Assembly: GCF_020804225.1 (NCBI RefSeq)
Contig: NZ_WJBI01000005.1
Location: 195,623 to 259,622, forward strand
Direction of reading: 5' to 3'
Source of the DNA: Methanosarcina sp. DH2
Lineage (GTDB): Archaea; Halobacteriota; Methanosarcinia; Methanosarcinales; Methanosarcinaceae
Length of the DNA: 64,000 nt
Shown here piece after piece: positions 1 through 64,000 of this stretch. A program made the translations under genes and the position numbers. The notes beneath the pieces were generated by a model. It was given only the letters and a program-made list of their open reading frames with translations. It was not told the origin of the DNA and did no database searches. Numbering within the stretch: position 1 is the first letter of the stretch; each line of letters begins with the position of its first letter.

Positions 1-126
1 TATCTATATCATCTCTTTCATTCTCTGAATAACTTTCAAATAAATTTTAATGCTGTGTGCAAAAAATCCTTCCAATTTATATAAAATGATAGTTAAATAT
101 TGATAAATATTCGGAGACCGGAAAAA

Positions 127-681
127 ATGTACTGTGCAACTGAAGGAATGAGCAAGATACGCAGCCAGGTTCTCTTTAGAGAAGTCCAGAAGATGGACCA
201 GATGTGGGTCAGGCTCGTCGTCGGGGTTCCGGTACTTTTTTCCTGGTATGGCGCCTACCAGCAGCTCTTTCTCAGGAAACCCTTCGGGAACAATCCTGTT
301 CCTGACTGGATGATATTTGTTTTACTGCTGGCTTTTGGGGTTCTTTTCCCTCTTTTTTTCTATTCCCTTAAAATGATCACCGAAGTCCGGAAAGATGGCC
401 TATACGTCCGCTTTTACCCTTATCATCTTTCTTTCAGACCCTTTCCTTTAAAGGGTATCAGGAGTTATGAAGTCATGACCTATAGCCCAATCAGGGATTA
501 CGGAGGTTGGGGCATACGCTACGGGCTAAAAGGGACTGCGTACAATGCAAAGGGCAATAGAGGCGTGCTTTTCGAATTTGCGGAAGGGAGCAGAGTAAAA
601 AAACTGATGGTTGGCTCACAGGTCCCGGAAAAACTTGCTGAAGCTGTCAGCAAAGCAATAAAAATACAAACTTCAGGATGA
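127..681 (+). CDS. two-helix membrane protein, DUF6141-like
   Basis: A protein of about 184 residues. I start it at the ATG at 127 because a GGAG sits about 11 bp upstream; a TTG at 100 in the same frame is possible. Two hydrophobic segments (about residues 33-52 and 68-90) are separated by a short G/P-rich loop. They are followed by a soluble C-terminal half with the motifs TEVRKDGLYVRF and DYGGWGIRYG, then a GNRGVLFEF...GSQVPEKL segment that reads like a small beta-rich, PH-like domain. This architecture recalls the DUF6141 proteins of archaea and bacteria, whose function is unknown to me. The next gene (1173-1718) is a diverged paralogue: FREVQ, the two helices and TEVRKDG are shared. The family name is from memory and unverified. 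Confidence 0.7.
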   Translation: MYCATEGMSKIRSQVLFREVQKMDQMWVRLVVGVPVLFSWYGAYQQLFLRKPFGNNPVPDWMIFVLLLAFGVLFPLFFYSLKMITEVRKDGLYVRFYPYHLSFRPFPLKGIRSYEVMTYSPIRDYGGWGIRYGLKGTAYNAKGNRGVLFEFAEGSRVKKLMVGSQVPEKLAEAVSKAIKIQTSG

Positions 682-1172
682 TACGGCAATTTAAATGGCT
701 GCCTTTATTAAGATATTCTCTAATTCAATAAACCCTGTAACTCCAAAATTCACTTAATTTTTCCTGTTTATTAATTTTTCTATAATGTTCTGTAATTAAG
801 TTTCTTTTTGCAGATTTTCTTCAAAAAATTTATTACTATAGCTATGTTCTGCTCATTACCTGGACTTTTAAATTAAACGTGATATAGAATTCCTACTTTT
901 TTTCGGAAGGTTTATTTACTCAGTTTTAATAGAGAAAACTAGAAGGATTTTCAATTATGAAGGATTTTCAATTATAGACCTTTCCAGTCAAAAACGTTTT
1001 CAAGAGCAGGGCACTTACTTATTTAACCACTTTCTTTGAAAGGAATGTCTTTAAATTAAGCTAAGATATATATTAACTGTAAGATATGTATTCACTGCAA
1101 AGTTGCTAAAATATGTTTAAGTTGCCGGTTTCGTATAAAAGGGCACTTGCCTGATATAGTAGTGTAAATAAT
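682..1172. other. intergenic, AT-rich, short direct repeats
   Basis: I see no gene here. A 17-bp direct duplication (gaaggattttcaattat, twice at about 942-976) and two TATA-like stretches (around 1066 and 1085) are visible. The latter probably belong to the promoter of the paralogue that follows. Confidence 0.4.
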
Positions 1173-1718
1173 GTGTTGATAGGGCATGTGTCTGGTCAGG
1201 TCATAGTACAAGGAGGGGCTGCCACGGAACATACGGAAACAGGTTTAATCTTTCGAGAAGTACAGGATCTGCACAATAATATTTTTCTGGTTTCTGTCCT
1301 TTATCCTGCTCTTCTGCTATGGTATATTGAGGTCTACAGCCTGGTCTTTGGAAAACCTGCCGGGATTCAGAATGTCCCTGACCTCTACCTGTTAGCTCTC
1401 TGGTTTGTCTTCGGGGTATTTTTTCCTCTTCTGTTCTACTGTACAAAACATATCACAGAGGTCAGAAAGGACGGAATTTATATCCGTTTAATACCTCTGA
1501 ACCCCTCATTTAAGAAAATCCCTATTTACGTGGTTGAAGAGTGCAGGATTCAGGCATATGACCCTTTTACCGGAAAGGATTGCAACGATACGACCCTTTC
1601 AAAAAGAGCAAATTTCGTTGTAACCCTGAAACTCATCACCGGAAAAAGAGTGGTAATCAGCTCTAAGAACCCAAAAGAACTTCACCAGGCTATTATGTCT
1701 GCTGTGGCTAGCTTTTGA
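1173..1718 (+). CDS. paralogue of the first membrane protein
   Basis: A protein of 181 residues reading from a GTG at 1173; the true start is uncertain because an ATG at 1171 runs straight into TGA. A good AAGGAGG lies at about 1210 with no ATG behind it, so the N-terminus may differ from this call. It shares with its upstream neighbour the FREVQ motif, two hydrophobic helices and the TEVRKDGIYIR box. It lacks the DYGGWGIR segment, so the C-terminal domain has diverged. Function unknown. Tandem duplication followed by divergence is the simplest reading. Confidence 0.6.
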   Translation: MLIGHVSGQVIVQGGAATEHTETGLIFREVQDLHNNIFLVSVLYPALLLWYIEVYSLVFGKPAGIQNVPDLYLLALWFVFGVFFPLLFYCTKHITEVRKDGIYIRLIPLNPSFKKIPIYVVEECRIQAYDPFTGKDCNDTTLSKRANFVVTLKLITGKRVVISSKNPKELHQAIMSAVASF

Positions 1719-1895
1719 TCAAAGACTAAAGAACTGCGGGATTAAAGGAAATAAGAAAAGAAATCGATTTTTAGAAAGCTGTTCACTCCTGCTTCCGGAA
1801 ATCCTGGACAAAACAGAATTATAACGTACCTGAAAAATACCCCTCTTCAAACTTTTTCGTTTCTTTTGGCACGCTTTTTTATGTATGTCTTATTC

Positions 1896-1950
1896 CCTTT
1901 TTTTGAAGGTTATTTTTCCTTTTTTTGAAGGTTATTTTCCTTTTTTTGAA
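1896..1950 (+). repeat. T-rich 21-22 bp tandem repeat, terminator-like
   Basis: Three near-identical copies of a unit cctttttttgaaggttattt lie in the 410-bp gap between two membrane-protein genes. Each has a run of seven T on the + strand, which in archaea would act as an oligo-T terminator for the gene that ends at 1718. A 73-codon frame (1885-2106) reads through the repeat, but its start is made entirely of repeat and I do not call it a gene. Confidence 0.45.
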
Positions 1951-2128
1951 GGACCGCCAGACAATCTGGTGGAAGCACTCTGTAATATTGGATTTAAAAA
2001 CGATTTTTTCGGATTATCTTATAGTTTATATCCTGCCGATCCAATATTAAATATTGATTTCGGGCAGATAAAGAACGGGAAGCCTGACAGGAGGAAGAAG
2101 TATTAGAGCAGGTACCGGAGCAGGTGAG

Positions 2129-2761
2129 ATGAAAAAGTTCTCAGGTGAAGGGACGGAAGCTCTTTACAGGGAGCATGCAGGAAAACCTGTTATTGAACTC
2201 GAACTTAAAAGCTTGTTGCAGCTTTTTGATTCTTTTGATCCCGCTCCGTTTAGAGAAAAAGACCTTGATCCGGACGCAGAAGAATATATTTACAATGCCG
2301 TAGATGAATTTCCCCTGAAAAAGCCCCTTGAAATAATGATACATCTTCCATCTGCCGAAGTCAGCGCCGAAATCGAAACTGACCTTAAAGAAGCTATAAA
2401 GAACCATTTTTCTTACAAAAAGCTCCTTACCGAAATAGAACTGAAAAGGCTTCTTTATCAGGGGAGAAGAAACCTTATAATAGCCCTTACCTTCCTTTTC
2501 GTCTGCCTGCTCGTGATCCGGCTGCTTTCGGCTTTTGAAGAAAGCCTTGTAAACACCCTGTTCTCTGAGGGGCTCCTTATCATTGGCTGGGTTGCTATGT
2601 GGGAGCCGGTACATATTTTCCTCTACGGCTGGTGGCCGATTGTTCACAGGCGTAACATTTACGAAAAAATTGTACATATGGATGTCTATATAAGGACAGC
2701 GCCTCCAGCAGAGGAGAGAGCTTCAGGGTATTCTTTTACGCTAAAAAAGAGTTCTGAATAA
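2129..2761 (+). CDS. two-helix membrane protein, unknown family
   Basis: A protein of 210 residues. The ATG at 2129 has GGAG 8 bp upstream. The N-terminal 110 residues are soluble and acidic (FDSFDPAPFREKDLD, then LKEAIKNHFSYKKLLTEIELKRLL). A hydrophobic helix follows (NLIIALTFLFVCLLVIRLL), then a second one with GWVAMWEPVHIFLYGWWP, then a short basic tail. The layout suggests a cytosolic domain anchored by a hairpin of two helices. It is duplicated immediately downstream (2937-3587). I do not recognise the family; function unknown. Confidence 0.7.
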   Translation: MKKFSGEGTEALYREHAGKPVIELELKSLLQLFDSFDPAPFREKDLDPDAEEYIYNAVDEFPLKKPLEIMIHLPSAEVSAEIETDLKEAIKNHFSYKKLLTEIELKRLLYQGRRNLIIALTFLFVCLLVIRLLSAFEESLVNTLFSEGLLIIGWVAMWEPVHIFLYGWWPIVHRRNIYEKIVHMDVYIRTAPPAEERASGYSFTLKKSSE

Positions 2762-2936
2762 CTTAATTTCTGAAACTCACAAGTAAATCCTTATATACAA
2801 CATAATAATAGTTTAGAGAATGTTTACATTAATTTAAAAGTGTTACGTAAAAATAATCCATAAAAAATATTCTGTAAAAGAATATTCCACAAAAAAATGT
2901 TCTGTAAATAAATATTATGTAAAAGGTAGATAAAAA

Positions 2937-3587
2937 ATGGTCAGAAGGGTGGATATCTCCCCGAAAGGGACAGAAGCCCTCTACAGGGAGCGTGAAGGAA
3001 AGCTCTTAATTGAACTTGAACTTCACAGTATGATGCAGATCTTTAATTCATTTGATCCTGCTCCTTTTCACGAAAAAGAGCTTGATGAAGAAGCAGAAGT
3101 GTATATTTATAACATAGTTGGGGAATTCTCTCTAAAAAAACCTCTTGAAATTGTCGTATATGTTCCACCGTCCGAATTTTCTCAAGAAACGGAGAGCACC
3201 CTTAAAGAAGCAATCAGGAACCATTTCCTTTACAAGAAAGTTCTTACCGAGGTAGACCTGAAAAGGCTCCTGCAGCGGGGAAGGAGAAACATGACCATTG
3301 CCGTTATTTTCCTTTTTCTCTGCCTGCTTATGATCAGGCTTGTATCAACCTTTGAAAGTGGGCTGTTAAAGACCATGCTTTCTGAAGGCCTGACTATAAT
3401 TGGCTGGGTTGCTATGTGGGAGCCTATTTATGTTTTTCTTTATGGGTGGTGGCCTATTGTGCAAAAAAGAAATGTTTATAGAAAGATTCTTGATATGGAT
3501 GTAAGTGTATTATCATACTCACAAGGAGTAAAAAAGGCAGATAACCGTTTATTCCCTGATAGTCATTTATCCCCGGACAAAAGCTGA
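2937..3587 (+). CDS. paralogue of the preceding membrane protein
   Basis: A protein of 216 residues, co-linear with 2129-2761 over almost its whole length: KGTEALYRE at the N-terminus, FDPAPFHEKELD, the two hydrophobic helices and GWVAMWEPIYVFLYGWWPIV are all conserved. The tail differs. The gap before it (2762-2936) is very AT-rich, with repeated 'ttctgtaaa/ttatgtaaa' steps and a weak AGGT ribosome site before the ATG. Conservation of the helix hairpin and the acidic N-terminal motif in both copies supports a real family of unknown function. Confidence 0.7.
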   Translation: MVRRVDISPKGTEALYREREGKLLIELELHSMMQIFNSFDPAPFHEKELDEEAEVYIYNIVGEFSLKKPLEIVVYVPPSEFSQETESTLKEAIRNHFLYKKVLTEVDLKRLLQRGRRNMTIAVIFLFLCLLMIRLVSTFESGLLKTMLSEGLTIIGWVAMWEPIYVFLYGWWPIVQKRNVYRKILDMDVSVLSYSQGVKKADNRLFPDSHLSPDKS

Positions 3588-3617
3588 CTGCAGACTAAAA
3601 AACCCTGGTTAAGGCCT

Positions 3618-4649
3618 TTATTCAAAGATCTGCGCGTCCACGACCACATGCAGGACGCCCGGAGAATACTTCTTTATCCTTCGGGTTGCCAGTATCTCCG
3701 CTTTCTTTCCCAGGGGTTCGGCAGCTTTTTTGATCCTTTCTTCAGGCCTGGTCCTGGCAAGGTTTTCGGGCACTGTTTCATGGTAATGCAGGACCCCTCC
3801 GCTTTTTTTCAAAGCTTTTATAGCCGGCTCCAGATAATGGTGTGTTGTCCCCACATAACCCATAATTACCCTGTCCGCCACCCCTTCGGGAGCAAACTGA
3901 GAACAGTCTCCCGGAACCGGGGTGATAATGTCCTCCACATGGTTCAGCCTGATATTTTCCTTCAGATAGGCAAAGGATTCAGGGTTTATTTCAATGCTTG
4001 TAATCTCTTTTGGCCTGGCGTGGACAGCCATAGGAATTGAAAAATAACCTATTCCTGCAAACATATCCACAACAGTTTCCCCTTCTCCAAGCCTGCTCAT
4101 CCTTTTTCTCTCTTCCAGGTTGCCTTTGGAGTACATCACTTTTGTTACATCCTGCTTGAAAAAACAACCATGCTCTTTATGGACGGTTTCGGTCCCGTTT
4201 CCAAGAAGAAGTTCCCTTTTTGGCTGGCGGAACTGCCCTTCAATTCCGAAGTCTCGGACAACGCTCCTGCACTTTGGGTATATGGAAAGCAGAGCTTCTG
4301 CTATCCTGATTTTCTCACTTTCGAGCGCATCCGGGATGCTGATTATTATTATATCTCCAAGGACCTGCCAGCCTGAAGGGACATGGGAAAGTTCGGCTGC
4401 GGAGAGGGAGCCTTTCAGGTGTCCTTTGAGGGAGGCTGGGATTTCCAGGAATTCTGGATCTTTCTGTTCAATTACAGGAAAATCTTCCACTTTTTTTCCT
4501 GCAGTCTCAGTTACAGGAATTTCTAGAAAAGTACCTTCTTCGGCCTTAATCCTCTGGATTTTTCTTGCGGTATCCAAAAATTTCCCGGCAATTGCTTTTT
4601 CCCTTATTTCTTCTCCTTTTTCAGGCGGAATCCGGATTGCTCTATACAT
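3618..4649 (-). CDS. taw2: Taw2-like tRNA wyosine transferase / Trm5-fold methyltransferase
   Basis: A 343-residue protein with an archaeal Trm5/TYW2 architecture: an N-terminal region of about 180 residues, then a Rossmann SAM-binding domain with VVDMFAGIGYFSIPMA (motif I) and EINPESFAYLKENIRLN (motif II). Where true Trm5 m1G37 methyltransferases have an NPP/NLP motif, this protein reads DRVIMGYVGTTHHYL. That fits Taw2 (TYW2), which transfers the aminocarboxypropyl group of SAM to 4-demethylwyosine at G37 of tRNA-Phe. HYHETVPE follows. Calling Taw2 over Trm5 rests on this motif only; a plain methyltransferase paralogue is the alternative. Confidence 0.75.
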   Translation of the reverse strand: MYRAIRIPPEKGEEIREKAIAGKFLDTARKIQRIKAEEGTFLEIPVTETAGKKVEDFPVIEQKDPEFLEIPASLKGHLKGSLSAAELSHVPSGWQVLGDIIIISIPDALESEKIRIAEALLSIYPKCRSVVRDFGIEGQFRQPKRELLLGNGTETVHKEHGCFFKQDVTKVMYSKGNLEERKRMSRLGEGETVVDMFAGIGYFSIPMAVHARPKEITSIEINPESFAYLKENIRLNHVEDIITPVPGDCSQFAPEGVADRVIMGYVGTTHHYLEPAIKALKKSGGVLHYHETVPENLARTRPEERIKKAAEPLGKKAEILATRRIKKYSPGVLHVVVDAQIFE

Positions 4650-4725
4650 TGGAGTTGAAGGATAGCATGCATGAGATTAATGTTTTGTGTTTCAGGTCTT
4701 TTTCTGGAAACCGAAAAGTTAATTT

Positions 4726-5679
4726 TTACTCTTCTATACCAGATGATTTCGCTGCGCCAATGTTGGTTAAAGTCCCGACAACGATATCCTCTTCTTTTTC
4801 CAAACCTTCCAGAATTTCTGAAGCAAGAAGGTTGTTGACTTCTCTTCTTTTTAGGGGGTCAACCACGTACCTCAGCCTTAGTTCTATCCAGTTCTCTCCT
4901 ATTGATGTGTAGGTGTTGGTTTGCACATCATAAGTAGCTAGAAAATATTTCTCTTCCATATTCAGTAGTTCTTCTTTTGCGGTAGATTCAAATTCCTTTA
5001 CTATGGGGTCTGCAATTTTGAGTATAATTTCCTGAGCTTTCTTCCAGTTGCTTCCATAGATGAGCATAATCCGAATTTCGTCCCAGATGAAAGAGAAGTC
5101 TCGTGTATAATTTTTGATCGGCTGGTTAAGGACAAAGCTGTTCGGGAGCTGAATTATCCTGCCTGTGTACTGATCCGAATTTTCCCACTCCCGAATTTCC
5201 ATAAGCTTGGTACTGAAGTTCCCTATATCCAGCACATCGCCTATATTATCTCCTACCTGAATTCTATCTCCGGCTTTAAAGGGATTTGATGTGATTATGA
5301 GAATTCCCCCGGCTATGCTTCGCAAGAGGTCTTGAAGTGCGATTGCAATGCCTGCACTCAAAATCCCATAGGCAATAATCAGTGTGCTGGTTCTTTCAAT
5401 CCAGATTGCAATAAATGAGGCAAAAGCAAGAACTGTGACAAGAATAGATACGGTTTTCCGCAGAGCATATCTATCCCTGGCAGTTGTCACTCTTTTCAGG
5501 ATAAAGTCACCTGCAAGAGAGTTTATAATGTAGGCAAGAAGGATCACAATTAGTGAAGCCAGAAGAGAATCCAGAAGAGCATTATTCTCATCAAAAAAAT
5601 CAGTTAAGTACCGCATGTATGCGGTAAAAAGAATCAAAGCCAGAAAGATAAAAGTATTCAGGCTCTGGATAACCCTCAT
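4726..5679 (-). CDS. MscS-family small-conductance mechanosensitive channel
   Basis: A 317-residue membrane protein: four hydrophobic segments in the first about 130 residues, the pore-lining region YGILSAGIAIALQDLLRSIA, then the beta domain signature NPFKAGDRIQVGDNIGDVLDI and a cytosolic C-terminal domain. This is the standard MscS core (TM3 plus beta plus alpha/beta vestibule), and it acts as an osmotic release valve. The start codon has no ribosome site, and a TATA box lies 25 bp upstream, so the transcript is probably leaderless. A second channel type, MscL, is at 16686. Confidence 0.9.
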   Translation of the reverse strand: MRVIQSLNTFIFLALILFTAYMRYLTDFFDENNALLDSLLASLIVILLAYIINSLAGDFILKRVTTARDRYALRKTVSILVTVLAFASFIAIWIERTSTLIIAYGILSAGIAIALQDLLRSIAGGILIITSNPFKAGDRIQVGDNIGDVLDIGNFSTKLMEIREWENSDQYTGRIIQLPNSFVLNQPIKNYTRDFSFIWDEIRIMLIYGSNWKKAQEIILKIADPIVKEFESTAKEELLNMEEKYFLATYDVQTNTYTSIGENWIELRLRYVVDPLKRREVNNLLASEILEGLEKEEDIVVGTLTNIGAAKSSGIEE

Positions 5680-5697
5680 GTATTATTCTATTAGGGG

Positions 5698-5712
5698 TTT
5701 TTATATATCAAG
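5698..5712 (-). promoter_or_regulatory. TATA box for leaderless mscS-like transcript
   Basis: On the minus strand the sequence reads ccttgatatataaaa, centred about 25 bp before the ATG at 5679. No Shine-Dalgarno sequence lies between them, which is the spacing expected when transcription starts at or next to the start codon. Confidence 0.55.
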
Positions 5713-5803
5713 GTGGCCAGAGCCTTCTGATACTTAATTTAGCCAGAGTTAAGGTTTATTTCCAGGGATTTTTTATTCAGATAATTCAGACAATTTTTAT
5801 TTT

Positions 5804-6820
5804 TTATTCAAATATTTTAGTGTTTTCTTCTGACCAACCAGGCTGGTTTATGGCCAGGAATTTGAGAGTAATATTTCCGGTATTGTATGCAGTCTGAATA
5901 GCTCCTGCAGGGATGTATATTAGCTGATCCTGGCGCAGTTCTACCGGGATTCCATCAATATAGAGGATACCTTCTCCTTCAAGGATATAGTGAACTTCCG
6001 GATTTTTCATCATATGGGGAGCGATACTTTCTCCAGGTTCGATAACCGAATGAGCTATGCTGTAGTTCAGGTCAAGGTTTCTATCAATGTTTCCGGGGTT
6101 CAGCAGTTCCGCAACATGAATATTTCCAGGCTCTTCAAGATATGTGCATTCGGTCAGGTTCTTGCAGAAGATGTAGTCATCTGCATAGAAACTTGAACCT
6201 ATTATGTAAGCCCGCCCCTCAAAAGTAGCCTTTTTAACGAAGGTAAACCTGTGGGCAGGTTCGGAACTTTCCGACTCCTTCCAGCTGTAATCTATCCAGC
6301 CTTCACCACTTCCACTCCGGGCTGCCTCAATGAAGAGATTTCCTATGGGCTTTCCTTTGGCGTCCAGAAGCCCACTCATGTTTTCTCCTTCACTTTCTAT
6401 ATCAGGAGGGCAGACTACCTGAGTCCCATTCATTGCCCAGACAAAAATATAGAAATTATCGCTGTACCACGGGGATTTTGCCTCTCTGAATGAGGGAAAG
6501 AGCTTCTCTCCCTGTGACTCAACAAGTCTGGCTGTAGCCCTCACTTTATATTCAATGTTTCTCCTTTCTGTCGCCATATTACTCTCCCCTTTTGCAAGGA
6601 TAAGAGAGTCCGGAGGCGCAGGGCCCAGGGAAGTCTGTTCTATGGTTGTATTTTCTCCTGCAGCCAGGGCTTCTCCTGTCACTCCCGAGGGAGAGTCACT
6701 CAGGTTTTTATTTTCAAGTTCTTCTGCAATTGTTGCCGTTTCGTCCTGAGTTCCACAGGTAAGAATGCCCATGAAAAGTGCAACTGCAAGCATTCCGCAT
6801 ATAATCTTTATTAAATCCAT
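5804..6820 (-). CDS. exported Cache-domain / cupin fusion protein
   Basis: A 338-residue protein with an N-terminal hydrophobic signal ending in a possible lipobox (GILTCG, Cys about 22), then an S/E/N-rich linker. Next comes a Cache-type ligand-binding domain (about residues 90-220: ATARLVESQGEKLFPSFRE, then WSDN-like aromatic motifs and GSSFYADDYIF). A C-terminal cupin follows (about 255-330: HSVIEPGESIAPHMMKNPEVHYILEGEGILYIDG). The cupin keeps the G-x-H...H-x-x-E type residues used for metal binding. It is probably lipid- or membrane-anchored outside the cell. There is no kinase or transporter beside it, so its partner is unknown. AGGAAG precedes the ATG. Confidence 0.75.
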   Translation of the reverse strand: MDLIKIICGMLAVALFMGILTCGTQDETATIAEELENKNLSDSPSGVTGEALAAGENTTIEQTSLGPAPPDSLILAKGESNMATERRNIEYKVRATARLVESQGEKLFPSFREAKSPWYSDNFYIFVWAMNGTQVVCPPDIESEGENMSGLLDAKGKPIGNLFIEAARSGSGEGWIDYSWKESESSEPAHRFTFVKKATFEGRAYIIGSSFYADDYIFCKNLTECTYLEEPGNIHVAELLNPGNIDRNLDLNYSIAHSVIEPGESIAPHMMKNPEVHYILEGEGILYIDGIPVELRQDQLIYIPAGAIQTAYNTGNITLKFLAINQPGWSEENTKIFE

Positions 6821-7095
6821 ATGACTTCCTTACTTTTTTGACTTAACCTTCAATGCTTCTTAAGTTGTCTTCAGAACTTCAGAATCTGCTTGAATATATA
6901 GTTATAATAATTATCAGAAGTATTATTTTATTTTTTTCACTCAGTCTATGCAGGAAGCTGTTTAAAGAAGCTTTCGTTTACTGAAATTCCGGATAATTTC
7001 ATAGTAAATCAGATTATTCTATGTATTGTATGGCAATATGACTCAGAAATTAATGACTTCTTTATGGTTCTGTGACCTTATGTTCAATCCTGAAT

Positions 7096-7107
7096 AACTT
7101 TATATCG
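7096..7107 (+). promoter_or_regulatory. TATA box before exonuclease III gene
   Basis: The sequence actttatatcga lies in the 379-bp gap 6821-7199. The predicted leader of about 75 nt contains two AAGAGGTAA-type boxes, the second of which is the ribosome site right before the ATG at 7200. Nothing else is seen in the gap. Confidence 0.45.
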
Positions 7108-7199
7108 ATTTGAGCTGAAAAATCCAGAAAATATAAAAAGAGCAGAGAAGTAATGTAAGAGGTAATAACGCAAAAAAGTAGTAACGTAAAGAGGTAAAA

Positions 7200-7976
7200 A
7201 TGCCGGAACATTATAACCTTATTTCCTGGAACGTAAATGGTCTCCGGGCTGCTGTCAAAAAGGGCTTTCTGGACCTTTTAATCGGGTATGAGTTTGACGT
7301 TGTTTGCGTGCAGGAGACCAAGGCTTCTCAGGATAAGCTTCCGCGTGAAGTCAAGAATATTCCAGGTTACTATAATTATTTTGTTTCCGCAGAGCAGAAC
7401 GGTTACAGCGGAGTCGGAACTTTTTCAAAGAAAAAACCTCTGAACACCGAAAAAGGCATGGGGATCGAGACTTTTGACAGGGAAGGCCGCTTTTTAAGGA
7501 CCGATTATGAAGATTTCATCTTAATGAATATATATTTCCCGAACGGCAAAGCCTCCCATGAGCGCCTGGGATACAAAATGGCTTTTTATGACACCTTTTT
7601 AGATTACGCAAATGCCCTCAAAGCCGAAGGCAAAAAGCTCGTCATCTGTGGGGACGTGAACACTGCCCATAAAGAGATCGACCTTGCCCGCCCAAAGCAA
7701 AACGAAATGATATCCGGTTTTCTTCCAGAAGAGCGTGTATGGATGGATAGATTCCTGGCTGCCGGGTATCTTGATACCTTCCGCATGTTCAACCCTGAAG
7801 GCGGAAATTATTCATGGTGGTCAATGAGGACCGGTGCGCGTAAAAAGAATGTTGGCTGGCGGCTTGACTATTTCTTTGTCAGTGAAAACCTCAGGGGAAA
7901 TGTAAAGGCTGCCCTTATTTATCCTGAAATCACAGGTTCGGACCACTGTCCGGTAGGGCTGGAGCTTGAATTTTAA
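7200..7976 (+). CDS. xth: exodeoxyribonuclease III / AP endonuclease
   Basis: A 258-residue protein of the exonuclease III (ExoA/Xth) family, full length. The signature residues are in order: ISWNVNGLRA (Asn), CVQETKA (Glu metal ligand), SGVGTFSK, the GDVNTAHKEIDLARP motif (Asp/Asn), NYSWWSMR, WRLDYFF, and the catalytic SDHCPV near the C-terminus. It cleaves the backbone 5' to abasic sites in base-excision repair. GAGGTAAAA precedes the ATG. It stands alone, with gaps on both sides. Confidence 0.95.
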   Translation: MPEHYNLISWNVNGLRAAVKKGFLDLLIGYEFDVVCVQETKASQDKLPREVKNIPGYYNYFVSAEQNGYSGVGTFSKKKPLNTEKGMGIETFDREGRFLRTDYEDFILMNIYFPNGKASHERLGYKMAFYDTFLDYANALKAEGKKLVICGDVNTAHKEIDLARPKQNEMISGFLPEERVWMDRFLAAGYLDTFRMFNPEGGNYSWWSMRTGARKKNVGWRLDYFFVSENLRGNVKAALIYPEITGSDHCPVGLELEF

Positions 7977-8224
7977 GTTTGGCTTTATTTCCAAAGTTTT
8001 ATTACCCTTTCTTTTTCATATATTATTTCTAAGAATCTTCATATGTTGTTGTCTTAGCTTGTCTGCAAGTGGAAATACACTGTAGGAGGCTAAAGTTGAT
8101 CTTATTGCGATTAACTGCATACTAAATTACTATAGAAATGATGAATGGGAATATTATCCTTATAACGCGTTAAAATTGGCTTTTAGATAAGTTGAAAAAT
8201 GAAGATTTAACTAAATCTCCATTT

Positions 8225-8452
8225 TTATTTTTTCCTTCCTTTTCGTTTCTCTGTTTCTTCACTTTTTTTCTTTTCTGTTTCTTGAACATTTATCAACTTT
8301 TTCTTTTTCTCTTTGAGTATTTGTATTCCCTTATCGAAATCATTTGACAGGTCCTTTTTTTCAATCTCACTGGTTAGATTACTTAATGATTCTATTTTCC
8401 TGTTTTCAAGAAATTCTATCGCCCTGTCGAAATTATTTTCTGGTTCTTTCAT
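8225..8452 (-). CDS. small charged protein, hypothetical
   Basis: About 75 residues from the ATG at 8452 (a TTG at 8467 would add five). Very rich in K and E, with an internal duplication: NNFDRAIEFLENRK is echoed by NDFDKGIQILKEKKK. The tail is almost all K/E/R. It could be a helical protein-binding peptide or a spurious frame in AT-rich DNA. The internal two-fold similarity is the main reason to list it. Confidence 0.4.
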   Translation of the reverse strand: MKEPENNFDRAIEFLENRKIESLSNLTSEIEKKDLSNDFDKGIQILKEKKKKLINVQETEKKKSEETEKRKGRKK

Positions 8453-8949
8453 TCCACTATTAACCAAGTTTTTAGCCCCCCCATAGAGTCATCTTAAAGA
8501 CGAATAATTATTTCACAGCCTAACTTTGCGAACTACCTGAAACCACAAATCTCGTGGCTTTTTGGCTCATATTCAAACTATTGTTTACAAATTCTTAGGA
8601 ACTACCCAAACCCCTTGAATATTGTTTTAACTAGTTTTATTTCTTTATCTTTAATTTCACAATTAGGAAAATCCGTGTTATATACAAATTAATAGCTGAT
8701 TAAGGCTATTCACCGCGAAAAGAATGTTAGGAAAGTTGACGTTTATATTCCCCGGGTCTTTAGCCCAGGGTTTTGTGTTTCTTCATATAAACCATGGTAT
8801 AATTCTGGTAATGAGCTTGTTTTAACTACTGCACTTCCTCATGATCGATGCTAATCTGGACAAAAAAAGTCAATAGAATACTCGACTTTTACTTATGATA
8901 CTGAAGGGGCAAAAATTGAGTTTTAAAAAATCTCAATAAAAGAAAAGTA

Positions 8950-9450
8950 ATAGACAGTGTAAGAAGAAGCCCAGAGGCGCTGCATCTACTGTATCCCCCA
9001 ATACAATTTCTTCGGAATATTATGCTCCCCCAAGCACATTGATTCGAAGAAGGATTAGCGACCTCCAGGAGATTCTTTTATTTTGATGATACACCAGCTC
9101 TATTCCCCAACTCCAGCACATAGTAATAGCAGAAACTATATTAAATAAATTATATCAAAAATGGTTTTCAAGCAAAAAATTGTTTGACGTAAAAAATTTC
9201 AAGCTCATTATGCATTTTTCTTTATATTCACGGTTTTTTCAACGACATTAAAATTTTCAATATAATATAATTATTTAATTATACCAAAGTTTAAATTAAA
9301 AACTAATTTTTCATATCAATTATGATATATATCTCCATGGCATTATGATACATGCTTAGATTGAGAGAAATAGGGTTTCCTCTCAATCCAGGGTTGGATC
9401 GCAGGTAGGGATTGAGAATAGGGACTCAGATCCTACCATCTACTTCTAAA
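8950..9450 (+). repeat. long intergenic repeat, copy 1 of 4 (carries ncRNA)
   Basis: About 490 bp that recurs at 17808, 22560 and 30317. Shared landmarks in order: an 'agaagcccagaggc' start, a 'gattcgaag' box, 'tccccaactccagca', a very AT-rich stretch with 'ttcaatataatataatta', a 'tatcaattatgatatatat' promoter, and the twin-hairpin RNA at the right end. The flanking gap from 8468 otherwise holds only a C/G-rich hairpin at 8750-8770 (ccccggg/cccaggg), possibly an insertion-sequence relic. This copy is not next to a kinase, unlike copies 3 and 4. Confidence 0.75.
9356..9450 (+). ncRNA. twin-hairpin candidate sRNA, copy 1
   Basis: Hairpin 1 is GATTGAGAG / CTCTCAATC (9 bp, perfect). Hairpin 2 is GGTAGG / CCTACC with an inner TGAG/CTCA helix. 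Both loops show AATAGGG. A TATA box (tgatatatat, about 9322-9332) lies about 25 bp before the first stem. Compared with copies 2-4, hairpin 1 carries a paired change (A-T to G-C at the fifth pair), which supports a selected RNA structure. There is no open reading frame. Family unknown to me. Confidence 0.65.
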
Positions 9451-9695
9451 CTGAACTTCTGAAAGATTACCTCTTTTTATCCTTCCTAAATTTATCCTTC
9501 CTGAATTTATCCTTCCTGAATTTACCCTTCCTGAATTTACCCTGATCTCACACTTTTGAGTTTGTGGCGCTATTTTGGTTTACATTGACTTTGGTCTTTA
9601 ATCTTAATTTAACCGAAAAAAGCTGAAATAGATGTTTATTTTTATTTTTCCGGGATTAGGGAATTTATTTATATTTGAGATATTAATACTATAAT

Positions 9696-9854
9696 ATGTC
9701 TTCATTGGTTGGTGATGCTGAAGCTATTAGTCAACAAATCCCTCCGGAGACGGCTTTTGGATGCGTCCTGATCCTGGTGATTATTGGCCTGGCTCTGCTC
9801 CTCCTTTTGTTCTTCACTCTACGCCATGATATCCGGAGTAATCCGAGCATCTAA
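9696..9854 (+). CDS. 52-aa single-helix membrane protein, probably leaderless
   Basis: ATG at 9696, stop TAA at 9852. The N-terminus is polar (MSSLVGDAEAISQQIPPE). One strong hydrophobic helix follows (VLILVIIGLALLLLLFF), then a short basic tail (TLRHDIRSNPSI). The ATG has no ribosome site, and a TATA-like tttatttatat is centred about 26 bp upstream, as expected of a leaderless archaeal transcript. Clean codon structure and a plausible promoter argue that it is real; function unknown. Confidence 0.5.
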   Translation: MSSLVGDAEAISQQIPPETAFGCVLILVIIGLALLLLLFFTLRHDIRSNPSI

Positions 9855-10230
9855 TTTCCCCTACTCCGGGATCTTTCAGGCTGATTTAGCTGTGATTTTC
9901 CTGTTTCTTCAAATAGTCAAGGCTACGATTGAGTATGTCCAGCTGTCAGGTCTACCTGATACCATCGTTGAAAATTATCCCTACTGACGGTTTAAGCCTA
10001 CAAGGAAGAGAACTCCCCGAGAACTGGTCCAACAGCTTCTTTGAGATTTTATTCAAACAATGACTCCTCTCCGTCCAAACCCATATTTTGTCTGTGTAAC
10101 TGTCCTGTACAGTAGTTCCAGGAATGTCAGGAAGCTTCATTGTCCTGGACTTATACATTAGCCGAAATTGGCGGTGGCCAGATCTTATTCTGAAGGCGAA
10201 AACTCTGGTTTAAAAATATCTTTCTTTGAA
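9855..10230. other. intergenic, no recognisable gene
   Basis: About 375 bp with open frames of 67-68 codons on each strand, neither with a convincing start, ribosome site or recognisable motif. It may be decayed coding DNA. Confidence 0.3.
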
Positions 10231-10383
10231 TTATTCTTCTTTGAAATACTTAAAAAAGATGAAGAAAGCAAAGAAGGCCACGTATCCTGCCAGTCCGTAA
10301 TTTCCAGTTGCAATTCCAACTATTCCCTGAATTCCTAAAAAGCCAAAAAATCCTAAATAACCTAAATTTCTACGATTTTCCAT
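10231..10383 (-). CDS. 50-aa small membrane protein, DUF3796-like
   Basis: ATG at 10383 on the minus strand, TAA at 10231. It starts MENRRNLGYLGFFGFLG, continues with a G/I-rich hydrophobic segment, then a second hydrophobic run (VAFFAFFIFFKYF) and an acidic end. 'NRRNLG-LGF-GFLG' repeats are characteristic of small bacterial and archaeal two-helix proteins placed in DUF3796. Function unknown. The family name is from memory. Confidence 0.6.
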   Translation of the reverse strand: MENRRNLGYLGFFGFLGIQGIVGIATGNYGLAGYVAFFAFFIFFKYFKEE

Positions 10384-10494
10384 AGAGTTACTAATATAAA
10401 TATCTACTTAAAATTTTCTAAAATTTAATGCTTATAATTCGTTTATACACTAACTTTGTCCCTCTTGCCTGCCCCTTGAGAACCTACTTCATAT

Positions 10495-11290
10495 GACATT
10501 TATTAAACAGCCTACCTTTTTTTCTACTATTTCTGATTCAGAACGCCACCAGTTTCCCTTTTTCTATCCTGGCAACCTTTAAAGGTAAGGTCCACTTTTT
10601 AATTTTCCCATGCTCTCACCGGACGCAGACGACCGGTCTTTCAAAAAATATCTGGAAAAGAACCTTGAAGCCTGAGTGACAAATTTTAAACCTTTCACGC
10701 TTATTTTGAAACTTTTTTCTGGCTCTTTCTCTTTTCTTTCCCTTCTTATTTTCCTTCATTGACACGTAACATAAAAATTAATTCTCTTGACTCTGGATAC
10801 GCGTTAAAATTCGCAGATACATATAAACGCCCCCGCCAGCTTTTCTGACGGCCCTTCAAAAAAAGAAGAAATAAATAAGAAATAAGTAAGAAATAAGTAA
10901 GAAATAAGTAAGAAATAAGTAAGAAAGAAGTAAGAAAGAAGTAAGAAAGAAGTAAGAAAGAAGTAAGAAGGAAAAAGAAGTAAAGGGAAGGAAAATAGGA
11001 AAAAGAAACGTGAGAAAGCAACAAAGAGCTATAAAAGCAGAATTGGGTATTATCTACCGATTCTTTTCTTATTTTTCTCTTTATTTCTTCTTCTTTGTCT
11101 TTTTGGGGAAGACCGCTCTCCTTAGTCGGGAGTGACAAAAACCACACAATATGGCTAATACGGTTTTACGGGTCAGAATTCAGGATTCAGGATTTCGAGC
11201 CAGTCTTCAGGATTCCGAATTTCGAGCTAACCGCTTATGATTCAGTTCCCTATAACTTCATTTTTATGAGACCAGTTCACCTGTGAAGGC
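10495..11290. repeat. intergenic repeat block A/B, copy 1
   Basis: Similar in order and sequence to 17085-17820. Landmarks: 'gattcagaa(c/t)gcc', 'ctatcctggcaac', then hairpin A (ccggacgc..gaccgg at 10619-10636, followed by ctttcaaaaaa), hairpin B (ccgccag..ctgacgg at 10833-10851), then a low-complexity run of 'taagaaataag/taagaaagaag' units (about 10865-10975). A closing 'agaaagcaacaaagagc' follows, and in this copy also 'cctgtgaaggctttct'. A 133-codon frame on the minus strand is only the translation of the low-complexity run and is not called. Confidence 0.65.
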
Positions 11291-11363
11291 TTTCTACATG
11301 AGAGCGTCTATTTTTTAATTTTTTCCAGATATGAATCTCATTCGATTCTGGTTTAATGTCCTT

Positions 11364-13457
11364 TCAAAAATGTAAATTCCGAAATATTTCTTTCTTCATT
11401 TTTTGTATTGATTTTTCGGAAGGGAAATCAAGGATTCTTTTCTCGTAAAAACTCACAGATTCATTTATCAAGTTTCTATTGTCTGAGATATATTTAGGGA
11501 ATCTTGAATCCAGGGTAAATGTGTAAGCCCAGTCTTCTTCCGATCTTATAGACCTTCCAATACTCTGGCACACTGAAATAGCAGTTTTGTATTTATAAAA
11601 AAATTTGTCTTTGTCCTTTCTTGTTGAGATGTAAAGATCACTTATATCCGGATACGGGACTTTAATCAAAATTTGAAACCTGGAGGAATCATCTGCAAGG
11701 TCTACACCCTCTGTCATGGAAGGGGTGCAAAGCACAGTAGGTTCAGGGGATTTTAGATGGCGGTTCAGAACCTCCAATCTATTGTGCTGGTTATGTGTTA
11801 AAATTCGGGAATGCCCTTCTTTACAATAAGATTTTAAGTATTTCGAGATGTCGGAATTTGATGTATGAATGATTCCTTTATATTTCGGGAACATTGATAA
11901 TATGAAATCCACAGCCACTACCAGGTTAGCCCACAAAATCCGGTCGTTATTCAGAACCAGGTTTTCAAAATTCAGTTTGCCTATGGAAAGATGATATACT
12001 CCATGGTTTTCCGATGGGAATGTGGGAGGAATTGGAATAAAAATAGTTTCTTCCGGGTCAAGCCCCATGTTTCCGGCAAAATAAGAACAGTCCAGGATAG
12101 TAGCAGACATTATTATGCGGATTTTTCCAAACCTGAAAAATTTGTCTTCAGCGTATTCATTAATAAAAATGGGTCTGAAATTAACTGACTCAATTTCCTT
12201 ATATTTTTCTTTTCCTTTTTCTTTTTCTTTAATTTCTAATATCCAGTTAGAGGGGTTTTTCCAGTATTCTAACAAAAATCTCGTTATTTTACCATGTAAG
12301 TTTACTATTTTATTGAGCCTCTCTACCCTGAGCTGGGCTTCATATTTCGATTTCTCGTTCTGGTCCCTTTGTGAATTAGCAACCAGGGATGAAATATCAT
12401 CTTCATTATCACGTTTTTCTTTTCTTAACCTATCTTTGCAAACATCAATTAAATCCTCAATTCCACTATCAACTTTACTCCGTATAACTTTTACAATCTT
12501 ATGGAGCTCCTTATCAGGATAATTTAATTCTTCCAGATTGAGAAATTCTTTTGCTATTTCTTCAGGAATTGTGTTTTGAATATTCTCCAGCCAGGAAGCA
12601 TATACTTCCAGCTTTTCCTTCATTGTAACTTCTATGTTGCTAAGATCCGGAAAGTGAGAATCCGGCAGGAATTTTAAATTATTATTCGAAAATGTGAATT
12701 TAATGAAGTTCGCTACCTGAAATTCTATGTTATGCCCTTCATCAGCGATTAAGACTTCCCGTTCCCCAAAGTCGCCTACATAATTAGATTCTATTAAAAA
12801 ATAATTGTAATTAAAAATCGTAATTGGCGAGTTTAAACCTTTCATTTTCTGGACATAATACTCGCATCTCTCCCGTTCCGCAGTTTTCCAGCATAGACCT
12901 CCTCTACTGGAAGAAAAGCCTGCAAAAAGAGTATTTTTGTCCTTTGCATTTTCATCCTTTGCATTTTCATCCTTTGCATTTTCATCCTTTAACTCTTTGT
13001 AGTCCAGATCGCATTTAACAGGTTTTCTGTCACATTCCGGTATTATATCCAATTTTTCCAGAATCTTATGCTTTTTATTTTCGCTGTCCTCATCTTCCTC
13101 TTCGTCTATGGAAAGTTTACAAAGGCCTTCAGAACACAGGTAATTAGACCTGTCTTCCTTTTTTTCTCCCATTTCTTTCAACATTTTACAAATCCAGTTT
13201 CCTCTTCCAGTGACTTCATTTACGCATTGAGGGTAATCTTCAACGTATTGTTTCTGGAGGGATTTCTGGTTGGTGCAGATGTAGGCATTTTTAAAATACC
13301 TGGCAATTGCAATAGACAACGCAGTTTTTCCCGAACCCGTTGGAGCCTGAATTATAAAGTTTATCTTTCCCCTATCAAGTCCTTCCTGAATTTTATCTAA
13401 AACATGTTCTTGATAGCCCCTGAATTCACCATGAGGGAAAAAGTCTTTTATGACCAT
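11364..13457 (-). CDS. XPD/DinG-type superfamily 2 DNA helicase
   Basis: A 697-residue protein. N-terminus FRGYQEHVLDKIQEGLDRG (Q-like region), Walker A IIQAPTGSGKTALS (about residues 37-50), and Walker B/DEAH-type ADEGHNIE (about 240). Motif III is IIMSATILD and motif VI is SVCQSIGRSIRS. Between motifs I and II lie clustered cysteines (NWIC, CSEGLC, CDRKPVKC, LCWKTAERERCEYY) like the iron-sulfur cluster of XPD/FancJ/DinG helicases. A DENAK repeat (about residues 153-167) interrupts this region. It probably unwinds DNA 5'-3' in repair or recombination. There is no operon partner; the 121-codon gene and hsdM relic follow on its upstream side. Confidence 0.85.
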   Translation of the reverse strand: MVIKDFFPHGEFRGYQEHVLDKIQEGLDRGKINFIIQAPTGSGKTALSIAIARYFKNAYICTNQKSLQKQYVEDYPQCVNEVTGRGNWICKMLKEMGEKKEDRSNYLCSEGLCKLSIDEEEDEDSENKKHKILEKLDIIPECDRKPVKCDLDYKELKDENAKDENAKDENAKDKNTLFAGFSSSRGGLCWKTAERERCEYYVQKMKGLNSPITIFNYNYFLIESNYVGDFGEREVLIADEGHNIEFQVANFIKFTFSNNNLKFLPDSHFPDLSNIEVTMKEKLEVYASWLENIQNTIPEEIAKEFLNLEELNYPDKELHKIVKVIRSKVDSGIEDLIDVCKDRLRKEKRDNEDDISSLVANSQRDQNEKSKYEAQLRVERLNKIVNLHGKITRFLLEYWKNPSNWILEIKEKEKGKEKYKEIESVNFRPIFINEYAEDKFFRFGKIRIIMSATILDCSYFAGNMGLDPEETIFIPIPPTFPSENHGVYHLSIGKLNFENLVLNNDRILWANLVVAVDFILSMFPKYKGIIHTSNSDISKYLKSYCKEGHSRILTHNQHNRLEVLNRHLKSPEPTVLCTPSMTEGVDLADDSSRFQILIKVPYPDISDLYISTRKDKDKFFYKYKTAISVCQSIGRSIRSEEDWAYTFTLDSRFPKYISDNRNLINESVSFYEKRILDFPSEKSIQKMKKEIFRNLHF

Positions 13458-13536
13458 ATAAATTCCAGTTTAAATTTATAAATGGTATATATACTATAGT
13501 GTTCTGTAAGATTTATTAAACATTGCTTGGGCATGT

Positions 13537-13902
13537 TTAATCTGTTTTGCTCTTAACTTCTATCCAAGTCCATTTTTCCCATTTATGATCTCTTATCCTC
13601 TGTATCTCTTTTACGAAAAAATTAATTTTGTCGTCAACATTAACATCAACGAAATTTAGTGTTCTGAAAAATCCATCTCCAGGTATCCCGTGTTTATTTA
13701 CAACAAGTGCAGCCAGAAAAGGATCTCCTTTCAGTTTGTTGTATACAACTATAAGGTTTAATACGTCTGTAAGTTGCTGCAGATTTTTTGGGTTATGCTC
13801 AAGCCCACATTTTTCTTCCATTTTCCCATATGTTATTGTATTTTTTGGACTATTTGCGATGGTAATAAGATAATTATAGACATTTTCTGCATTCAGTTTT
13901 AT
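13537..13902 (-). CDS. 121-aa protein of unknown function, apparent ATA start
   Basis: The frame opens at 13902 with ATA, eight bases after a clear GGTGAT ribosome site, and reads MKLNAENVYNYLITIANSP if ATA is taken as Met. The next in-frame ATG is 27 codons later (13821), inside what looks like the domain (YGKMEEKCGL). Later motifs are LNLIVVYNKL, LVVNKHGIPGDGFF and a tryptophan-rich end (KWEKWTWIEV). It lies directly next to the hsdM relic, so a link to restriction-modification is possible but unproven. I do not recognise the family; the 'itYGkm..vvNk.GipG' pattern distantly recalls alkyltransferase-like winged helices. Confidence 0.6.
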   Translation of the reverse strand: MKLNAENVYNYLITIANSPKNTITYGKMEEKCGLEHNPKNLQQLTDVLNLIVVYNKLKGDPFLAALVVNKHGIPGDGFFRTLNFVDVNVDDKINFFVKEIQRIRDHKWEKWTWIEVKSKTD

Positions 13903-13911
13903 CTAAAATTA

Positions 13912-15431
13912 TCACCTGTGAGATTCATCTTCGTTGAGCAACCATTTCAACTCCTCAATATCTTCGAGAATCTTTCCTTCGAGTTCCTCTATCTTTTCAA
14001 TTATAATTTCCGGCTTTTCGTACCTGACTTCTTCATACTCGATCTCTTTGTATCTGGAAATGGAAAGATCGTAATTGTTAGCTTTGATTTCGTCCGCTGG
14101 CACGTAGAAGCATTTCCCTTTTTTATCGGCCGGGTTTTCTTCTCTTCATTTTCTGAACCGCTCGATAATGTCCGGAATATTTCCTTTTCTGTCTACCGAA
14201 GTCCGTTTATCGTCCAGGGAATACCCATCTGTTTCCATGTCGTAGAACCAGACATTTTCCGTGTTCCCGCCCTTTGTGAAGATGAGCACTGCGGTTGAGA
14301 CGCCTGCATAGGGCTTGAAGACGCCTGAGGACATGGAAACTACCCTTCGACAGGCATTTTTCGAGCAGGAGCTTCCGGAGGTCTTTGTGAGCATTCGAGC
14401 TTCCGAAGAGCACGCCATCAGGTACGATAACGCCGCACTTCCCGCCAATTTCAAGCAGCCTGATCATTTTCTCTACGAACAGGAGTTCTGTCTTTGTGGT
14501 GCCAGGGTCAGCCTGTCGTTGATATCGTTTTTATCAATGCTCTCTTTGAAGGGAGGGTTTGCCAGGATAACTGTGAACTCTTCTTCTCAGCTATACTGGT
14601 TGGGAGCATGTCAGTAGGTTCGATAGAGGAGCCCTGATCCCGTGAAGGACCATGTTCATAAGCGCAATCCTCTGACCATTGTCGAGTCAAAATCAAAACC
14701 GTAGAACCTGTCCTTATGCAGTTTGTCCCACGCCTTTTGCTCGGTTATGTGGTCTCCGATCAGGTTGTGCCAGTCCCCTTCCTCGTCTTCAATGACCATG
14801 TCAGAACTTGTGTATTTCCAGAGGATATACCTGTAAGCCGTAAACAGGAAACCAGCCGTCCCGCACGCAGGGTCGCAGATCCTGTCATTAACGTCAGGGT
14901 CAACAAGCTCGACATCATCCTGATTATGTGCCTCGGCGTCCTGAACTGCCCGTTCTTCCCTGCAGTTGCAAGCTGGCTCAGGAGGTACTCGTAAATATCT
15001 CCCCGCACATCAGAACTCTGCCCTGAAATGTCGAGCTCATCAATGATCCCTACCGCTTCCTGCACAAGAGACGGCTTAGGGACCATGAATACAGTGTCCT
15101 TCATATGCTCTGAAAAAAGCGTCTTCTCCCCATCATGAATATCTTTGATAAACGGAAACACAACATCCCTGACGTGTTTCATCATCTCCTCAGCCGGTTT
15201 GTGCTTCCATTCCGACCACCTACACTCCTCATGTCCCTCAAAGATAGAAGCATAAGCCTGTCAGGTAGCATTCGCCCGCCTCTGTTCCAGCACGTCCATA
15301 TCCTCAAGCCTTTTCATGAAAATGAGGTACGACATCTACTCAATGGACTGCAAAGGATTGGACAACCCTCAGCTCCAGAACCTGTCCCAGAGGGCATCTA
15401 TTTTTGACTTTTTTTCGGGTGGGAGTCTCAT
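13912..15431 (-). pseudogene. hsdM: type I restriction-modification methylase (HsdM), frameshifted
   Basis: Read leftward from an ATG at 15431 (MRLPPEKKSKIDALWDRFW, then LSNPLQSIE and FMKRLEDMDVLEQRR). In-frame stops and shifts break it repeatedly. The methylase motifs survive in separate frames: FRTPRHIIRMM, motif I DPACGTAGFLF (about 14850-14880) and motif IV VILANPPFKES (about 14547-14570). The C-terminal piece IKANNYDLSISRYKE ends at 13912. No hsdR or hsdS is adjacent. As a family, HsdM methylates adenine in type I systems; this copy cannot make the full enzyme without several corrections. Confidence 0.85.
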
Positions 15432-15648
15432 GCGATCACCTGTTTCTAACCTGTTGTGAACGTTAGTTTCGGGTATTGGATTTTAAATGTTGTGCTTTGT
15501 TGTGGATTTTAAGTAGCAGTACTGCTAAAAAACAAGATTACAATCGTTATTTTTTTATATCATTACTTACATATATAAAATTGGTCCATAGGGTCAGTCC
15601 CTGATGTATGAAGAAGACGTACAAAGAAGATATGTGACTTAAGTAAGT

Positions 15649-15960
15649 AGAAACTTGACTAAGTAACTTGACTAAGTAACTTGACTAAGTAATAACTTGA
15701 CTAAGTAATAACTTGACTAAGTAATAACTTGACTAAGTAATAACTTGACTAAGTAATAACTTGACTAAGTAATAACTTGACTAAGTAATAACTTGACTAA
15801 GTAATAACTTGACTAAGTAATAACTTGACTAAGTAATAACTTGACTAAGTAATAACTTGACTAAGTAATAACTTGACTAAGTAATAACTTGACTAAGTAA
15901 TAACTTGACTAAGTAATAACTTGACTAAGTAATAACTTGACTAAGTGACTTAACTGAGTA
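15649..15960. repeat. 16-bp minisatellite, about 19 copies
   Basis: Unit taataacttgactaag. The first copies are shortened to 13 bp (taacttgactaag); the rest are almost identical over about 300 bp. There are no spacers, so it is not a CRISPR array. It lies in a gap of about 1250 bp (15432-16685) between the hsdM relic and mscL. Otherwise the gap holds one hairpin-A element (16189-16208, ccggtcgc/gcgactgg) followed by ctttcaaaaaaa. Such uniform units usually change copy number between strains. Confidence 0.9.
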
Positions 15961-16605
15961 ATAACTTAAATAAGTAGTAAATTAACTGAGTACAGAACTA
16001 AATTACATAAAATTGGACCAGACCTTATGGATCACTTTAAAAGATTCTAAAAGGCTTTTCTAGTAAATTAATTCCTTATTTTAACTCAATTTTGGTTTTG
16101 GATTCTAATTATTCCAGGTTCCGTTTCGTGCTTGTTTTAGCCCGCATATGCTATCAGTTATTTCCAGTTTTCAGAACCCCGTACTCTCACCGGTCGCAGG
16201 CGACTGGCCTTTCAAAAAAAGCCCTTAAAAAGAGCCTTGAAGCCTGAATGTTGAATTCTTAAGCTCTGGAGTTCAGTTTTTTATGTTCCGGTTATCAGGA
16301 AAAGGCTTTTGCATGAAACTCTTATTTTTAACCTTTTTTGATAAGCCTTTTATTAGCTTGATGTTTTAACTTTTGGGTATTGTTTAGAGCATTCGTTTCC
16401 GGTGTTGGCTTTTAAATATCATTCCTATGCCACAATATGAGAGCATTAAGCATGCCTTTGTGACAAATTTCAGGATAATTCTCTCCCCATTAAGGTTTTT
16501 AAGGATTCTTTTCTGTAATCTGGTCATTTAAGGCTCAATAACTGATTTTCAGGATAAACTTCAGTATAAAAGCCAGGCTTGAGGGTTGAAGAAAACATAC
16601 AAAGA

Positions 16606-16616
16606 GTATATATAAT
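16606..16616 (+). promoter_or_regulatory. TATA box for mscL
   Basis: gtatatataat, about 75 bp before the GTG start at 16686. This predicts a leader of about 45-50 nt ending in a strong GGAGGAA ribosome site. Confidence 0.5.
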
Positions 16617-16685
16617 AATAACAGAATAAACTAATTAATTTAATCTTTGTAAATTAAGATCTTAAATGGACTGAGGAGGAATATA

Positions 16686-16991
16686 GTGGGACTTATTAGC
16701 GAATTTAAAGAGTTTCTTTATGAGTACAAAGTAATTCCCCTGGCAATTGCTTTGATCATGGGTCTTGCAGCTACTGCTTTTATAAAATCTTTTGTAGATA
16801 ACATCGTCATGCCGATCATAACACCTTTCGTTCCCGGAGGGGCCTGGAGGACGGCAACGCTTGAAATTGGACCGATAGTGCTGGGCTGGGGTCCCTTTTT
16901 GGGAGAATTGATAAACTTCATTATTGTTGCATTCGTGGTCTTTATCATTGCAAAAAAAGTGATGAAAGAAGAAAAGGTAACCAAAAAGTAA
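16686..16991 (+). CDS. mscL: large-conductance mechanosensitive channel MscL
   Basis: A 101-residue protein starting at GTG (16686) behind GGAGG at 5-8 bp. Two hydrophobic helices: the pore helix IPLAIALIMGLAATAFIKSFVDNIVMPIITP, quoted here only as its span (about residues 17-47), with the conserved 'F-ivMPii' end, and TM2 LINFIIVAFVVFIIAKKV (about 78-95). A short loop with GWGPFL lies between. The length suits an archaeal MscL, whose C-terminal helix is short. It forms a pentameric emergency valve for hypo-osmotic shock. Confidence 0.9.
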   Translation: MGLISEFKEFLYEYKVIPLAIALIMGLAATAFIKSFVDNIVMPIITPFVPGGAWRTATLEIGPIVLGWGPFLGELINFIIVAFVVFIIAKKVMKEEKVTKK

Positions 16992-17084
16992 CTGAAAAAC
17001 GCAGCTGTTTTATATCTCAATACAGTTAAGAATTAGAGTTGGTCTATAGTCTAAAGCCTTTCCAGCAGCATACAACCTGAATTT

Positions 17085-17820
17085 ATTAAACAGCCCACCC
17101 TTTTCTTTTCCACTTTTTCCAGATTCAGAATGCCGCTAGTTTCCGTTTTTCTATCCTGGCAACGTTTAAAGGTAGTTGATTCACGATTGAATCTTCCCCG
17201 CGCTCTCACCGGTCGCCTGCGACCGGCCTTTCAAAAAAAGCCATGAAAAACAAAAATTAACTTTGCCAGCCGATTTTTTTAAGTTTTTCGTGGCCCGATT
17301 TATTTATGAAACCAATTTTCCTGTGAAGGCTTTCTGCATGAGGGCATCGAAGAGAGTATTGATTTAAGGGGAAGATTGTTTTGAGATTGCTCTATCTGCA
17401 TCCTCACCGGTTTTTTTCTGTCCCTCTGAGTTTGTGGCTGCTTTGTGGCTTTTTTTCTTCTTTTTCTTCTTTTCCTTCTTTTTTTGTAAGACCGCTCTCC
17501 TGCGTCGATCGTGTCAAGAACTTCTTGATCCTGGAAACCGTGTTATAATTCACAGGTAAAAATAAACGCCCCCGCCAGCTTGTCTGGCGGCCCTACCTAT
17601 AAAGAAGAAACAAGTAAGAAATAAGTAAGAAATAAGTAAGAAACAAGTAAGAAATAAGTAAGAAGGAAAAAGAAGTAAAAGGCAAAAAAGGAAGAAGAGG
17701 TTTGAGAAAGCAACAAAGAGCGATAAAAACATAATCGGGTTGTTATTTGCCTATTCTCTTCTCTTTTGTCTTTTGGGAAGGCCACTCCCCCTCGTCGAGC
17801 GTGACAAAAGGGTTCAATAG
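17085..17820. repeat. intergenic repeat block A/B, copy 2
   Basis: Counterpart of 10495-11290, with the same order. Hairpin A is perfect here (ccggtcgc ct gcgaccgg, 17209-17226) and followed by ctttcaaaaaaa. Then come 'cctgtgaaggctttctgcatgag', hairpin B (ccgccag cttgt ctggcgg, 17572-17590), a short 'taagaaataag' run (about 17608-17660), and 'gagaaagcaacaaagagc'. It is fused at its right end to ncRNA repeat copy 2. No gene is seen between 16992 and 18481. Confidence 0.65.
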
Positions 17821-18226
17821 AGTCTCTTCGAATATTATGCTCCTCCAAGCAAGTTTATTCGAAGAAAGGATCAGCGACCTCCAAGTGATTCTTTATGTGG
17901 TAGATTATACCCCACCTTACTTCCCAACTCCAGCATATAATAATAAAATAAATTATTTTAAATCAATTATATCAAAAATTGTTTTCAAGCAAAAAATAAT
18001 TTCGCGTAGCTTATTTTAATGACATTAAAATGTTTGACATAATATACTTTTTTCAATTATATTAAATTTCAAATTAGAAACAATCTTTCGTATCAATTAT
18101 GATATATATTGCAAATGCATTATAAATGTACAGATTAAGAGTAATAGGGTTTCCTCTTAATCTTTGGGCTGGATCGCAGGTAGGAACTTGAGAATAAGGA
18201 CTCAAAACTCTACCGTCTACTTCTTA
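17808..18226 (+). repeat. long intergenic repeat, copy 2 of 4 (carries ncRNA)
   Basis: Shares 'cgaatattatgctcc', 'attcgaaga..gatcagcgacct', 'cttcccaactccagca', the AT-rich middle and the 'atcaattatgatatatat' promoter with the other copies. It lacks the first 40-50 bp. It stands at the 3' side of kinase 1, transcribed toward it. Confidence 0.7.
18129..18226 (+). ncRNA. twin-hairpin candidate sRNA, copy 2
   Basis: Hairpin 1 GATTAAGAG / CTCTTAATC (9 bp). Hairpin 2 GGTAG / CTACC with inner TTGAG/CTCAA. The second loop reads AATAAGG instead of AATAGGG, making this the most diverged copy. TATA box about 25 bp upstream. Convergent with the 3' end of kinase 1 (ends 18482). Confidence 0.6.
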
Positions 18227-18481
18227 GCTAATTTTTAGAAAACATTAACTCACTTTAAGAGTTCTTAACTTATTTTAAAAATCCTTGTTTATAATACCTT
18301 GGTCGTCCATCATTACGTGATTTATTTATTCTTACCCAAATTTGACAGATTCTAGTATTAATACATTGCATGGTTGCAAAAACGTATTGCTTTGAGGCAT
18401 ATCTATAGAATTATGCAAAGTCGCGAGGAATTTAAGAACATTATACTTAATAGAGGACGACTTGCTTCTTGTTAAACGGCA

Positions 18482-21400
18482 TTATTCGATTACCGTGAAC
18501 CTTATAGTGAATTCTGTCCCATTGTTCCTTTTCAGTTCAAACTCTCCACCTAACTGGTCTACAAGGGAAGCTACCAGCTGAAATCCAAGACTGTCAAGAT
18601 CTTCAATTTCAAAGTTTTCAGGAATGCCCACGCCGTTGTCGGAAATGGTCAGAACGAAAGCGGTACTCTTACAGTTTTCGTTTTTGATTTCTTCTATACT
18701 GCTTATGCATTCTCTGTTTTCATCTCTACGTAGTTTGATTTGAATCTCTCCTTTGTTTCGGTCTGGAAACGCATGTTTGAGAGAATTAGAGGTGAGTTCA
18801 TTGACAATTATTCCTAAAGGAACTGCAGTATCCATGTCAAAGAGAATATTTTCTTCAAGGTCCAGTTTTAAGCTGATATCAATATTTCCAAGCCTGTAGG
18901 TTCGGAAAAGATTCTCAACAAGTCTCTGAAGGTATGGCGAAAAGTTCAGGGTATTAGTTTCTCCACCTTTGTACAGTTCTTCATGAATAAGAGCCATAGA
19001 TATAACTCTGTTCTGGCTTTCCCTGAAGGCTTCCAGAATTTCCGAATCTTGAATACACTCCCTCTTGTTGAACTTTTCAGCCTGAAGGTCAAGTAAAGAA
19101 GAAATTACCTGAAGGTTATTCTTGATCCTGTGATGAATTTCTTTCTGACGGGTAATATCTATTTTTGCCAGGGCTTCTTCTGCCTTTTTCCTCTTCAGAG
19201 CCTGTGTTATCGCCGGCGCTATAGCTTCAAGATCCTCCTGTTGCTCAGAGGTATAGCCGCCTTCGAGGTTTGCAACCGCAAGTATGCCCACCGTTTTTCC
19301 GTCCAGGATAATTGGCACGCCAAGAAATGATTTAATCGACGGATGTCCGTACGGTAAACCTATACTATTAGGGTGTGATTGCAGGTCATTGGTAAAGAAG
19401 CTTTTTCCGGTGTCAATTACACAGCCGTATAGTCCGTGCAGGATAAAATTACCTGGAGGACGGTGGTGTCCAGTTTTGTCATGCATCAGACACTGATTCC
19501 ATCCAATTTCACTTATTGCGATATCGTGCAGTAGCCCGTCAGTGCCCACTTCACCAATGAAACCAATTTTACTGTCGGTTATTTCAAGAGCTACAGATAA
19601 ACATTCTTGCCCTAATTTTTCTTCTGTTTCAGCCTTCACAATGCTGCCGAAGATTCTGTTAATTCCTTCAAGAATAAGATTGTATCTGCGTATCTTCCGT
19701 TCTTCTTGCTTGCGCTTTGTGATGTCGCTGGCGGCACCGAACCATTCAACAATTTTGCCATTTGCATCCATTATCGGAACCGCACGCGAGTACGTCCATC
19801 CTACACTGCCGTCAGCTCGCCGGACCCGATGCTCCAGTTTGAAAATGCTTTTCGTCCTTATTGCCTCATTGATGACGGCACTCACATGTGGCTGATCTTC
19901 CGGGAGAATGTATTCCTGAATCCAGGTAGGGCTTGAGCTTTCCGTGTCGGCGAGAAAACCCCGGCCACAGAGCCGGTTCATCTCGCTCCAATTTGGGTTC
20001 ATGCGATATATCACTTCCGAACTGGCCGTCACAAGAGCGCGAAAGCGCTCTTCACTCTTCCGCAACGCCTCCTCGGTCCGTTTTCTCTCGGTAATGTCCG
20101 TCACGAAGCTGCGGTAGTGCAGCAGATTGCCCGGGGTGTCGAACACCGGCTGCACGAAAAGTTCTACGGGTACACGCGTGCCGTCCCTGCGGAGGTATTC
20201 TTTTTCGTAACGGACGGGTTGCTGGGTGCGGAGAGCCTCAGCTAGGCGTGCGGCCTCATCCTCACGCCATTCAGGTGGGGTCAGGTCGGTATTCCAGGTC
20301 AGTTGTTGCTGGATCAGTTCTTCGCGGCTGTAGCCGGTGAGGTCGACAAACGCCTGGTTGAACGTGAGCAACCTGCCATCCGGCGCGCCGATACCGAAGG
20401 GCATGTCGGCTTTCTCCACCACGTCGGCCAAGAACCGTTCGTGCTCCGTCACCTGGTGTAGCGTCTCCTCGCTTTGTGCCCGCTCTATAATATCTGCCGC
20501 ATGCCGGGCGAGAAGGTTAAGCAGATGAAGAGCGTGATCATCAGGCCGGCCCGGCGTTTTATAGTGTGTCGAGAATATGCCGAGGGGCCTTCCCGACCGA
20601 CTCACGAGTGGTGTAGACTGAACCGCTCGCACGCCGGCCTTAAGCTGGATTTCCAGTGCAGGGGTGCCGACAAAGATAGGGCTTTGTTCAATGTCTTCTA
20701 CAATGACTCTCTCTCCGCGCCCGAGAGCCGTGCCACAGACTCCCCTGCCCTCAGAGACACTGTTCCAGAAGTCCAGCCACCACTTTGGAAATCCACGCTG
20801 AGCCACGATCTTGAGGGCAGATGATTTTGGGTCCAGTAACTGGATGTTGCCAAAGTCAGCGCCGGAAATGGCGATTGCCGCATCAACGATCTCGCCAAGG
20901 ACTGGTTCCAGGTTACCTTCACGCACGAATAGCGTGCCGAGTTTCTGCAGCCTTTTCATGACGTCCAAGTCGAACACCAGCTGTTTTTCGTTCTCCTTCA
21001 ACGCGTCTTCTGCCTGCTTTCTCTCGGACAGTTCCATTTTAAGATTTTCAAAAAGGCGAGAATTTTCCAGAGCCAGTGATATCAGTGAAGCAAGCTGAGA
21101 TGCAAAATCTAAGTCATTATCATCGAATGTAAAAATAGACCTATGATAGTTGAAAAAGAGCACTCCGACACCTTTATCCCTGATGATAAGAGGGACAACC
21201 AGTACGGAACGAACGCCCCGTTTCTTCATGTGATTGCGATTCACCCGTTCGTCATTAAAAGCATCATTGATAACAACAGGCTTTCTTATTTTGATGGCAA
21301 GCACAGCATGCGGCTCTTCCTCATCGTTCATCTCCGATCCGATTATATCTTCTGGGAAACCATGAGCATAGCGCATGACCCAGCGCTTACCTTTTCTCAG

Positions 21401-22144
21401 AGAGATGGCAGCTGTTTCACACCCAACTGCCCTGGCTGCTTCTGAAACAGTCTTCTGCATCATCTCATCGAGGTCGAGGGTTGAATGAATGATCTGATTG
21501 ATGCTCTCGATTGCCTCGCGGATAGCATCCCTCCTATCGAGCTCGATGACACTTTTCCGCGCGGAACTTTTTGATTGCTCCCATTTTCCTTCCTTTTTGA
21601 TCAAAGCAAACTGGTGATTTGTGACAATATCGATAATTTCGATTGTATTGCATTTATCGAGGAAATAGGTACACAGAGCTATTATTGGATACTTGCCTAT
21701 AATAGAATCCAGTTTTTTCTCATAATTAACGAAATCATTCAGGCTCTCTTTTTCCAGCCAGCATACACTTTCTGTCACTCTCAATCCGTCATAGCCACTG
21801 GCCAGAGCCAGATTGAGTTTTTCAATCCAGCCATCTAAAATTTTTTGTGAATTGAAAGCCCCTTCTTTTAAGTACCAATCAGCATAAGGAATGACTTCGA
21901 TTTGCCCTTTATTAAAATAAGTATCAAAATTGGGAATAGACTTTCTCAAAGCTTTTTTTGCTTCTTCTACACTTAGAGATTCTGACGTAATCCAGATACA
22001 AAATTCATTATTTTCCAGTCCTGCTTTAAAGTAAGGGATAACTACATTCATCAGTTCTTTATTTATCTGGTGGAACTGGCAAAAATGTGTTCCCCAGGGT
22101 ATATTCCCAACAACATCAACACCAGAAACTCTAATGTTATTCAT
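18482..22144 (-). CDS. MEDS-GAF-PAS sensor histidine kinase (kinase 1)
   Basis: A 1220-residue soluble protein. Residues 1-190 form a MEDS (DcmR-type sensory) domain (WGTHFCQFHQINKEL, YFKAGLENNEFCIWITSE). Two GAF domains follow (about 215-365 and 395-555), two PAS domains with PAC tails ending 'DITERK/DITKRK' (about 570-820), and a third GAF (about 840-990). The transmitter starts with ARQKE-like TRQKEIHHRIKNNLQV (His about 1002, HisKA_2 type) and ends with an HATPase_c (NELTSNSLKHAF, DNGVGIPE, GTEFTIRF). No transmembrane segment is visible, so it senses cytosolic signals. No response regulator is adjacent. It is paralogous to the two kinases to the right. Confidence 0.9.
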   Translation of the reverse strand: MNNIRVSGVDVVGNIPWGTHFCQFHQINKELMNVVIPYFKAGLENNEFCIWITSESLSVEEAKKALRKSIPNFDTYFNKGQIEVIPYADWYLKEGAFNSQKILDGWIEKLNLALASGYDGLRVTESVCWLEKESLNDFVNYEKKLDSIIGKYPIIALCTYFLDKCNTIEIIDIVTNHQFALIKKEGKWEQSKSSARKSVIELDRRDAIREAIESINQIIHSTLDLDEMMQKTVSEAARAVGCETAAISLRKGKRWVMRYAHGFPEDIIGSEMNDEEEPHAVLAIKIRKPVVINDAFNDERVNRNHMKKRGVRSVLVVPLIIRDKGVGVLFFNYHRSIFTFDDNDLDFASQLASLISLALENSRLFENLKMELSERKQAEDALKENEKQLVFDLDVMKRLQKLGTLFVREGNLEPVLGEIVDAAIAISGADFGNIQLLDPKSSALKIVAQRGFPKWWLDFWNSVSEGRGVCGTALGRGERVIVEDIEQSPIFVGTPALEIQLKAGVRAVQSTPLVSRSGRPLGIFSTHYKTPGRPDDHALHLLNLLARHAADIIERAQSEETLHQVTEHERFLADVVEKADMPFGIGAPDGRLLTFNQAFVDLTGYSREELIQQQLTWNTDLTPPEWREDEAARLAEALRTQQPVRYEKEYLRRDGTRVPVELFVQPVFDTPGNLLHYRSFVTDITERKRTEEALRKSEERFRALVTASSEVIYRMNPNWSEMNRLCGRGFLADTESSSPTWIQEYILPEDQPHVSAVINEAIRTKSIFKLEHRVRRADGSVGWTYSRAVPIMDANGKIVEWFGAASDITKRKQEERKIRRYNLILEGINRIFGSIVKAETEEKLGQECLSVALEITDSKIGFIGEVGTDGLLHDIAISEIGWNQCLMHDKTGHHRPPGNFILHGLYGCVIDTGKSFFTNDLQSHPNSIGLPYGHPSIKSFLGVPIILDGKTVGILAVANLEGGYTSEQQEDLEAIAPAITQALKRKKAEEALAKIDITRQKEIHHRIKNNLQVISSLLDLQAEKFNKRECIQDSEILEAFRESQNRVISMALIHEELYKGGETNTLNFSPYLQRLVENLFRTYRLGNIDISLKLDLEENILFDMDTAVPLGIIVNELTSNSLKHAFPDRNKGEIQIKLRRDENRECISSIEEIKNENCKSTAFVLTISDNGVGIPENFEIEDLDSLGFQLVASLVDQLGGEFELKRNNGTEFTIRFTVIE

Positions 22145-22559
22145 GTTTTTCTCCGATACAAGGGTACAAAGTCAAAAAATTCTTGTCTCAATGTCCTTAC
22201 TTTAAGTAAAGCCACAGATTTTATTTTATCTGATTCTAAATGTATTTTTGGGAACATACTTTTATTTTTTACGCCTATATAATTATTTGCTTATAAAAGT
22301 ACAATTGATAAATAATTATCTACAGAGTTTTCTATAAAGCTGCATTTATGTTTCTGCATATCTAAGAGAATTTGTCAAAGAATTGCGACAAAAATATAAT
22401 GGTCTGTTCCGACAAACTCCTGAAGCTTGGAAGTAGACTATTGGAACAATATATTTCTTTAATGAATTTCTTAATTTAAAATCTGGAAGATATCAATCTA
22501 TTATCAGACAAATAACAGATAGATTTAGACCAAATTGAAGACATTAAACAATTAAAGGC

Positions 22560-23112
22560 AGTAAAAAAGTAATGAAAGAACAACTCCTGAAGGCATATAT
22601 CAACTGCATTCCCAAATATAGCCTCTCCGAAAATGTCATGCTCTCCCAAGCGCGTTTATTCGAAGAATGATCAGGGCCTCAGGAGATTCTTTTATTATGG
22701 TACAGATGATGCCCCATTCCCTAATTGGACTTCCTAACTCCAGAATATACTAATGACATAAATTATTTTAAATTAATTATATCAAAAATTGTTTTCAAGC
22801 AAAAAATAATTTGACGTAAAAATTTCAAGCGTATTATAGAAATTTTCTTATGTAATTTCTGTTCTTATGCAATTTCTGTTCTTATGCAATTTCTGTTATT
22901 TTCAATTACATTAAAATTTTCAATATAATATAATTATTCAATTATATCCAAGTTTAAAATAAAAACAAATTTTTCTTATCAATTATGATATATATGACCA
23001 TGCCATTATAAATGTACAGATTAAGGGTAATAGGGTTTCCTCTTAATCTATGGGTTGGATCGCAGGTAGGGCTTGAGAATAGGGACTCAAAACCCTACCA
23101 TATCTACTTCTT
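22560..23112 (+). repeat. long intergenic repeat, copy 3 of 4 (carries ncRNA)
   Basis: Lies upstream of kinase 1 and runs away from it. It includes an extra triplication of 'ttatgcaatttctgttc' (about 22850-22900). The sequence between kinase 1 and this repeat (22145-22560) also resembles the region 29850-30317 before the MEDS pseudogene ('gatttagaccaaa'). Kinase leader plus ncRNA was therefore duplicated as one unit. Confidence 0.75.
23015..23112 (+). ncRNA. twin-hairpin candidate sRNA, copy 3
   Basis: Hairpin 1 GATTAAGGG / CTCTTAATC (one G-U pair). Hairpin 2 GGTAGGG / CCCTACC (7 bp) with inner TTGAG/CTCAA. Both loops carry AATAGGG. TATA box 25 bp upstream. Divergent from kinase 1 (start 22144) at about 870 bp. 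Confidence 0.65.
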
Positions 23113-23431
23113 AGCTGATTTTCGGAAATCTTAACCTATTTTAAAAGTTTTTAACTCATTTTAAAAGTTCTTATTTGTAAAATCTTATATCCGTCTTAAA
23201 TTCACACTTCTACCTAACTTGCGTCTCGTGAATGCTGAAACTTTTATCCTTTCTAAGGCAGGCAGGATGCATACACCATTTTTCCATCATAACTGAAGTT
23301 AAGGTTCCTTCATTAGAATACTAATCGGGGTTATCTTCTATAGCGTTAGATTGCTTTAAGGATACTCTGAAGGGTTTTTCGCACACAAAGGTATTAAACT
23401 GCTTCTTTTCCCATTCAATCCCTTTAGCTGT

Positions 23432-26400
23432 TCAATTCTGCTTTACATTGAACCTTATCTTGAATTCAGTACCTTGATTCTTTTTTAGTTCAATTTCTCC
23501 TTCCAATTGATCAACAAGGATGGCTACCAGCTGCAGGCCAAGAGTATCCGGGTTTTCAAAATGGATGTTTTCGGGAGTGCCAGCTCCATCATCTGAGACT
23601 ATAAGGGTATATCCGATATTCTTTCCAGTAAGTTCTTCGTTATCATTATTCGATTCATTGCCGGCTTTTTCTTCTTTAAACAGTTTAATTCGAATTTCTC
23701 CTCTGTTTCTGCCTGCAAATGCATGTTTGAGAGAATTGGAGACAAGTTCATTAACAACTATACCCAGAGGGACTGCAGTATCCATATCGAAGAAAATTTT
23801 TTCTTCGAGGTCCGTGTTCAGGTTAATATCGGTATTCCCAAGCCTGTAAGTATGGAATAGATTCTCAGTGAGTCTCTGCAGGTATAATGAAAAATTAAGG
23901 GTATCTGTTCCTTCGCCTTCATAAAGTTCTTCATGAATGAGGGCAATTGATATTACTCTATTTTGGCTTTCTCTAAAAGCTTCCAGAACTTCCGGATCTT
24001 TTATACATTCTTTATTGTTGAACTTTTCAGCCTGAAGGTCGAGTAAGGACGAGATTACCTGCAGGTTATTCTTAATACGGTGATGAATCTCTTTCTGGCG
24101 GGCGATATCTATTTTTGCCAGAGCTTCTTCTGCCTGTTTGCGCTCAGTGATGTCCCTCGTGGTAATAACTACTTGCCCATCGGAGGAAGGCAGAGCGATT
24201 GCACTCACATCCGTCCAGATGATGCTGCCGTTTTCCTTGATTATCCCTATCTCTGAACTTTGAATCGACCCTTCCTCTTTCAAAGCCCTTACGCTTGGTA
24301 ACTCCTCAAACAACATCTCTGTGCCATCTGACCTGAGATATTTTCGGGTTGCTTGCTTTCCTTTAAGTAAATCTGATCTAGAGAGACCCAGGATGTTCTC
24401 CAGGGCAAGGTTTACATCCAGGATATTTCTTTCTTTATCGGTGATAGAAACTCCAACAGGCAGCAGCTTAAAGAGAGCTTTCAATTTGCCTTCGCTCTCT
24501 TTCAACGAATAATAAGCTTTCTCAAGCTCTGCTGTACGCTCTTTAACCAGGTTTTCTAAGTTGTCCAGCGTCTCTTTTAGCTTAATCTCTGCCTCTTTTT
24601 GTTCAGTGATATCATTGAAAAGAATTGCTACTTTGTTACTTTCTCTACTTCCAAACTGAAAGGCGTAAATATCGTACCAACCGCCCATTAGTGGTTTTGC
24701 TTCACTAATGAAGTGCCTGGGTTCGCCAGTCAAGGCAATAATGCCATATGTGTCAAACCAGTGTTTTTCATGATCAGGAACGAGCTCTCGCATCGTTTTT
24801 CCTGCTGCTTCGTGCAGTCCTGTTTGCCTCTCGAACGCTGGATTTGTCTCCAAAAATCGGTAATCAATTGGCTTGCCACTTGCATCAAAAATCATTTCGA
24901 TGATGCAAAAGCCTTCATCAATCGAATTGAACAGAGTTCGATATCTCTCTTCACTCTGGCGTAGCAATTCCTCAGCTTGCTTGCTTTCAGTGACATCACG
25001 GGTGTAAGAGAGTACACCAGTTACCTGCCCGGTCTCATCATAGCGTGGCTCGTAGATTGCTTCAAACCATCGTGGTTCGCCGCCGGGGGATAGTTGCAGG
25101 AGAGCCTGCTCGCGCATTCCCGTATTAAGCACGCGGCGCTTGATTGACTCCAGCTGCTGTGCCTGGTCTGGCGGCAGTAAATCAGCATCGGTCTTGCCTA
25201 TTACATCCGATACAGATAATGGGGATGCCGGATTGTATATCCAGGTATAACGCAGGTCGTGGTCTTGTTCAAAAATGATCTCCGGGGAGTTTGCGATGAT
25301 GATCTGCAGCCGTGCCTCGCTCTCGTGAAGTGCTTTGTTTGTTTCCTGGAGTTTCTCATACTGAGTCTGCAATTCCTCATGGGATACTTGCAACTCCTCG
25401 GACTGTTTCTGGATCTGCTCGTATGCCTTATACAGAGCTTCATCAGCCTGCTTATGTTCGGTAATATCTCTAAAAATTGCTGCGAACTTACCTTTCTCAG
25501 GGCTGAATGCATAAATATCTAAATATTTATCCGTCGCCTGACTAAATATCTCAAAATGCGTTGACTCGCCTGAAAGTGCCACTTCGCCGAATTTTCTAAT
25601 CGCTATAGGGCTCGCGTTAGGAAATACTTCAAGGGCAGACTTGCCCAGTATTTGTTCCTTCTTTATACCTGTAATGATCTCATAAGCAGGATTTAATTCC
25701 AGGTGAAGATAGTCACACGGCTTACCATCTTTGTCACAGATTATCTCTGCAAGGAAGAAAGCCTCGGTCATGTTTGTGAAAAGCATCCTGTAGCGTTCTT
25801 CACTTTTCTGAAGAGCTTCCTCAGCCTGTTTGTATTTTGTGGTCTCACGTAATGATAAGACTAAGCCAGTCACGTTTCCACCGGAATTTTTGACTTGAGC
25901 TAGACTCCAGTCCCAATAAGTGACTCCGCGTTCGGGCTGATCGGGATAGACAAACGGCTTGTCCTTGTAGAATATCTCTTCGCCAGTATCCCGGACCTTC
26001 CGGAAAATCGCCTCGTTTTCCGCGTGAGGATATAATGCGAAATGGTTCTTCCCGATCATCTCCTCCGGCTTCATCTGGCACGATTCGGCATAGGCGGGGT
26101 TGACCCACACAAAATTGAACTGCGGATCGAGAAAGACCAGCATAACGTCGGTCGCCCGCATGACGCTTTCAAGCAAGCTTCGCTCATGGCTAAGCACCTC
26201 TTCAGTTCGCCTGCGCTCGGTGATATCTCGGATGATAACGACTGTCCGAGGCTCTCCATTGTTATTAATTAAGAAGGCAGTGCTTACTTCTCCTGGGAAA
26301 GTAGTTCCATCTTTTCTCCTGTAAGTAAGCTGAGCTTTTGCTGATCCAGAGCTTGCACGTTCGTCCAATAAGGCAGATAACTTCGGATCTGTCAGGTCAA

Positions 26401-27367
26401 ACATTACATCTCGATCCTTGCCAATAAGCTCTTCTTCAGACCATCCAAGCATTCGACAGGCAGCCGGATTAGCTGAAAGGATTTTTCCACCATTTCTTGG
26501 GTCTGTTAGAATAATTGCATCCATGCTGTGGTTAAAGAGCAGGCGATATTTCTTTTCGTTTTCATTCAATAATTCACAAACTTTCTGGCGTTCTTCAGTC
26601 TGAGTCCGTAAATCTTCTGACTGGACCTGCAATTCTTCTTTGGATGTCTTCAACTCTTCAGATTGGGTCTGGGACTCCTCATAAGCCTGGCGTAGTGCCT
26701 CTTCAACCCGCTTGCGCTCTATGATATCTGCAGCCTGCCGAGCCAGAATGTCGACCAATATTAGTTCGCGCTCAGATGGCATGTGAATCTGGCTGAAATA
26801 GGTAGAGATAATGCCTATAAACTGACCCGATCGGCTGACTAGAGGCGTGGATTGAACGGCTCTTACTCCTTCACTAAACAGCATATCCAGAGCATCACTC
26901 CCAAGGAAAATGGGACTTCGAGTGATATCCTCCACGATCACACGTTCCATTCGTTTCATTGCAGTTCTGCATGCTGCTGCTTCCCCTGTGTCAACAAACT
27001 CAAAAAACTTTAAAAAAGGAAGCTTAAATCCCCTCTGGGCTACAATCTTCAATTTTCCTGTTAACGGATCGAGAATCTGTATGTTTCCTTTGTCAGCTCT
27101 GGTTATTGCAATTGCAGCCTCGACCATTTCCTGGAAAATAAAATAGGAATCGCCACCTTCTATATACTGCGTACTCAATTTGTGGAGAATATTCGTGTCT
27201 CTAACCTCGACTTCGAGCTTGTCCTTAAGTTTAACCAGCTCATTCTCCGCACGCTTGCGTTCAAAAATCTCGGCACGTAACCTTTGATTGGCTTTTTCGA
27301 GCTCGGCGGTTCGTTCCCGTACCCGGCTTTCCAGTTCGTTGGCATACAGGCGGTCAGAATTAGTCAT
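23432..27367 (-). CDS. multi-PAS/GAF sensor histidine kinase (kinase 2)
   Basis: A 1311-residue protein. It begins with a coiled coil (about 8-60), then GAF (about 60-215), a coiled-coil linker with repeated 'EELQ/SEDL', and a chain of five or six PAS domains, several ending in the PAC signature 'DITE-K'. The transmitter is ARQKEIHHRIKNNLQV (HisKA_2, His about 1092) with HATPase_c at the end (NELVSNSLKHAF, SDDGAGTPE). No membrane segment. The start at 27367 sits exactly where a relic MEDS domain ends upstream, so this gene has lost its first sensory domain. It is cytosolic and multi-input; the ligand is unknown. Confidence 0.9.
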   Translation of the reverse strand: MTNSDRLYANELESRVRERTAELEKANQRLRAEIFERKRAENELVKLKDKLEVEVRDTNILHKLSTQYIEGGDSYFIFQEMVEAAIAITRADKGNIQILDPLTGKLKIVAQRGFKLPFLKFFEFVDTGEAAACRTAMKRMERVIVEDITRSPIFLGSDALDMLFSEGVRAVQSTPLVSRSGQFIGIISTYFSQIHMPSERELILVDILARQAADIIERKRVEEALRQAYEESQTQSEELKTSKEELQVQSEDLRTQTEERQKVCELLNENEKKYRLLFNHSMDAIILTDPRNGGKILSANPAACRMLGWSEEELIGKDRDVMFDLTDPKLSALLDERASSGSAKAQLTYRRKDGTTFPGEVSTAFLINNNGEPRTVVIIRDITERRRTEEVLSHERSLLESVMRATDVMLVFLDPQFNFVWVNPAYAESCQMKPEEMIGKNHFALYPHAENEAIFRKVRDTGEEIFYKDKPFVYPDQPERGVTYWDWSLAQVKNSGGNVTGLVLSLRETTKYKQAEEALQKSEERYRMLFTNMTEAFFLAEIICDKDGKPCDYLHLELNPAYEIITGIKKEQILGKSALEVFPNASPIAIRKFGEVALSGESTHFEIFSQATDKYLDIYAFSPEKGKFAAIFRDITEHKQADEALYKAYEQIQKQSEELQVSHEELQTQYEKLQETNKALHESEARLQIIIANSPEIIFEQDHDLRYTWIYNPASPLSVSDVIGKTDADLLPPDQAQQLESIKRRVLNTGMREQALLQLSPGGEPRWFEAIYEPRYDETGQVTGVLSYTRDVTESKQAEELLRQSEERYRTLFNSIDEGFCIIEMIFDASGKPIDYRFLETNPAFERQTGLHEAAGKTMRELVPDHEKHWFDTYGIIALTGEPRHFISEAKPLMGGWYDIYAFQFGSRESNKVAILFNDITEQKEAEIKLKETLDNLENLVKERTAELEKAYYSLKESEGKLKALFKLLPVGVSITDKERNILDVNLALENILGLSRSDLLKGKQATRKYLRSDGTEMLFEELPSVRALKEEGSIQSSEIGIIKENGSIIWTDVSAIALPSSDGQVVITTRDITERKQAEEALAKIDIARQKEIHHRIKNNLQVISSLLDLQAEKFNNKECIKDPEVLEAFRESQNRVISIALIHEELYEGEGTDTLNFSLYLQRLTENLFHTYRLGNTDINLNTDLEEKIFFDMDTAVPLGIVVNELVSNSLKHAFAGRNRGEIRIKLFKEEKAGNESNNDNEELTGKNIGYTLIVSDDGAGTPENIHFENPDTLGLQLVAILVDQLEGEIELKKNQGTEFKIRFNVKQN

Positions 27368-27515
27368 AATTTTCCAGCCTTGTTTTTAAAATAAGAGACT
27401 AATACATCCATCAGGTCTTCTTTTATGCGGTTAGAATTGGCAAAAGTTTATTTCCAGGGTAATATTTCCAATAATATCAACACGAGCAGATCTAATTTTA
27501 CTTCTCGTGTTCTTC
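27366..27515 (-). pseudogene. relic MEDS-domain start upstream of kinase 2
   Basis: Read on the minus strand, this untranslated stretch aligns with the first about 45 codons of kinase 1: 'cgtgttgatattattgg' against its 'ggtgttgatgttgttgg', then the TW-like turn, 'cttttgccaattc', and 'tattttaaaaacaaggctgg'. Stops and indels break it. The kinase 2 ATG lies at its end. The 27516-27784 gap continues the conserved kinase leader and then plain AT-rich sequence. Confidence 0.7.
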
Positions 27516-27784
27516 TCCGACACTCAGGTATAAAGCTGAAAAGTTCTTGTCTTAAATCTTTATACAGCAAAAAATAACACAACTTTCGAGTCTATCGGAA
27601 CAAATTAACTCTATCCGTATGATTTTGACGAAGATTTAGGTATACAGAAATTTAATGTACAATTTATAAGTAAATTGCACAGACAAGTATTTATTATATT
27701 GTATTTATGAACTTTAAATTTATAATCAATAAAAAATAAAAGCAATTTTTCCAAAAATACTTTTAGAATTAGATAAAATAAAAC

Positions 27785-28030
27785 CTATAGTTTTAGATAA
27801 AATCCAGTCTGGCATCTTAGACCGCATAAGCCTGCGGAGCACCCGCCAGATTCCGAAGGGCAAGTCGTGTCGATTCCTTGCGGAGCACTATTTACGGGAT
27901 GTAGCAGTGAATTACATCCCGCTGGCTGAGAGGATCTGGGCTTATCTTTCGGTTTTAGTCGTGTGGGCAGGGATGAAAAGAGGCTTTCAGAGCCTCTAAC
28001 GAGGTAGGGTTTATGGAGGAGTAAATACCC
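27785..28030. other. structured G/C-rich relic, possibly IS200/IS605 tnpB 3' end
   Basis: A sharp rise in G+C between two kinases. It contains a 9-bp perfect hairpin (cgggatgta/tacatcccg, about 27892-27918) and ends with 'gaggtagggtttatggagg'. Frames on the + strand read like a broken TnpB C-terminal tail (for example KEAFRASNEVGFMEE then stop). In IS200/IS605 elements this is also where the guide (omega) RNA is made. No tnpA or intact tnpB is present. A non-mobile structured RNA is the alternative. Confidence 0.3.
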
Positions 28031-28039
28031 CATCATAGC

Positions 28040-29398
28040 TCATTTTTCTATATTTCTAAACCAGATAGTGAATTCTGTTCCCTTATTCCTTTTTATCTCG
28101 ATTTCACCATCTAATTGATCTGTCAGAACGTTTACAAGTTGCAGACCAAGTGTATCAGGGTTTTCAAAATCAATTTTTTCGGAAATGCCAATTCCATTAT
28201 CTGAGACTATGAGGGTGTACCCAGTACCTTTTCCGGCATGTTCTTTTTTATTGCTCAGCTCGTTTCTAGTCCCTTCACTAAAGAGTTTGATTTGAATTAT
28301 CCCCTTATCCCTGCCTGGGAATGCATACTTGAAAGAATTGGAAATAAGTTCGTTAACAATCATTCCTAATGGAACTGCAGTATCCATATCAAAGAAAATG
28401 TTTTTTTCAAGATCTAAATTTAAGCTGATATCGATGTTTCCAAGACTGTATGTCCGGGAAAGGTTTTCAACAAGTTTCTGAAGGTAAGGCGAAAAATTCA
28501 GTGTATCTGTTCCTTTGCCTTCGTGCAATTCCTCATGGATAAGTGCAATAGATATTATTCTATCCTTGCTTTGCCTGAAGGCTTCGAGAACTTCCGAATC
28601 GTTAATACATTCTCTGTTATTGAACTTCTCAGCCTGAAGATCTAAAAGGGACGAAATTACCTGAAGATTATTCTTGATCCTGTGATGGATCTCTTTCTGG
28701 CGGGCACTTTCTATTTTTGCGAGAGCTTCTTCAACCTTCTTGCGCTCAGTAAGCTGCATCTCGATCTCCACCCTTGCCTTCTGTATTTCCTCATGAGTCA
28801 GGAATTCCCGCCTGCGCCAGAAGTGAAGCAGCCAGCTAGATGCAACGGCAATGGCATTGGCAGTGAACATGCTGAGAAGCACCGTAAAAGAAGCTTGTGG
28901 TGACATCCAAAGATTGGGTGCAATAATCAACGTCCCCCCGACGGTGTACACCAGGGACAGAATAAGCTGGTTGATGAACCGATTTGGGATGGCGAGAACC
29001 ATGACGAAAACAGCGAGAACCGTGACAATGGTATGGGCGACGAAGTTATCAGGCCGCGTCGCACTCACAGCAATGTTGGTGAGCGCCATAAAGAGACCCC
29101 AAAAAAGTTCAGCCCGGTCATAGGAGCGGTAGTTAGGAAGTCTTCGCAGGCTTTTGAGTAACAGGATGGTGTATGTAACGATAGCAAGTCTAAGCGCTAA
29201 AAGTCCATAGAACATCCGTGAGAGCCCAAAGAAACCATAATCATTGACTATAAGAACTGCAAAAGGCAGCATGGTCAGAAAAATGAAAATCCGGGCTAAA
29301 GTGACGTCCGCACCAAAGTTTATCTGTCGAAAGTGATCCTCTTGCTCCGCGTTCAACCCGAATGTCAGCCATTTCTGGATTCTTCCGACTTTGTTCAT
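28040..29398 (-). CDS. membrane-bound histidine kinase (kinase 3)
   Basis: A 452-residue protein. The N-terminal 200 residues carry about six hydrophobic helices (LARIFIFLTMLPFAVLIV, then pairs up to ASSWLLHFWRRREFL). A short coiled coil comes next, then the same transmitter as its neighbours: ARQKEIHHRIKNNLQV (His about 235), NELISNSFKYAF, SDNGIGISE and GTEFTIWF. The input domain is thus a membrane sensor, unlike kinases 1 and 2, while the transmitter is nearly the same; this indicates module exchange after duplication. Its stop lies 10 bp from the structured relic at 27785-28030. Confidence 0.88.
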   Translation of the reverse strand: MNKVGRIQKWLTFGLNAEQEDHFRQINFGADVTLARIFIFLTMLPFAVLIVNDYGFFGLSRMFYGLLALRLAIVTYTILLLKSLRRLPNYRSYDRAELFWGLFMALTNIAVSATRPDNFVAHTIVTVLAVFVMVLAIPNRFINQLILSLVYTVGGTLIIAPNLWMSPQASFTVLLSMFTANAIAVASSWLLHFWRRREFLTHEEIQKARVEIEMQLTERKKVEEALAKIESARQKEIHHRIKNNLQVISSLLDLQAEKFNNRECINDSEVLEAFRQSKDRIISIALIHEELHEGKGTDTLNFSPYLQKLVENLSRTYSLGNIDISLNLDLEKNIFFDMDTAVPLGMIVNELISNSFKYAFPGRDKGIIQIKLFSEGTRNELSNKKEHAGKGTGYTLIVSDNGIGISEKIDFENPDTLGLQLVNVLTDQLDGEIEIKRNKGTEFTIWFRNIEK

Positions 29399-29484
29399 TT
29401 ATCATCCCTCCTGGATTCGATACGATAGGGAAGCAGCTCGCTGAGCCTGCGGCATAGTTCGTTCATTCCCCTCCTTAAACCCGA

Positions 29485-29845
29485 TCATCTACACCCTACC
29501 CAGCATTGCGCAGTTGAAGCGCGCCAGCTCCTCACTCGCTGCACGTAGTCCTTCGACGCGCGCCGGATCTTACTCTCCGCCTGCTTACTCTCGATGATGT
29601 TCAGAACTTCCAGATTAATATCAAAATCAGGAACAGATAGTCTAAAGGCTTCTTTTGACTCTTTTACTTCAAGAGGTTGTGATGTGATCCACATGCACAG
29701 CTCATTGTTCTCCAGTCCTGCTTTGAAATAAGGGACAGGTATTTTTACCAAGTCTTCTTTTCTCTGATTGAATTGGCAGAAATGCGCCCCCCCATGGAGT
29801 ATTTCCAGAAACATTAACACCAGAAGTTCTAATGTTATTTCTCAT
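29485..29845 (-). pseudogene. MEDS-domain gene fragment, frameshifted
   Basis: Starts at ATG 29845 (MRNNIRTSGVNVSGN), matching the start of kinase 1. A run of seven G (about 29788-29794) shifts the frame inside the PWG-HFCQF motif. The downstream frame continues AHFCQFNQRKEDL and YFKAGLENNELCMWITS, then leaves the MEDS homology after about 85 residues and ends in unrelated sequence. It is probably the lost sensor of kinase 3 or of a deleted kinase. A later ATG in the shifted frame (29820) could give a 111-residue peptide, which I doubt is functional. Confidence 0.75.
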
Positions 29846-30316
29846 ATTTTCTCTGACATTCAGGTACAAAGTCAGAAAGCTCTTGTGTCAAAATTTTTGC
29901 TTGATCGAAAGTTGCAGGTTTTATGTTATCTAATTTTAAGTATCATATGTTATCTAATTTTAAGTATCATCCAAAAAATTAATTATATTAAATACTAATT
30001 ATAATAATTGGGTGTTTAAGAACTAATTATAAAATAAATAATAAAATAAATATTTATCTATAAAGTTTTCTTATAAAGATTTCACACTATAATTTTACAT
30101 ATTTAAGAACATTCATCAAAAGAAATGTTGACCGAAAATAAAGTTAACTTGTTCCTTTAAGACTTCTAAAAATTGTAAATAGACAGTCGAAACATTCTAT
30201 TACTTATTGAGTGTTTCACTTAGAAATTAGAAATTATTGGTCTAATAGCAGATGGATAATAAACAGATTTAGACCAAAGTAAAAACCCCAAAAAAGATGA
30301 TGGTAAAAGGCAATAA

Positions 30317-30822
30317 AACAAGTTATACAAGAAGAAACCCAGAGGCACTGCATCCTTACTGCATCCCCCAATGCAGTCTTCGAATCCTATCTATGCTTCC
30401 CAACTATTGAATTCGAAGAGAAGATCAGCGGCCTCACGGGTGATTCTTTATGTGGTAGATTTTACCCCACCTTACTTCCCAACTCCAGCATATACTAATA
30501 AAGTAAATTATATTAAATTAATTATATCTAAAATTGCCTTCGAGAAAAAAATAATTCGGCGTAAAAAATTTCAAGCTCATTATGACATTTTTTATGTAAT
30601 TTCTGTTATTTTCAATGGTATTAAAATTTTCAATATAATATAATTATTTAATTATATCAAAGTTTAAAATAAAAACCAATTTTTCGTATCAATTATGATA
30701 TATATATTGATGCTGTCTTAGATGTACAGATTAAGGGTAATAGGGTTTCCTCTTAATCTATGGGTTGGATCGCAGGTAGGGCTTGAGAATAGGGACTCAA
30801 AACCCTACCATCTACTTCTTAG
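30317..30822 (+). repeat. long intergenic repeat, copy 4 of 4 (carries ncRNA)
   Basis: The most complete match to copy 1 at its left edge ('agaagaaacccagaggc', 'tgcatcccccaatgca') and nearly identical to copy 3 at its right edge. It lies upstream of the MEDS pseudogene, divergent from it. The gap 29846-30316 shares blocks with the upstream region of kinase 1. Confidence 0.75.
30725..30822 (+). ncRNA. twin-hairpin candidate sRNA, copy 4
   Basis: The two hairpins are identical to those of copy 3 (GATTAAGGG / CTCTTAATC and GGTAGGG / CCCTACC). TATA box gatatatat at 30697-30706. The sequence after the second hairpin diverges from copy 3 within about 50 bp, which marks the probable 3' limit of the conserved unit. 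Confidence 0.65.
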
Positions 30823-30884
30823 CTAATTTTCAAAAACATTAACTCTTTTTTGGAAATTCTTTTTCTTTGAATTGAACTTATAAC

Positions 30885-31000
30885 TTAGTCCTCTTGAGCG
30901 TAGCGAAGCTCACTGCTAAGACCATAATTTAGCCTCTTGAGCGTAGCTAACTTCTATAACCCACAAATTAGTCCGCTTGAGCGCAGCGAAACGGACAGCA
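30885..31000. repeat. short 'ttgagcg(t/c)agcg' direct repeats
   Basis: Three copies of 'cttgagcgtagcgaa' or close variants, about 50 bp apart, each followed by 'ctaagac/aacttct/aacgga' variants, in the gap before the lysE-like gene. Meaning unknown. A short inverted repeat (gttgcactta/cagtgcaac, about 31043-31062) follows. Confidence 0.45.
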
Positions 31001-31137
31001 CACTACAGAGCCGTAACTCTACCGAAAAGGACAGCGAGCTGTTGCACTTACAGTGCAACTCCCAGAAAATCTCCGATTTCCTGTGATCCCTAATCTCAAT
31101 TCGGAAGGTAAATTATCAACCCGTAAAGGTGACAGTC

Positions 31138-31785
31138 TCAAATTAAGTTCAATGAATCCAGGCCTACTTTAATAAAAGTCAGTCCAAATATAATCTGGGC
31201 AATTCCCAAAGCGCGAACGATAGAAAAGTAATATTTACTGTTAATAAAATACTTTGACTTCTCTACAATTAACGCAACAATTACTTTTGACCCTACAAGA
31301 AGTAAATAGAAACCTGCTATGAATAAGATTGTAGCCCATACATGAACACTTAAACTCTTAAAGATTATCGGACCTCCAATGGAAAGCCAGAAAACGTATG
31401 GGTGTGGGTTCCCGAAGTTGACAATAATTCCTTTTTTAAGGGCGTCTTTCTTTCCTACATTTAATTCAACGCTGTCCTTTTTGATTTTCATGGATTCGAT
31501 TCCTGAATATATCAGATATGAAGCCCCGAAAAAAGCAATAATTCCGATAAAAAGATCAGAACTTGTTAGATGCGACAGAACAAACAGTACAGCTAAAATT
31601 ATTGGCAGATCTGTAATTAAAGGAGAGACTGCAACTTTTATTCCTTCCCACTTGCCATGCTGCAGTGTTTCAGAGATAGTTACAGCCAGGAGCGGGCCCG
31701 GAGATGTCCCTGCAGCAAGGCCGAGAAACGCTCCCATAGCTAAATATTCAATAAGATCCAGCATCTGTAATACCTCATTTTTCAC
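31138..31785 (-). CDS. LysE/RhtB-family amino-acid exporter
   Basis: A 215-residue membrane protein with about six hydrophobic helices and the family start GAFLGLAAGTSPGPLLAVTISETLQHGKW; only the key residues GTSPGP are diagnostic. Helix 2 carries the 'P-(I/L)TDLPII' element, and FGNPHPYVFW lies in the middle. It exports amino acids or related small molecules across the membrane; the substrate is unknown. An internal Met at residue 8 (MLDLIEYLA) is an alternative start. Confidence 0.85.
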   Translation of the reverse strand: MKNEVLQMLDLIEYLAMGAFLGLAAGTSPGPLLAVTISETLQHGKWEGIKVAVSPLITDLPIILAVLFVLSHLTSSDLFIGIIAFFGASYLIYSGIESMKIKKDSVELNVGKKDALKKGIIVNFGNPHPYVFWLSIGGPIIFKSLSVHVWATILFIAGFYLLLVGSKVIVALIVEKSKYFINSKYYFSIVRALGIAQIIFGLTFIKVGLDSLNLI

Positions 31786-32115
31786 ATGTCAGTTCAAAGG
31801 ACCTGCTGTAAAAGCTGCTTAGCAAGCCAAGAGTTCCGTATTCATTTAATTTAACACAATTAATTTGACAGATAATTAATTTGACACATTTAATTGGACA
31901 CCTAATTAAACATCTACTTCAACCCTTAATTAAACACATAATGTGCATGCATCCATTCATACAATGAAGGCGAGATGAATACTTTAATGCCGTAAATAGT
32001 ACAATGTATTATGCCTGCGAATAAGATTTAATGCTATATAACCACATACTATTTTAAAAGGAATTTCGGGTCTTTAAACCCTTATTTAAACCCTTATTTT
32101 TTTGGAAGGAGGCAC

Positions 32116-32868
32116 TCAGGCCTCAAGTTTCGAAAACAATAATGCTCCAATCGCACAGACAAGGGCTGACAATGCACCTATTACCGCCAGATCACTGTAA
32201 ATGCTAAATGTGCTCATCCCGACAAGGACTCCTCGAAGTCCGTCAACCCCATATGTAAGGGGGTCGATCCTGCTTATGAAATAGATTGCAGGGGGGAGGT
32301 TTTCAAGGGGGAAGAGGGCACCGGACAGGAAGAAGATGGGCATTATCAGGAAGTTCATGATCAGCTGGAAGCCGTGCATATCTTTCATTTTTGAGGCTAT
32401 GGCGAGGCCAAGTCCTGTAAAGAAAATTGCTATAAGGGACATGAAAATTAACCCAAACCCAAGGCTGGCTAGGCTGGAAATCCTGAATCCCAGTACATAG
32501 GTCAGGCTCAGCACGATCAGGCCCTGGATCATGGCTATTGTTGCGCCTCCAAGGGTTTTTCCGACCATGATTTCCGTCCTTGAGATCGGAGCCACGAGGG
32601 TCTCTTTGAGAAAGCCGAACTGCCTGTCCCAGATTACTTCCAGGCCTGAAAAGACAGCTGTAAAGAGGATTGACATTGATATAATCCCGGGTGCGAGGAA
32701 GTCCATGTAGTTTGCTCCTCCGCTTGCTTTTGTATACATTGGCCCGAAACCGAACCCGAAAGCGACCATAAAAAGAAGGGGCTGCCCGAGAGACCCGATC
32801 AACCGGGCTTTTGAGCGCCAGTAGTGTTTGAGCTGCCTGAGCCAGAGGATGTAAATTACTTCGATCAA
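32116..32868 (-). CDS. ABC-2 type transporter permease
   Basis: 250 residues, six hydrophobic segments, ABC-2 fold: WRSKARLIGSLGQPLLFMVAFG at the start, then the KETLVAPISRTEIMVGKTLGG loop characteristic of DrrB/NodJ-like permeases, and a final FLSGALFPLENLPP motif. It overlaps the upstream ATPase gene by 4 bp (32865-32868), so the two are translated as a pair. It would export a lipid, drug or polysaccharide; the sequence does not tell which. It ends 15 bp after a T-rich stretch on the other strand. Confidence 0.88.
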   Translation of the reverse strand: MIEVIYILWLRQLKHYWRSKARLIGSLGQPLLFMVAFGFGFGPMYTKASGGANYMDFLAPGIISMSILFTAVFSGLEVIWDRQFGFLKETLVAPISRTEIMVGKTLGGATIAMIQGLIVLSLTYVLGFRISSLASLGFGLIFMSLIAIFFTGLGLAIASKMKDMHGFQLIMNFLIMPIFFLSGALFPLENLPPAIYFISRIDPLTYGVDGLRGVLVGMSTFSIYSDLAVIGALSALVCAIGALLFSKLEA

Positions 32869-33668
32869 TTCCTGCTCCTCCTTCCCATACCTCTCATAAA
32901 CCTTCTTTTGTTTCCTCCGCCTCCGTTTTCGTCTCGTATGTCCCTGCCTGTAAGCTTGAGGAAGGCTTCTTCAAGGGACTCGGTACCGGTATTCTCTTTT
33001 ATCTTTTCCAGGGTGCCGGACTCTATGATTTTTCCATGGTCTATGATTGCTATTTCGTCAGCTATCTCTTCGGCTTCGTCCATATAGTGAGTAGTCAGAA
33101 AAATCGTCATACCCCTTTCTTCATTCAGGTTTTTTATATGGGTCCAGATTGACTTTCTCGTCTGGGGGTCAAGTCCCACAGTAGGCTCGTCCAGGAAAAG
33201 GATCTTCGGGTAATGGACAAGAGACCGCGCAATCTCAAGTCTGCGCTTCATTCCTCCAGAGTACTTTTTTACATAATCTTTCCTTCTTTCCCATAACCCT
33301 ACGATTTCAAGGGCCTGCCGGATCCTATCCTCCCTCTCTTTTCTGGGAACTTTGTAAATCACGGCATGATACTCCATGTTTTCGTATGCAGTAAGTTCTT
33401 CGTCGAGGCTGTGGTCCTGAAAAACGATCCCGAAAGAAGCCCTTGCATTATCCTGTTCTTTCAGGGCATTAAAGCCGTTAATTCGGATTTCTCCAGACGT
33501 GGGTTTCAGGACTGTTGTAAGCATCTTGATGGTCGTGGACTTGCCTGCTCCGTTAGGGCCGAGGAAAGCAAAAATCGAACCTGTTTCTACATTAAAACTG
33601 ATGCCCTTCACTGCCGTAAAATCCTCGAATTTTTTTGTCAGAGATTGGACTGAGAGTATGTTTTGCAT
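32865..33668 (-). CDS. ABC transporter ATP-binding protein (DrrA-like)
   Basis: 267 residues with a complete nucleotide-binding domain: Walker A GPNGAGKST (about 34-42), Q-loop VFQDHSLDEELTAYEN, signature YSGGMKRRLEIARSL, Walker B ILFLDEPTVGLDP and H-loop LTTHYMDEAEE. An extra Gly/Arg-rich tail (about 245-267) is unusual. It powers the permease that follows with a 4-bp overlap. The pair resembles the daunorubicin-type exporters common in methanogens. Confidence 0.92.
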   Translation of the reverse strand: MQNILSVQSLTKKFEDFTAVKGISFNVETGSIFAFLGPNGAGKSTTIKMLTTVLKPTSGEIRINGFNALKEQDNARASFGIVFQDHSLDEELTAYENMEYHAVIYKVPRKEREDRIRQALEIVGLWERRKDYVKKYSGGMKRRLEIARSLVHYPKILFLDEPTVGLDPQTRKSIWTHIKNLNEERGMTIFLTTHYMDEAEEIADEIAIIDHGKIIESGTLEKIKENTGTESLEEAFLKLTGRDIRDENGGGGNKRRFMRGMGRRSRN

Positions 33669-34528
33669 GACTGGACCTGAAATTATTTTTTTAATAAGGA
33701 AAGGATTAGTTTAGAGATATCTAAGTAAAAAGTATCCTGCTCCTGAAAGAAGGTCTTGAGCAGTTTAATTAGATATATGTAAAGAATGATATTTATTAAA
33801 AGTATATCTTTCTGCTACTGGAAATGAAGACATTATTTATAAACTCTTTTGTTGAAATAACATCTCAATTCTAAATCGTCTGCTATTATTATGTTGATTC
33901 CATTACTATTATGTGAATTACTTTACTATTATATAAATTCCCTTACTATTACCTGGATTCTACTACTGTTATGTGAATCCTGCTATAATTCTGTGTATTT
34001 TGTGGATCTGTTTCTGCTGTGCTTTGTCTCTTCAAACCGGTTTCCGGCTTTACTCTTATTTTTTTAAAAAGGAAAGGGTTTAAATCTTTGAGGAAATGTT
34101 TTATTGAAGACAACACGAGCAGGCTTTCTGGTTTTGATGAAACAGCAGCCACGCCTTACTATTATTTGCGCGTCTTACTATTGTTGACACGATTTACTAT
34201 TATTGATGTTTCAACTTTTGGTTCTTCGAATCTGTTTATTGATTACTCTTCGATAACCATTAGTCAATAATTATATCAGATACTTATTATATCGATACTT
34301 ATCGTTTAGTTTATGGTCTATCAGATATTTATGAATCTACCATAATACCTGTGAATCTACAATGATATTTATCATTTAATCCTTGTCTGTCAGATATTAT
34401 TCATTAATTCATCAATTCATTGATTCATTAATTCACGAATTCGTTAATTCTCAACTACTTACATTCAGTTCGGCACATCAAATGTCATCTTATTTATCAG
34501 CCTATCTAACAGGCGGGAGCAATTAAAT
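33669..34528. repeat. intergenic with imperfect 'ttactattatgtgaatt' repeats
   Basis: 860 bp without a credible gene. About five degenerate copies of a 20-24 bp unit (ttactattatgtgaattcc) lie at 33885-34000, and 'attcattaattcatcaatt' steps lie at about 34400-34450. It probably holds the promoters of the ABC operon (left) and htpX (right). Confidence 0.45.
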
Positions 34529-35413
34529 ATGAAAAGAAAATGGGAAAGGGACCTGGGACTTCAGGGACGGATGCTTTTCACGATGTTTCTTCTGGCAGTA
34601 GTTTACCTTTTTTTCCTTGCATTCCTTTCATACTATGGAACGTCTCAGGTTTTCATGATTTTATTTATCGGACTTTTCATGGGCATTCAGTACTTTTATT
34701 CGGACAAAATGGTGCTCTGGACAACAGGAGCACACATTGTCTCAGAAAGCGAAGCCCCGCAGCTGCATGGTATGGTAACCAGGCTATGCGCAATAGCCGA
34801 CCTCCCAAAACCACAGGTAGCAATTGTCCAGACCCGGGTCCCAAACGCCTTTGCCACAGGCAGAAGCCCGAGTAAAGCTGTTGTTGCAGTCACAACAGGG
34901 ATTATGGAAAAACTCTCTCCAGCCGAACTTGAGGCAGTGCTTGCCCATGAACTGAGCCATGTCAAGAATAGGGACATGGCTGTCCTGACGATTGCCAGTT
35001 TCATCTCAACGGTGGCTTTCTACATTGTCCGCTACAGCCTCTACTTCGGAAATATGGGAGGAGATAGGCGGCGGGATGGAGGAGGCATTATACTTGTCTG
35101 GTTAGTTTCAATTGCAGTCTGGGTAATCAGCTTCCTGCTGATCCGTGCCCTTTCCCGCTACAGGGAATTTGCTGCAGACCGGGGGTCGGCAATCATTACA
35201 GGGCAGCCTGCAAATCTTGCCTCTGCTCTTATGAAGATAAGCGGGCTCATGGAAAGGGTGCCAAGCGAGGACCTCAGGAAGGTGGAGGGAATGAATGCCT
35301 TCTTCATTATCCCTGCAATCTCAGGTTCTTCGTTTATGAATATCTTTTCCACTCACCCTTCTGTTGAGAAAAGGTTAGCCCAGCTTGAAAAAATGCAGCA
35401 GGAAATGAGTTAA
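34529..35413 (+). CDS. htpX: HtpX-family membrane zinc metalloprotease
   Basis: 294 residues. Two N-terminal helices (about 16-55), the M48 zinc motif HELSHVKNRD (about 140), two further helices (about 155-175 and 190-212), and the third zinc ligand region REFAADRGSA. A GGGAG ribosome site precedes the ATG. HtpX degrades misfolded membrane proteins. The next gene is PspAB, a pairing seen in archaea and actinobacteria, consistent with a membrane-stress function. Confidence 0.93.
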   Translation: MKRKWERDLGLQGRMLFTMFLLAVVYLFFLAFLSYYGTSQVFMILFIGLFMGIQYFYSDKMVLWTTGAHIVSESEAPQLHGMVTRLCAIADLPKPQVAIVQTRVPNAFATGRSPSKAVVAVTTGIMEKLSPAELEAVLAHELSHVKNRDMAVLTIASFISTVAFYIVRYSLYFGNMGGDRRRDGGGIILVWLVSIAVWVISFLLIRALSRYREFAADRGSAIITGQPANLASALMKISGLMERVPSEDLRKVEGMNAFFIIPAISGSSFMNIFSTHPSVEKRLAQLEKMQQEMS

Positions 35414-35507
35414 TAAAAGAGGAAATAAAAAAACAAAAAAGGTAAATTAAATAAGAAATGACTAACGGGATCGATTAAAAAACGAATGATTAAGGAGATA
35501 AGTTAAG

Positions 35508-36137
35508 ATGGGTTTGCGGGATTTTATGGATGCAGTCATGGGGAGGAGCAGGCTCCCGAAAGCAAAGAGTGACAAACTGTTTGCGATCTCTACAGCAAGC
35601 ATCACTCTGGAAAGCAATCTGGGCCTCAAACCTTCGGGATCTGCAGGCATCTGCTTTAAGCCAATGGGGACTACATCTTATGAATCTGCCCGAAAGGAGA
35701 TTCAGGAACTTCTAGAGTTCAGCTCAAAGGAAACCGAAACCGAGTTCAGGCTGGAAAAAGACGAGTTCAATTTCCTCTGGGCTATTTTTAAGGACCCTGA
35801 TTTTGAAGATCTCGTTGCAAATATCCACCTTGTGAGCCAGACCCTTGAAGACCGCGGCTTTGGCGAGCAGATTCTATGCGCCATTTACAGGTTTGACAGT
35901 GAACCTGAAGCCGGGACATCCGGACATGAAGGAAAAACCGGTGGAAAAGCTGGCGGCAGAAAAGCTGTCTACTGGATTTACAACTTCAAACAGGGAGCTT
36001 ATTATCCCTTCATCCCGCTTGCAGGCAAGCAGAGAGACAGCCCCTTTGAATTCAGACTCAGGTCAGAGATGGAAAGGGAAATGCCTGTCGAGAAGAATGT
36101 GGAAAAATGGTACCCTCTCTGGGGAATTCCTTTCTAA
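35508..36137 (+). CDS. pspAB: PspA-associated protein PspAB-like
   Basis: 209 residues, soluble. Begins MGLRDFMDAVMGRSRLPK, then LFAISTASITLE, KPSGSAGICFKPM, a long helical middle and a conserved aromatic end (KAVYWIYNFKQGAYYPF, EKWYPLWGIPF). I recognise the pattern as PspAB, usually found next to HtpX, as here (94 bp apart, same strand, likely one operon). A G/K-rich insert (about 132-147) is probably a flexible loop. Molecular function is not established. Confidence 0.75.
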   Translation: MGLRDFMDAVMGRSRLPKAKSDKLFAISTASITLESNLGLKPSGSAGICFKPMGTTSYESARKEIQELLEFSSKETETEFRLEKDEFNFLWAIFKDPDFEDLVANIHLVSQTLEDRGFGEQILCAIYRFDSEPEAGTSGHEGKTGGKAGGRKAVYWIYNFKQGAYYPFIPLAGKQRDSPFEFRLRSEMEREMPVEKNVEKWYPLWGIPF

Positions 36138-36378
36138 ACTGGCGTATCTGAGTTTTCCCTTTTTCCTATTTTCGGCCTTAGCTTTCAATTCTCTTTCAGC
36201 CTTAGCTTTTAATTCTCTTTTCAATTTTCCAGACCTTTATCAGTTCTTTTTTCTGTTTTTTAATTTGATTTGAGTTCAAATTTTCTTTTATTTTGAAGTT
36301 TCTGCATTTTGCCTTCCAAAATTAAGGTTTATATAGAAACCGACAATATTTAAATGTAAAAAGACAGTTTAATTTTCA

Positions 36379-36909
36379 ATGCTTCTCTTTGGACATCTGG
36401 GCGTTACGCTCGGGATATTTTTTGGGCTTGGGATTTTTATACCCAGATTAAGGAATATCATAGACCCAAGGTATCTGGCAATCGGAGCTATCCTGCCTGA
36501 TCTAATAGACAAGCCTATAGGCGAAGTAATCTTTGCTTCAACTTTTTCAAGCGGACGCATTATAGGTCATACCCTGCTGTTCTCCTTTCTTCTCTTTCTG
36601 ATAGGTTTATACCTGTACGAAAAAAGGAGAGACATAAGGGGGCTTTCCCTGACTTCGGGCTCTCTTTTACACATTTTTGAAGATCAGATGGGGTCAGATC
36701 CTCAAACTTTCCTCTGGCCCCTGTTTGGATGGAGTTTTCCTAGAGACTCAAGGGATTACATTGGGCTGGAACATTTAATGCAAATGCTGGTAGAATCTTT
36801 CCACCTTGAGTTTTTGCAAAGCCACATGACTGAAATTCTGGGAGTGGTAATAGGGTTTGTTCTGGCTTTTTATTTGTCAAAAAAAATTGTAGGTCGAGAA
36901 GAACTCTGA
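36379..36909 (+). CDS. DUF457/YdjM-like membrane protein (putative metal-dependent hydrolase)
   Basis: 176 residues with the polar residues of the family embedded in hydrophobic helices: FGHLGVTLG, GAILPDLIDKPIG, GRIIGHTLLF, and SLLHIFEDQMGSD with a following FGWSFPR and EHLMQM. The His/Asp set is what gave the family its 'metal-dependent hydrolase' label. The upstream gene ends in T-rich direct repeats ('tagctttcaattctctttc' type, about 36178-36225). The start has no clear ribosome site. Confidence 0.75.
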   Translation: MLLFGHLGVTLGIFFGLGIFIPRLRNIIDPRYLAIGAILPDLIDKPIGEVIFASTFSSGRIIGHTLLFSFLLFLIGLYLYEKRRDIRGLSLTSGSLLHIFEDQMGSDPQTFLWPLFGWSFPRDSRDYIGLEHLMQMLVESFHLEFLQSHMTEILGVVIGFVLAFYLSKKIVGREEL

Positions 36910-37015
36910 TGAGATCGTAAGAGAAGAAGATAAGACCGTAAGAGAAGAAGATAAGATCGTAAGAGAAGAAGATAAGATCGTAAGAGAAGAAGATAAGATC
37001 ATAAGAGAAGAACTT
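36905..37015 (+). repeat. 21-bp tandem repeat, five copies
   Basis: Unit gataagatcgtaagagaagaa, starting at the stop codon of the DUF457 gene and clearly derived from its last codons ('gtcgagaagaactctgatgag'). The repeat lies just outside the frame. The 37016-37270 gap then has a T-tract cluster (ttcattcttttttt, about 37155-37190) that would terminate transcription. Confidence 0.85.
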
Positions 37016-37275
37016 TGAAAGAGCTGCGAGAAAAGAATTCGGATGAGATTGTAAAAAAGCAGTTTATAAGGTCAGAATGAATTTTATAATGAAATAGCCG
37101 CATATTATGAAGCCTGTTATGTAAAGTCCTGCTGTCAAGGTATCTGGTTTTTCATTCTTTTTTTTCATTCTTTTTTTCATTCTTTTTCCTCTGTTTTTCT
37201 CTATGTGATTTTTTTCTCCTGTTCAGGATATTACATCTATAATATATGAACCTGTTATACAACTGTTGTACTAAG

Positions 37276-37406
37276 TGCCTATCCGAAAAGTCAATAGTGG
37301 CACGTTGTAAAGTCACAATAGGTCTATAATATCGAGTATCTGTTCAGGCCCTGTATATCTCTAATTGTAAAAGTTACAGCAGGTCACAACACTTTTCGGA
37401 TAGGCT
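37276..37406. mobile_element. 131-bp MITE with 16-bp inverted ends
   Basis: The left end reads gcctatccgaaaagt and the right end is its exact reverse complement (acttttcggataggc), with one mismatch at the outermost base. Both sides are flanked by CTAAG (37271-37275 and 37407-37411), a 5-bp target duplication. It is too short to encode anything. The ends resemble those of IS4/IS5-type elements, so it was probably moved by a transposase elsewhere in the genome. Confidence 0.8.
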
Positions 37407-37417
37407 CTAAGTTGTAT

Positions 37418-38419
37418 TTACACTTTTGAAGTGGGCTTTTTGTTTAAGAGCAGAAGGATAACGCCCAGTAAAGTAACAACAATACTATTGATGATGATTA
37501 TTTTTCGCAGAACACTTTCGTTAAATGTCTTTTTCCATACCGAAACATATTCGCTGGAAATGTAATTTTCTGCAGGATATTCTTGAAAAAGCTTGTCCAA
37601 CACTGACTTTTCCGAGCCATCCGCTGTATAGATGAAGATTTCGTTTGCATATTCCGGATGAAAATAATCATTCGTTTTCTTATAGTCGAGATTCCTTGTT
37701 ACAAATTCATTAAAAGTGTCCGCATCATACTGATAGAGTCCATAGTTTCTTTTTGCATCAAAGGAGACGTAACAAATATCATAGCTGTTTATGCCTGCTA
37801 TGGTATAGGTTTCATTTTCATAGTTAACCCTGCTGCCGATTGCCCGGGTCAGCATTTCATCGGTATATGCAAAGTGCTTTTTCAGCAATTTCTTTGAAAT
37901 TGTAATTTCGTGGACGCCGTCCCGAGGAAGCCTGCCTTCTTCCAGATATCCTGTACCGTAGGGGATAACAGTCTGATGAAGATAATCCTGTGCTATGGAT
38001 TCAGGTACAGCAATGAGATTCAATTTATCCAGTAATCTGTCTTCGCTTGCAGTCTTATAAATAAGGGTATCTAAATAACTGGTATCATAAAGAATTACAT
38101 TTTCAATCCCGTCCATTGAAGCAATATGAGGAATGTCCTCGTAGGTTATCATCCGATCATAGTTTTCGGAATCGATATCCAATCCAGCACCTCTGGCATA
38201 AACTGCATTAAGGTCACCATATGTGTGGTCTACCTGATAGATAGCAATGATATTGCCTGGGGGTATGGTTTCCGTACAATAACCATTGGTAATCTGAGAA
38301 TATGTGAACAGGGATAAGGCTGTGATAACAAGTAATGTTAGTAAGACTGACAGAATTTTGGTTTTTTTATTTGTGGGGATTATTTTTAGCCAACTCCATG
38401 CTGCGAATGGGGAAGTGTA
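37418..38419 (-). pseudogene. FtsX/MacB-like ABC permease fragment
   Basis: The frame is open from 38419 to 37418. It starts without an ATG: WSWLKIIPTNKKTK, a helix (ILSVLLTLLVITALSLF), then a long extracellular domain of about 230 residues with beta-rich motifs (EDIPHIASMDGIENVILYD, GTGYLEEGRLPRDGVHEITIS), and a second helix near the end (IIIINSIVVTLLGVILLLL). Intact FtsX/MacB permeases have further helices at the C-terminus; these are missing, and no ATPase is adjacent. I read it as a truncated permease. A shortened product from the Met at 38182 would lack the first helix. Confidence 0.6.
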
Positions 38420-38565
38420 TCATAATACTCGGTAGATTCTACTCTATAGATATTAATCTTATTTTTTGTTTACTGGTCCGTTACTTATCAATATACGAGG
38501 CATTATGCGAGGGATTGTGTAATCAAACATTTTCGCAAGTTTTTTAAGCTGTTATTTAGTATTTA

Positions 38566-39453
38566 ATGCGCATGCCCGTGCTAAATCTATACTTTCTCGC
38601 CTTCGAGATTCTGGTTTTAGTGCTCTTTCTGGCCTGTCTGCAAAATGCATGGCAGCGAGGCTCCTATGTAGTCTGGCAATTTCTTGCCGGGGTGCTTTTC
38701 GGCTTGCTGCTGGAATGGGCTACAATCCAACAGCTCGATGCCTACGAATACGGACGCTTTCTTGTAATGCTTGGGCCTGTCCCTGTGGTCGTTGGGGTAG
38801 CCTGGGGAACTATCATCTATAGCGTTTGCTCCTTTTCCGATAAAACCAACCTTCCGGAATGGGTACGACCGGTGCTCGATGGCCTGATGGCCTTGAATAT
38901 CGACCTTTCCATGGATGCAGTAGCCATCCGCCTGGGCATGTGGGATTGGGGAAAAGGTCTTGATTATCAGTACTTCGGTGTTCCTTACAACAACTTCTGG
39001 GCATGGTTCTGGGTTGTGTTCTCATTTTCAGCAAGCCTTCGATTGCTATCAAAGCTTCCCGGCTTCTGGGGACGCTGTTTCTCCCCTGCAGGAGCTATAA
39101 TCTGCGGCACTACAGGCGTGCTTATTACCAACGAGCTCATTACCAACATTCCCAATGACCTGATACATTACGCTACTATCATTGCAGTCTTAGGAAGTGC
39201 TCTGTTATTGGTTTTGGCATTACGCCCGGAAGTCTCGGTCCAGTCTCAGGCTGCATTTGTCTTTCTTGTACCTCTCGGATTTCATGCCTACTTCCTGATA
39301 GCAGGATTAGTTTCAGGCGCCCTCCTGGACCCACCCTTTTTGCTGGTGGTAAGTATAGTTATGAGCATAGTAGCAGTTGGGCTTCATCGAGATGCTCTAA
39401 ATTACTGGTATCGGTCTAACAGAGAAAGCAAAACAGAGAAAACAGGTAATTAG
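38566..39453 (+). CDS. carotenoid biosynthesis membrane protein (CruF/DUF422 family)
   Basis: 295 residues, about eight hydrophobic helices. Family signatures: the acidic pair in NIDLSMDAVAIRLGMWDWG, then YFGVPYNNFWAWFWVV. DUF422 includes CruF, the hydratase that adds the 1' hydroxyl group in C50/C40 carotenoid synthesis of bacteria and haloarchaea. Methanosarcina carries related genes whose product is less clear. No other carotenoid gene is nearby. The start may be the ATG at 38566 or 38572. Confidence 0.75.
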   Translation: MRMPVLNLYFLAFEILVLVLFLACLQNAWQRGSYVVWQFLAGVLFGLLLEWATIQQLDAYEYGRFLVMLGPVPVVVGVAWGTIIYSVCSFSDKTNLPEWVRPVLDGLMALNIDLSMDAVAIRLGMWDWGKGLDYQYFGVPYNNFWAWFWVVFSFSASLRLLSKLPGFWGRCFSPAGAIICGTTGVLITNELITNIPNDLIHYATIIAVLGSALLLVLALRPEVSVQSQAAFVFLVPLGFHAYFLIAGLVSGALLDPPFLLVVSIVMSIVAVGLHRDALNYWYRSNRESKTEKTGN

Positions 39454-39558
39454 ACCACTGACTGACCTCACCTTACAATCCTTTTACGCCTGTCTTTTAA
39501 GGGCCAACCCAACGAGGGAGCATTACAAACGAACATATCTAATTAGTGAGGGGAAAAT

Positions 39559-40476
39559 AATGTCCAGATTTCCATTCTCAACTGGGGTGTAAAACTTTTA
39601 ACAACAATACTTCCTCCTGAAAGTACAAATGTAAAAATTAAATTTGCTCAGTATCATGCTTTTGAAGATCAGGCAAAAAGGCTTGAGATAGCAAAGAAGT
39701 TTATTGAGGCCAAGTTTAACAAGTCCCAGGCACTTCTTGATTACCTTAAACTTGAGGTATCCATAAATTAAATTTGATATTTCGGATGAACTCAAAAAGT
39801 TAGAAGAGGCCAAAACCATTAAAGAGGTTATGGGGGTTGAAGGAGGCCTGGCTTGGAAATACTGGAACGAATTTTCAAAAGCTATCCCTAAGAAATATGA
39901 GTTCTGTTCAAGGATAGATCAGTACAGGCGGCCTATGGGCTCAGGAGATATGGTAAATACATGCTGAACTATGGCTATGCTCTGCTTGAGGCTGAATGCT
40001 TGAAAGCCATAAATACTGTTGGGTTAAATGCTCATGTAGGGTTTTACATGAGATGAACCCAAGCAAGAACAGTTTAGCTTATGACCTTCAGGAAACTTTT
40101 AGATTCCTTGTGGACCTGGCAGTTGTCAACCTGATTGAAAATGGAACAATGGATAAGAAAGACTTATCACGACTGAGAATTACAACCTGAGGTTAAGGGG
40201 GTCAGGGGGTTATCTCATTACTTGGCAGGGAAAACTAAAGAACTTGATTTTGTTCTCCCCGAGTTTGGGGGTCAGAGAGTTGATTCCCACGAAATTAGGC
40301 AAAAGACCCTGAATATTTCCTATTCAGATTGGAAAAAGCTAGGGTTTTCTAAGGGGACTCTACATTACATGAAGCAAAACGCCATGTCAGATAAACCATT
40401 CACTCTAAACAGCCATGTTTTAGAAAGGGTTAAAGCTTGGGAAAACTTAGTTTCTGGGGGTCAGGTTAAGGCTTAG
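39559..40476 (+). pseudogene. cas1: decayed casposase (cas1) of an older casposon
   Basis: Closely similar to the intact cas1 at 56147, but the first about 70 codons are missing, several single-base indels shift the frame (for example in the GFLH motif near 40040), and about 130 codons between the active-site region and the C-terminus are reduced by deletion (about 40195). The C-terminal helix-turn-helix part (40222-40476, ends SGGQVKA as in the intact copy) remains open. It cannot make an active integrase. It marks a first casposon that occupied the same site. Confidence 0.9.
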
Positions 40477-41191
40477 GAGGGTTAGATTTTAGAGAACTAG
40501 AATATTAAGTCTTTTCTGTGAGTTATTATAGAGCGGATCCTAAAACCCAAAATATGCCTTTTTGAATTCCACATTTTAAATAGCTAATTGGGTTTCTCAT
40601 TATATGGGCATTACTGAATTCTGAATAATAAAAAAGTGGATCTTATGATCAACTTATTTACTATACATTTTCTTATTTTTAGAGACTTAGAAGATTTACA
40701 CAAAAAAGAACTACTCAAATCAGAAAGTGCGGAAATTTAGCAATTATCTATGAAAATAAGAATATGAGAAGGCTGAACTTGTAGATATTTAGATATAGTT
40801 TTTTAATAATATAAACGCTAATAGAATATATTCAGTGAATTTTAACTTAAAAGAGTTCCTTGATTTTAAAAATAAATTTGTATCATTTTTTAAAAAAAGC
40901 GTTTTTTAGAGACTCCTTGGTTCGGGTCTTCCTTTCTGTTCCTTGGAACCAATTTAATATTTTGTGGTAAGACTTTCTTAATGTATAACTGCATCTACAG
41001 CCCCTATAATCATACTATCAAAAAATATAGTTTAAAAAGAATGGATATTTATACCCTCCACCCTCCCAATCTAATGCATAAACTTGACCAATCTTATCAA
41101 AAGCTACTCTTTGTTATTTCAATCTGATTTATTTCAATCTGATTTTCATAAAGTATTGATAGATTTAAGTATTTAGAGGGTTTTACAAAGC
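40477..41191. other. AT-rich gap inside the older casposon
   Basis: 715 bp with no credible gene on either strand and no match that I can see to the intact element. It probably contains decayed casposon DNA. Confidence 0.35.
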
Positions 41192-41770
41192 TCATTTCTC
41201 CATTGTTGAAATTGTTGATTTGTCTTTATACAGACCTGCGTTGTAACTTTCTCCAATATCACAATTATTTATGCTTCCTATAGCTGTGGCCTCTCTATAT
41301 AAATTACTGAAACTAGTTCTCGATATATAGCCAGGGAATTTTGACATATCCTTAGAGATACCCCCAATAATATCACCTTTACCTACCCAGTCGGCTTTAA
41401 CGGTCAAAATCTCTTTCTCACCTGTGTTCCCGTTATATATCTCCATCTCAATCTCAGATAGACTTGCAGAATCTAGAGTATTAGATATTTTGAAAACTTT
41501 ATCCTGTGTAACCATGAAGCCTGACTTGTAAGAGCCATAACCTGTCATTTGGTCATATGTATATACTGATAAAGAAATATAAGTTCCATCATCTTTTTTG
41601 GTTACAGACATACTAGTGTCAGTAACTATACTTCTTTCTTTTTCAGTCCAAGATGCAGATGCGTAGGTTTGATCATCACGAATCATTGTTTTTTGTTCTA
41701 GCGCGTCTACGTTCACTGCCATTGAAAGCAAGAGAACAAGGAATAGTAATATCTTATATAGATTTTTCAT
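41192..41770 (-). CDS. secreted protein of unknown function (casposon cargo)
   Basis: 192 residues with a clean signal peptide (MKNLYKILLFLVLLLSMAVNV, cleavage near ALEQ), then a beta-rich, Ser/Thr-rich body (YASASWTEKERSIVTDTSMS, YISLSVYTYDQMTGYGSY). No Cys pair and no recognised domain. It lies between the cas1 and polB relics, so it is probably cargo of the older casposon. The intact casposon has no homologue. A TATA-like stretch (aataatatattatt) lies upstream. Confidence 0.6.
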   Translation of the reverse strand: MKNLYKILLFLVLLLSMAVNVDALEQKTMIRDDQTYASASWTEKERSIVTDTSMSVTKKDDGTYISLSVYTYDQMTGYGSYKSGFMVTQDKVFKISNTLDSASLSEIEMEIYNGNTGEKEILTVKADWVGKGDIIGGISKDMSKFPGYISRTSFSNLYREATAIGSINNCDIGESYNAGLYKDKSTISTMEK

Positions 41771-42063
41771 ATTATCTCCTTCATATAATAGCTAGCAAAT
41801 AAATAATAATATATTATTATTTATTTACATTATTTATTAAGAATAAGATAACTAGTCTATTAAATTTACGTAATTGTTATATCACTAAAATTAGTTACGC
41901 AGTGGTACATAAGGTGTCAATATATTAATCAAGAATAAATAATAGATATGTCATGTTTTTCATAAATGAGGTCTATATGCTCGCTTTTTCAGAATTGATT
42001 AATAACTTATGGACATTACTACAATAAATCCATTTACTAACTCAGTTGAGATTAGCAGGCAGA

Positions 42064-42764
42064 GATCTGGCAAGATATTCTCAAACTACATTATGGGCAG
42101 GTTACTGAAAGGAATATTGAGGAGAAATATTCTAACTTTTATGTAATTTCTCAGCTTGTAGTTGCTACTTCCAATGTGTTGAACAGGTTCAAGAAGCTGA
42201 ATAAAGGGAAAGCCTTGGAAAGAGCAGATTAAGCCTTTTAACTTCTGCCTTGTAGGTACCCAAGCATTTGAGGAAAACGGTAAGGTCGTTAAGCCTTTAG
42301 CTCCTTTCACAAAAAACTATCAGAAAATAGTACATGAACCATTTATTGATTATGAAACTGGGGAAGTTAAGGAAGGATCTCAATATTTCAAACCATTAAG
42401 CAGAACCATCATGCAGTATGTTGAGCACCCAGAAAATAAGTTCGAGGGTAATATTGGAATTTTAGATAGAAAATATATTCAAGCTGATGGGTTGATCTAT
42501 ATTGGAAAGGAAGCAAATAATATTGAAGATCAGCCTTTGGACGTTATCAAGCCTCAAGTTTTCATTAATGAGGAAGAGATAACAAACTTTATTTTGGATT
42601 TGACTCCTGAGGACGCCAGAAAAATAGGGATTAAGCATAGGAGTGAGCTAAAGTATCTTAAGAAAAATGCGAAAGAGGGAAAGTTAAATTTTAATTCCAA
42701 AAATGTGAGAAAAATCATAAACTATTACTATACATCAATATGTGAGCATGATCCAATTTATTAA
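42064..42764 (+). pseudogene. polB: C-terminal fragment of casposon DNA polymerase B
   Basis: About 235 codons that match the end of the intact PolB (WQDILKLHYG..., IDYETGEVKEGSQYFKPLSRT, QADGLIYIGKEANNIEDQ, KLNFNSKNV). One frameshift lies near 42225 (gggaaagccttgg). The natural stop has mutated (TGA to TCA), so the frame runs about seven codons longer (SICEHDPIY). All catalytic motifs lie in the missing part. It runs in the same direction as the cas1 relic, unlike the divergent order of the intact element, so the older casposon was also rearranged. Confidence 0.9.
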
Positions 42765-42772
42765 ACCTGATG

Positions 42773-42803
42773 TCATGAAGCTAGTTGACTAGCTTCGTGA
42801 TTA
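42773..42803 (+). terminator. inverted repeat after the polB relic
   Basis: tcatgaagctagt / actagcttcgtga with a 2-base loop. The same hairpin family follows the intact polB (51006) and HEAT gene 2 (48484), always just after the stop codon. Confidence 0.6.
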
Positions 42804-42905
42804 AGCTATGGAAAACTTGAATTTTCAGTTAAACAATAAGCAAGCTAATCTATGTTGCGTTTTGTTTTCAAAGTGTTTATCTGTTGGAATTTAAAGTTGC
42901 GTTTA

Positions 42906-43370
42906 TCATCTTTTTCTTAGTTTATCTAATCTTTTTTCTTTATTACTTATCGTGGTTGATATATGTTCTAATAGCTCTTTGTATTTTGGTTCTGTAATTT
43001 GGTTCTTATGTATCTTCCATTTTTCTAAACGTTCATCTGATTCTTCAATTGTTAAATTTAGTTCTTCTAGTTTTTCAAAAGTCACTTTGTTGCTCTTTAT
43101 ATCATCGATATAAGCTTCGAGATTTGTTATTGTTTCTTTCTCTGCTAAGTCACGCCGTATTGTCATTTCTTTTGTAATCTTACATGGATTTGATTCCATA
43201 CTTTCTTTTAACGGATAGTAAAATTTGTCAAGGCTATCTTCTAAGTTTCTGATTTCTTTTTCGTTTTTCGTATATATTATCGCTACCATTGACAGGATGA
43301 GTGAGAGCATTGCTATTCCTGTATCTAACATTGCTTGTACTTCCGTATAGTGACTTCTGATCCTGAACAT
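42906..43370 (-). CDS. membrane-anchored coiled-coil protein, unknown
   Basis: 154 residues: an N-terminal helix (TGIAMLSLILSMVAIIY, about 16-32), then a continuous charged coiled coil (ESDERLEKWKIHKNQITEP etc.). It diverges from the 390-residue membrane protein with 67 bp between starts, so the two probably share a promoter region. The pairing of a coiled-coil membrane anchor with a multi-helix membrane protein in a mobile element is suggestive of exclusion or defence functions, but no known family is recognised. Confidence 0.6.
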   Translation of the reverse strand: MFRIRSHYTEVQAMLDTGIAMLSLILSMVAIIYTKNEKEIRNLEDSLDKFYYPLKESMESNPCKITKEMTIRRDLAEKETITNLEAYIDDIKSNKVTFEKLEELNLTIEESDERLEKWKIHKNQITEPKYKELLEHISTTISNKEKRLDKLRKR

Positions 43371-43436
43371 TCGTTAATATATTTGTCTCAATACTAAACA
43401 TATTACTTTATATATTCGTACTAAATATCTGGATCT

Positions 43437-44609
43437 GTGGCATCACTGTTTAAAAAGTTCTTCAGAATATTTAAAATTAATATAAACATCTGGCTGTTGA
43501 TAATACTATTATTTTTTTTAACTTTAATTTTGATGATTTCTGTATATGGATCATTAATCGTAGCAGGACAGCTCAATGAATTGCTATTGGGAAACTTCTC
43601 TTCAGTGAATTTAGAGGTATTTACTGAGTTCATTATAATAGCCGGGATAGCTTTTACTTGCTTTATTTTTCCTTTGAATTATATTTTACTAAGAAATTCA
43701 AAGCCCGAAGAAAAATTTATTAAACCTAAATATTTAGTTCCTCTTTTTATTATTCATATCCTATTAGTATATGCCACTGTATATGTGTCCATAGCGTTTT
43801 TTTATGTGATAACGTATGGAGTTTTTATGCCTCCTGAAATATATTACATATTCAATAATAATGTAATAAACTTGAAGGAGTATCAGTTAATTCACGCTCA
43901 GTCTTACGTAACAGGAATATTTTGTGTATCAATAATTTTGTTGACGTACACTTTATATTCTTTATTTTGTGCATATGAGATAAAGAAAGGCTTTTTCAAT
44001 TTATCTTACTCTCAAATAATTAATAAAATGAGTAGTCATTTCGAAGTAGAGAAAAACGAAACAAAGACTGGAGAATCTAGATATCGAAGTTTAATAGAAA
44101 AAATGTTTAATTATAAAATGGCAGAAATCTATTATAGATCTTTTATTTACTATTTTTCAGCCATATGGATTATAGAGCCGGTAATTATTACGTTTGTTGT
44201 TTTGAGGGACACTATCTCTAAAGAATTTCTCACTGTTGTTTTAACTATGAATGACCGGTTTACAATTACATTTTTTTTGCTGAATATAATTTTTATTTTT
44301 ATTCCTGCCTATATTTTTTCCAATCTGAGAGAAATTTACGGGTTTAATATTACAACGTTTCTTAATAAAAACAAAATTGATAAAGGCATAGATTTTTATT
44401 GCAAGTATTTAAGTATAATTACCTCGCTTTTCATAACTCTGAATATATATGGAATATATCATATCCTTGAGGAGTATGGGAATATCGTTCCTAACACCAA
44501 CGCCAAAGCTGCTCTTTCACTTATTGTAATTTATGCAACAAATTATGCTTTTTCGAAACCAAGGGAATTACTTAGTGTATTTCTTAAGTATATAATATAC
44601 GAATCATAA
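43437..44609 (+). CDS. eight-helix membrane protein, unknown (casposon cargo)
   Basis: 390 residues starting at GTG. A TATA box (ctttatatattc, about 43403-43414) sits about 28 bp upstream and no ribosome site is present, so the transcript is probably leaderless. About eight hydrophobic helices; a polar cytosolic loop between helices 4 and 5 contains KMSSHFEVEKNETKTGESRY. No transporter or channel motif is visible. It ends 230 bp before the junction of the two casposons, so it belongs to the older one. Confidence 0.65.
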   Translation: MASLFKKFFRIFKININIWLLIILLFFLTLILMISVYGSLIVAGQLNELLLGNFSSVNLEVFTEFIIIAGIAFTCFIFPLNYILLRNSKPEEKFIKPKYLVPLFIIHILLVYATVYVSIAFFYVITYGVFMPPEIYYIFNNNVINLKEYQLIHAQSYVTGIFCVSIILLTYTLYSLFCAYEIKKGFFNLSYSQIINKMSSHFEVEKNETKTGESRYRSLIEKMFNYKMAEIYYRSFIYYFSAIWIIEPVIITFVVLRDTISKEFLTVVLTMNDRFTITFFLLNIIFIFIPAYIFSNLREIYGFNITTFLNKNKIDKGIDFYCKYLSIITSLFITLNIYGIYHILEEYGNIVPNTNAKAALSLIVIYATNYAFSKPRELLSVFLKYIIYES

Positions 44610-44699
44610 TTAACTCCTAGTGGAAACGAACAGAAGAATAAAGCAATAAACTTGGTTTCTTAAAAGTAGGGCTGTGATCATTTCTACAAAAGCATTCAA

Positions 44700-44827
44700 A
44701 AAATTTGCTTTTTTATTAATCTGACTTTATAGAAAAGAATTAATTTTAGCTAGGGCAATTTTGAAAATTAATGGTTGTGCATAACTTCTGCACAAGCGTA
44801 CAAAATATTCGAGATCCCTATATCCCC
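44700..44827 (-). repeat. right terminal inverted repeat of the older casposon
   Basis: Reading outward-in (minus strand from 44827): gggga(t)atagggatct, then a diverged middle, then 'ttcttttctataaagtca', which also occurs in the left TIR of the intact casposon. It faces that TIR across the 13-bp target sequence. This marks the end of the older element. Confidence 0.8.
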
Positions 44828-44840
44828 TTAATTTAGTGCG
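44828..44840. repeat. target-site duplication, left copy
   Basis: ttaatttagtgcg, repeated exactly at 63207-63219. The limits are ambiguous by up to four bases because C/G runs border it (cccc...gggg), so the duplication is 12-17 bp. That agrees with the 14-15 bp described for casposons. Confidence 0.85.
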
Positions 44841-45010
44841 GGGTAATAGGGATCTTGAATTTTTAGTGCGTTACTGACAAATTTTCACAGCACTGCTTTT
44901 TCTAAAAATTACCTTAACTAAAATTCGTTCTTTTCTATAAAGTCAAATAAATAAAAATATCAATTTTTGCAGAGTAATCACAACCTCTATTTTTCAAAAA
45001 TTTACCATGT
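44841..45010 (+). repeat. left terminal inverted repeat (outer)
   Basis: Starts ggggtaatagggatcttgaa; the first 31 bases equal those of the right end. The match continues with gaps ('ttactgacaaatttt', 'ccttaactaaaa') over at least 80 bp, and weaker similarity reaches about 170 bp. Confidence 0.9.
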
Positions 45011-45059
45011 GAATAAATAATACGTTTTATAATAAATGGTTTATAATAAAATTAAATTT

Positions 45060-45165
45060 CTTACCTTTTGCAGATGCATTACTCAATTTTTAGAAAGTTG
45101 CCTCGACCAAAAAATACGTTTTTTTCATAAATTTGTTAAAATAAGTGAAAGTTTTTGTATTGTAT
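45060..45165 (+). repeat. degenerate inner copy of the left TIR
   Basis: 'tttttagaaagttgcctcgac', 'aaaaaatacgttttttt' and 'ataaatttgttaaaataag' follow the order of TIR sub-blocks. They match the inner right copy at 62830-62990 better than the outer ones. The outermost G-run block is missing. The stretch 45165-45308 also holds a possible coiled-coil coding fragment on the minus strand (KLAKSRARSEGLERHNSKL), out of frame with the next gene. Confidence 0.6.
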
Positions 45166-45308
45166 ATTTATCCTGTGCCACCTTCTCAAGTTCTGCCCTT
45201 AGCTTGGAATTGTGCCTTTCTAGCCCCTCAGATCGAGCCCGGCTCTTTGCAAGTTTTCCGGGATCAGTGGACTTTGATAATGATAATTCATTATTTTATC
45301 TATCAACT

Positions 45309-46001
45309 TCAGCATTTTTTTTCCGGTAACACCTGTTTTAGATTGTGTTTTTCGAAGTTTTTAACTTCTCGCATCTTTTCCCAAATTTCACCCCCCCAAA
45401 TTTTTAGGGTTAATAATAAAAATACAATGATTGAAAAAACAAAAGCAAATAACGGTGGTTGGTTAAGTTTTTTATATGTATGAGCATAAATTGTTATAGA
45501 TATGAAAATACAAGCGAGTATAGCAGTTGTATCTAAAAAGTCAATTTTACAAATTCTCTTGAAAAAGGTAATATTATAAAAATGGGGAGTATCCTGTTCT
45601 AAAGAAATAAAAAAAGAAATCATGTAATAAGAAAAACAAATTATGTACACAAGGAGAACTATAAAGAAAAGATATGAGATAAGTAAAAGCCAATTAAATT
45701 TTTCAAATATAGAGTCAGAGATGAAATAAACAAGCATGCCGTTGTACATTTCAACGGAAATTACAAAATAAGCAAGAATAACGAATAAGCTTTTAAATAA
45801 ATCGATTGTAGAGTTAAATTTGTCATTAAACTTTCTTTGTTCTTCTTTTGTTTTATTTAGTTTCCTTAATGGATTTAACTCAATATCCTTCTTATAATTG
45901 AATAGACTTTGAAGTACCAAAATAAAGATCGCTATGAATATTCCATACAATGCCCCAATTGTTTGCATTATTGTTGCAGGCAACCACGTAGGATCACTCA
46001 T
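45309..46001 (-). CDS. membrane protein of unknown function (casposon left end)
   Basis: 230 residues with four or five hydrophobic helices (IMQTIGALYGIFIAIFILVL; LFVILAYFVISVEMY; NWLLLISYLFFIVLLVYIIC; TTAILACIFISITIYA; FAFVFSIIVFLLLTL). The loop between helices 1 and 2 is long and charged (KKDIELNPLRKLNKTKEEQ). No family recognised. About 125 bp upstream of the start (46122-46171) it has the same TTAAACAACA boxes as the HEAT genes, which suggests common control. Confidence 0.6.
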   Translation of the reverse strand: MSDPTWLPATIMQTIGALYGIFIAIFILVLQSLFNYKKDIELNPLRKLNKTKEEQRKFNDKFNSTIDLFKSLFVILAYFVISVEMYNGMLVYFISDSIFEKFNWLLLISYLFFIVLLVYIICFSYYMISFFISLEQDTPHFYNITFFKRICKIDFLDTTAILACIFISITIYAHTYKKLNQPPLFAFVFSIIVFLLLTLKIWGGEIWEKMREVKNFEKHNLKQVLPEKKC

Positions 46002-46121
46002 CGAATAAGTATACTATGCATCTATTTAATAAATTTTTTGATGTGTTGATTAAGGTGTCCAGATACACATACATAAACTGAAGTTACCAAAACTTCCACC
46101 ATAGTTCATTATTCTCAGCGA

Positions 46122-46171
46122 ACTTGTTGTTTAACTTGGTTGTTGTTTAACTTAAGTGTTGTTTAACTTAA
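46122..46171 (-). promoter_or_regulatory. TTAAACAACA boxes, three copies
   Basis: On the minus strand: three 'agttaaacaaca' units 16-17 bp apart, upstream of the gene at 45309-46001. The rest of the gap (46172-46534) lies downstream of HEAT gene 1. It holds only short broken frames (for example a 21-codon piece, MFKLANIVEQIAEYERII, on the + strand near 46428). Confidence 0.7.
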
Positions 46172-46534
46172 AATCCAAGTGAAATATGTGGTGTTTTAAT
46201 ATCAGTTTTGAGCGCTTTATAATACCTGTTTGGGTCAAATCTACATACTAAGATACTTCACAAATAGCAGTAGAAAGCATTTAAGTTATATCGAAATAGA
46301 AAAAGTTGAAGATACTGGTTTTACAAGAAGCAGAAAAAAACGGTAAGACAGTTTATAAAGCTAAGCAGGCATATTAATTGAATAAAGTACGCAAAGTGTA
46401 TTTAGTGATAAGAGTATAATGAGATAAATGTTCAAGCTTGCAAATATAGTAGAGCAGATTGCTGAATACGAAAGAATTATTCAGACAGAAAACTAGATTT
46501 CTTTAAGTTAATACTTTTTTTTATCTATATACGC

Positions 46535-48334
46535 CTAAATCAGCTTATACTGTTGACACAGCTGTATTATTTGAATCATAAATCCAATAAATGTAACTAT
46601 ACTTGCAGGTGTTTGGACTAAATCACCTAACTTTGATTGTTTAGATTCATTCAATTTACTTAGAATCTCCATTGTTTTATCGTTTTGAGGAAGATAGCTA
46701 ATCGACTTTTCAAGTTCATCCAAGCGATCTTGTAAGATTTTGTTTAAATCATCTATTTGTTTAGCTAAATTAGAGTTTGATACTTCGTCAGAATTAATGC
46801 CTAGTTGTGATATCTTGTTTAGGTTTTCAACATCTGCTTTAACTGTGCTGAGCATCAAAATAACATTAGAATAATTTAATCCAATGTTAGAAATGTTAAA
46901 ACTCATACAACTTAATTTATCTTTAGTATTGACAATTTCAGCTGTTACTTCTTCTTTAGCACTGACAATTTCACCTATTATTTCTTTTTTAGCACCTATT
47001 ATTTCACTTTTCATATCTTCTCTAAATTCAAGAAGTTTACCATCTAACTTTTGCGCTGGGACTACTTTCATCGTAGGGATCTGCCCAAGCACAAAAAGCA
47101 AGGCATCATATTGTTTCGCCAGATCTCTTTCGTTTTTCATTACCTCAATCTTGTTTAGAAGATATCTATTTTCAGGAAGATCTGCTACTTTCATTTTCAA
47201 CAAATAAGCAAGATCCTCTACTCTTTGTGTCATTTCCTCCTGACTACTAACTTCCCATTTCTGAACTTCTCCATTGATTTCACATGCAATGTCTTCTGTA
47301 TCAGTTCCTTTCGCTTCTTTGCATACGGTCTTTGCTTTTTCTTGGATTTCTTTTAGAAGCTCTTTTAAATGTCTGTCCAATATTGGTAATCCTTTTCTCA
47401 GAACTTCTGTCGCAAACGGTGTCTTTTTATCGGTGTTTCTCATTAGTTCAGCTGCATGATCACAATATTTTCTATAAAAACTAAGTTCATCTTTTTTTGC
47501 CCCAAAGTCCAGATTTTCTAGATTCTGGACTTCTTTTAGTGCATTCGCAAGGTTATTAATAGCTTCAAAGAGCAATTCTTTGCTTTTTGAACTGCCAACG
47601 GCATATTTAGCTTCTGCCAGATATTTGTCAACTTCTTCTTTTGCCTCCTGCTTTTTGAAAATTATTATATGGAAAGAACGATAAAAATGGAGACAAAACT
47701 GAGAAGGATTATCCCATCTCGGCCCCTGTGCTGCTTTTTCAAAAAATGAGATTGCTTTTTCCAATTCCTGTTTATAATCTTCTTCTTTTTCTGCTGTGGA
47801 TGCCTTGAATATAGAAACCTTTCCAAGAGAGTGGTTTGCATAGGCTCTCACTGAACTGTATTTATTTGTGGTTAATTGAATTAAGTCGTTCCATGCCTGT
47901 TGTTTATCTGGAACTTCAGGAAAAATAGAACCAAGGACATCGGCGACCTCCATCCTTACATCACTTCTCTCATCACTGGTAAGTCTATGCAAATCGTTCC
48001 ACGCCTGTTGTTTATCTGGCACATGAGAAAACGCAGAACCAAGGGCAAAGGAGGCCTCCATCCTTACATAACTGTCTTCATCACTGGTAAGTCTGTGTAA
48101 GTCGTTCCATGCCTGTTGTTTATCTGGAACTTCAGAAAACATAAAACCGAGGGCAGGGGCGGCTTTCCTCCTTACATAAATGTCTTGATCATTGGTCAAT
48201 TTATGTAAGTCATTCCAAGCTTGTTGTTTATCTGGTAGTTGTGGAAAATTATCTTTTAATTGATTCAACGCCTCATAGCGTTCTATGAGATCATCACTTA
48301 GGCAATGTTTGTGAATCTCCTCTTGGTCTATCAA
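46535..48334 (-). CDS. HEAT-repeat protein 1 (4 repeats), casposon cargo
   Basis: 599 residues from a TTG (MIDQEEIHKHCLSDD). Residues about 30-180 hold four 36-residue HEAT repeats of the type PDKQQAWNDLHRLTSDEDSYV. Residues about 180-370 are a helical domain shared with the three sister proteins (FFEKAAQ, FYRSFHIIIFKKQEAKEEVD, PILDRHLKELLKEIQ). A coiled coil follows (AKKEIIGEIVSAKEEVTAE) and then a hydrophobic C-terminus (ASIVTFIGFMIQIIQLC), so the protein may attach to a membrane. HEAT solenoids bind proteins or nucleic acid; the partner is unknown. Leader: TTAAACAACA boxes and the mini-ORF ATG GTG TTA GGC AGT TGA ending in the start codon. Confidence 0.8.
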   Translation of the reverse strand: MIDQEEIHKHCLSDDLIERYEALNQLKDNFPQLPDKQQAWNDLHKLTNDQDIYVRRKAAPALGFMFSEVPDKQQAWNDLHRLTSDEDSYVRMEASFALGSAFSHVPDKQQAWNDLHRLTSDERSDVRMEVADVLGSIFPEVPDKQQAWNDLIQLTTNKYSSVRAYANHSLGKVSIFKASTAEKEEDYKQELEKAISFFEKAAQGPRWDNPSQFCLHFYRSFHIIIFKKQEAKEEVDKYLAEAKYAVGSSKSKELLFEAINNLANALKEVQNLENLDFGAKKDELSFYRKYCDHAAELMRNTDKKTPFATEVLRKGLPILDRHLKELLKEIQEKAKTVCKEAKGTDTEDIACEINGEVQKWEVSSQEEMTQRVEDLAYLLKMKVADLPENRYLLNKIEVMKNERDLAKQYDALLFVLGQIPTMKVVPAQKLDGKLLEFREDMKSEIIGAKKEIIGEIVSAKEEVTAEIVNTKDKLSCMSFNISNIGLNYSNVILMLSTVKADVENLNKISQLGINSDEVSNSNLAKQIDDLNKILQDRLDELEKSISYLPQNDKTMEILSKLNESKQSKLGDLVQTPASIVTFIGFMIQIIQLCQQYKLI

Positions 48335-48389
48335 CTGCCTAACACCATAGGTTTCGATAAATCTTAATGCTTAAAACAGTTTCTTTTTG

Positions 48390-48451
48390 CTTGTTGTTTA
48401 ACTCGAGTGTTATTTAACTTGGTTGTTGTTTAACTTAAGTGTTGTTTAACT
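48390..48451 (-). promoter_or_regulatory. TTAAACAACA boxes before HEAT gene 1
   Basis: Four units on the minus strand (one changed to ttaaataaca), 15-16 bp apart, followed by 'caaaaagaaac' and the conserved 'ttttaagcattaag' step, then the start about 55 bp further on. Confidence 0.75.
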
Positions 48452-48483
48452 TAAAATCCAGGTTTTTTTTTTTCAATAGCTTA

Positions 48484-48546
48484 TTCATGAAGCTAGTCAA
48501 TAAACCAGCTTCATGGAGCCGGAATTAATAATGTTGGCTTATACTA
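48484..48546 (-). terminator. hairpin after HEAT gene 2
   Basis: Minus strand: catgaagctgg / ctagcttcatg with a short loop (about 48487-48515), then an oligo-T run within 30 bp. About 60 bp around it are almost identical to the hairpin after polB (51006-51068), including 'ccggaattaataatgttgg'. Confidence 0.65.
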
Positions 48547-48582
48547 TTTACTTTGAAACCTAACTCATTTATAGATTAATTT

Positions 48583-50865
48583 TCAATGAGCTATTTTAAC
48601 TAGTATAGTAGTTGCAAAATTAATCAGTGAAATTGCTGCTGAGAATCTTTGAAGTATTCTATCATATTTTGATTGTTTAAACTCGTCAACCCTTTCAGAA
48701 TATTCTTTATATAGTTCATAGTTATCTTTAGAAGATTCATATACTAAAATTTTGATCTCTTCCAAGCGTTTGAAAATATCATTGTTTAAACCATTTAGCT
48801 TCTCAGCCTGTATGGAATCCAATTTTTCGATAGAGATTGTATTTAGGCCTTCTATCTTACTCAGTTTTTCCAATTCCTCTTTTATGGATTTGAGATTTGA
48901 TATAACATCAGCCGAATTCAGTTTGATTTTTGAAATATCAAAGCTTATGCAACTCAACTTATCTTTAATGTAAATAATTTCACCGAAGATGAGGTCAAAT
49001 TTTTGAAATTTTTCATCTAACTTTTGGTCTAATTCTTGCTCTGAAACTACTCTCACAGTGGGGATTGATCCAATCACATAGCTCATAGTCTCAAGCTGCT
49101 TCATAAGATTTGTTTCATGCCTCATTGCTTCAATCTTGTTTAGAAAATACTCATTTTCGGGAAAGTCTTTAACTTTAATTTTTAAAATACAAGCAATGTC
49201 TTCTACTTTTTGCGCTACTTCTTCTTGACTACCACCAATTTCCCATTTCTGAACTTCCTTACTGACAGCGCAAGCAATTTCTTCCTTAGCAGTTCCTTTC
49301 GATTCCTTGCAAGCTATCTTTGCTTTATTTTGAATTTCTTCGAGAAGCTCTTTTAGATTTCTGTCAAGAATAGGCAGCCCTTTTTTCATAGCTATTGTTG
49401 CAAAAGGTGCTAATTCTTCAGCATCTTTCATCAGTTCTTCTGCACGATCACAATGTCTTCTATAAAAATTAAGCTGACTTTTCTTTATCTCCAAGTCTAG
49501 ATTCTCCAAATTCTGGACTTCTTTTAATGCTTCTGAGAGGTTTTCAACAACTTCAAAGAGCAATTCTTTGCTTTTTGAACTGCCAACGGCATATTTAGCT
49601 TCTGCCAGATATTTGTCAACTTCTTCTTTTGCCTCCTGCTTTTTGAAAATTATTGTATGGAATGAACGATAAAAAGGAAGGCAAAACTGAGCTGGATTAA
49701 CCCAGCTTTTATTTGATTCTTGTGCTGACTTTTCGAAAAACTCAATAGCTTTTTCCAATTCATTCTTGTAATCTTCTTTATTTTCTGACTGGGAAGCCTT
49801 AAAGATAGAAACTTTTCCAAGAGAGTGATTCGTATAGGTTCGCACCTCCCAGTCTTCGTCATTAGTCAATTTATATAAGTCGTTACACGCCTGTTGTTTA
49901 TCCGGCATGTGGGAAAATGCAGAACCAAAAGCAATGGCGGCTCTAGACCTCACATCACTGTTTTCATCACAAATTAATCTATGTAAGTCGTTCCACGCCT
50001 GTTGCTTATCCGGCACGTGGAAAAATGCAGAGCTAAGAGCATTGGCAGCCCCAGACCTCACATAACTATTTTCATCAGTAGTCAATTTATGTAAGTCGTT
50101 CCAAGCCTGTTGTTTATCCGGCATGTGGGAAAATGCAAAACCAAAAGCAATGGCGGCTCTAGATCTCACATAACTGTTTTCATCAGTAGTCAATTTATGT
50201 AAGTCGTTCCACGTCTGTTGCTTATCCGACATGTGGTAAAATGCAAAACCAAGAGCATTGGCAGCCCCAGACCTCACATAACTATTTTCATCAGTAGTCA
50301 ATTTATGTAAGTCGTTCCACGCCTGTTGCTTATCCGGCATATGGGAAAATGCAGAACCAAGAGCAATGGCGGTCCAAAATCTAATATTTCTGTCTTCATC
50401 ATTAGTCAATTTATGTAAGTCGTTCCATGCCTGTTGTTTATCCGGCATGTGGGGAAACGCGGAACCAAGGGCTTCGGCGGCCCTAGGCCTCACGTTACTG
50501 TTTTCATCAGTGGTCAATTTACGTAAGTCGTTCCACGCCTGTTGCTTATCCGGCACGTGGAAATATGCAGAACCAAGAGCATCAGAAACCCTATATCTCA
50601 CATACCAGTATTCATCATTAGTCAATTTATGTAAGTCGTTCCACGCCTGTTGCTTATCCGGCACGTGGAAATATGCAAAACCAAGAGCTTCAGCAGCGTC
50701 AGATCTTACACGACCGTCTTCATCAGTTGTCAATTTATGTAAGTTATTCCATGCCTGTTGCTTATCTGGCAACGATGAAAATTTATTTCTTAACTTATCC
50801 AATGCCTCGTTACATTCTTCCCACTTATTAAAATATTGGTTGTGAATTTTCTCTTGATCTATCAA
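48583..50865 (-). CDS. HEAT-repeat protein 2 (9 repeats), casposon cargo
   Basis: 760 residues from a TTG (MIDQEKIHNQYFNKWEE). Nine 36-residue repeats (PDKQQAWNDLHKLTTDENSYV type; one has SDKQQTW, the last DKQQACNDLYKL) fill residues about 30-360. The shared helical domain follows (FCLPFYRSFHTIIFKKQEA; PILDRNLKELLEEIQ), then a predicted coiled-coil region (about 560-730) and a hydrophobic end (FSAAISLINFATTILVKIAH). Several repeats are nearly identical in DNA, so recent expansion or conversion is likely. Leader and mini-ORF as in the sister genes. Confidence 0.82.
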   Translation of the reverse strand: MIDQEKIHNQYFNKWEECNEALDKLRNKFSSLPDKQQAWNNLHKLTTDEDGRVRSDAAEALGFAYFHVPDKQQAWNDLHKLTNDEYWYVRYRVSDALGSAYFHVPDKQQAWNDLRKLTTDENSNVRPRAAEALGSAFPHMPDKQQAWNDLHKLTNDEDRNIRFWTAIALGSAFSHMPDKQQAWNDLHKLTTDENSYVRSGAANALGFAFYHMSDKQQTWNDLHKLTTDENSYVRSRAAIAFGFAFSHMPDKQQAWNDLHKLTTDENSYVRSGAANALSSAFFHVPDKQQAWNDLHRLICDENSDVRSRAAIAFGSAFSHMPDKQQACNDLYKLTNDEDWEVRTYTNHSLGKVSIFKASQSENKEDYKNELEKAIEFFEKSAQESNKSWVNPAQFCLPFYRSFHTIIFKKQEAKEEVDKYLAEAKYAVGSSKSKELLFEVVENLSEALKEVQNLENLDLEIKKSQLNFYRRHCDRAEELMKDAEELAPFATIAMKKGLPILDRNLKELLEEIQNKAKIACKESKGTAKEEIACAVSKEVQKWEIGGSQEEVAQKVEDIACILKIKVKDFPENEYFLNKIEAMRHETNLMKQLETMSYVIGSIPTVRVVSEQELDQKLDEKFQKFDLIFGEIIYIKDKLSCISFDISKIKLNSADVISNLKSIKEELEKLSKIEGLNTISIEKLDSIQAEKLNGLNNDIFKRLEEIKILVYESSKDNYELYKEYSERVDEFKQSKYDRILQRFSAAISLINFATTILVKIAH

Positions 50866-50919
50866 CTGCCCAACACCATGAGTTTCGATAAAACTTAATA
50901 TTTAAAACTTTTTCTTTTT

Positions 50920-50980
50920 GGTTGTTGTTTAACTTGAGTGTTGTTTAACTTGAGTGTTGTATAACTTGGTTGTTTAACTC
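50920..50980 (-). promoter_or_regulatory. TTAAACAACA boxes before HEAT gene 2
   Basis: Four units on the minus strand (one reads ttatacaaca), 11-16 bp apart, next to 'caaaaagaaa' and the start region. Same arrangement as the other three HEAT genes. Confidence 0.75.
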
Positions 50981-51005
50981 AAAAAAACCCGAATTTTCCC
51001 TGATG

Positions 51006-51068
51006 TATTCATGAAGCTAGTCAATAAACCAGCTTCATGGGACCGGAATTAATAATGTTGGCTTATAT
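51006..51068 (-). terminator. hairpin after polB
   Basis: Minus strand: catgaagct gg tttatt gac tagcttcatg (about 51009-51038), 10 bp after the polB stop. A run of seven T follows about 25 bp on. It is nearly identical to the hairpin at 48484 and related to 42773 after the polB relic. It probably ends the core operon before the HEAT 2 promoter. Confidence 0.65.
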
Positions 51069-51076
51069 TCACACAT

Positions 51077-53761
51077 TCAAGAGTAATAATATTTTAGAAT
51101 TTTTTTCACATTTTTGGAATTAAAATTTAACTTTCCCTCCCTCGCTTTTTTCTTTAGATAATTTAATCCATTTTTGGACTCGATTCCTATTTTTCTGGCT
51201 TCTTCAGGGGTTAAAGCCAAAATAATGTTCTTTATCTTTTCTTCATCAATGAAAAGCTGCGGCTTTTCTACACCCAAAGGCTGGTCCTCAATATTGTTTG
51301 CTTCCTTTCCAATGTAAATCAAGCCGTCAGCTCGAATGTGTTTTCTCTCTAAAACTCCAATATCGCCCTCAAACTTGTTTTCAAGATGATCAATATACTG
51401 CAAAATTGTTCTACTCAGCGGTTTAAAATACTTAGATCCTTCTTTGGTTTCTCCAGTTTCATAATCAATGAATGGTTCGTAGACTATCTTCTGGTAATCC
51501 TTTGTAAACGGAGCCAGAGGCTTGACGGCCTTACCGTTTTCAATAATTGCCTGAAATGCTACAAGGAAAAAGTTAAAAGGCTTTATCTGCTCTTTCCAGT
51601 CTTTCCCTTTATTCAGCTTCTTGAACCTGTTCAATAGATTGGAAGTAGCAACTACAAGCTGAGAAATTGCATAAAAGTTAGAATATTTCTCCTCAATATC
51701 CCTTTCAGTAATCAGCCCATAATGCAGTTTAAGAATATCTTCCCATATTTCAGCCTGCCAATCCTCAATTGATTTAGGAAAAGGATTTGTCAAGTGTCCT
51801 AGCCCATGAAGCTTGTAAGATCGTTCATCTTCCATAAATTTGATTTTTTCATTTTCATAAGTATACAGAGCATATCTTTTCGAGGAAATTCCATAAAACC
51901 AGAGGTTTTCTTTTTCAGGTTTAAGTAGAGGAATATCCAAGTTATAGGGATTAAGAGGTTGAAAGAACTCTGAAAGTTCCTTAGCTCTTTCAGGAGGCAC
52001 AAACACAGAATCAGTATCCGTGTAAGCGTGGATAACTCCAAGCTCTTTTAACCTGGCTTCAGCCATGGTTAAGAAAAGCCTGGCTCCTGAGGTAATCATA
52101 GCACCAAGGAGAGGATGAAAATACTTGCCAGGCTCCTCAAACCTGTTTTCTCCTGTCACAAAACTCTCAAGCCCATAAACTTCAATTTTACTTTTCTTAT
52201 CTTCTGGGTTAAGCTCAATGAATATTCCATAGCCGAGAGCATTAACAAGGATCTTCATAGCCTGAGCTCTGCTTGATAACTGCTGAAATTCAGGTTCCTT
52301 TTTATCAATCTTCTTTAACTGTCCTTTGATCTTTTGTCTTTCTTCTACAAGTACCTGGATAACGTTGTCTTTTTCAGGATCAATATCAATTCCAAGAATC
52401 TTTGTTTTCTTTAATCCCTTCTGTATCCCTTTAGGAATGAATTTCACAGCCTCTATGATCTTTGGAACCTTACCAGTAAGGAGGTATGAACCTATAACAT
52501 CAGGTAAAGAATAGCACATCTCAGAACTGGAACTCAGATAATTGATTCCTACATTAAGTCCTGTGTTGTCTTCTTTGAAATCCATCCTAGTAGGTAGAAT
52601 ATCTTCGTCAGGCTGAATTTTAACCATAACATTAAGCAATTTCCATATGTCCTGGTTCTGAAGATCTGAAAGCTTCAGGCTTGAAAGGAACTCCTTAATT
52701 TCCTCCGTAACGTCCTTAATTTCCAGACTTTCAGCTATTATATATTCCCAGATTCCCATTAACATAATAACTGTAGGATACATGCTTGTAAAATCAAGAA
52801 CTGTAACCTTTGTGGGTACTTTCCTGATTTTACACTCTGTTCTTCCTCCATAATAGGAAGACATTATATGTCCAATGACTTCATCTGGAAAATTTGGATT
52901 CATTTCCAGGAACGGTTTTACTCCTAACTGCTCAAGAGCATGTTTTCCAATGGAAGCTTCACTATAAATTTTCGTTGGAGGTATGCGAATCTGATAAACC
53001 TTGAGTTCCTTAATTAGTGCCTCATATACTTCATAGGTAGCGTCAACATCAGTAATGTTGTAATCAATGTACTTTTCAGTAACCTTTCCATGTTTAACTC
53101 CCTTCATCTTCTGAGTAGGAGTGTTAAGCATCTTTGCTGCTTGCTCAAGGGAAATGTGCCTGGTTTCTTTTTTCTGAAGGAGAACTTCAGCTATTTTTTG
53201 GACGTCCAGAAAATAACCTGAGAAATAATTCTCTCCTTTGTTTTGCTTGGTAGTTGTGAATCTGAAACTGTAGGCATCTCCAAGCTTTTTAATTACTATA
53301 GGTGGGTTGAAAGGGTCATCTGAGAGGGTAAGGGTAAAGCCTCCCCTGTTTCTACCTTTTGAATCTCCTGATCTCTTTGCTAGCCTGCTTAAGTCAAAGG
53401 CCAGATTAAATCCAACACAGAGGGTTTTAAGCCTAAAGATTTCAGGATAAAAAACATCGTCTACAAACTCGTCCAGGGAATACAGGCTTATATCATGTTT
53501 TCTTGCATACTTTTCTACGGTTTTTATTTCCTTTTCACTCAAGTTTGTTGGATCATAGAACAAACCCTCAAACTGAAAATAGCCGTTATGGAAGATCTGA
53601 AAAGATCCAATTGTGAGGTTTTGTTTCTGATCTGTAATAGTTTCCGTATCAAAAACCAGTAACCTTGAATGCATTAAAGGATCTCTGAGGATTTTAAAAC
53701 TCCATTTTGCTTTAGGCTTTCCTGGTTTACGAGTGAAGGGGCGAACTGCAATTTTGGGCAT
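51077..53761 (-). CDS. polB: family B DNA polymerase of the casposon
   Basis: 894 residues with all catalytic motifs: exonuclease I FDTETI (about 37), exo II GFNLAFDLSRL (about 118), exo III YNITDVDATYEVYE (about 233), polymerase motif A LDFTSMYPTV (about 322), motif B KILVNALGYG (about 512) and motif C AYTDTDSVF (about 596). It is the replicative enzyme expected to copy the element. Its gene overlaps the HNH gene by 35 bp and is the last of a five-gene leftward operon. The C-terminal 230 residues occur again as a relic at 42064. A hairpin follows the stop. Confidence 0.95.
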   Translation of the reverse strand: MPKIAVRPFTRKPGKPKAKWSFKILRDPLMHSRLLVFDTETITDQKQNLTIGSFQIFHNGYFQFEGLFYDPTNLSEKEIKTVEKYARKHDISLYSLDEFVDDVFYPEIFRLKTLCVGFNLAFDLSRLAKRSGDSKGRNRGGFTLTLSDDPFNPPIVIKKLGDAYSFRFTTTKQNKGENYFSGYFLDVQKIAEVLLQKKETRHISLEQAAKMLNTPTQKMKGVKHGKVTEKYIDYNITDVDATYEVYEALIKELKVYQIRIPPTKIYSEASIGKHALEQLGVKPFLEMNPNFPDEVIGHIMSSYYGGRTECKIRKVPTKVTVLDFTSMYPTVIMLMGIWEYIIAESLEIKDVTEEIKEFLSSLKLSDLQNQDIWKLLNVMVKIQPDEDILPTRMDFKEDNTGLNVGINYLSSSSEMCYSLPDVIGSYLLTGKVPKIIEAVKFIPKGIQKGLKKTKILGIDIDPEKDNVIQVLVEERQKIKGQLKKIDKKEPEFQQLSSRAQAMKILVNALGYGIFIELNPEDKKSKIEVYGLESFVTGENRFEEPGKYFHPLLGAMITSGARLFLTMAEARLKELGVIHAYTDTDSVFVPPERAKELSEFFQPLNPYNLDIPLLKPEKENLWFYGISSKRYALYTYENEKIKFMEDERSYKLHGLGHLTNPFPKSIEDWQAEIWEDILKLHYGLITERDIEEKYSNFYAISQLVVATSNLLNRFKKLNKGKDWKEQIKPFNFFLVAFQAIIENGKAVKPLAPFTKDYQKIVYEPFIDYETGETKEGSKYFKPLSRTILQYIDHLENKFEGDIGVLERKHIRADGLIYIGKEANNIEDQPLGVEKPQLFIDEEKIKNIILALTPEEARKIGIESKNGLNYLKKKAREGKLNFNSKNVKKILKYYYS

Positions 53762-54086
53762 AGTCTATCAGCTCATGACCAAGTTTGATTAACTGTTTTC
53801 CAATTTCCCTTAGATATGCTCCGACGCTTATCAGCTGAAAAGCTACCTTTTCCAGATACGAGGCATTTTTTGACCTGGATTTTCGAGGTACTTTATTTTG
53901 TTCAGCTGTAATTATGGCATGGCAATTTTTGCAAAGAGTTGTTACAAGGTCAGAATTACTTCTCCCGAAGATATGATGTTCCTCAAATTCCTCATGATCA
54001 AATTCCCAACAAATATTGCAATGAAGATCTGACTCTTCATTTTGCTTATTTTCCGTTATATTTTTTTGATTAGTTTCTTTGCTCAT
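53727..54086 (-). CDS. HNH endonuclease of the casposon
   Basis: 119 residues: a charged N-terminus (about 20), then a zinc HNH core CNICWEFDHEEFEEHHIFGR...LCKNCHAIIT shown by its key residues CxxC, EEHHIFGR and CxxCHAIIT, then a helical tail. EHH and NCH keep the catalytic and metal histidines. Many casposons carry an HNH nuclease of unknown function, probably nicking or resolving during replication. It overlaps the upstream 67-residue gene by 4 bp (ATGA) and polB by 35 bp. Confidence 0.88.
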   Translation of the reverse strand: MSKETNQKNITENKQNEESDLHCNICWEFDHEEFEEHHIFGRSNSDLVTTLCKNCHAIITAEQNKVPRKSRSKNASYLEKVAFQLISVGAYLREIGKQLIKLGHELIDYAQNCSSPLHS

Positions 54087-54286
54087 TTGGCTCGCTTCCT
54101 ATTGTTTGTAATTTTGGCATAGCAGTTTTTACACAGTAACTCTTTCCTTTCGGAACCTGCTCTTGTAAAAATTTGATGTTTTTCCAATACAACTGAACCC
54201 TCTCTTCCACACATTCTACAACGAGGGACAGCTTTTCCATTCCTAATGTCCTCTTTTAAACATTTTTGATAGGTTTCTTTATCCAT
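54083..54286 (-). CDS. HNH-like zinc protein, apparently inactive paralogue
   Basis: 67 residues: CRMCGREGSVVLEKHQIFTRAGS...LLCKNCYAKIT. It is a clear sibling of the next gene (CxxC, xEKHQIF against EEHHIF, CKNCYAKIT against CKNCHAIIT), but the two histidines that do chemistry and bind the metal ion are Gln and Tyr here. The zinc cysteines stay. It probably kept structure or DNA binding and lost cutting. It overlaps the HNH gene by 4 bp, so both are likely made in similar amounts. Confidence 0.8.
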   Translation of the reverse strand: MDKETYQKCLKEDIRNGKAVPRCRMCGREGSVVLEKHQIFTRAGSERKELLCKNCYAKITNNRKRAK

Positions 54287-54297
54287 GGTTTCACCTC

Positions 54298-54936
54298 TTA
54301 GTCCTGGTAAATTTCCAAAAATTCTGGCTCCTCCTGTGCTTCCATTATCTCATAGAGAGCTTGAAGATCTGTCTCAAAATGATGAGTTTTGCCTTTAGCA
54401 TCTACTATCTGAATATCTTTGAATTTGTCAAGGACAGAAGGATCATTGTTTTTTACAGCTTTCTGAACACAGGCAAAATACTCTCCGATCAAAGACCTAT
54501 CCTTAGAACTGGCTGTGATAATCGTTTTTTGCCCTTCTGTGGAGTAGATCAACATTCCAATCTGGATGGAATCTGAAGCTGTAACTTTCCAATTTGCTCC
54601 TGATTTGTACAGATTCTTTCCAAGATGCTTGAGTGCAAATTCTGTTCTTAAGCCCATTTTTTCAAGCACAGAAGTAAGATTTCCATCCTTCCTCATTTCT
54701 CTCAAAACTTGGATAGCTAGGTTTCTATCTCTCTTGTCCTGAGCTGAAAGACTATCCCATGCACGATTACTCAACTCATAGTCTGATATCCGAGTTTTTC
54801 TAAGCTGACTCAGGCTTCTGTCAGGAAAGTACTCATGTTTCCTGATGATTTCTTTAGCATACTTGGAATCTCTGGGCTGTGCTTTCTTCCATTCGCCATA
54901 AGTTCTATAGTCTTTGGAAAATCGTGGCCTGCTCAC
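54298..54936 (-). CDS. casposon core protein of unknown function
   Basis: 212 residues, no recognised domain. Basic N-terminus with 'YRTYGEWKKAQPRDSKYAKE', then a helical region (AQDKRDRNLAIQVLREMRKD), and a beta-containing C-terminal half (NWKVTASDSIQIGMLIYSTE, KTIITASSKDRSLI) that ends acidic. GTG start overlaps the stop of the 46-residue ribbon-helix-helix gene (GTGA), so it is translationally coupled. Placement inside the polymerase operon suggests a replication or packaging-like accessory; DNA binding is plausible from the basic start. Confidence 0.8.
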   Translation of the reverse strand: MSRPRFSKDYRTYGEWKKAQPRDSKYAKEIIRKHEYFPDRSLSQLRKTRISDYELSNRAWDSLSAQDKRDRNLAIQVLREMRKDGNLTSVLEKMGLRTEFALKHLGKNLYKSGANWKVTASDSIQIGMLIYSTEGQKTIITASSKDRSLIGEYFACVQKAVKNNDPSVLDKFKDIQIVDAKGKTHHFETDLQALYEIMEAQEEPEFLEIYQD

Positions 54937-55073
54937 TTGTCAGCCTCCATCATTCTTATGAAAGCTGTTCTCATAACTTCAGCTTGAGAGCATCCAAATT
55001 CTTTCGACTTCTTTTCCAGTTTCTCCTTGAGGTAAAAGGGTAAACTGACTAATAATCGGATTTTTTTTGCCAT
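54933..55073 (-). CDS. 46-aa ribbon-helix-helix (CopG-like) regulator
   Basis: ATG at 55073, TGA at 54935. It reads MAKKIRLLVSLPFYLKEKLE, then KKSKEFGCSQAEVMRTAFIRM and MEADK. A short basic beta strand (KKIRLLVSLP) is followed by two helices with the turn 'FGCSQAEVMRTA': this is the ribbon-helix-helix fold of CopG/Arc repressors. It is the first gene of the leftward operon and probably represses it (and perhaps cas1) by binding the divergent region 55074-55208. It overlaps the next start by 4 bp. Confidence 0.8.
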   Translation of the reverse strand: MAKKIRLLVSLPFYLKEKLEKKSKEFGCSQAEVMRTAFIRMMEADK

Positions 55074-55208
55074 GTATCATAAAATATGACCAGTTTTTAT
55101 ATAGGTATTTGATAGCTATTTTGATAGCAAAAGTGATATATCTAATTAAAATAAGTAATAGTATCTGAGAAAAAAGTGATGCAAACTTTTGATACAACAT
55201 AATTTGAC
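55074..55208. promoter_or_regulatory. divergent promoter/operator of the casposon core
   Basis: 135 bp between the two core operons. A leftward start (ATG 55073) and a rightward start (ATG 55209) flank it. It contains a TATA-like ttttatata (about 55096) and repeated TGATA/TATCA motifs: gtatca near 55074, ttgatagc twice (about 55110-55128), gtgatatatc, and tgatacaa near 55189. Two of these form inverted half-sites at the edges. This is the natural place for the ribbon-helix-helix protein to bind. Confidence 0.6.
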
Positions 55209-56150
55209 ATGGATGGTAACATGAAGAAAAACAACATGGATTTTGAGACTACCGTTCTTGATTATTTGTCACGGCATCTCTATGAAAGGAGGGAGCGACT
55301 TATAGAGTATCTTATGAAGAGTCATCCTGATGACACAGGATATAGCGAAGCGAGCATTAATCGAAAACTAGCAAACATGCGTAAGAATAATTTGATCTTA
55401 ATTGAGAGAGATCCTGATGTCCTAGCACTATATGGAATTAAAAAAGAGGCTGAAAATGCATCTTATATAATTGATAAGAGTGCTGGGGAGATATTAAAAC
55501 ACCTTAATTATGTTTTTAAGAAATATGAAACAGGGGAAATTATTGATAAAAAAGTATCATTAAAAGACATGTCAAAATACGGTATGACATCATTTTTGAG
55601 TTCAAGTCATCTTAATATCATGGTATCAGATTTGGATAAAGAAGACGATGGTTTAATAAATATTCTACTTGAAATTCTATATCATCAGATCATAAATAAG
55701 GGAAACAAACCAGACAATAAAGAAATATTTTTGGAGAACTTAAGGAACCTGTTGAGCAAATATCCAGAAGAGCATGAAAAATACACAATGATAAGACGCC
55801 GCGTTATCAGACTTCTTGGTTATTACAATGATAAGGCTGTCCTTAAGCAGTTGAAAGCCGATATAGAAGCAGGTAGATTATCGGAAACTAAAGAAGATTA
55901 TTGGGACAGGTTCACAGCTAGGGTCATTGAGGATGGGAGAACAGAACTTTTCGATCTCGAAATTTACCTGAGAAAAGAAGGAAACACAGAAGCAGCCGAT
56001 ACTCTTGTTGAAATTAGAAATCAAGCATTTGCTAAAGCTAGAAATTCCAAAGATTCTGATTTACCTTGGGAGGCTGCGGTTAGTAGTACGCTACCTGTAG
56101 ATAAAAAATTACCAAAAGTAATAACAAAGTTAAATGAGGCCTTAAAATGA
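55209..56150 (+). CDS. winged-helix casposon protein preceding cas1
   Basis: 313 residues. The first 80 look like a winged helix (TTVLDYLSRHLYERRERLIEYL, SEASINRKLANMRKNNLI, IERDPDVLALYGI). The rest is all-helical (DLDKEDDGLINILLEILY, MIRRRVIRLLGYYNDKAVL). Its last 4 bp overlap the ATG of cas1, so the two proteins are coupled. Comparable genes with a DNA-binding domain stand next to cas1 in other casposons. A role in recognising the element ends or regulating cas1 is inference. Met5 (55221) is an alternative start. Confidence 0.75.
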   Translation: MDGNMKKNNMDFETTVLDYLSRHLYERRERLIEYLMKSHPDDTGYSEASINRKLANMRKNNLILIERDPDVLALYGIKKEAENASYIIDKSAGEILKHLNYVFKKYETGEIIDKKVSLKDMSKYGMTSFLSSSHLNIMVSDLDKEDDGLINILLEILYHQIINKGNKPDNKEIFLENLRNLLSKYPEEHEKYTMIRRRVIRLLGYYNDKAVLKQLKADIEAGRLSETKEDYWDRFTARVIEDGRTELFDLEIYLRKEGNTEAADTLVEIRNQAFAKARNSKDSDLPWEAAVSSTLPVDKKLPKVITKLNEALK

Positions 56151-57373
56151 GGTCGCTTCTTCTCAATGGTCATGGCATAGATATGCGTGTTGATGGGGGT
56201 AAGCTTCACATTAAAGAGGGTAGATCCTCGCCAGATGAAGAACCTGAAGAATATGTATTTGCTCCAAAAAGGATAGATATTGACAGCATTGTGATTTATG
56301 GGAGAAAAGGGAACCTTACTTTAGATGCTATTCGATGGCTGATTAAGCACAATGTCCAGATTTCTATCTTAGATTGGAATGGTAAGCTTTTGACAACAAT
56401 GCTTCCTCCTGAAAGTACCAATGTAAAAACAAAGTTTGCTCAGTACCACGCTTTCGAAGACCAGGAAAAACGGGTTGAGATAGCAAAAAAGTTCATCGAA
56501 GCCAAATTTAATAAATCTCAGGCAGTTCTTGACTACCTTAAATTAAGGTATCCAGAAGTTAATTTTGATGTTTCAGATGAACTCAAAAAATTAGAAAAAG
56601 TCAAAGCCGTTAAAGAAATTATGGGAGTTGAAGGGGGTTTGGCCTGGAGATACTGGAATGAGTTTTCAAAAACAATTCCAGAGAAGTATGAGTTTTGTTC
56701 AAGAATCGATCAATATAGAAGACCTATGGGTTCAGGAGATATGGTAAATACTATGCTCAATTATGGCTATGCTCTGCTTGAGTCTGAGTGCCTGAGAGCC
56801 ATAAATACTGTTGGGCTAGATCCTCATGTAGGGTTTTTACATGAAATGAATCCTAGCAAGAACAGCTTAGCCTATGACCTCCAGGAGCCTTTTAGATTCC
56901 TTGTTGATTTAGCTGTTATTAACCTGATTGAAAATAACGCAATGGATAAAAAAGACTTTATTATAACCGACAGTTATAATCTAAGGTTAAAGGGGTCTGG
57001 GGCCAAGAAAATAGTTAATGAGTTTTCTAACATGTTAAGCAAAAGTGTGGGTTATGGAGATAAGCAGACTACCTGGGGGTCTATCTTACTCTTAAAAACT
57101 AGAGAGTTAAGCCATTATTTAACAGGAAAAACCAAAAAACTTGATTTTGTTAATCCTGAATTTGGGGTTTTTAGGATTGATTCTCAAGAGATTAGGCAAA
57201 AAATCCTTAACATTTCTTATGTTGATTGGAAAAAACTAGGGTTTTCAAAGGGAACTTTACATTATATGAAACAAAATGCCACGTCAGATAAACCCTTCAC
57301 CCTTAACAACCATGTTTTGGAGAGAGTTAAAGCTTGGGAAAACTTAGTTTCGGGGGGCCAGGTTAAGGCTTAA
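56147..57373 (+). CDS. cas1: casposase (solo Cas1 integrase)
   Basis: 408 residues, longer than CRISPR Cas1. Catalytic set in place: Glu162 in GVEGGLAWRYW, His232 in GFLHEMNPS, Glu247 in LAYDLQEPFRFLVD. The last about 75 residues (DSQEIRQKILN, DWKKLGFSKGTLHYMKQ) form an extra helix-turn-helix typical of casposases. It inserts the excised or copied element into its target, making a 14-15 bp duplication. No cas2, no repeats and no other cas genes are present, so it is not a CRISPR system. A decayed copy lies at 39559. Confidence 0.95.
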   Translation: MRSLLLNGHGIDMRVDGGKLHIKEGRSSPDEEPEEYVFAPKRIDIDSIVIYGRKGNLTLDAIRWLIKHNVQISILDWNGKLLTTMLPPESTNVKTKFAQYHAFEDQEKRVEIAKKFIEAKFNKSQAVLDYLKLRYPEVNFDVSDELKKLEKVKAVKEIMGVEGGLAWRYWNEFSKTIPEKYEFCSRIDQYRRPMGSGDMVNTMLNYGYALLESECLRAINTVGLDPHVGFLHEMNPSKNSLAYDLQEPFRFLVDLAVINLIENNAMDKKDFIITDSYNLRLKGSGAKKIVNEFSNMLSKSVGYGDKQTTWGSILLLKTRELSHYLTGKTKKLDFVNPEFGVFRIDSQEIRQKILNISYVDWKKLGFSKGTLHYMKQNATSDKPFTLNNHVLERVKAWENLVSGGQVKA

Positions 57374-57790
57374 GAAAAGTTTTAAGTTTTAAGATTTTGG
57401 GGCTAAGTTTTAAAATTTGGGAGGCATGTTTTAAAGTTTGGGGTTAAAGAAAAAAAACTAAATGTTTTTTACAATTTTTTTTTAAACTAGTTTTTTACAA
57501 AGAACTTTTAAGAACTGTTTTTAAAAACATTTTAAGAACTTTTTTAAACAAATATTGCTCATGAATTCCTAAATCCCACTTTCCGCAGAAGTCCGCAAAA
57601 ATGCCAATCATTTTCCCAATAAGGCAATGGTTTAAAAACTCATCTCGCCTCTAAGATTTAATATTGGGCAAATAGGCAAACAGATTATACTTCTGTGTAC
57701 ATCTGCGGAATACCGGCTAAATCCAAAAAATAATATTTTTTCCTATAAATGAACGAATGCATTAAGAAAAACCAATAATTCTGAAGGCTT
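57374..57790. other. intergenic between cas1 and HEAT gene 3
   Basis: 417 bp with repeated 'aagttttaa/gttttaaag' steps and T-runs (about 57475-57545) that would terminate cas1 transcription. No frame with a credible start. Confidence 0.4.
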
Positions 57791-57853
57791 TGAGTTAAAC
57801 AACATTCAAGTTAAACAACACTCGAGTTAAACAACAACTAAGTTAAACAACAA
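57791..57853 (+). promoter_or_regulatory. TTAAACAACA boxes before HEAT gene 3
   Basis: Four perfect 'agttaaacaaca' units, 15-17 bp apart, then 'gcaaaaagaaaccgtttt' and 'aagcattaagatttatcg', then the mini-ORF and the TTG start at 57910. Confidence 0.8.
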
Positions 57854-57909
57854 GCAAAAAGAAACCGTTTTAAGCATTAAGATTTATCGGAGCTTATGGT
57901 GTTTGGCAG

Positions 57910-60483
57910 TTGATAGACCAAGAGAAGATTCACAATCAATGTCTTAACGATGATCCAAAAAAGCGCATATATGCATTAAGACATCTTGGTTTAGATTTTT
58001 ATCAAATACCTGATAAACAACAGGCATGGGATGACTTACATAGACTGACCAATGATGAAGACAGTAATGTGCGGTCTAGTGCTGCTGAAGTTCTTGGTTC
58101 TTTGTTTTCTCAAATGCCAGATAAACAACAGGCATGGAATGACTTGCATAGACTGGTCAATGATGAAGACAGTGATGTGAGATATAGTGCTGCCGAAGCT
58201 CTTGGTTCTGCTTTTTCTCAAGTCCCAGATAAACAACAGGCATGGGATGACTTACATAGACTGGTCAATGATGAAGACAGTGATGTAAGGTATTATGCTG
58301 CTGAAGTTCTCGATTCTACGTTTTCTCAAATGCCAGATAAACAACAAGTATGGGATGACTTAGTTAAACTAACCAGTAATGAAGACAGCGATGTGAGGTA
58401 TAGTGCTGCTGGAGTTCTTGGTTCTTTGTTTTCTCAAGTCCCAGATAAACAACAGGCATGGAATGACTTACATAGACTGATCAATGACGAAAACAGTTTT
58501 GTGAGGGATAAAGCTACCTCTGCTCTTGGTTCTGTTTTTTCTCAAGTCTTAGATAAACAACAGGCATGGAATGACTTATACAGACTTACAAATGATGAAT
58601 ACGGTAATGTGCGGTCTAGTGCTGCTGAAGTTCTCGATTCTATGTTCTCTCATATGCCAGATAAACAGCAGGCATTGGATACCTTAATTAAACTGACCAA
58701 TGATGAAGACCGTTCTGTGCGGTCTAGTGCTGCTGAAGTTCTTGGTTCTTTGTTTTCTCAAATGTCAGATAAACAACAGGCATGGAATGACTTGCATAGA
58801 CTGGTCAATGATGAAGACAGTGATGTAAGGTATAGTGCTGCCGAAGCTCTTGGTTCTGCTTTTTCTCAAGTCTTAGATAAACAACAGGCATGGAATGACT
58901 TACATAGACTGACCAGTGACGAAAACAATTTTGTGAGGGATAAAGCTACCTCTGCTCTTGGTTCTGCTTTTTCTCAAGTCTTAGATAAACAACAGGCATG
59001 GAATGACTTACACAGACTTACCAGTGATATAGATAGATCTGTTAGGTATAGTGCTGCCGAAGCTCTTGGTTCTGCTTTTTCTCAAGTACCAGATAAACAA
59101 CAGGCATGGGATGACTTACATAGACTGACTGATGATCAAGACATGTATGTGAGAATCTATGCAAATCATTCCCTTGGGAGAGTTTCAATATTCATGGCTT
59201 CCAAGTCAGAAAAAGAAGAAGAATATGAAAGAGAGTTGGAAACAGCAATCACGTTTTTTGAAAAAGCAGCAAAGGAAGCAACTCACTATAATCCAGCTCA
59301 ATTTTGCCTTCCTTTTTATCGCTCTTTCCATACAATCATTTTTGAAAAACAGGACGCTAAAGAAGAAGTGGACAAATATCTGAAAGAAGCTAAAGACGCA
59401 ATTAGAGGCTCAAAAAGTAAAGAAACACTCTTAGAAGCTGTTGAAAACCTTGCAGAAGCATTAAAAGAAGTTCATAGTCTTGGAAATCTGGACTTAGAGG
59501 CACAAAAAAGTGAGCTTAACTTTTATAGACAATACTGTGATCGTGCAGCAGAACTTATGGACAATGCCGAAGAAACAGCACCTTTTGCGGTTAGAGCAAT
59601 GAAAATAGGTCTGCCTATCCTGGACAGAAATCTAAAAAGGCTTATCGAAGAAATTCAAAAGAAAGCAAAGATCGCATGCAGGGAATCGAAAGATACAGAT
59701 GCAGAAGAAATTGTATGCGAAATAAACAAGGAAATTCAAAATATTATAAGTGATGACCAGAAGCAGTATATAGGAATCTTAGAAGATATTGTTTCTATTC
59801 TGAAGATAAAAATCCCTTCAATTCCTGAGAATAAGTTTATTTTTCGCAAAATTGAATCACTAGACAACAAAATGATTTCTCCTGAGAAATATAGTGATTT
59901 GCTTCTTATTATTTCTATGATGCCTACTATGAAAGTAGTCTCAGAGCAAGAATTAGACCACAAACTTCTCAAGTTGGATCTTATCTACGATAAAACGGTT
60001 AGTATTGAAGCCAAATTGGACTTGATTCAAAAAGAGCTGGATAGAGGTCTTGAGAAGCTGGATATTCTTTCTCTGGAGGTCGGAGGAAAAGAAGGAGAAC
60101 TCATCCAAACCTTTTCAAAAAAGATTCTTGAATTGACAGAAAAAGGGGATAAAGAAGCACTGAATAGTTTCCTTGAAAATATAATCAAAAAGGAAAATAT
60201 ACTAATTGAAGAAATCGAAAACTCTTTTGCATCCCTGGAAGAAAAGAAAGAATCAAAAAGTAATGTCTCGAAAATCAGGTCAGTACTCGATAAAGTCAAG
60301 CATCCCATAAAATCATTCGGGAAAGATGTTACAAATGAGATTATTGTGGGTTATGCCGCTGAAGAAATCGTGAAGCTTGTTTTTCAGTTAGTCTCAATGG
60401 CAACTTTGGGAGTTCCAATTCCTCCTCAGATTTTAAATCTCATAAGTAGCATGACAAAAGACCTCAAGAATTACAGGATTTGA
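57910..60483 (+). CDS. HEAT-repeat protein 3 (11 repeats), casposon cargo
   Basis: 857 residues from a TTG at 57910 (MIDQEKIHNQCLNDDPKK). Eleven 36-residue HEAT repeats (108 bp each; consensus PDKQQAWNDLHRLTNDEDSDV) extend to about residue 420. Next is the shared helical domain (ELETAITFFEKAAKE, FCLPFYRSFHTIIFEKQDA, PILDRNLKRLIEEIQ), then a long charged segment, and a C-terminus with a hydrophobic helix (VKLVFQLVSMATLGVPIPP). Blocks of two or three repeats recur with the same DNA differences, which shows duplication of multi-repeat segments. The mini-ORF (codons MVFGS) ends in the start. Confidence 0.85.
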   Translation: MIDQEKIHNQCLNDDPKKRIYALRHLGLDFYQIPDKQQAWDDLHRLTNDEDSNVRSSAAEVLGSLFSQMPDKQQAWNDLHRLVNDEDSDVRYSAAEALGSAFSQVPDKQQAWDDLHRLVNDEDSDVRYYAAEVLDSTFSQMPDKQQVWDDLVKLTSNEDSDVRYSAAGVLGSLFSQVPDKQQAWNDLHRLINDENSFVRDKATSALGSVFSQVLDKQQAWNDLYRLTNDEYGNVRSSAAEVLDSMFSHMPDKQQALDTLIKLTNDEDRSVRSSAAEVLGSLFSQMSDKQQAWNDLHRLVNDEDSDVRYSAAEALGSAFSQVLDKQQAWNDLHRLTSDENNFVRDKATSALGSAFSQVLDKQQAWNDLHRLTSDIDRSVRYSAAEALGSAFSQVPDKQQAWDDLHRLTDDQDMYVRIYANHSLGRVSIFMASKSEKEEEYERELETAITFFEKAAKEATHYNPAQFCLPFYRSFHTIIFEKQDAKEEVDKYLKEAKDAIRGSKSKETLLEAVENLAEALKEVHSLGNLDLEAQKSELNFYRQYCDRAAELMDNAEETAPFAVRAMKIGLPILDRNLKRLIEEIQKKAKIACRESKDTDAEEIVCEINKEIQNIISDDQKQYIGILEDIVSILKIKIPSIPENKFIFRKIESLDNKMISPEKYSDLLLIISMMPTMKVVSEQELDHKLLKLDLIYDKTVSIEAKLDLIQKELDRGLEKLDILSLEVGGKEGELIQTFSKKILELTEKGDKEALNSFLENIIKKENILIEEIENSFASLEEKKESKSNVSKIRSVLDKVKHPIKSFGKDVTNEIIVGYAAEEIVKLVFQLVSMATLGVPIPPQILNLISSMTKDLKNYRI

Positions 60484-60622
60484 CCAGTCTTCTGTTTTTA
60501 TCTTAATATTATGAACTTACCTCATTCCAAACTGCGAATTTACTCTCAAATAATGGATACTCAAGTCAGTTTTAATTATAAAACGGTTTAAAATTCTTGT
60601 AGATATGTAATTAAGTTTGTTT

Positions 60623-60670
60623 TAAGTTAAACAACATCTAAGTTAAACAACAATCAAGTTAAACAACAAC
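60623..60670 (+). promoter_or_regulatory. TTAAACAACA boxes before HEAT gene 4
   Basis: Three units (agttaaacaaca), 16-17 bp apart, followed by 'ccaaaaagaaaccgttttaag', whose key part is agaaaccgttttaag as before gene 3. Confidence 0.8.
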
Positions 60671-60725
60671 CAAAAAGAAACCGTTTTAAGCTTTAAGTTT
60701 TATTAAAACTTATGGTGTTGGGCAG

Positions 60726-62759
60726 TTGATAGATCAAAAGGAGATTCATAATCAGTGTTATAGCGAAGATCCAAAAGTGCGTAGACATGCGTTAGAGCAA
60801 TTACAGAATTTCTTCTCTTCCATTCCAGATAAACAGCAGGCATGGGATGATTTACATATACTGATAGATGATCAAGACAGTTCAGTGAGGTCTAGTGCTG
60901 CTAAAGCTACTGGTTCTGCTTTTTCTCAAGTGCCAGATAAAAAACAAGCATGGAATGATTTACATAGACTGACCGATGATGAAAACGGTTGGGTGAAATC
61001 TAGTGCTGCTAGAGCTATTGGTTCTGCGTTTTCTCAAGTGCCAGATAAACAACAGGCATGGGAAGATTTACTTATACTGACCTTGGATCAATCCAATTGG
61101 GTGAGGTTTAGTGCTGCCTCTGCTCTTATCTCTGCTTTTTCTCAAATGCCAGATAAACAACAGGCATGGAATGATTTATTTGCATTTACCATTTATGAAA
61201 AGTGGATTGTGAGGTCTAGTGCTGCCTATGTTCTGGGTTATGCATATCCCCACGTGCCAGATAAACAACAGGCATGGGATGATTTGCATATACTGATAGA
61301 TGATCAAGACGGTTCAGTGAGGTCTAGTGCTGCTGAAGCTATTGGTTCTGCTTTTTCTCAAGTGCCAGATAAAAAACAAGCATGGGATGACTTAATTAGA
61401 CTTACCAATAACGAGGACGATTCAGTGAGGTCTAGTGCTGCTGAAGCTATTGGTTCTGTGTTTTCTCAAGTGCCAGATAAAAAACAAGCATGGAATGATT
61501 TACATAGACTGATAGATGATCAAGACGGTTCAGTGAGGTCTAGTGCTGCTGAAGCTATTGGTTCTGCGTTTTCTCAAGTGCCAGATAAAAAACAAGCATG
61601 GAATGACTTACATAGACTGATCAATGATGAAGAAAGTTATGTGAGAGCATCCTCGAATCATTCTCTTGGAAGAGTTTCTATATTTATGGCTTCCCAGGCA
61701 GAAACAGATGAAGACTATAAAAAAGAGTTAGAAATAGCAATAGAATTTTTCGAAACTGCAGTAGAGGAAGTATCTTACGATAAATGGGCAAATCCGTCTC
61801 AATTCTGTCTCCCATTTTATCGCTCATTCCATACAATTGTTTTCAAAAAACAAGAAGCTAAAGAAGAAGTGGACAGATATCTGGAAGAAGCTAAAGCCGC
61901 AATTGGAGATTCAGAGAGCAAGAAACAGCTTTATGAAGCTGTTGAAAACCTTGCAAACGCATTAAAAGAAGTCCAGAATTTGGGAAATCTTGACTTGTTG
62001 AAAATGAAAGGTGAGCTTAATTTCTATAGGAAATACTGTGATCGTGCTGCAGAACTAATGAAAAATACCGATGAAAAAGCTCCTTTCGCGACAGAAGTAC
62101 TGAGAAAAGGGTTTCCTATACTGGATAGGAATTTTAAAAAGCTTCTCGAAGAGATCCAAGAAAAAGCAAAGATAGTATGTGAGGAATCGAAAGGAACTGC
62201 TACAGAAGAAATCGCATGTGCAGTTAATAGAGAAGTTCAAAAGTGGGAAATAGATAGTCAGAAAGAAATGACATTTTGCGCAAAAAATCTTTGCCGTGCT
62301 CTAAAATTAATTATACCTCCAGTCTCAGAAAATAAATTCATTCTTAATGAAATTGAAAACGCCCTCAATGAAAAAAATCTTATAAATTTATTCACAATAA
62401 CTTCCACTTTTATAGGTTCAATACCAGCGTTAAAAATGGTAACTGATAAATTAAACAATCTTGAATATTTAGTCCTTGAAGTTAATTCAAAAGTTGATGA
62501 GTTAGTAATTCTTTCAAAACCAGGATTTAGTGAAGAATTTGTTATATCATCGGGAATTCAATTACCTGGCTTAAGTGCTGAACATGTGGTTACAATACCT
62601 TTGCAAGAAATTTCTTATTTTGAATTAAAAGAGGATTTAGAGAAGATTAAGGGTAAAAGTATCGAAAAAATATCACAATTACCAATTAAATTAGCTGAAA
62701 AACTTAAAAATTATCTTCTAAGAATTGAAAGAAATGACATTCTAAAAAGAATGTTATAA
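60726..62759 (+). CDS. HEAT-repeat protein 4 (8 repeats), casposon cargo
   Basis: 677 residues from TTG at 60726 (MIDQKEIHNQCYSEDPKV). Eight repeats (PDKKQAWNDLHRLIDDQDG type; DKKQ replaces DKQQ in four) cover residues about 30-310. The shared helical domain follows (FCLPFYRSFHTIVFKKQEA; PILDRNFKKLLEEIQ). The C-terminal about 120 residues differ from the other three: no hydrophobic anchor, and instead the sequence KPGFSEEFVISSGIQLPG... with a helical end. It may thus have another partner or output. Leader and mini-ORF (MVLGS) conserved. Confidence 0.85.
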   Translation: MIDQKEIHNQCYSEDPKVRRHALEQLQNFFSSIPDKQQAWDDLHILIDDQDSSVRSSAAKATGSAFSQVPDKKQAWNDLHRLTDDENGWVKSSAARAIGSAFSQVPDKQQAWEDLLILTLDQSNWVRFSAASALISAFSQMPDKQQAWNDLFAFTIYEKWIVRSSAAYVLGYAYPHVPDKQQAWDDLHILIDDQDGSVRSSAAEAIGSAFSQVPDKKQAWDDLIRLTNNEDDSVRSSAAEAIGSVFSQVPDKKQAWNDLHRLIDDQDGSVRSSAAEAIGSAFSQVPDKKQAWNDLHRLINDEESYVRASSNHSLGRVSIFMASQAETDEDYKKELEIAIEFFETAVEEVSYDKWANPSQFCLPFYRSFHTIVFKKQEAKEEVDRYLEEAKAAIGDSESKKQLYEAVENLANALKEVQNLGNLDLLKMKGELNFYRKYCDRAAELMKNTDEKAPFATEVLRKGFPILDRNFKKLLEEIQEKAKIVCEESKGTATEEIACAVNREVQKWEIDSQKEMTFCAKNLCRALKLIIPPVSENKFILNEIENALNEKNLINLFTITSTFIGSIPALKMVTDKLNNLEYLVLEVNSKVDELVILSKPGFSEEFVISSGIQLPGLSAEHVVTIPLQEISYFELKEDLEKIKGKSIEKISQLPIKLAEKLKNYLLRIERNDILKRML

Positions 62760-62829
62760 CTATTCATATTAATTGTGATAAGCAAGTCAAAAATATTTAA
62801 ATGAAGTATATTTTCAGTTAATAGAAAAA

Positions 62830-62990
62830 TTTTAATTTGCCACAAAAATTTGACCTTTTTATTACAGAGAGGTTATAAAAATACATTGATTTTTACGTAG
62901 GGCAACTTTCTAAAAAAACGATTGTGCATAAACTACACAAAAAAAAATACTAAAAAATTTGAGATATTTACTCGAAGAAATATATAGAAT
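62830..62990 (-). repeat. degenerate inner copy of the right TIR
   Basis: On the minus strand: 'atctcaaattttttagta', 'tgcacaatcgttttttta', 'agttgccctacgtaaaaa', 'gtatttttataacctc'. These blocks follow the order of the older casposon end (44700-44827) and of the outer right TIR. The terminal G-run block is lost. It lies between the HEAT 4 stop and a further set of TTAAACAACA boxes. Confidence 0.65.
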
Positions 62991-63003
62991 TAACTTGCAT
63001 TTT

Positions 63004-63037
63004 TGAGTTAAACAACAACTGAGTTAAACAACAACTA
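63004..63037 (+). promoter_or_regulatory. orphan TTAAACAACA boxes at the right end
   Basis: Two units followed by 'ctaaaaaagaggtt', with no gene behind them; the outer TIR begins soon after. They look like the leader of a lost cargo gene. Confidence 0.6.
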
Positions 63038-63049
63038 AAAAAGAGGTTA

Positions 63050-63206
63050 TGCAAAACTCTCACAAAACAGCGTACAAAAAAATGATTTTTTTATTAAATC
63101 ATGTTTATGAAAATACATAGTTTTTTGGTTAAGGCAAATTCAGAAAAAAACGGTGCCGTTGAAATTTATCAGTAGCGCACTAAAAATTCAAGATCCCTAT
63201 TACCCC
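63050..63206 (-). repeat. right terminal inverted repeat (outer)
   Basis: Read from 63206 inward on the minus strand: ggggtaatagggatcttgaa and onward, identical to the left end for 31 bases, then 'ctactgataaatttcaacgg' against 'ttactgacaaattttcacag'. Similarity continues with gaps to about 63120 and in blocks beyond. Confidence 0.9.
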
Positions 63207-63219
63207 TTAATTTAGTGCG
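63207..63219. repeat. target-site duplication, right copy
   Basis: ttaatttagtgcg, the same as 44828-44840. Its last bases are also the final bases of the tRNA-like sequence read from the other strand. Confidence 0.85.
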
Positions 63220-63270
63220 AGGGATTAGATTCGAACCCACGAAATCCTTCTATGTCAGATTGTAAGGCTT
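63216..63270 (-). pseudogene. degenerate tRNA-Leu-like 3' fragment (casposon target)
   Basis: The minus strand reads ...gtgggttcgaatctaat and ends in ccctcgca. That is the TPsiC arm and acceptor 3' strand of a tRNA-Leu with acceptor G-C-G-A-G-G-G. The T-stem is broken (gtggg faces ctaat) and no matching 5' acceptor strand is found in the next 60 bases. I therefore read it as a leftover tRNA end, not a working gene. Casposons of Methanosarcina are known to insert at the 3' end of tRNA-Leu genes. Confidence 0.65.
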
Positions 63271-63409
63271 ACAAGAAAGGAGGCTTGCCGAATCTTCAAA
63301 GCCCCAGGTTTATTACAGCAAACTCACATGCATGAAAAGAACGAGTTCGTGTCTGTTAGTTTATTTTGTATATTTTTGCAATATTGTGTAATCATAACTA
63401 TTTCTTCTC

Positions 63410-64000
63410 TCACTCTAAAATTTCCAACTCCTTAATAAGTTCTTCAGAATACTCCGGCACCGCCCCTGGTTTTGATGCTACATAAGTCCCGAGCATGCTG
63501 GCAACTGAAGCGGCTTTTGAAACTCCGTACCCTGAAAGATAAGTATAAAGAAAACCTGCAGAAAAAGCGTCTCCTGCTCCGACAGTATCTGCAACTTCTA
63601 CAGGAGTGGTTTTTATTTCCTCATAGACTCCATCCTGATAGACAGCGGCTCCCTCAGGTCCTTTTGTTATGCAAATTACTGATATTCCCGGGTATTTGTC
63701 ACTAAGCAGGCGGCAGAGAGTTCTACAGGCATATGTGGTGCCAAAAAGCATACCGGAAATTTGGGCTGCCTCTTCCTCATTCATTTTCAGTATTGTGCAG
63801 TGCTCAAGGGAAGATAAGATCCATTCTTTTCTGTAGAATCCGGCTCTCAGGTTTACATCGTAGAAAAAGTGTTTTGCCTTTATTTCCGAAAGCAGCCTTT
63901 TCAGCGTCTTCCTGTTTTCTTCCGACCTCTGGGCAAGGGTCCCGAAACAGAAAACGTCCCATTCCTCAGCTGCAAGAGCCTCAAATTTCCTTTCATCCGG
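63410..64000 (-). CDS. PfkB-family sugar kinase (partial, 5' end outside window)
   Basis: The open frame runs from the window edge to the stop at 63410 (about 196 residues visible). It reads WDVFCFGTLAQRSEENRKTL, AKHFFYDVNLRAGFYRKEW, ILKMNEEEAAQ, VICITKGPEGAAVY and the PfkB signature VADTVGAGDAFSAGFLY, where the Asp of GAGDAF is the catalytic base. The substrate (fructose, ribose, nucleoside or another sugar) cannot be read from this part. An internal ATG at 63784 is not the start. It lies outside the casposon. Confidence 0.88.
   Translation of the reverse strand, partial: PDERKFEALAAEEWDVFCFGTLAQRSEENRKTLKRLLSEIKAKHFFYDVNLRAGFYRKEWILSSLEHCTILKMNEEEAAQISGMLFGTTYACRTLCRLLSDKYPGISVICITKGPEGAAVYQDGVYEEIKTTPVEVADTVGAGDAFSAGFLYTYLSGYGVSKAASVASMLGTYVASKPGAVPEYSEELIKELEILE

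Follow-up and report, generated by a model that had tools for sequence, protein, structure and literature searches.

A decayed casposon remnant stacked against an intact family-2 casposon at a tRNA-Leu fragment in Methanosarcina

The locus and the genomes compared

The window, that is, the whole 64,000 bp stretch of the methane-producing archaeon Methanosarcina sp. DH2 that was analysed (bases 195623–259622 of a contig of 272 kb; genome size 4.6 Mb), carries an intact casposon, a transposon of the kind thought to be the origin of the Cas1 of CRISPR, and, beside it, relics of casposon genes together with a further casposon end. The relatives of this genome are those of the genus Methanosarcina. 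A scan of the collection for named relatives returned two weak loci only, from Methanosarcina sp. MSH10X1 and UBA5 (both in genome_contigs); viral_contigs gave none. All of the elements lie within an island that is inserted relative to most of the genus, and the features at its outer limits are:

37223–63420, island; 16 relatives have the flanks nearly joined
38566–39453, plus strand, carotenoid-biosynthesis-like flank gene (PF04240, Pfam)

In these 16 genomes (L014, L015, L017–L020 and L023–L032), the homologue of the left side of the window (ending at 36.1–37.2 kb) was found less than 0.5 kb from the homologue of the sequence that begins at 63.42 kb, and the junction in G008, which was read directly, contained no casposon and no tRNA fragment. 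The left edge of the island carries a MITE-like insertion of 143 bp (37270–37412) with 22-bp inverted repeats (CCTATCCGAAAAGT), which is absent in G010 and G023. The flank gene was found inside a casposon in G004 (C1:884302–885249) and G028 (C113:1128–2069), where the order is tRNA-Leu, TSD, tip, TIR, gene, cas1, and in G009 and G023 it has fragments of cas1 as neighbours. The gene may be casposon cargo that travels.

An intact family-2 casposon at a tRNA-Leu fragment

The right-hand part of the island is occupied by the intact element, referred to here as the young casposon:

44827–44840, left copy of the TSD, CTTAATTTAGTGCG, between the old and young casposons
44841–63205, young casposon, family 2, intact, 18,365 bp (18.4 kb)
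44841–44968 and 63077–63205, TIRs of the young casposon, 77% identical over 130 bp
51077–53761, minus strand, young polB, 894 aa, intact
56147–57373, plus strand, young cas1 (casposase), 408 aa, intact
63206–63219, right copy of the TSD, CTTAATTTAGTGCG
63215–63282, minus strand, decayed tRNA-Leu gene fragment (3′ part), targeted by the casposon

The product of the young cas1 matched the casposase of M. mazei (6OPM_A) along its whole length (residues 1–403, E 3.6e-208) as well as Pfam Cas_Cas1 (E 1.7e-69), and the polB product gave a match to Pfam DNA_pol_B (E 6e-6) that was above the cut-off. A family B DNA polymerase gene adjoins cas1 in eight casposons. An ORF at the HNH position (53727–54086) recurs in relatives, with a match to Pfam HNH (E 0.35) that falls below the cut-off. 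Judged by these sequence features, namely a casposase-type Cas1-solo, PolB, TIRs and a 14-bp TSD at a tRNA 3′ end, the young element is a family-2 casposon.

Its two TSD copies are identical in all 14 bases (CGCACTAAATTAAG when read on the minus strand), one base more than the 13-bp target sequence given in the preliminary description of this locus. The target overlaps the 3′ end of the tRNA (CGCA), and the M. mazei casposase likewise generates 14-bp TSDs that start with CGCA at the 3′ end of tRNA-Leu (PMC6977970). Orthologues of the tRNA-Leu fragment were found in G010, G011 and G023, and a weak one in G001.

The polB-side arm of the young casposon is 6.2 kb long and holds two HEAT-repeat genes and a membrane-protein gene. 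The element has four HEAT-repeat genes, and long inverted repeats are formed by such genes within it. Iterons of 16 bp (GTTAAACAACA) are present at 46125–46180, 48392–48463, 50907–50994, 57776–57860, 60592–60676 and 63005–63057; all four of these genes have iterons nearby, as does the right end of the element, and a short iteron copy also follows the old polB relic. A second TIR-like copy that lacks the tip (62844–62931) lies inside the right end, and internal extra end copies like this one were also seen in G003, G009, G001 and G011.

A second casposon end across the shared TSD

A second casposon end adjoins the left copy of the TSD, with the order 44700–44826 (end), 44827–44840 (TSD), 44841 (first base of the young casposon):

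44700–44826, TIR of the old casposon, tip ...GAGATCCCTATATCCC, directly left of the TSD

When compared by BLAST within the window, this end (44700–44827) was 75.6% identical over 131 bp to the left TIR of the young casposon (E 3e-17) and approximately 70% identical to the right TIR. Its tip, GAGATCCCTATATCCC, differs from the AAGATCCCTATTACCC found at both young tips (the compared tips being TATATCCC for old versus TATTACCC for young). These end identities, and gene identities of 80–82%, indicate that the second element is distinct from the young one.

The pattern made by two tips facing each other (CCTATWWCCC-N6..18-GGGWWATAGG) occurs in three places in 31 whole genomes, all of them casposon/casposon junctions, and the reversed-pattern control occurs in none, hence the arrangement is not a product of chance. 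As a distinct second end faces the young tip at a junction pattern seen only between casposons, a second casposon used the same target, and we consider it almost certain that this one tRNA-Leu-derived site has served at least two distinct casposons. The tandem arrangement put forward in the preliminary description is borne out in this respect, and the rearrangement of a single inverted element with no second set of ends is contradicted by the presence of the second end and by a young casposon that is complete with an exact TSD. The genome is a 37-contig draft, and the old end could in principle be an assembly artefact or an unrelated AT-rich repeat in chance juxtaposition; this is exceedingly improbable, as the window lies within one 272-kb contig, the junction pattern is confined to casposon stacks in the 31 genomes and the same layout recurs in G007, G009, G011 and G030.

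Comparison of ends gave an ambiguous answer as to whether the old end is a polB-side or a cas1-side end. Measured against the young casposon, it is nearer to the polB-side end (bootstrap 0.91). The casposon on contig 17 of this genome (C17) gives the opposite tendency, the old end being nearer to its cas1-side end. A search of 37000–44700 found neither a left end nor a TSD on that side for the older element, which is therefore classed only as a casposon remnant. A sequence at 39541–39560 (TAATTAGTGAGGGGAAAATA) that resembles the TSD plus a tip was considered as a decayed left end and TSD. It was discarded, since this flank sequence is present in G015 as well, in a TSD-less form and with no cas1.

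The polB relic and the old arm

Between the flank gene and the old end are the following features:

39545–39562, plus strand, left junction, host leader (with RBS-like GGGG...ATG) joined to cas1 at codon 66/67
39553–40478, plus strand, cas1 relic spanning codons 67–408, interrupted by stops and frameshifts and shortened by an internal deletion
40479–42025, spacer between the cas1 and polB relics
41192–41770, minus strand, spacer ORF with a paralogue elsewhere in the genome
42026–42764, plus strand, relic of the C-terminal part of polB, aa 667–894 (BLAST)
42906–43370, minus strand, cargo ORF of the old arm, 154 aa, no Pfam match
43437–44609, plus strand, cargo ORF of the old arm, 390 aa, still open, membrane protein predicted by eye, no Pfam match

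Both relics are real and lie on the plus strand, pointing the same way as the preliminary description had it. In BLAST comparisons of 38000–44839 within the window, the cas1 relic (blocks 39559–40208 and 40216–40478, plus strand) was 82% identical in nucleotide sequence to 56351–57375, and the polB relic (42026–42836, plus strand) was 80% identical to 51788–50970. Past the stop of the polB relic, the homology with the young polB arm runs on for about 70 bp, to around position 42836. Their kinship with the intact genes is thus upheld, but the cas1 relic is closer to the cas1 of the C17 casposon (85.6%), its closest intact relative, than to that of the young casposon (81.8%). The different nearest relatives of the two relics speak for derivation from different elements but are no proof of it, because the casposons of this genus are mosaic, and the cas1 and polB of C17 itself fall in different clades.

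In all eight intact casposons compared (the young casposon, C17 and two each from G007, G009 and G011), polB and cas1 are divergently oriented. The polB relic is directed rightward and stops 2.06 kb short of the old end, and polB-side arms in the elements with both ends located, apart from the young one, measure 1.4–2.0 kb. The direction and distance of the relic match the normal polB-side arm of a casposon inserted in the reverse orientation. The same geometry was found in G011:C54, where a reverse polB arm (539–2990) adjoins a forward casposon (3007 onward). The polB-side end also faces the tRNA in C17, G009a and G009b, and a reverse insertion here would be normal. In G023, a polB fragment of another lineage (46% amino acid identity) occupies the same position, pointing right, approximately 1.9 kb from the end. 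The claim that the older element lost its left end and was then rearranged is accordingly only partly supported, and the rearrangement is unsupported as stated, since polB fits an unrearranged reverse arm.

No homology was found between the 154-aa ORF, the 390-aa ORF or the 1.5-kb spacer and the casposon arms of relatives, arms being element-specific. A search with the tip pattern (up to three mismatches) found no lost casposon ends between the cas1 and polB relics. The spacer is edged by short repeats that are dispersed genus-wide (40523–40603 and 41954–42025), the second of which stops exactly at the start of the polB relic.

The cas1 relic and its junction with the host flank

The cas1 relic points right, and for this reason it does not fit a reverse element. 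Its junction with the host leader is also present in G011 (93.5% over 153 bp) and G023 (90.5% over 105 bp), and in G001, where an incomplete extra copy of the flank gene lies next to it. The block made up of polB, cargo and end was not found in these three genomes. The comparison suggests that the leader/cas1 junction is ancestral and probably stems from a different, older insertion, which argues against rearrangement of the decayed element as the source of the cas1 relic. Because its fusion to the host flank is common to two to three other species, the cas1 relic probably represents a third, older layer.

A single old casposon in the orientation of the young one, with its left end deleted and its polB inverted or moved to the right of cas1, would be an alternative source of both relics, and one that the ambiguous side of the old end and the mosaic nature of casposons allow. 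A plus-strand cas1 followed by an end 4.35 kb further on would fit a forward element (cas1-side arms are 2.4–5.8 kb), and resemblance to the C17 casposon is common to the old tip and the cas1 relic. At least one inversion plus relocation of polB would be needed, however, polB sits and points as in an unrearranged reverse arm, and other species share the cas1 junction but not the polB block, and we therefore regard a single old element as rather unlikely.

Order of the insertions at orthologous sites

The orthologues of the tRNA-Leu fragment in G010, G011 and G023 adjoin the same host gene as in the window (63400 onward). All three carry an old-type end (TATATCC...) at the fragment and lack the young element, and G010 has two successive old ends (2020141 and 2020673). 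The young element is thus the latest layer at a reused site and, taken together with the sixteen genomes in which the flanks lie close together, this indicates that the site was used repeatedly, with the young element last. The greater age of the decayed element, claimed from the window alone, agrees with both its differing end and these loci, which have the old but not the young type. The order cas1, polB, end, tRNA recurs elsewhere in the genome analysed here (G000:C29:125509–132051, mirrored) and in G007:C1:2438351–2445583.

These loci also bear on the idea that recombination duplicated or broke a single element, in which case both the relics and the additional end would be copied or inverted pieces of the young casposon. 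TIRs and TSDs would be available for such recombination, as would the long inverted repeats formed by the HEAT-repeat genes. This is very improbable given that nothing is missing from the young casposon, which has its two ends and an exact TSD, that the relics have diverged from it by 18–20% and the extra end is unlike either of its ends, and that old-type ends occupy the site in species that lack it.

A probable stacking history in three steps

The history that we favour, and consider probable, has three steps: a forward remnant, a reverse remnant and the young forward element. As read from the sequence, each insertion joined the casposon ends (CCC/GGG tips) into the 14-bp site, which starts with the four terminal bases of the tRNA 3′ end (CGCA), and duplicated the site. 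Since only one side of an inserted element retains the tRNA portion of the target, a later element would land between the tRNA and its predecessor; therefore, the young element would adjoin the tRNA fragment and older ones would have been pushed outward. The first step would be an early forward-oriented casposon, of which the piece of cas1 joined to the flank gene would be a remainder. In the second, a casposon entering in reverse would have given rise to the polB-cargo-end block (42026–44826), the DNA between these two layers having presumably been deleted, and the young forward-oriented casposon would then have entered the same 14-bp site. Counted against this three-step history are the ambiguous side of the old end and the failure to find the left end and TSD of the older element or elements.

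Stacks elsewhere in the genus

Among the elements with both tips located (n=8), the TSD copies matched in 14 of 14 bases in seven. Six of the eight adjoin another casposon end on the tRNA-distal side and none has an end between itself and the tRNA, with the exception of the second-layer element in G011; this set is small and was hand-picked via cas1 and end matches, so the tRNA-distal pattern is a lead rather than a test. In CRISPR, new spacers join next to the leader. Stacking on the tRNA-distal side agrees with one-sided targeting and, by analogy, may resemble this leader-proximal addition of spacers. The data suggest that repeated targeting needs no more than a decayed 3′ tRNA fragment, and that casposons insert in both orientations.

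Three stacked casposons were seen in G011 (C54:2983–3016 and 13291–13324; L123 and L125). The middle one has unequal target copies (AAAAGAAGAGTGCG versus ATAACTTTAGTGCG, 9/14), which recall reports that casposons can transfer their own target sequence. At least five more casposon ends were found in the genome that contains the window (G000), on contigs 17, 28, 29, 32 and 36 (L002, L004, L005, L121 and L122), most of them adjoining 3′ ends or fragments of tRNA-Leu, and this genome gave 26 cas1-like matches in total, some of which are CRISPR cas1. Casposon relics are abundant throughout the genus. Beside the tRNA-Leu fragment of the C17 casposon (L002 1600–1850), an ORF that by eye is tyrosine recombinase-like starts to the right of the fragment, and because of it this fragment may be the att site of another integrated element.

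Discussion

Tandem family-2 casposons in M. mazei and other Methanosarcina were reported by Krupovic et al. 2016 (cited in PMC9939771, PMC6563490 and PMC10359463). As far as those tandems are described in the citing papers, the stack in the window is like them in being head-to-tail, in having only a TSD between the elements, in its tRNA-Leu-type target and in the casposase family, and differs from them in that the outer layer is decayed and probably reverse and is dated by orthologous old ends. Adjacent casposons, some of them decayed, are also known from Methanococcoides burtonii (MetBur-C1 to C3) and from Methanolobus psychrophilus, where a remnant lies beside a casposon (PMC4046053). The authors did not find TIRs for the M. 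psychrophilus remnant (PMC4046053), whereas an old end and a shared TSD are present here.

Entry of a new element into the TSD of a resident casposon, as proposed here, has a parallel in the mini-casposon of M. mazei Go1, a recent, engineered tandem that arose in vivo by insertion into the ‘left’ TSD (PMC10359463). NitNF5-C1 and NitNF5-C2 of Ca. Nitrosopumilus adriaticus are likewise two casposons at one target, but they belong to family 1 and their target is protein-coding (ef-2) (PMC6563490). Tandem casposons in Methanosarcina are already published, and the stack in the window is a new and unusually well-dated example, not a new kind. Since this kind of structure has been described, the gain is a dated comparative example and not a new system.

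If successive casposons always insert between the tRNA and the element before them, the casposon stacks of Methanosarcina would be ordered archives, in which the order outward from the tRNA records the order of invasion, much like spacers counted outward from the leader, and some decayed tRNA-Leu fragments still receive elements across speciations, a proposal whose chances we judge to be about even. Tandem insertion with duplication of the target is the step thought to turn a casposon into a CRISPR array. The locus described here is a natural stack whose layers can be ordered by orthologues, three species having only the old layer and sixteen having the flanks without the island.
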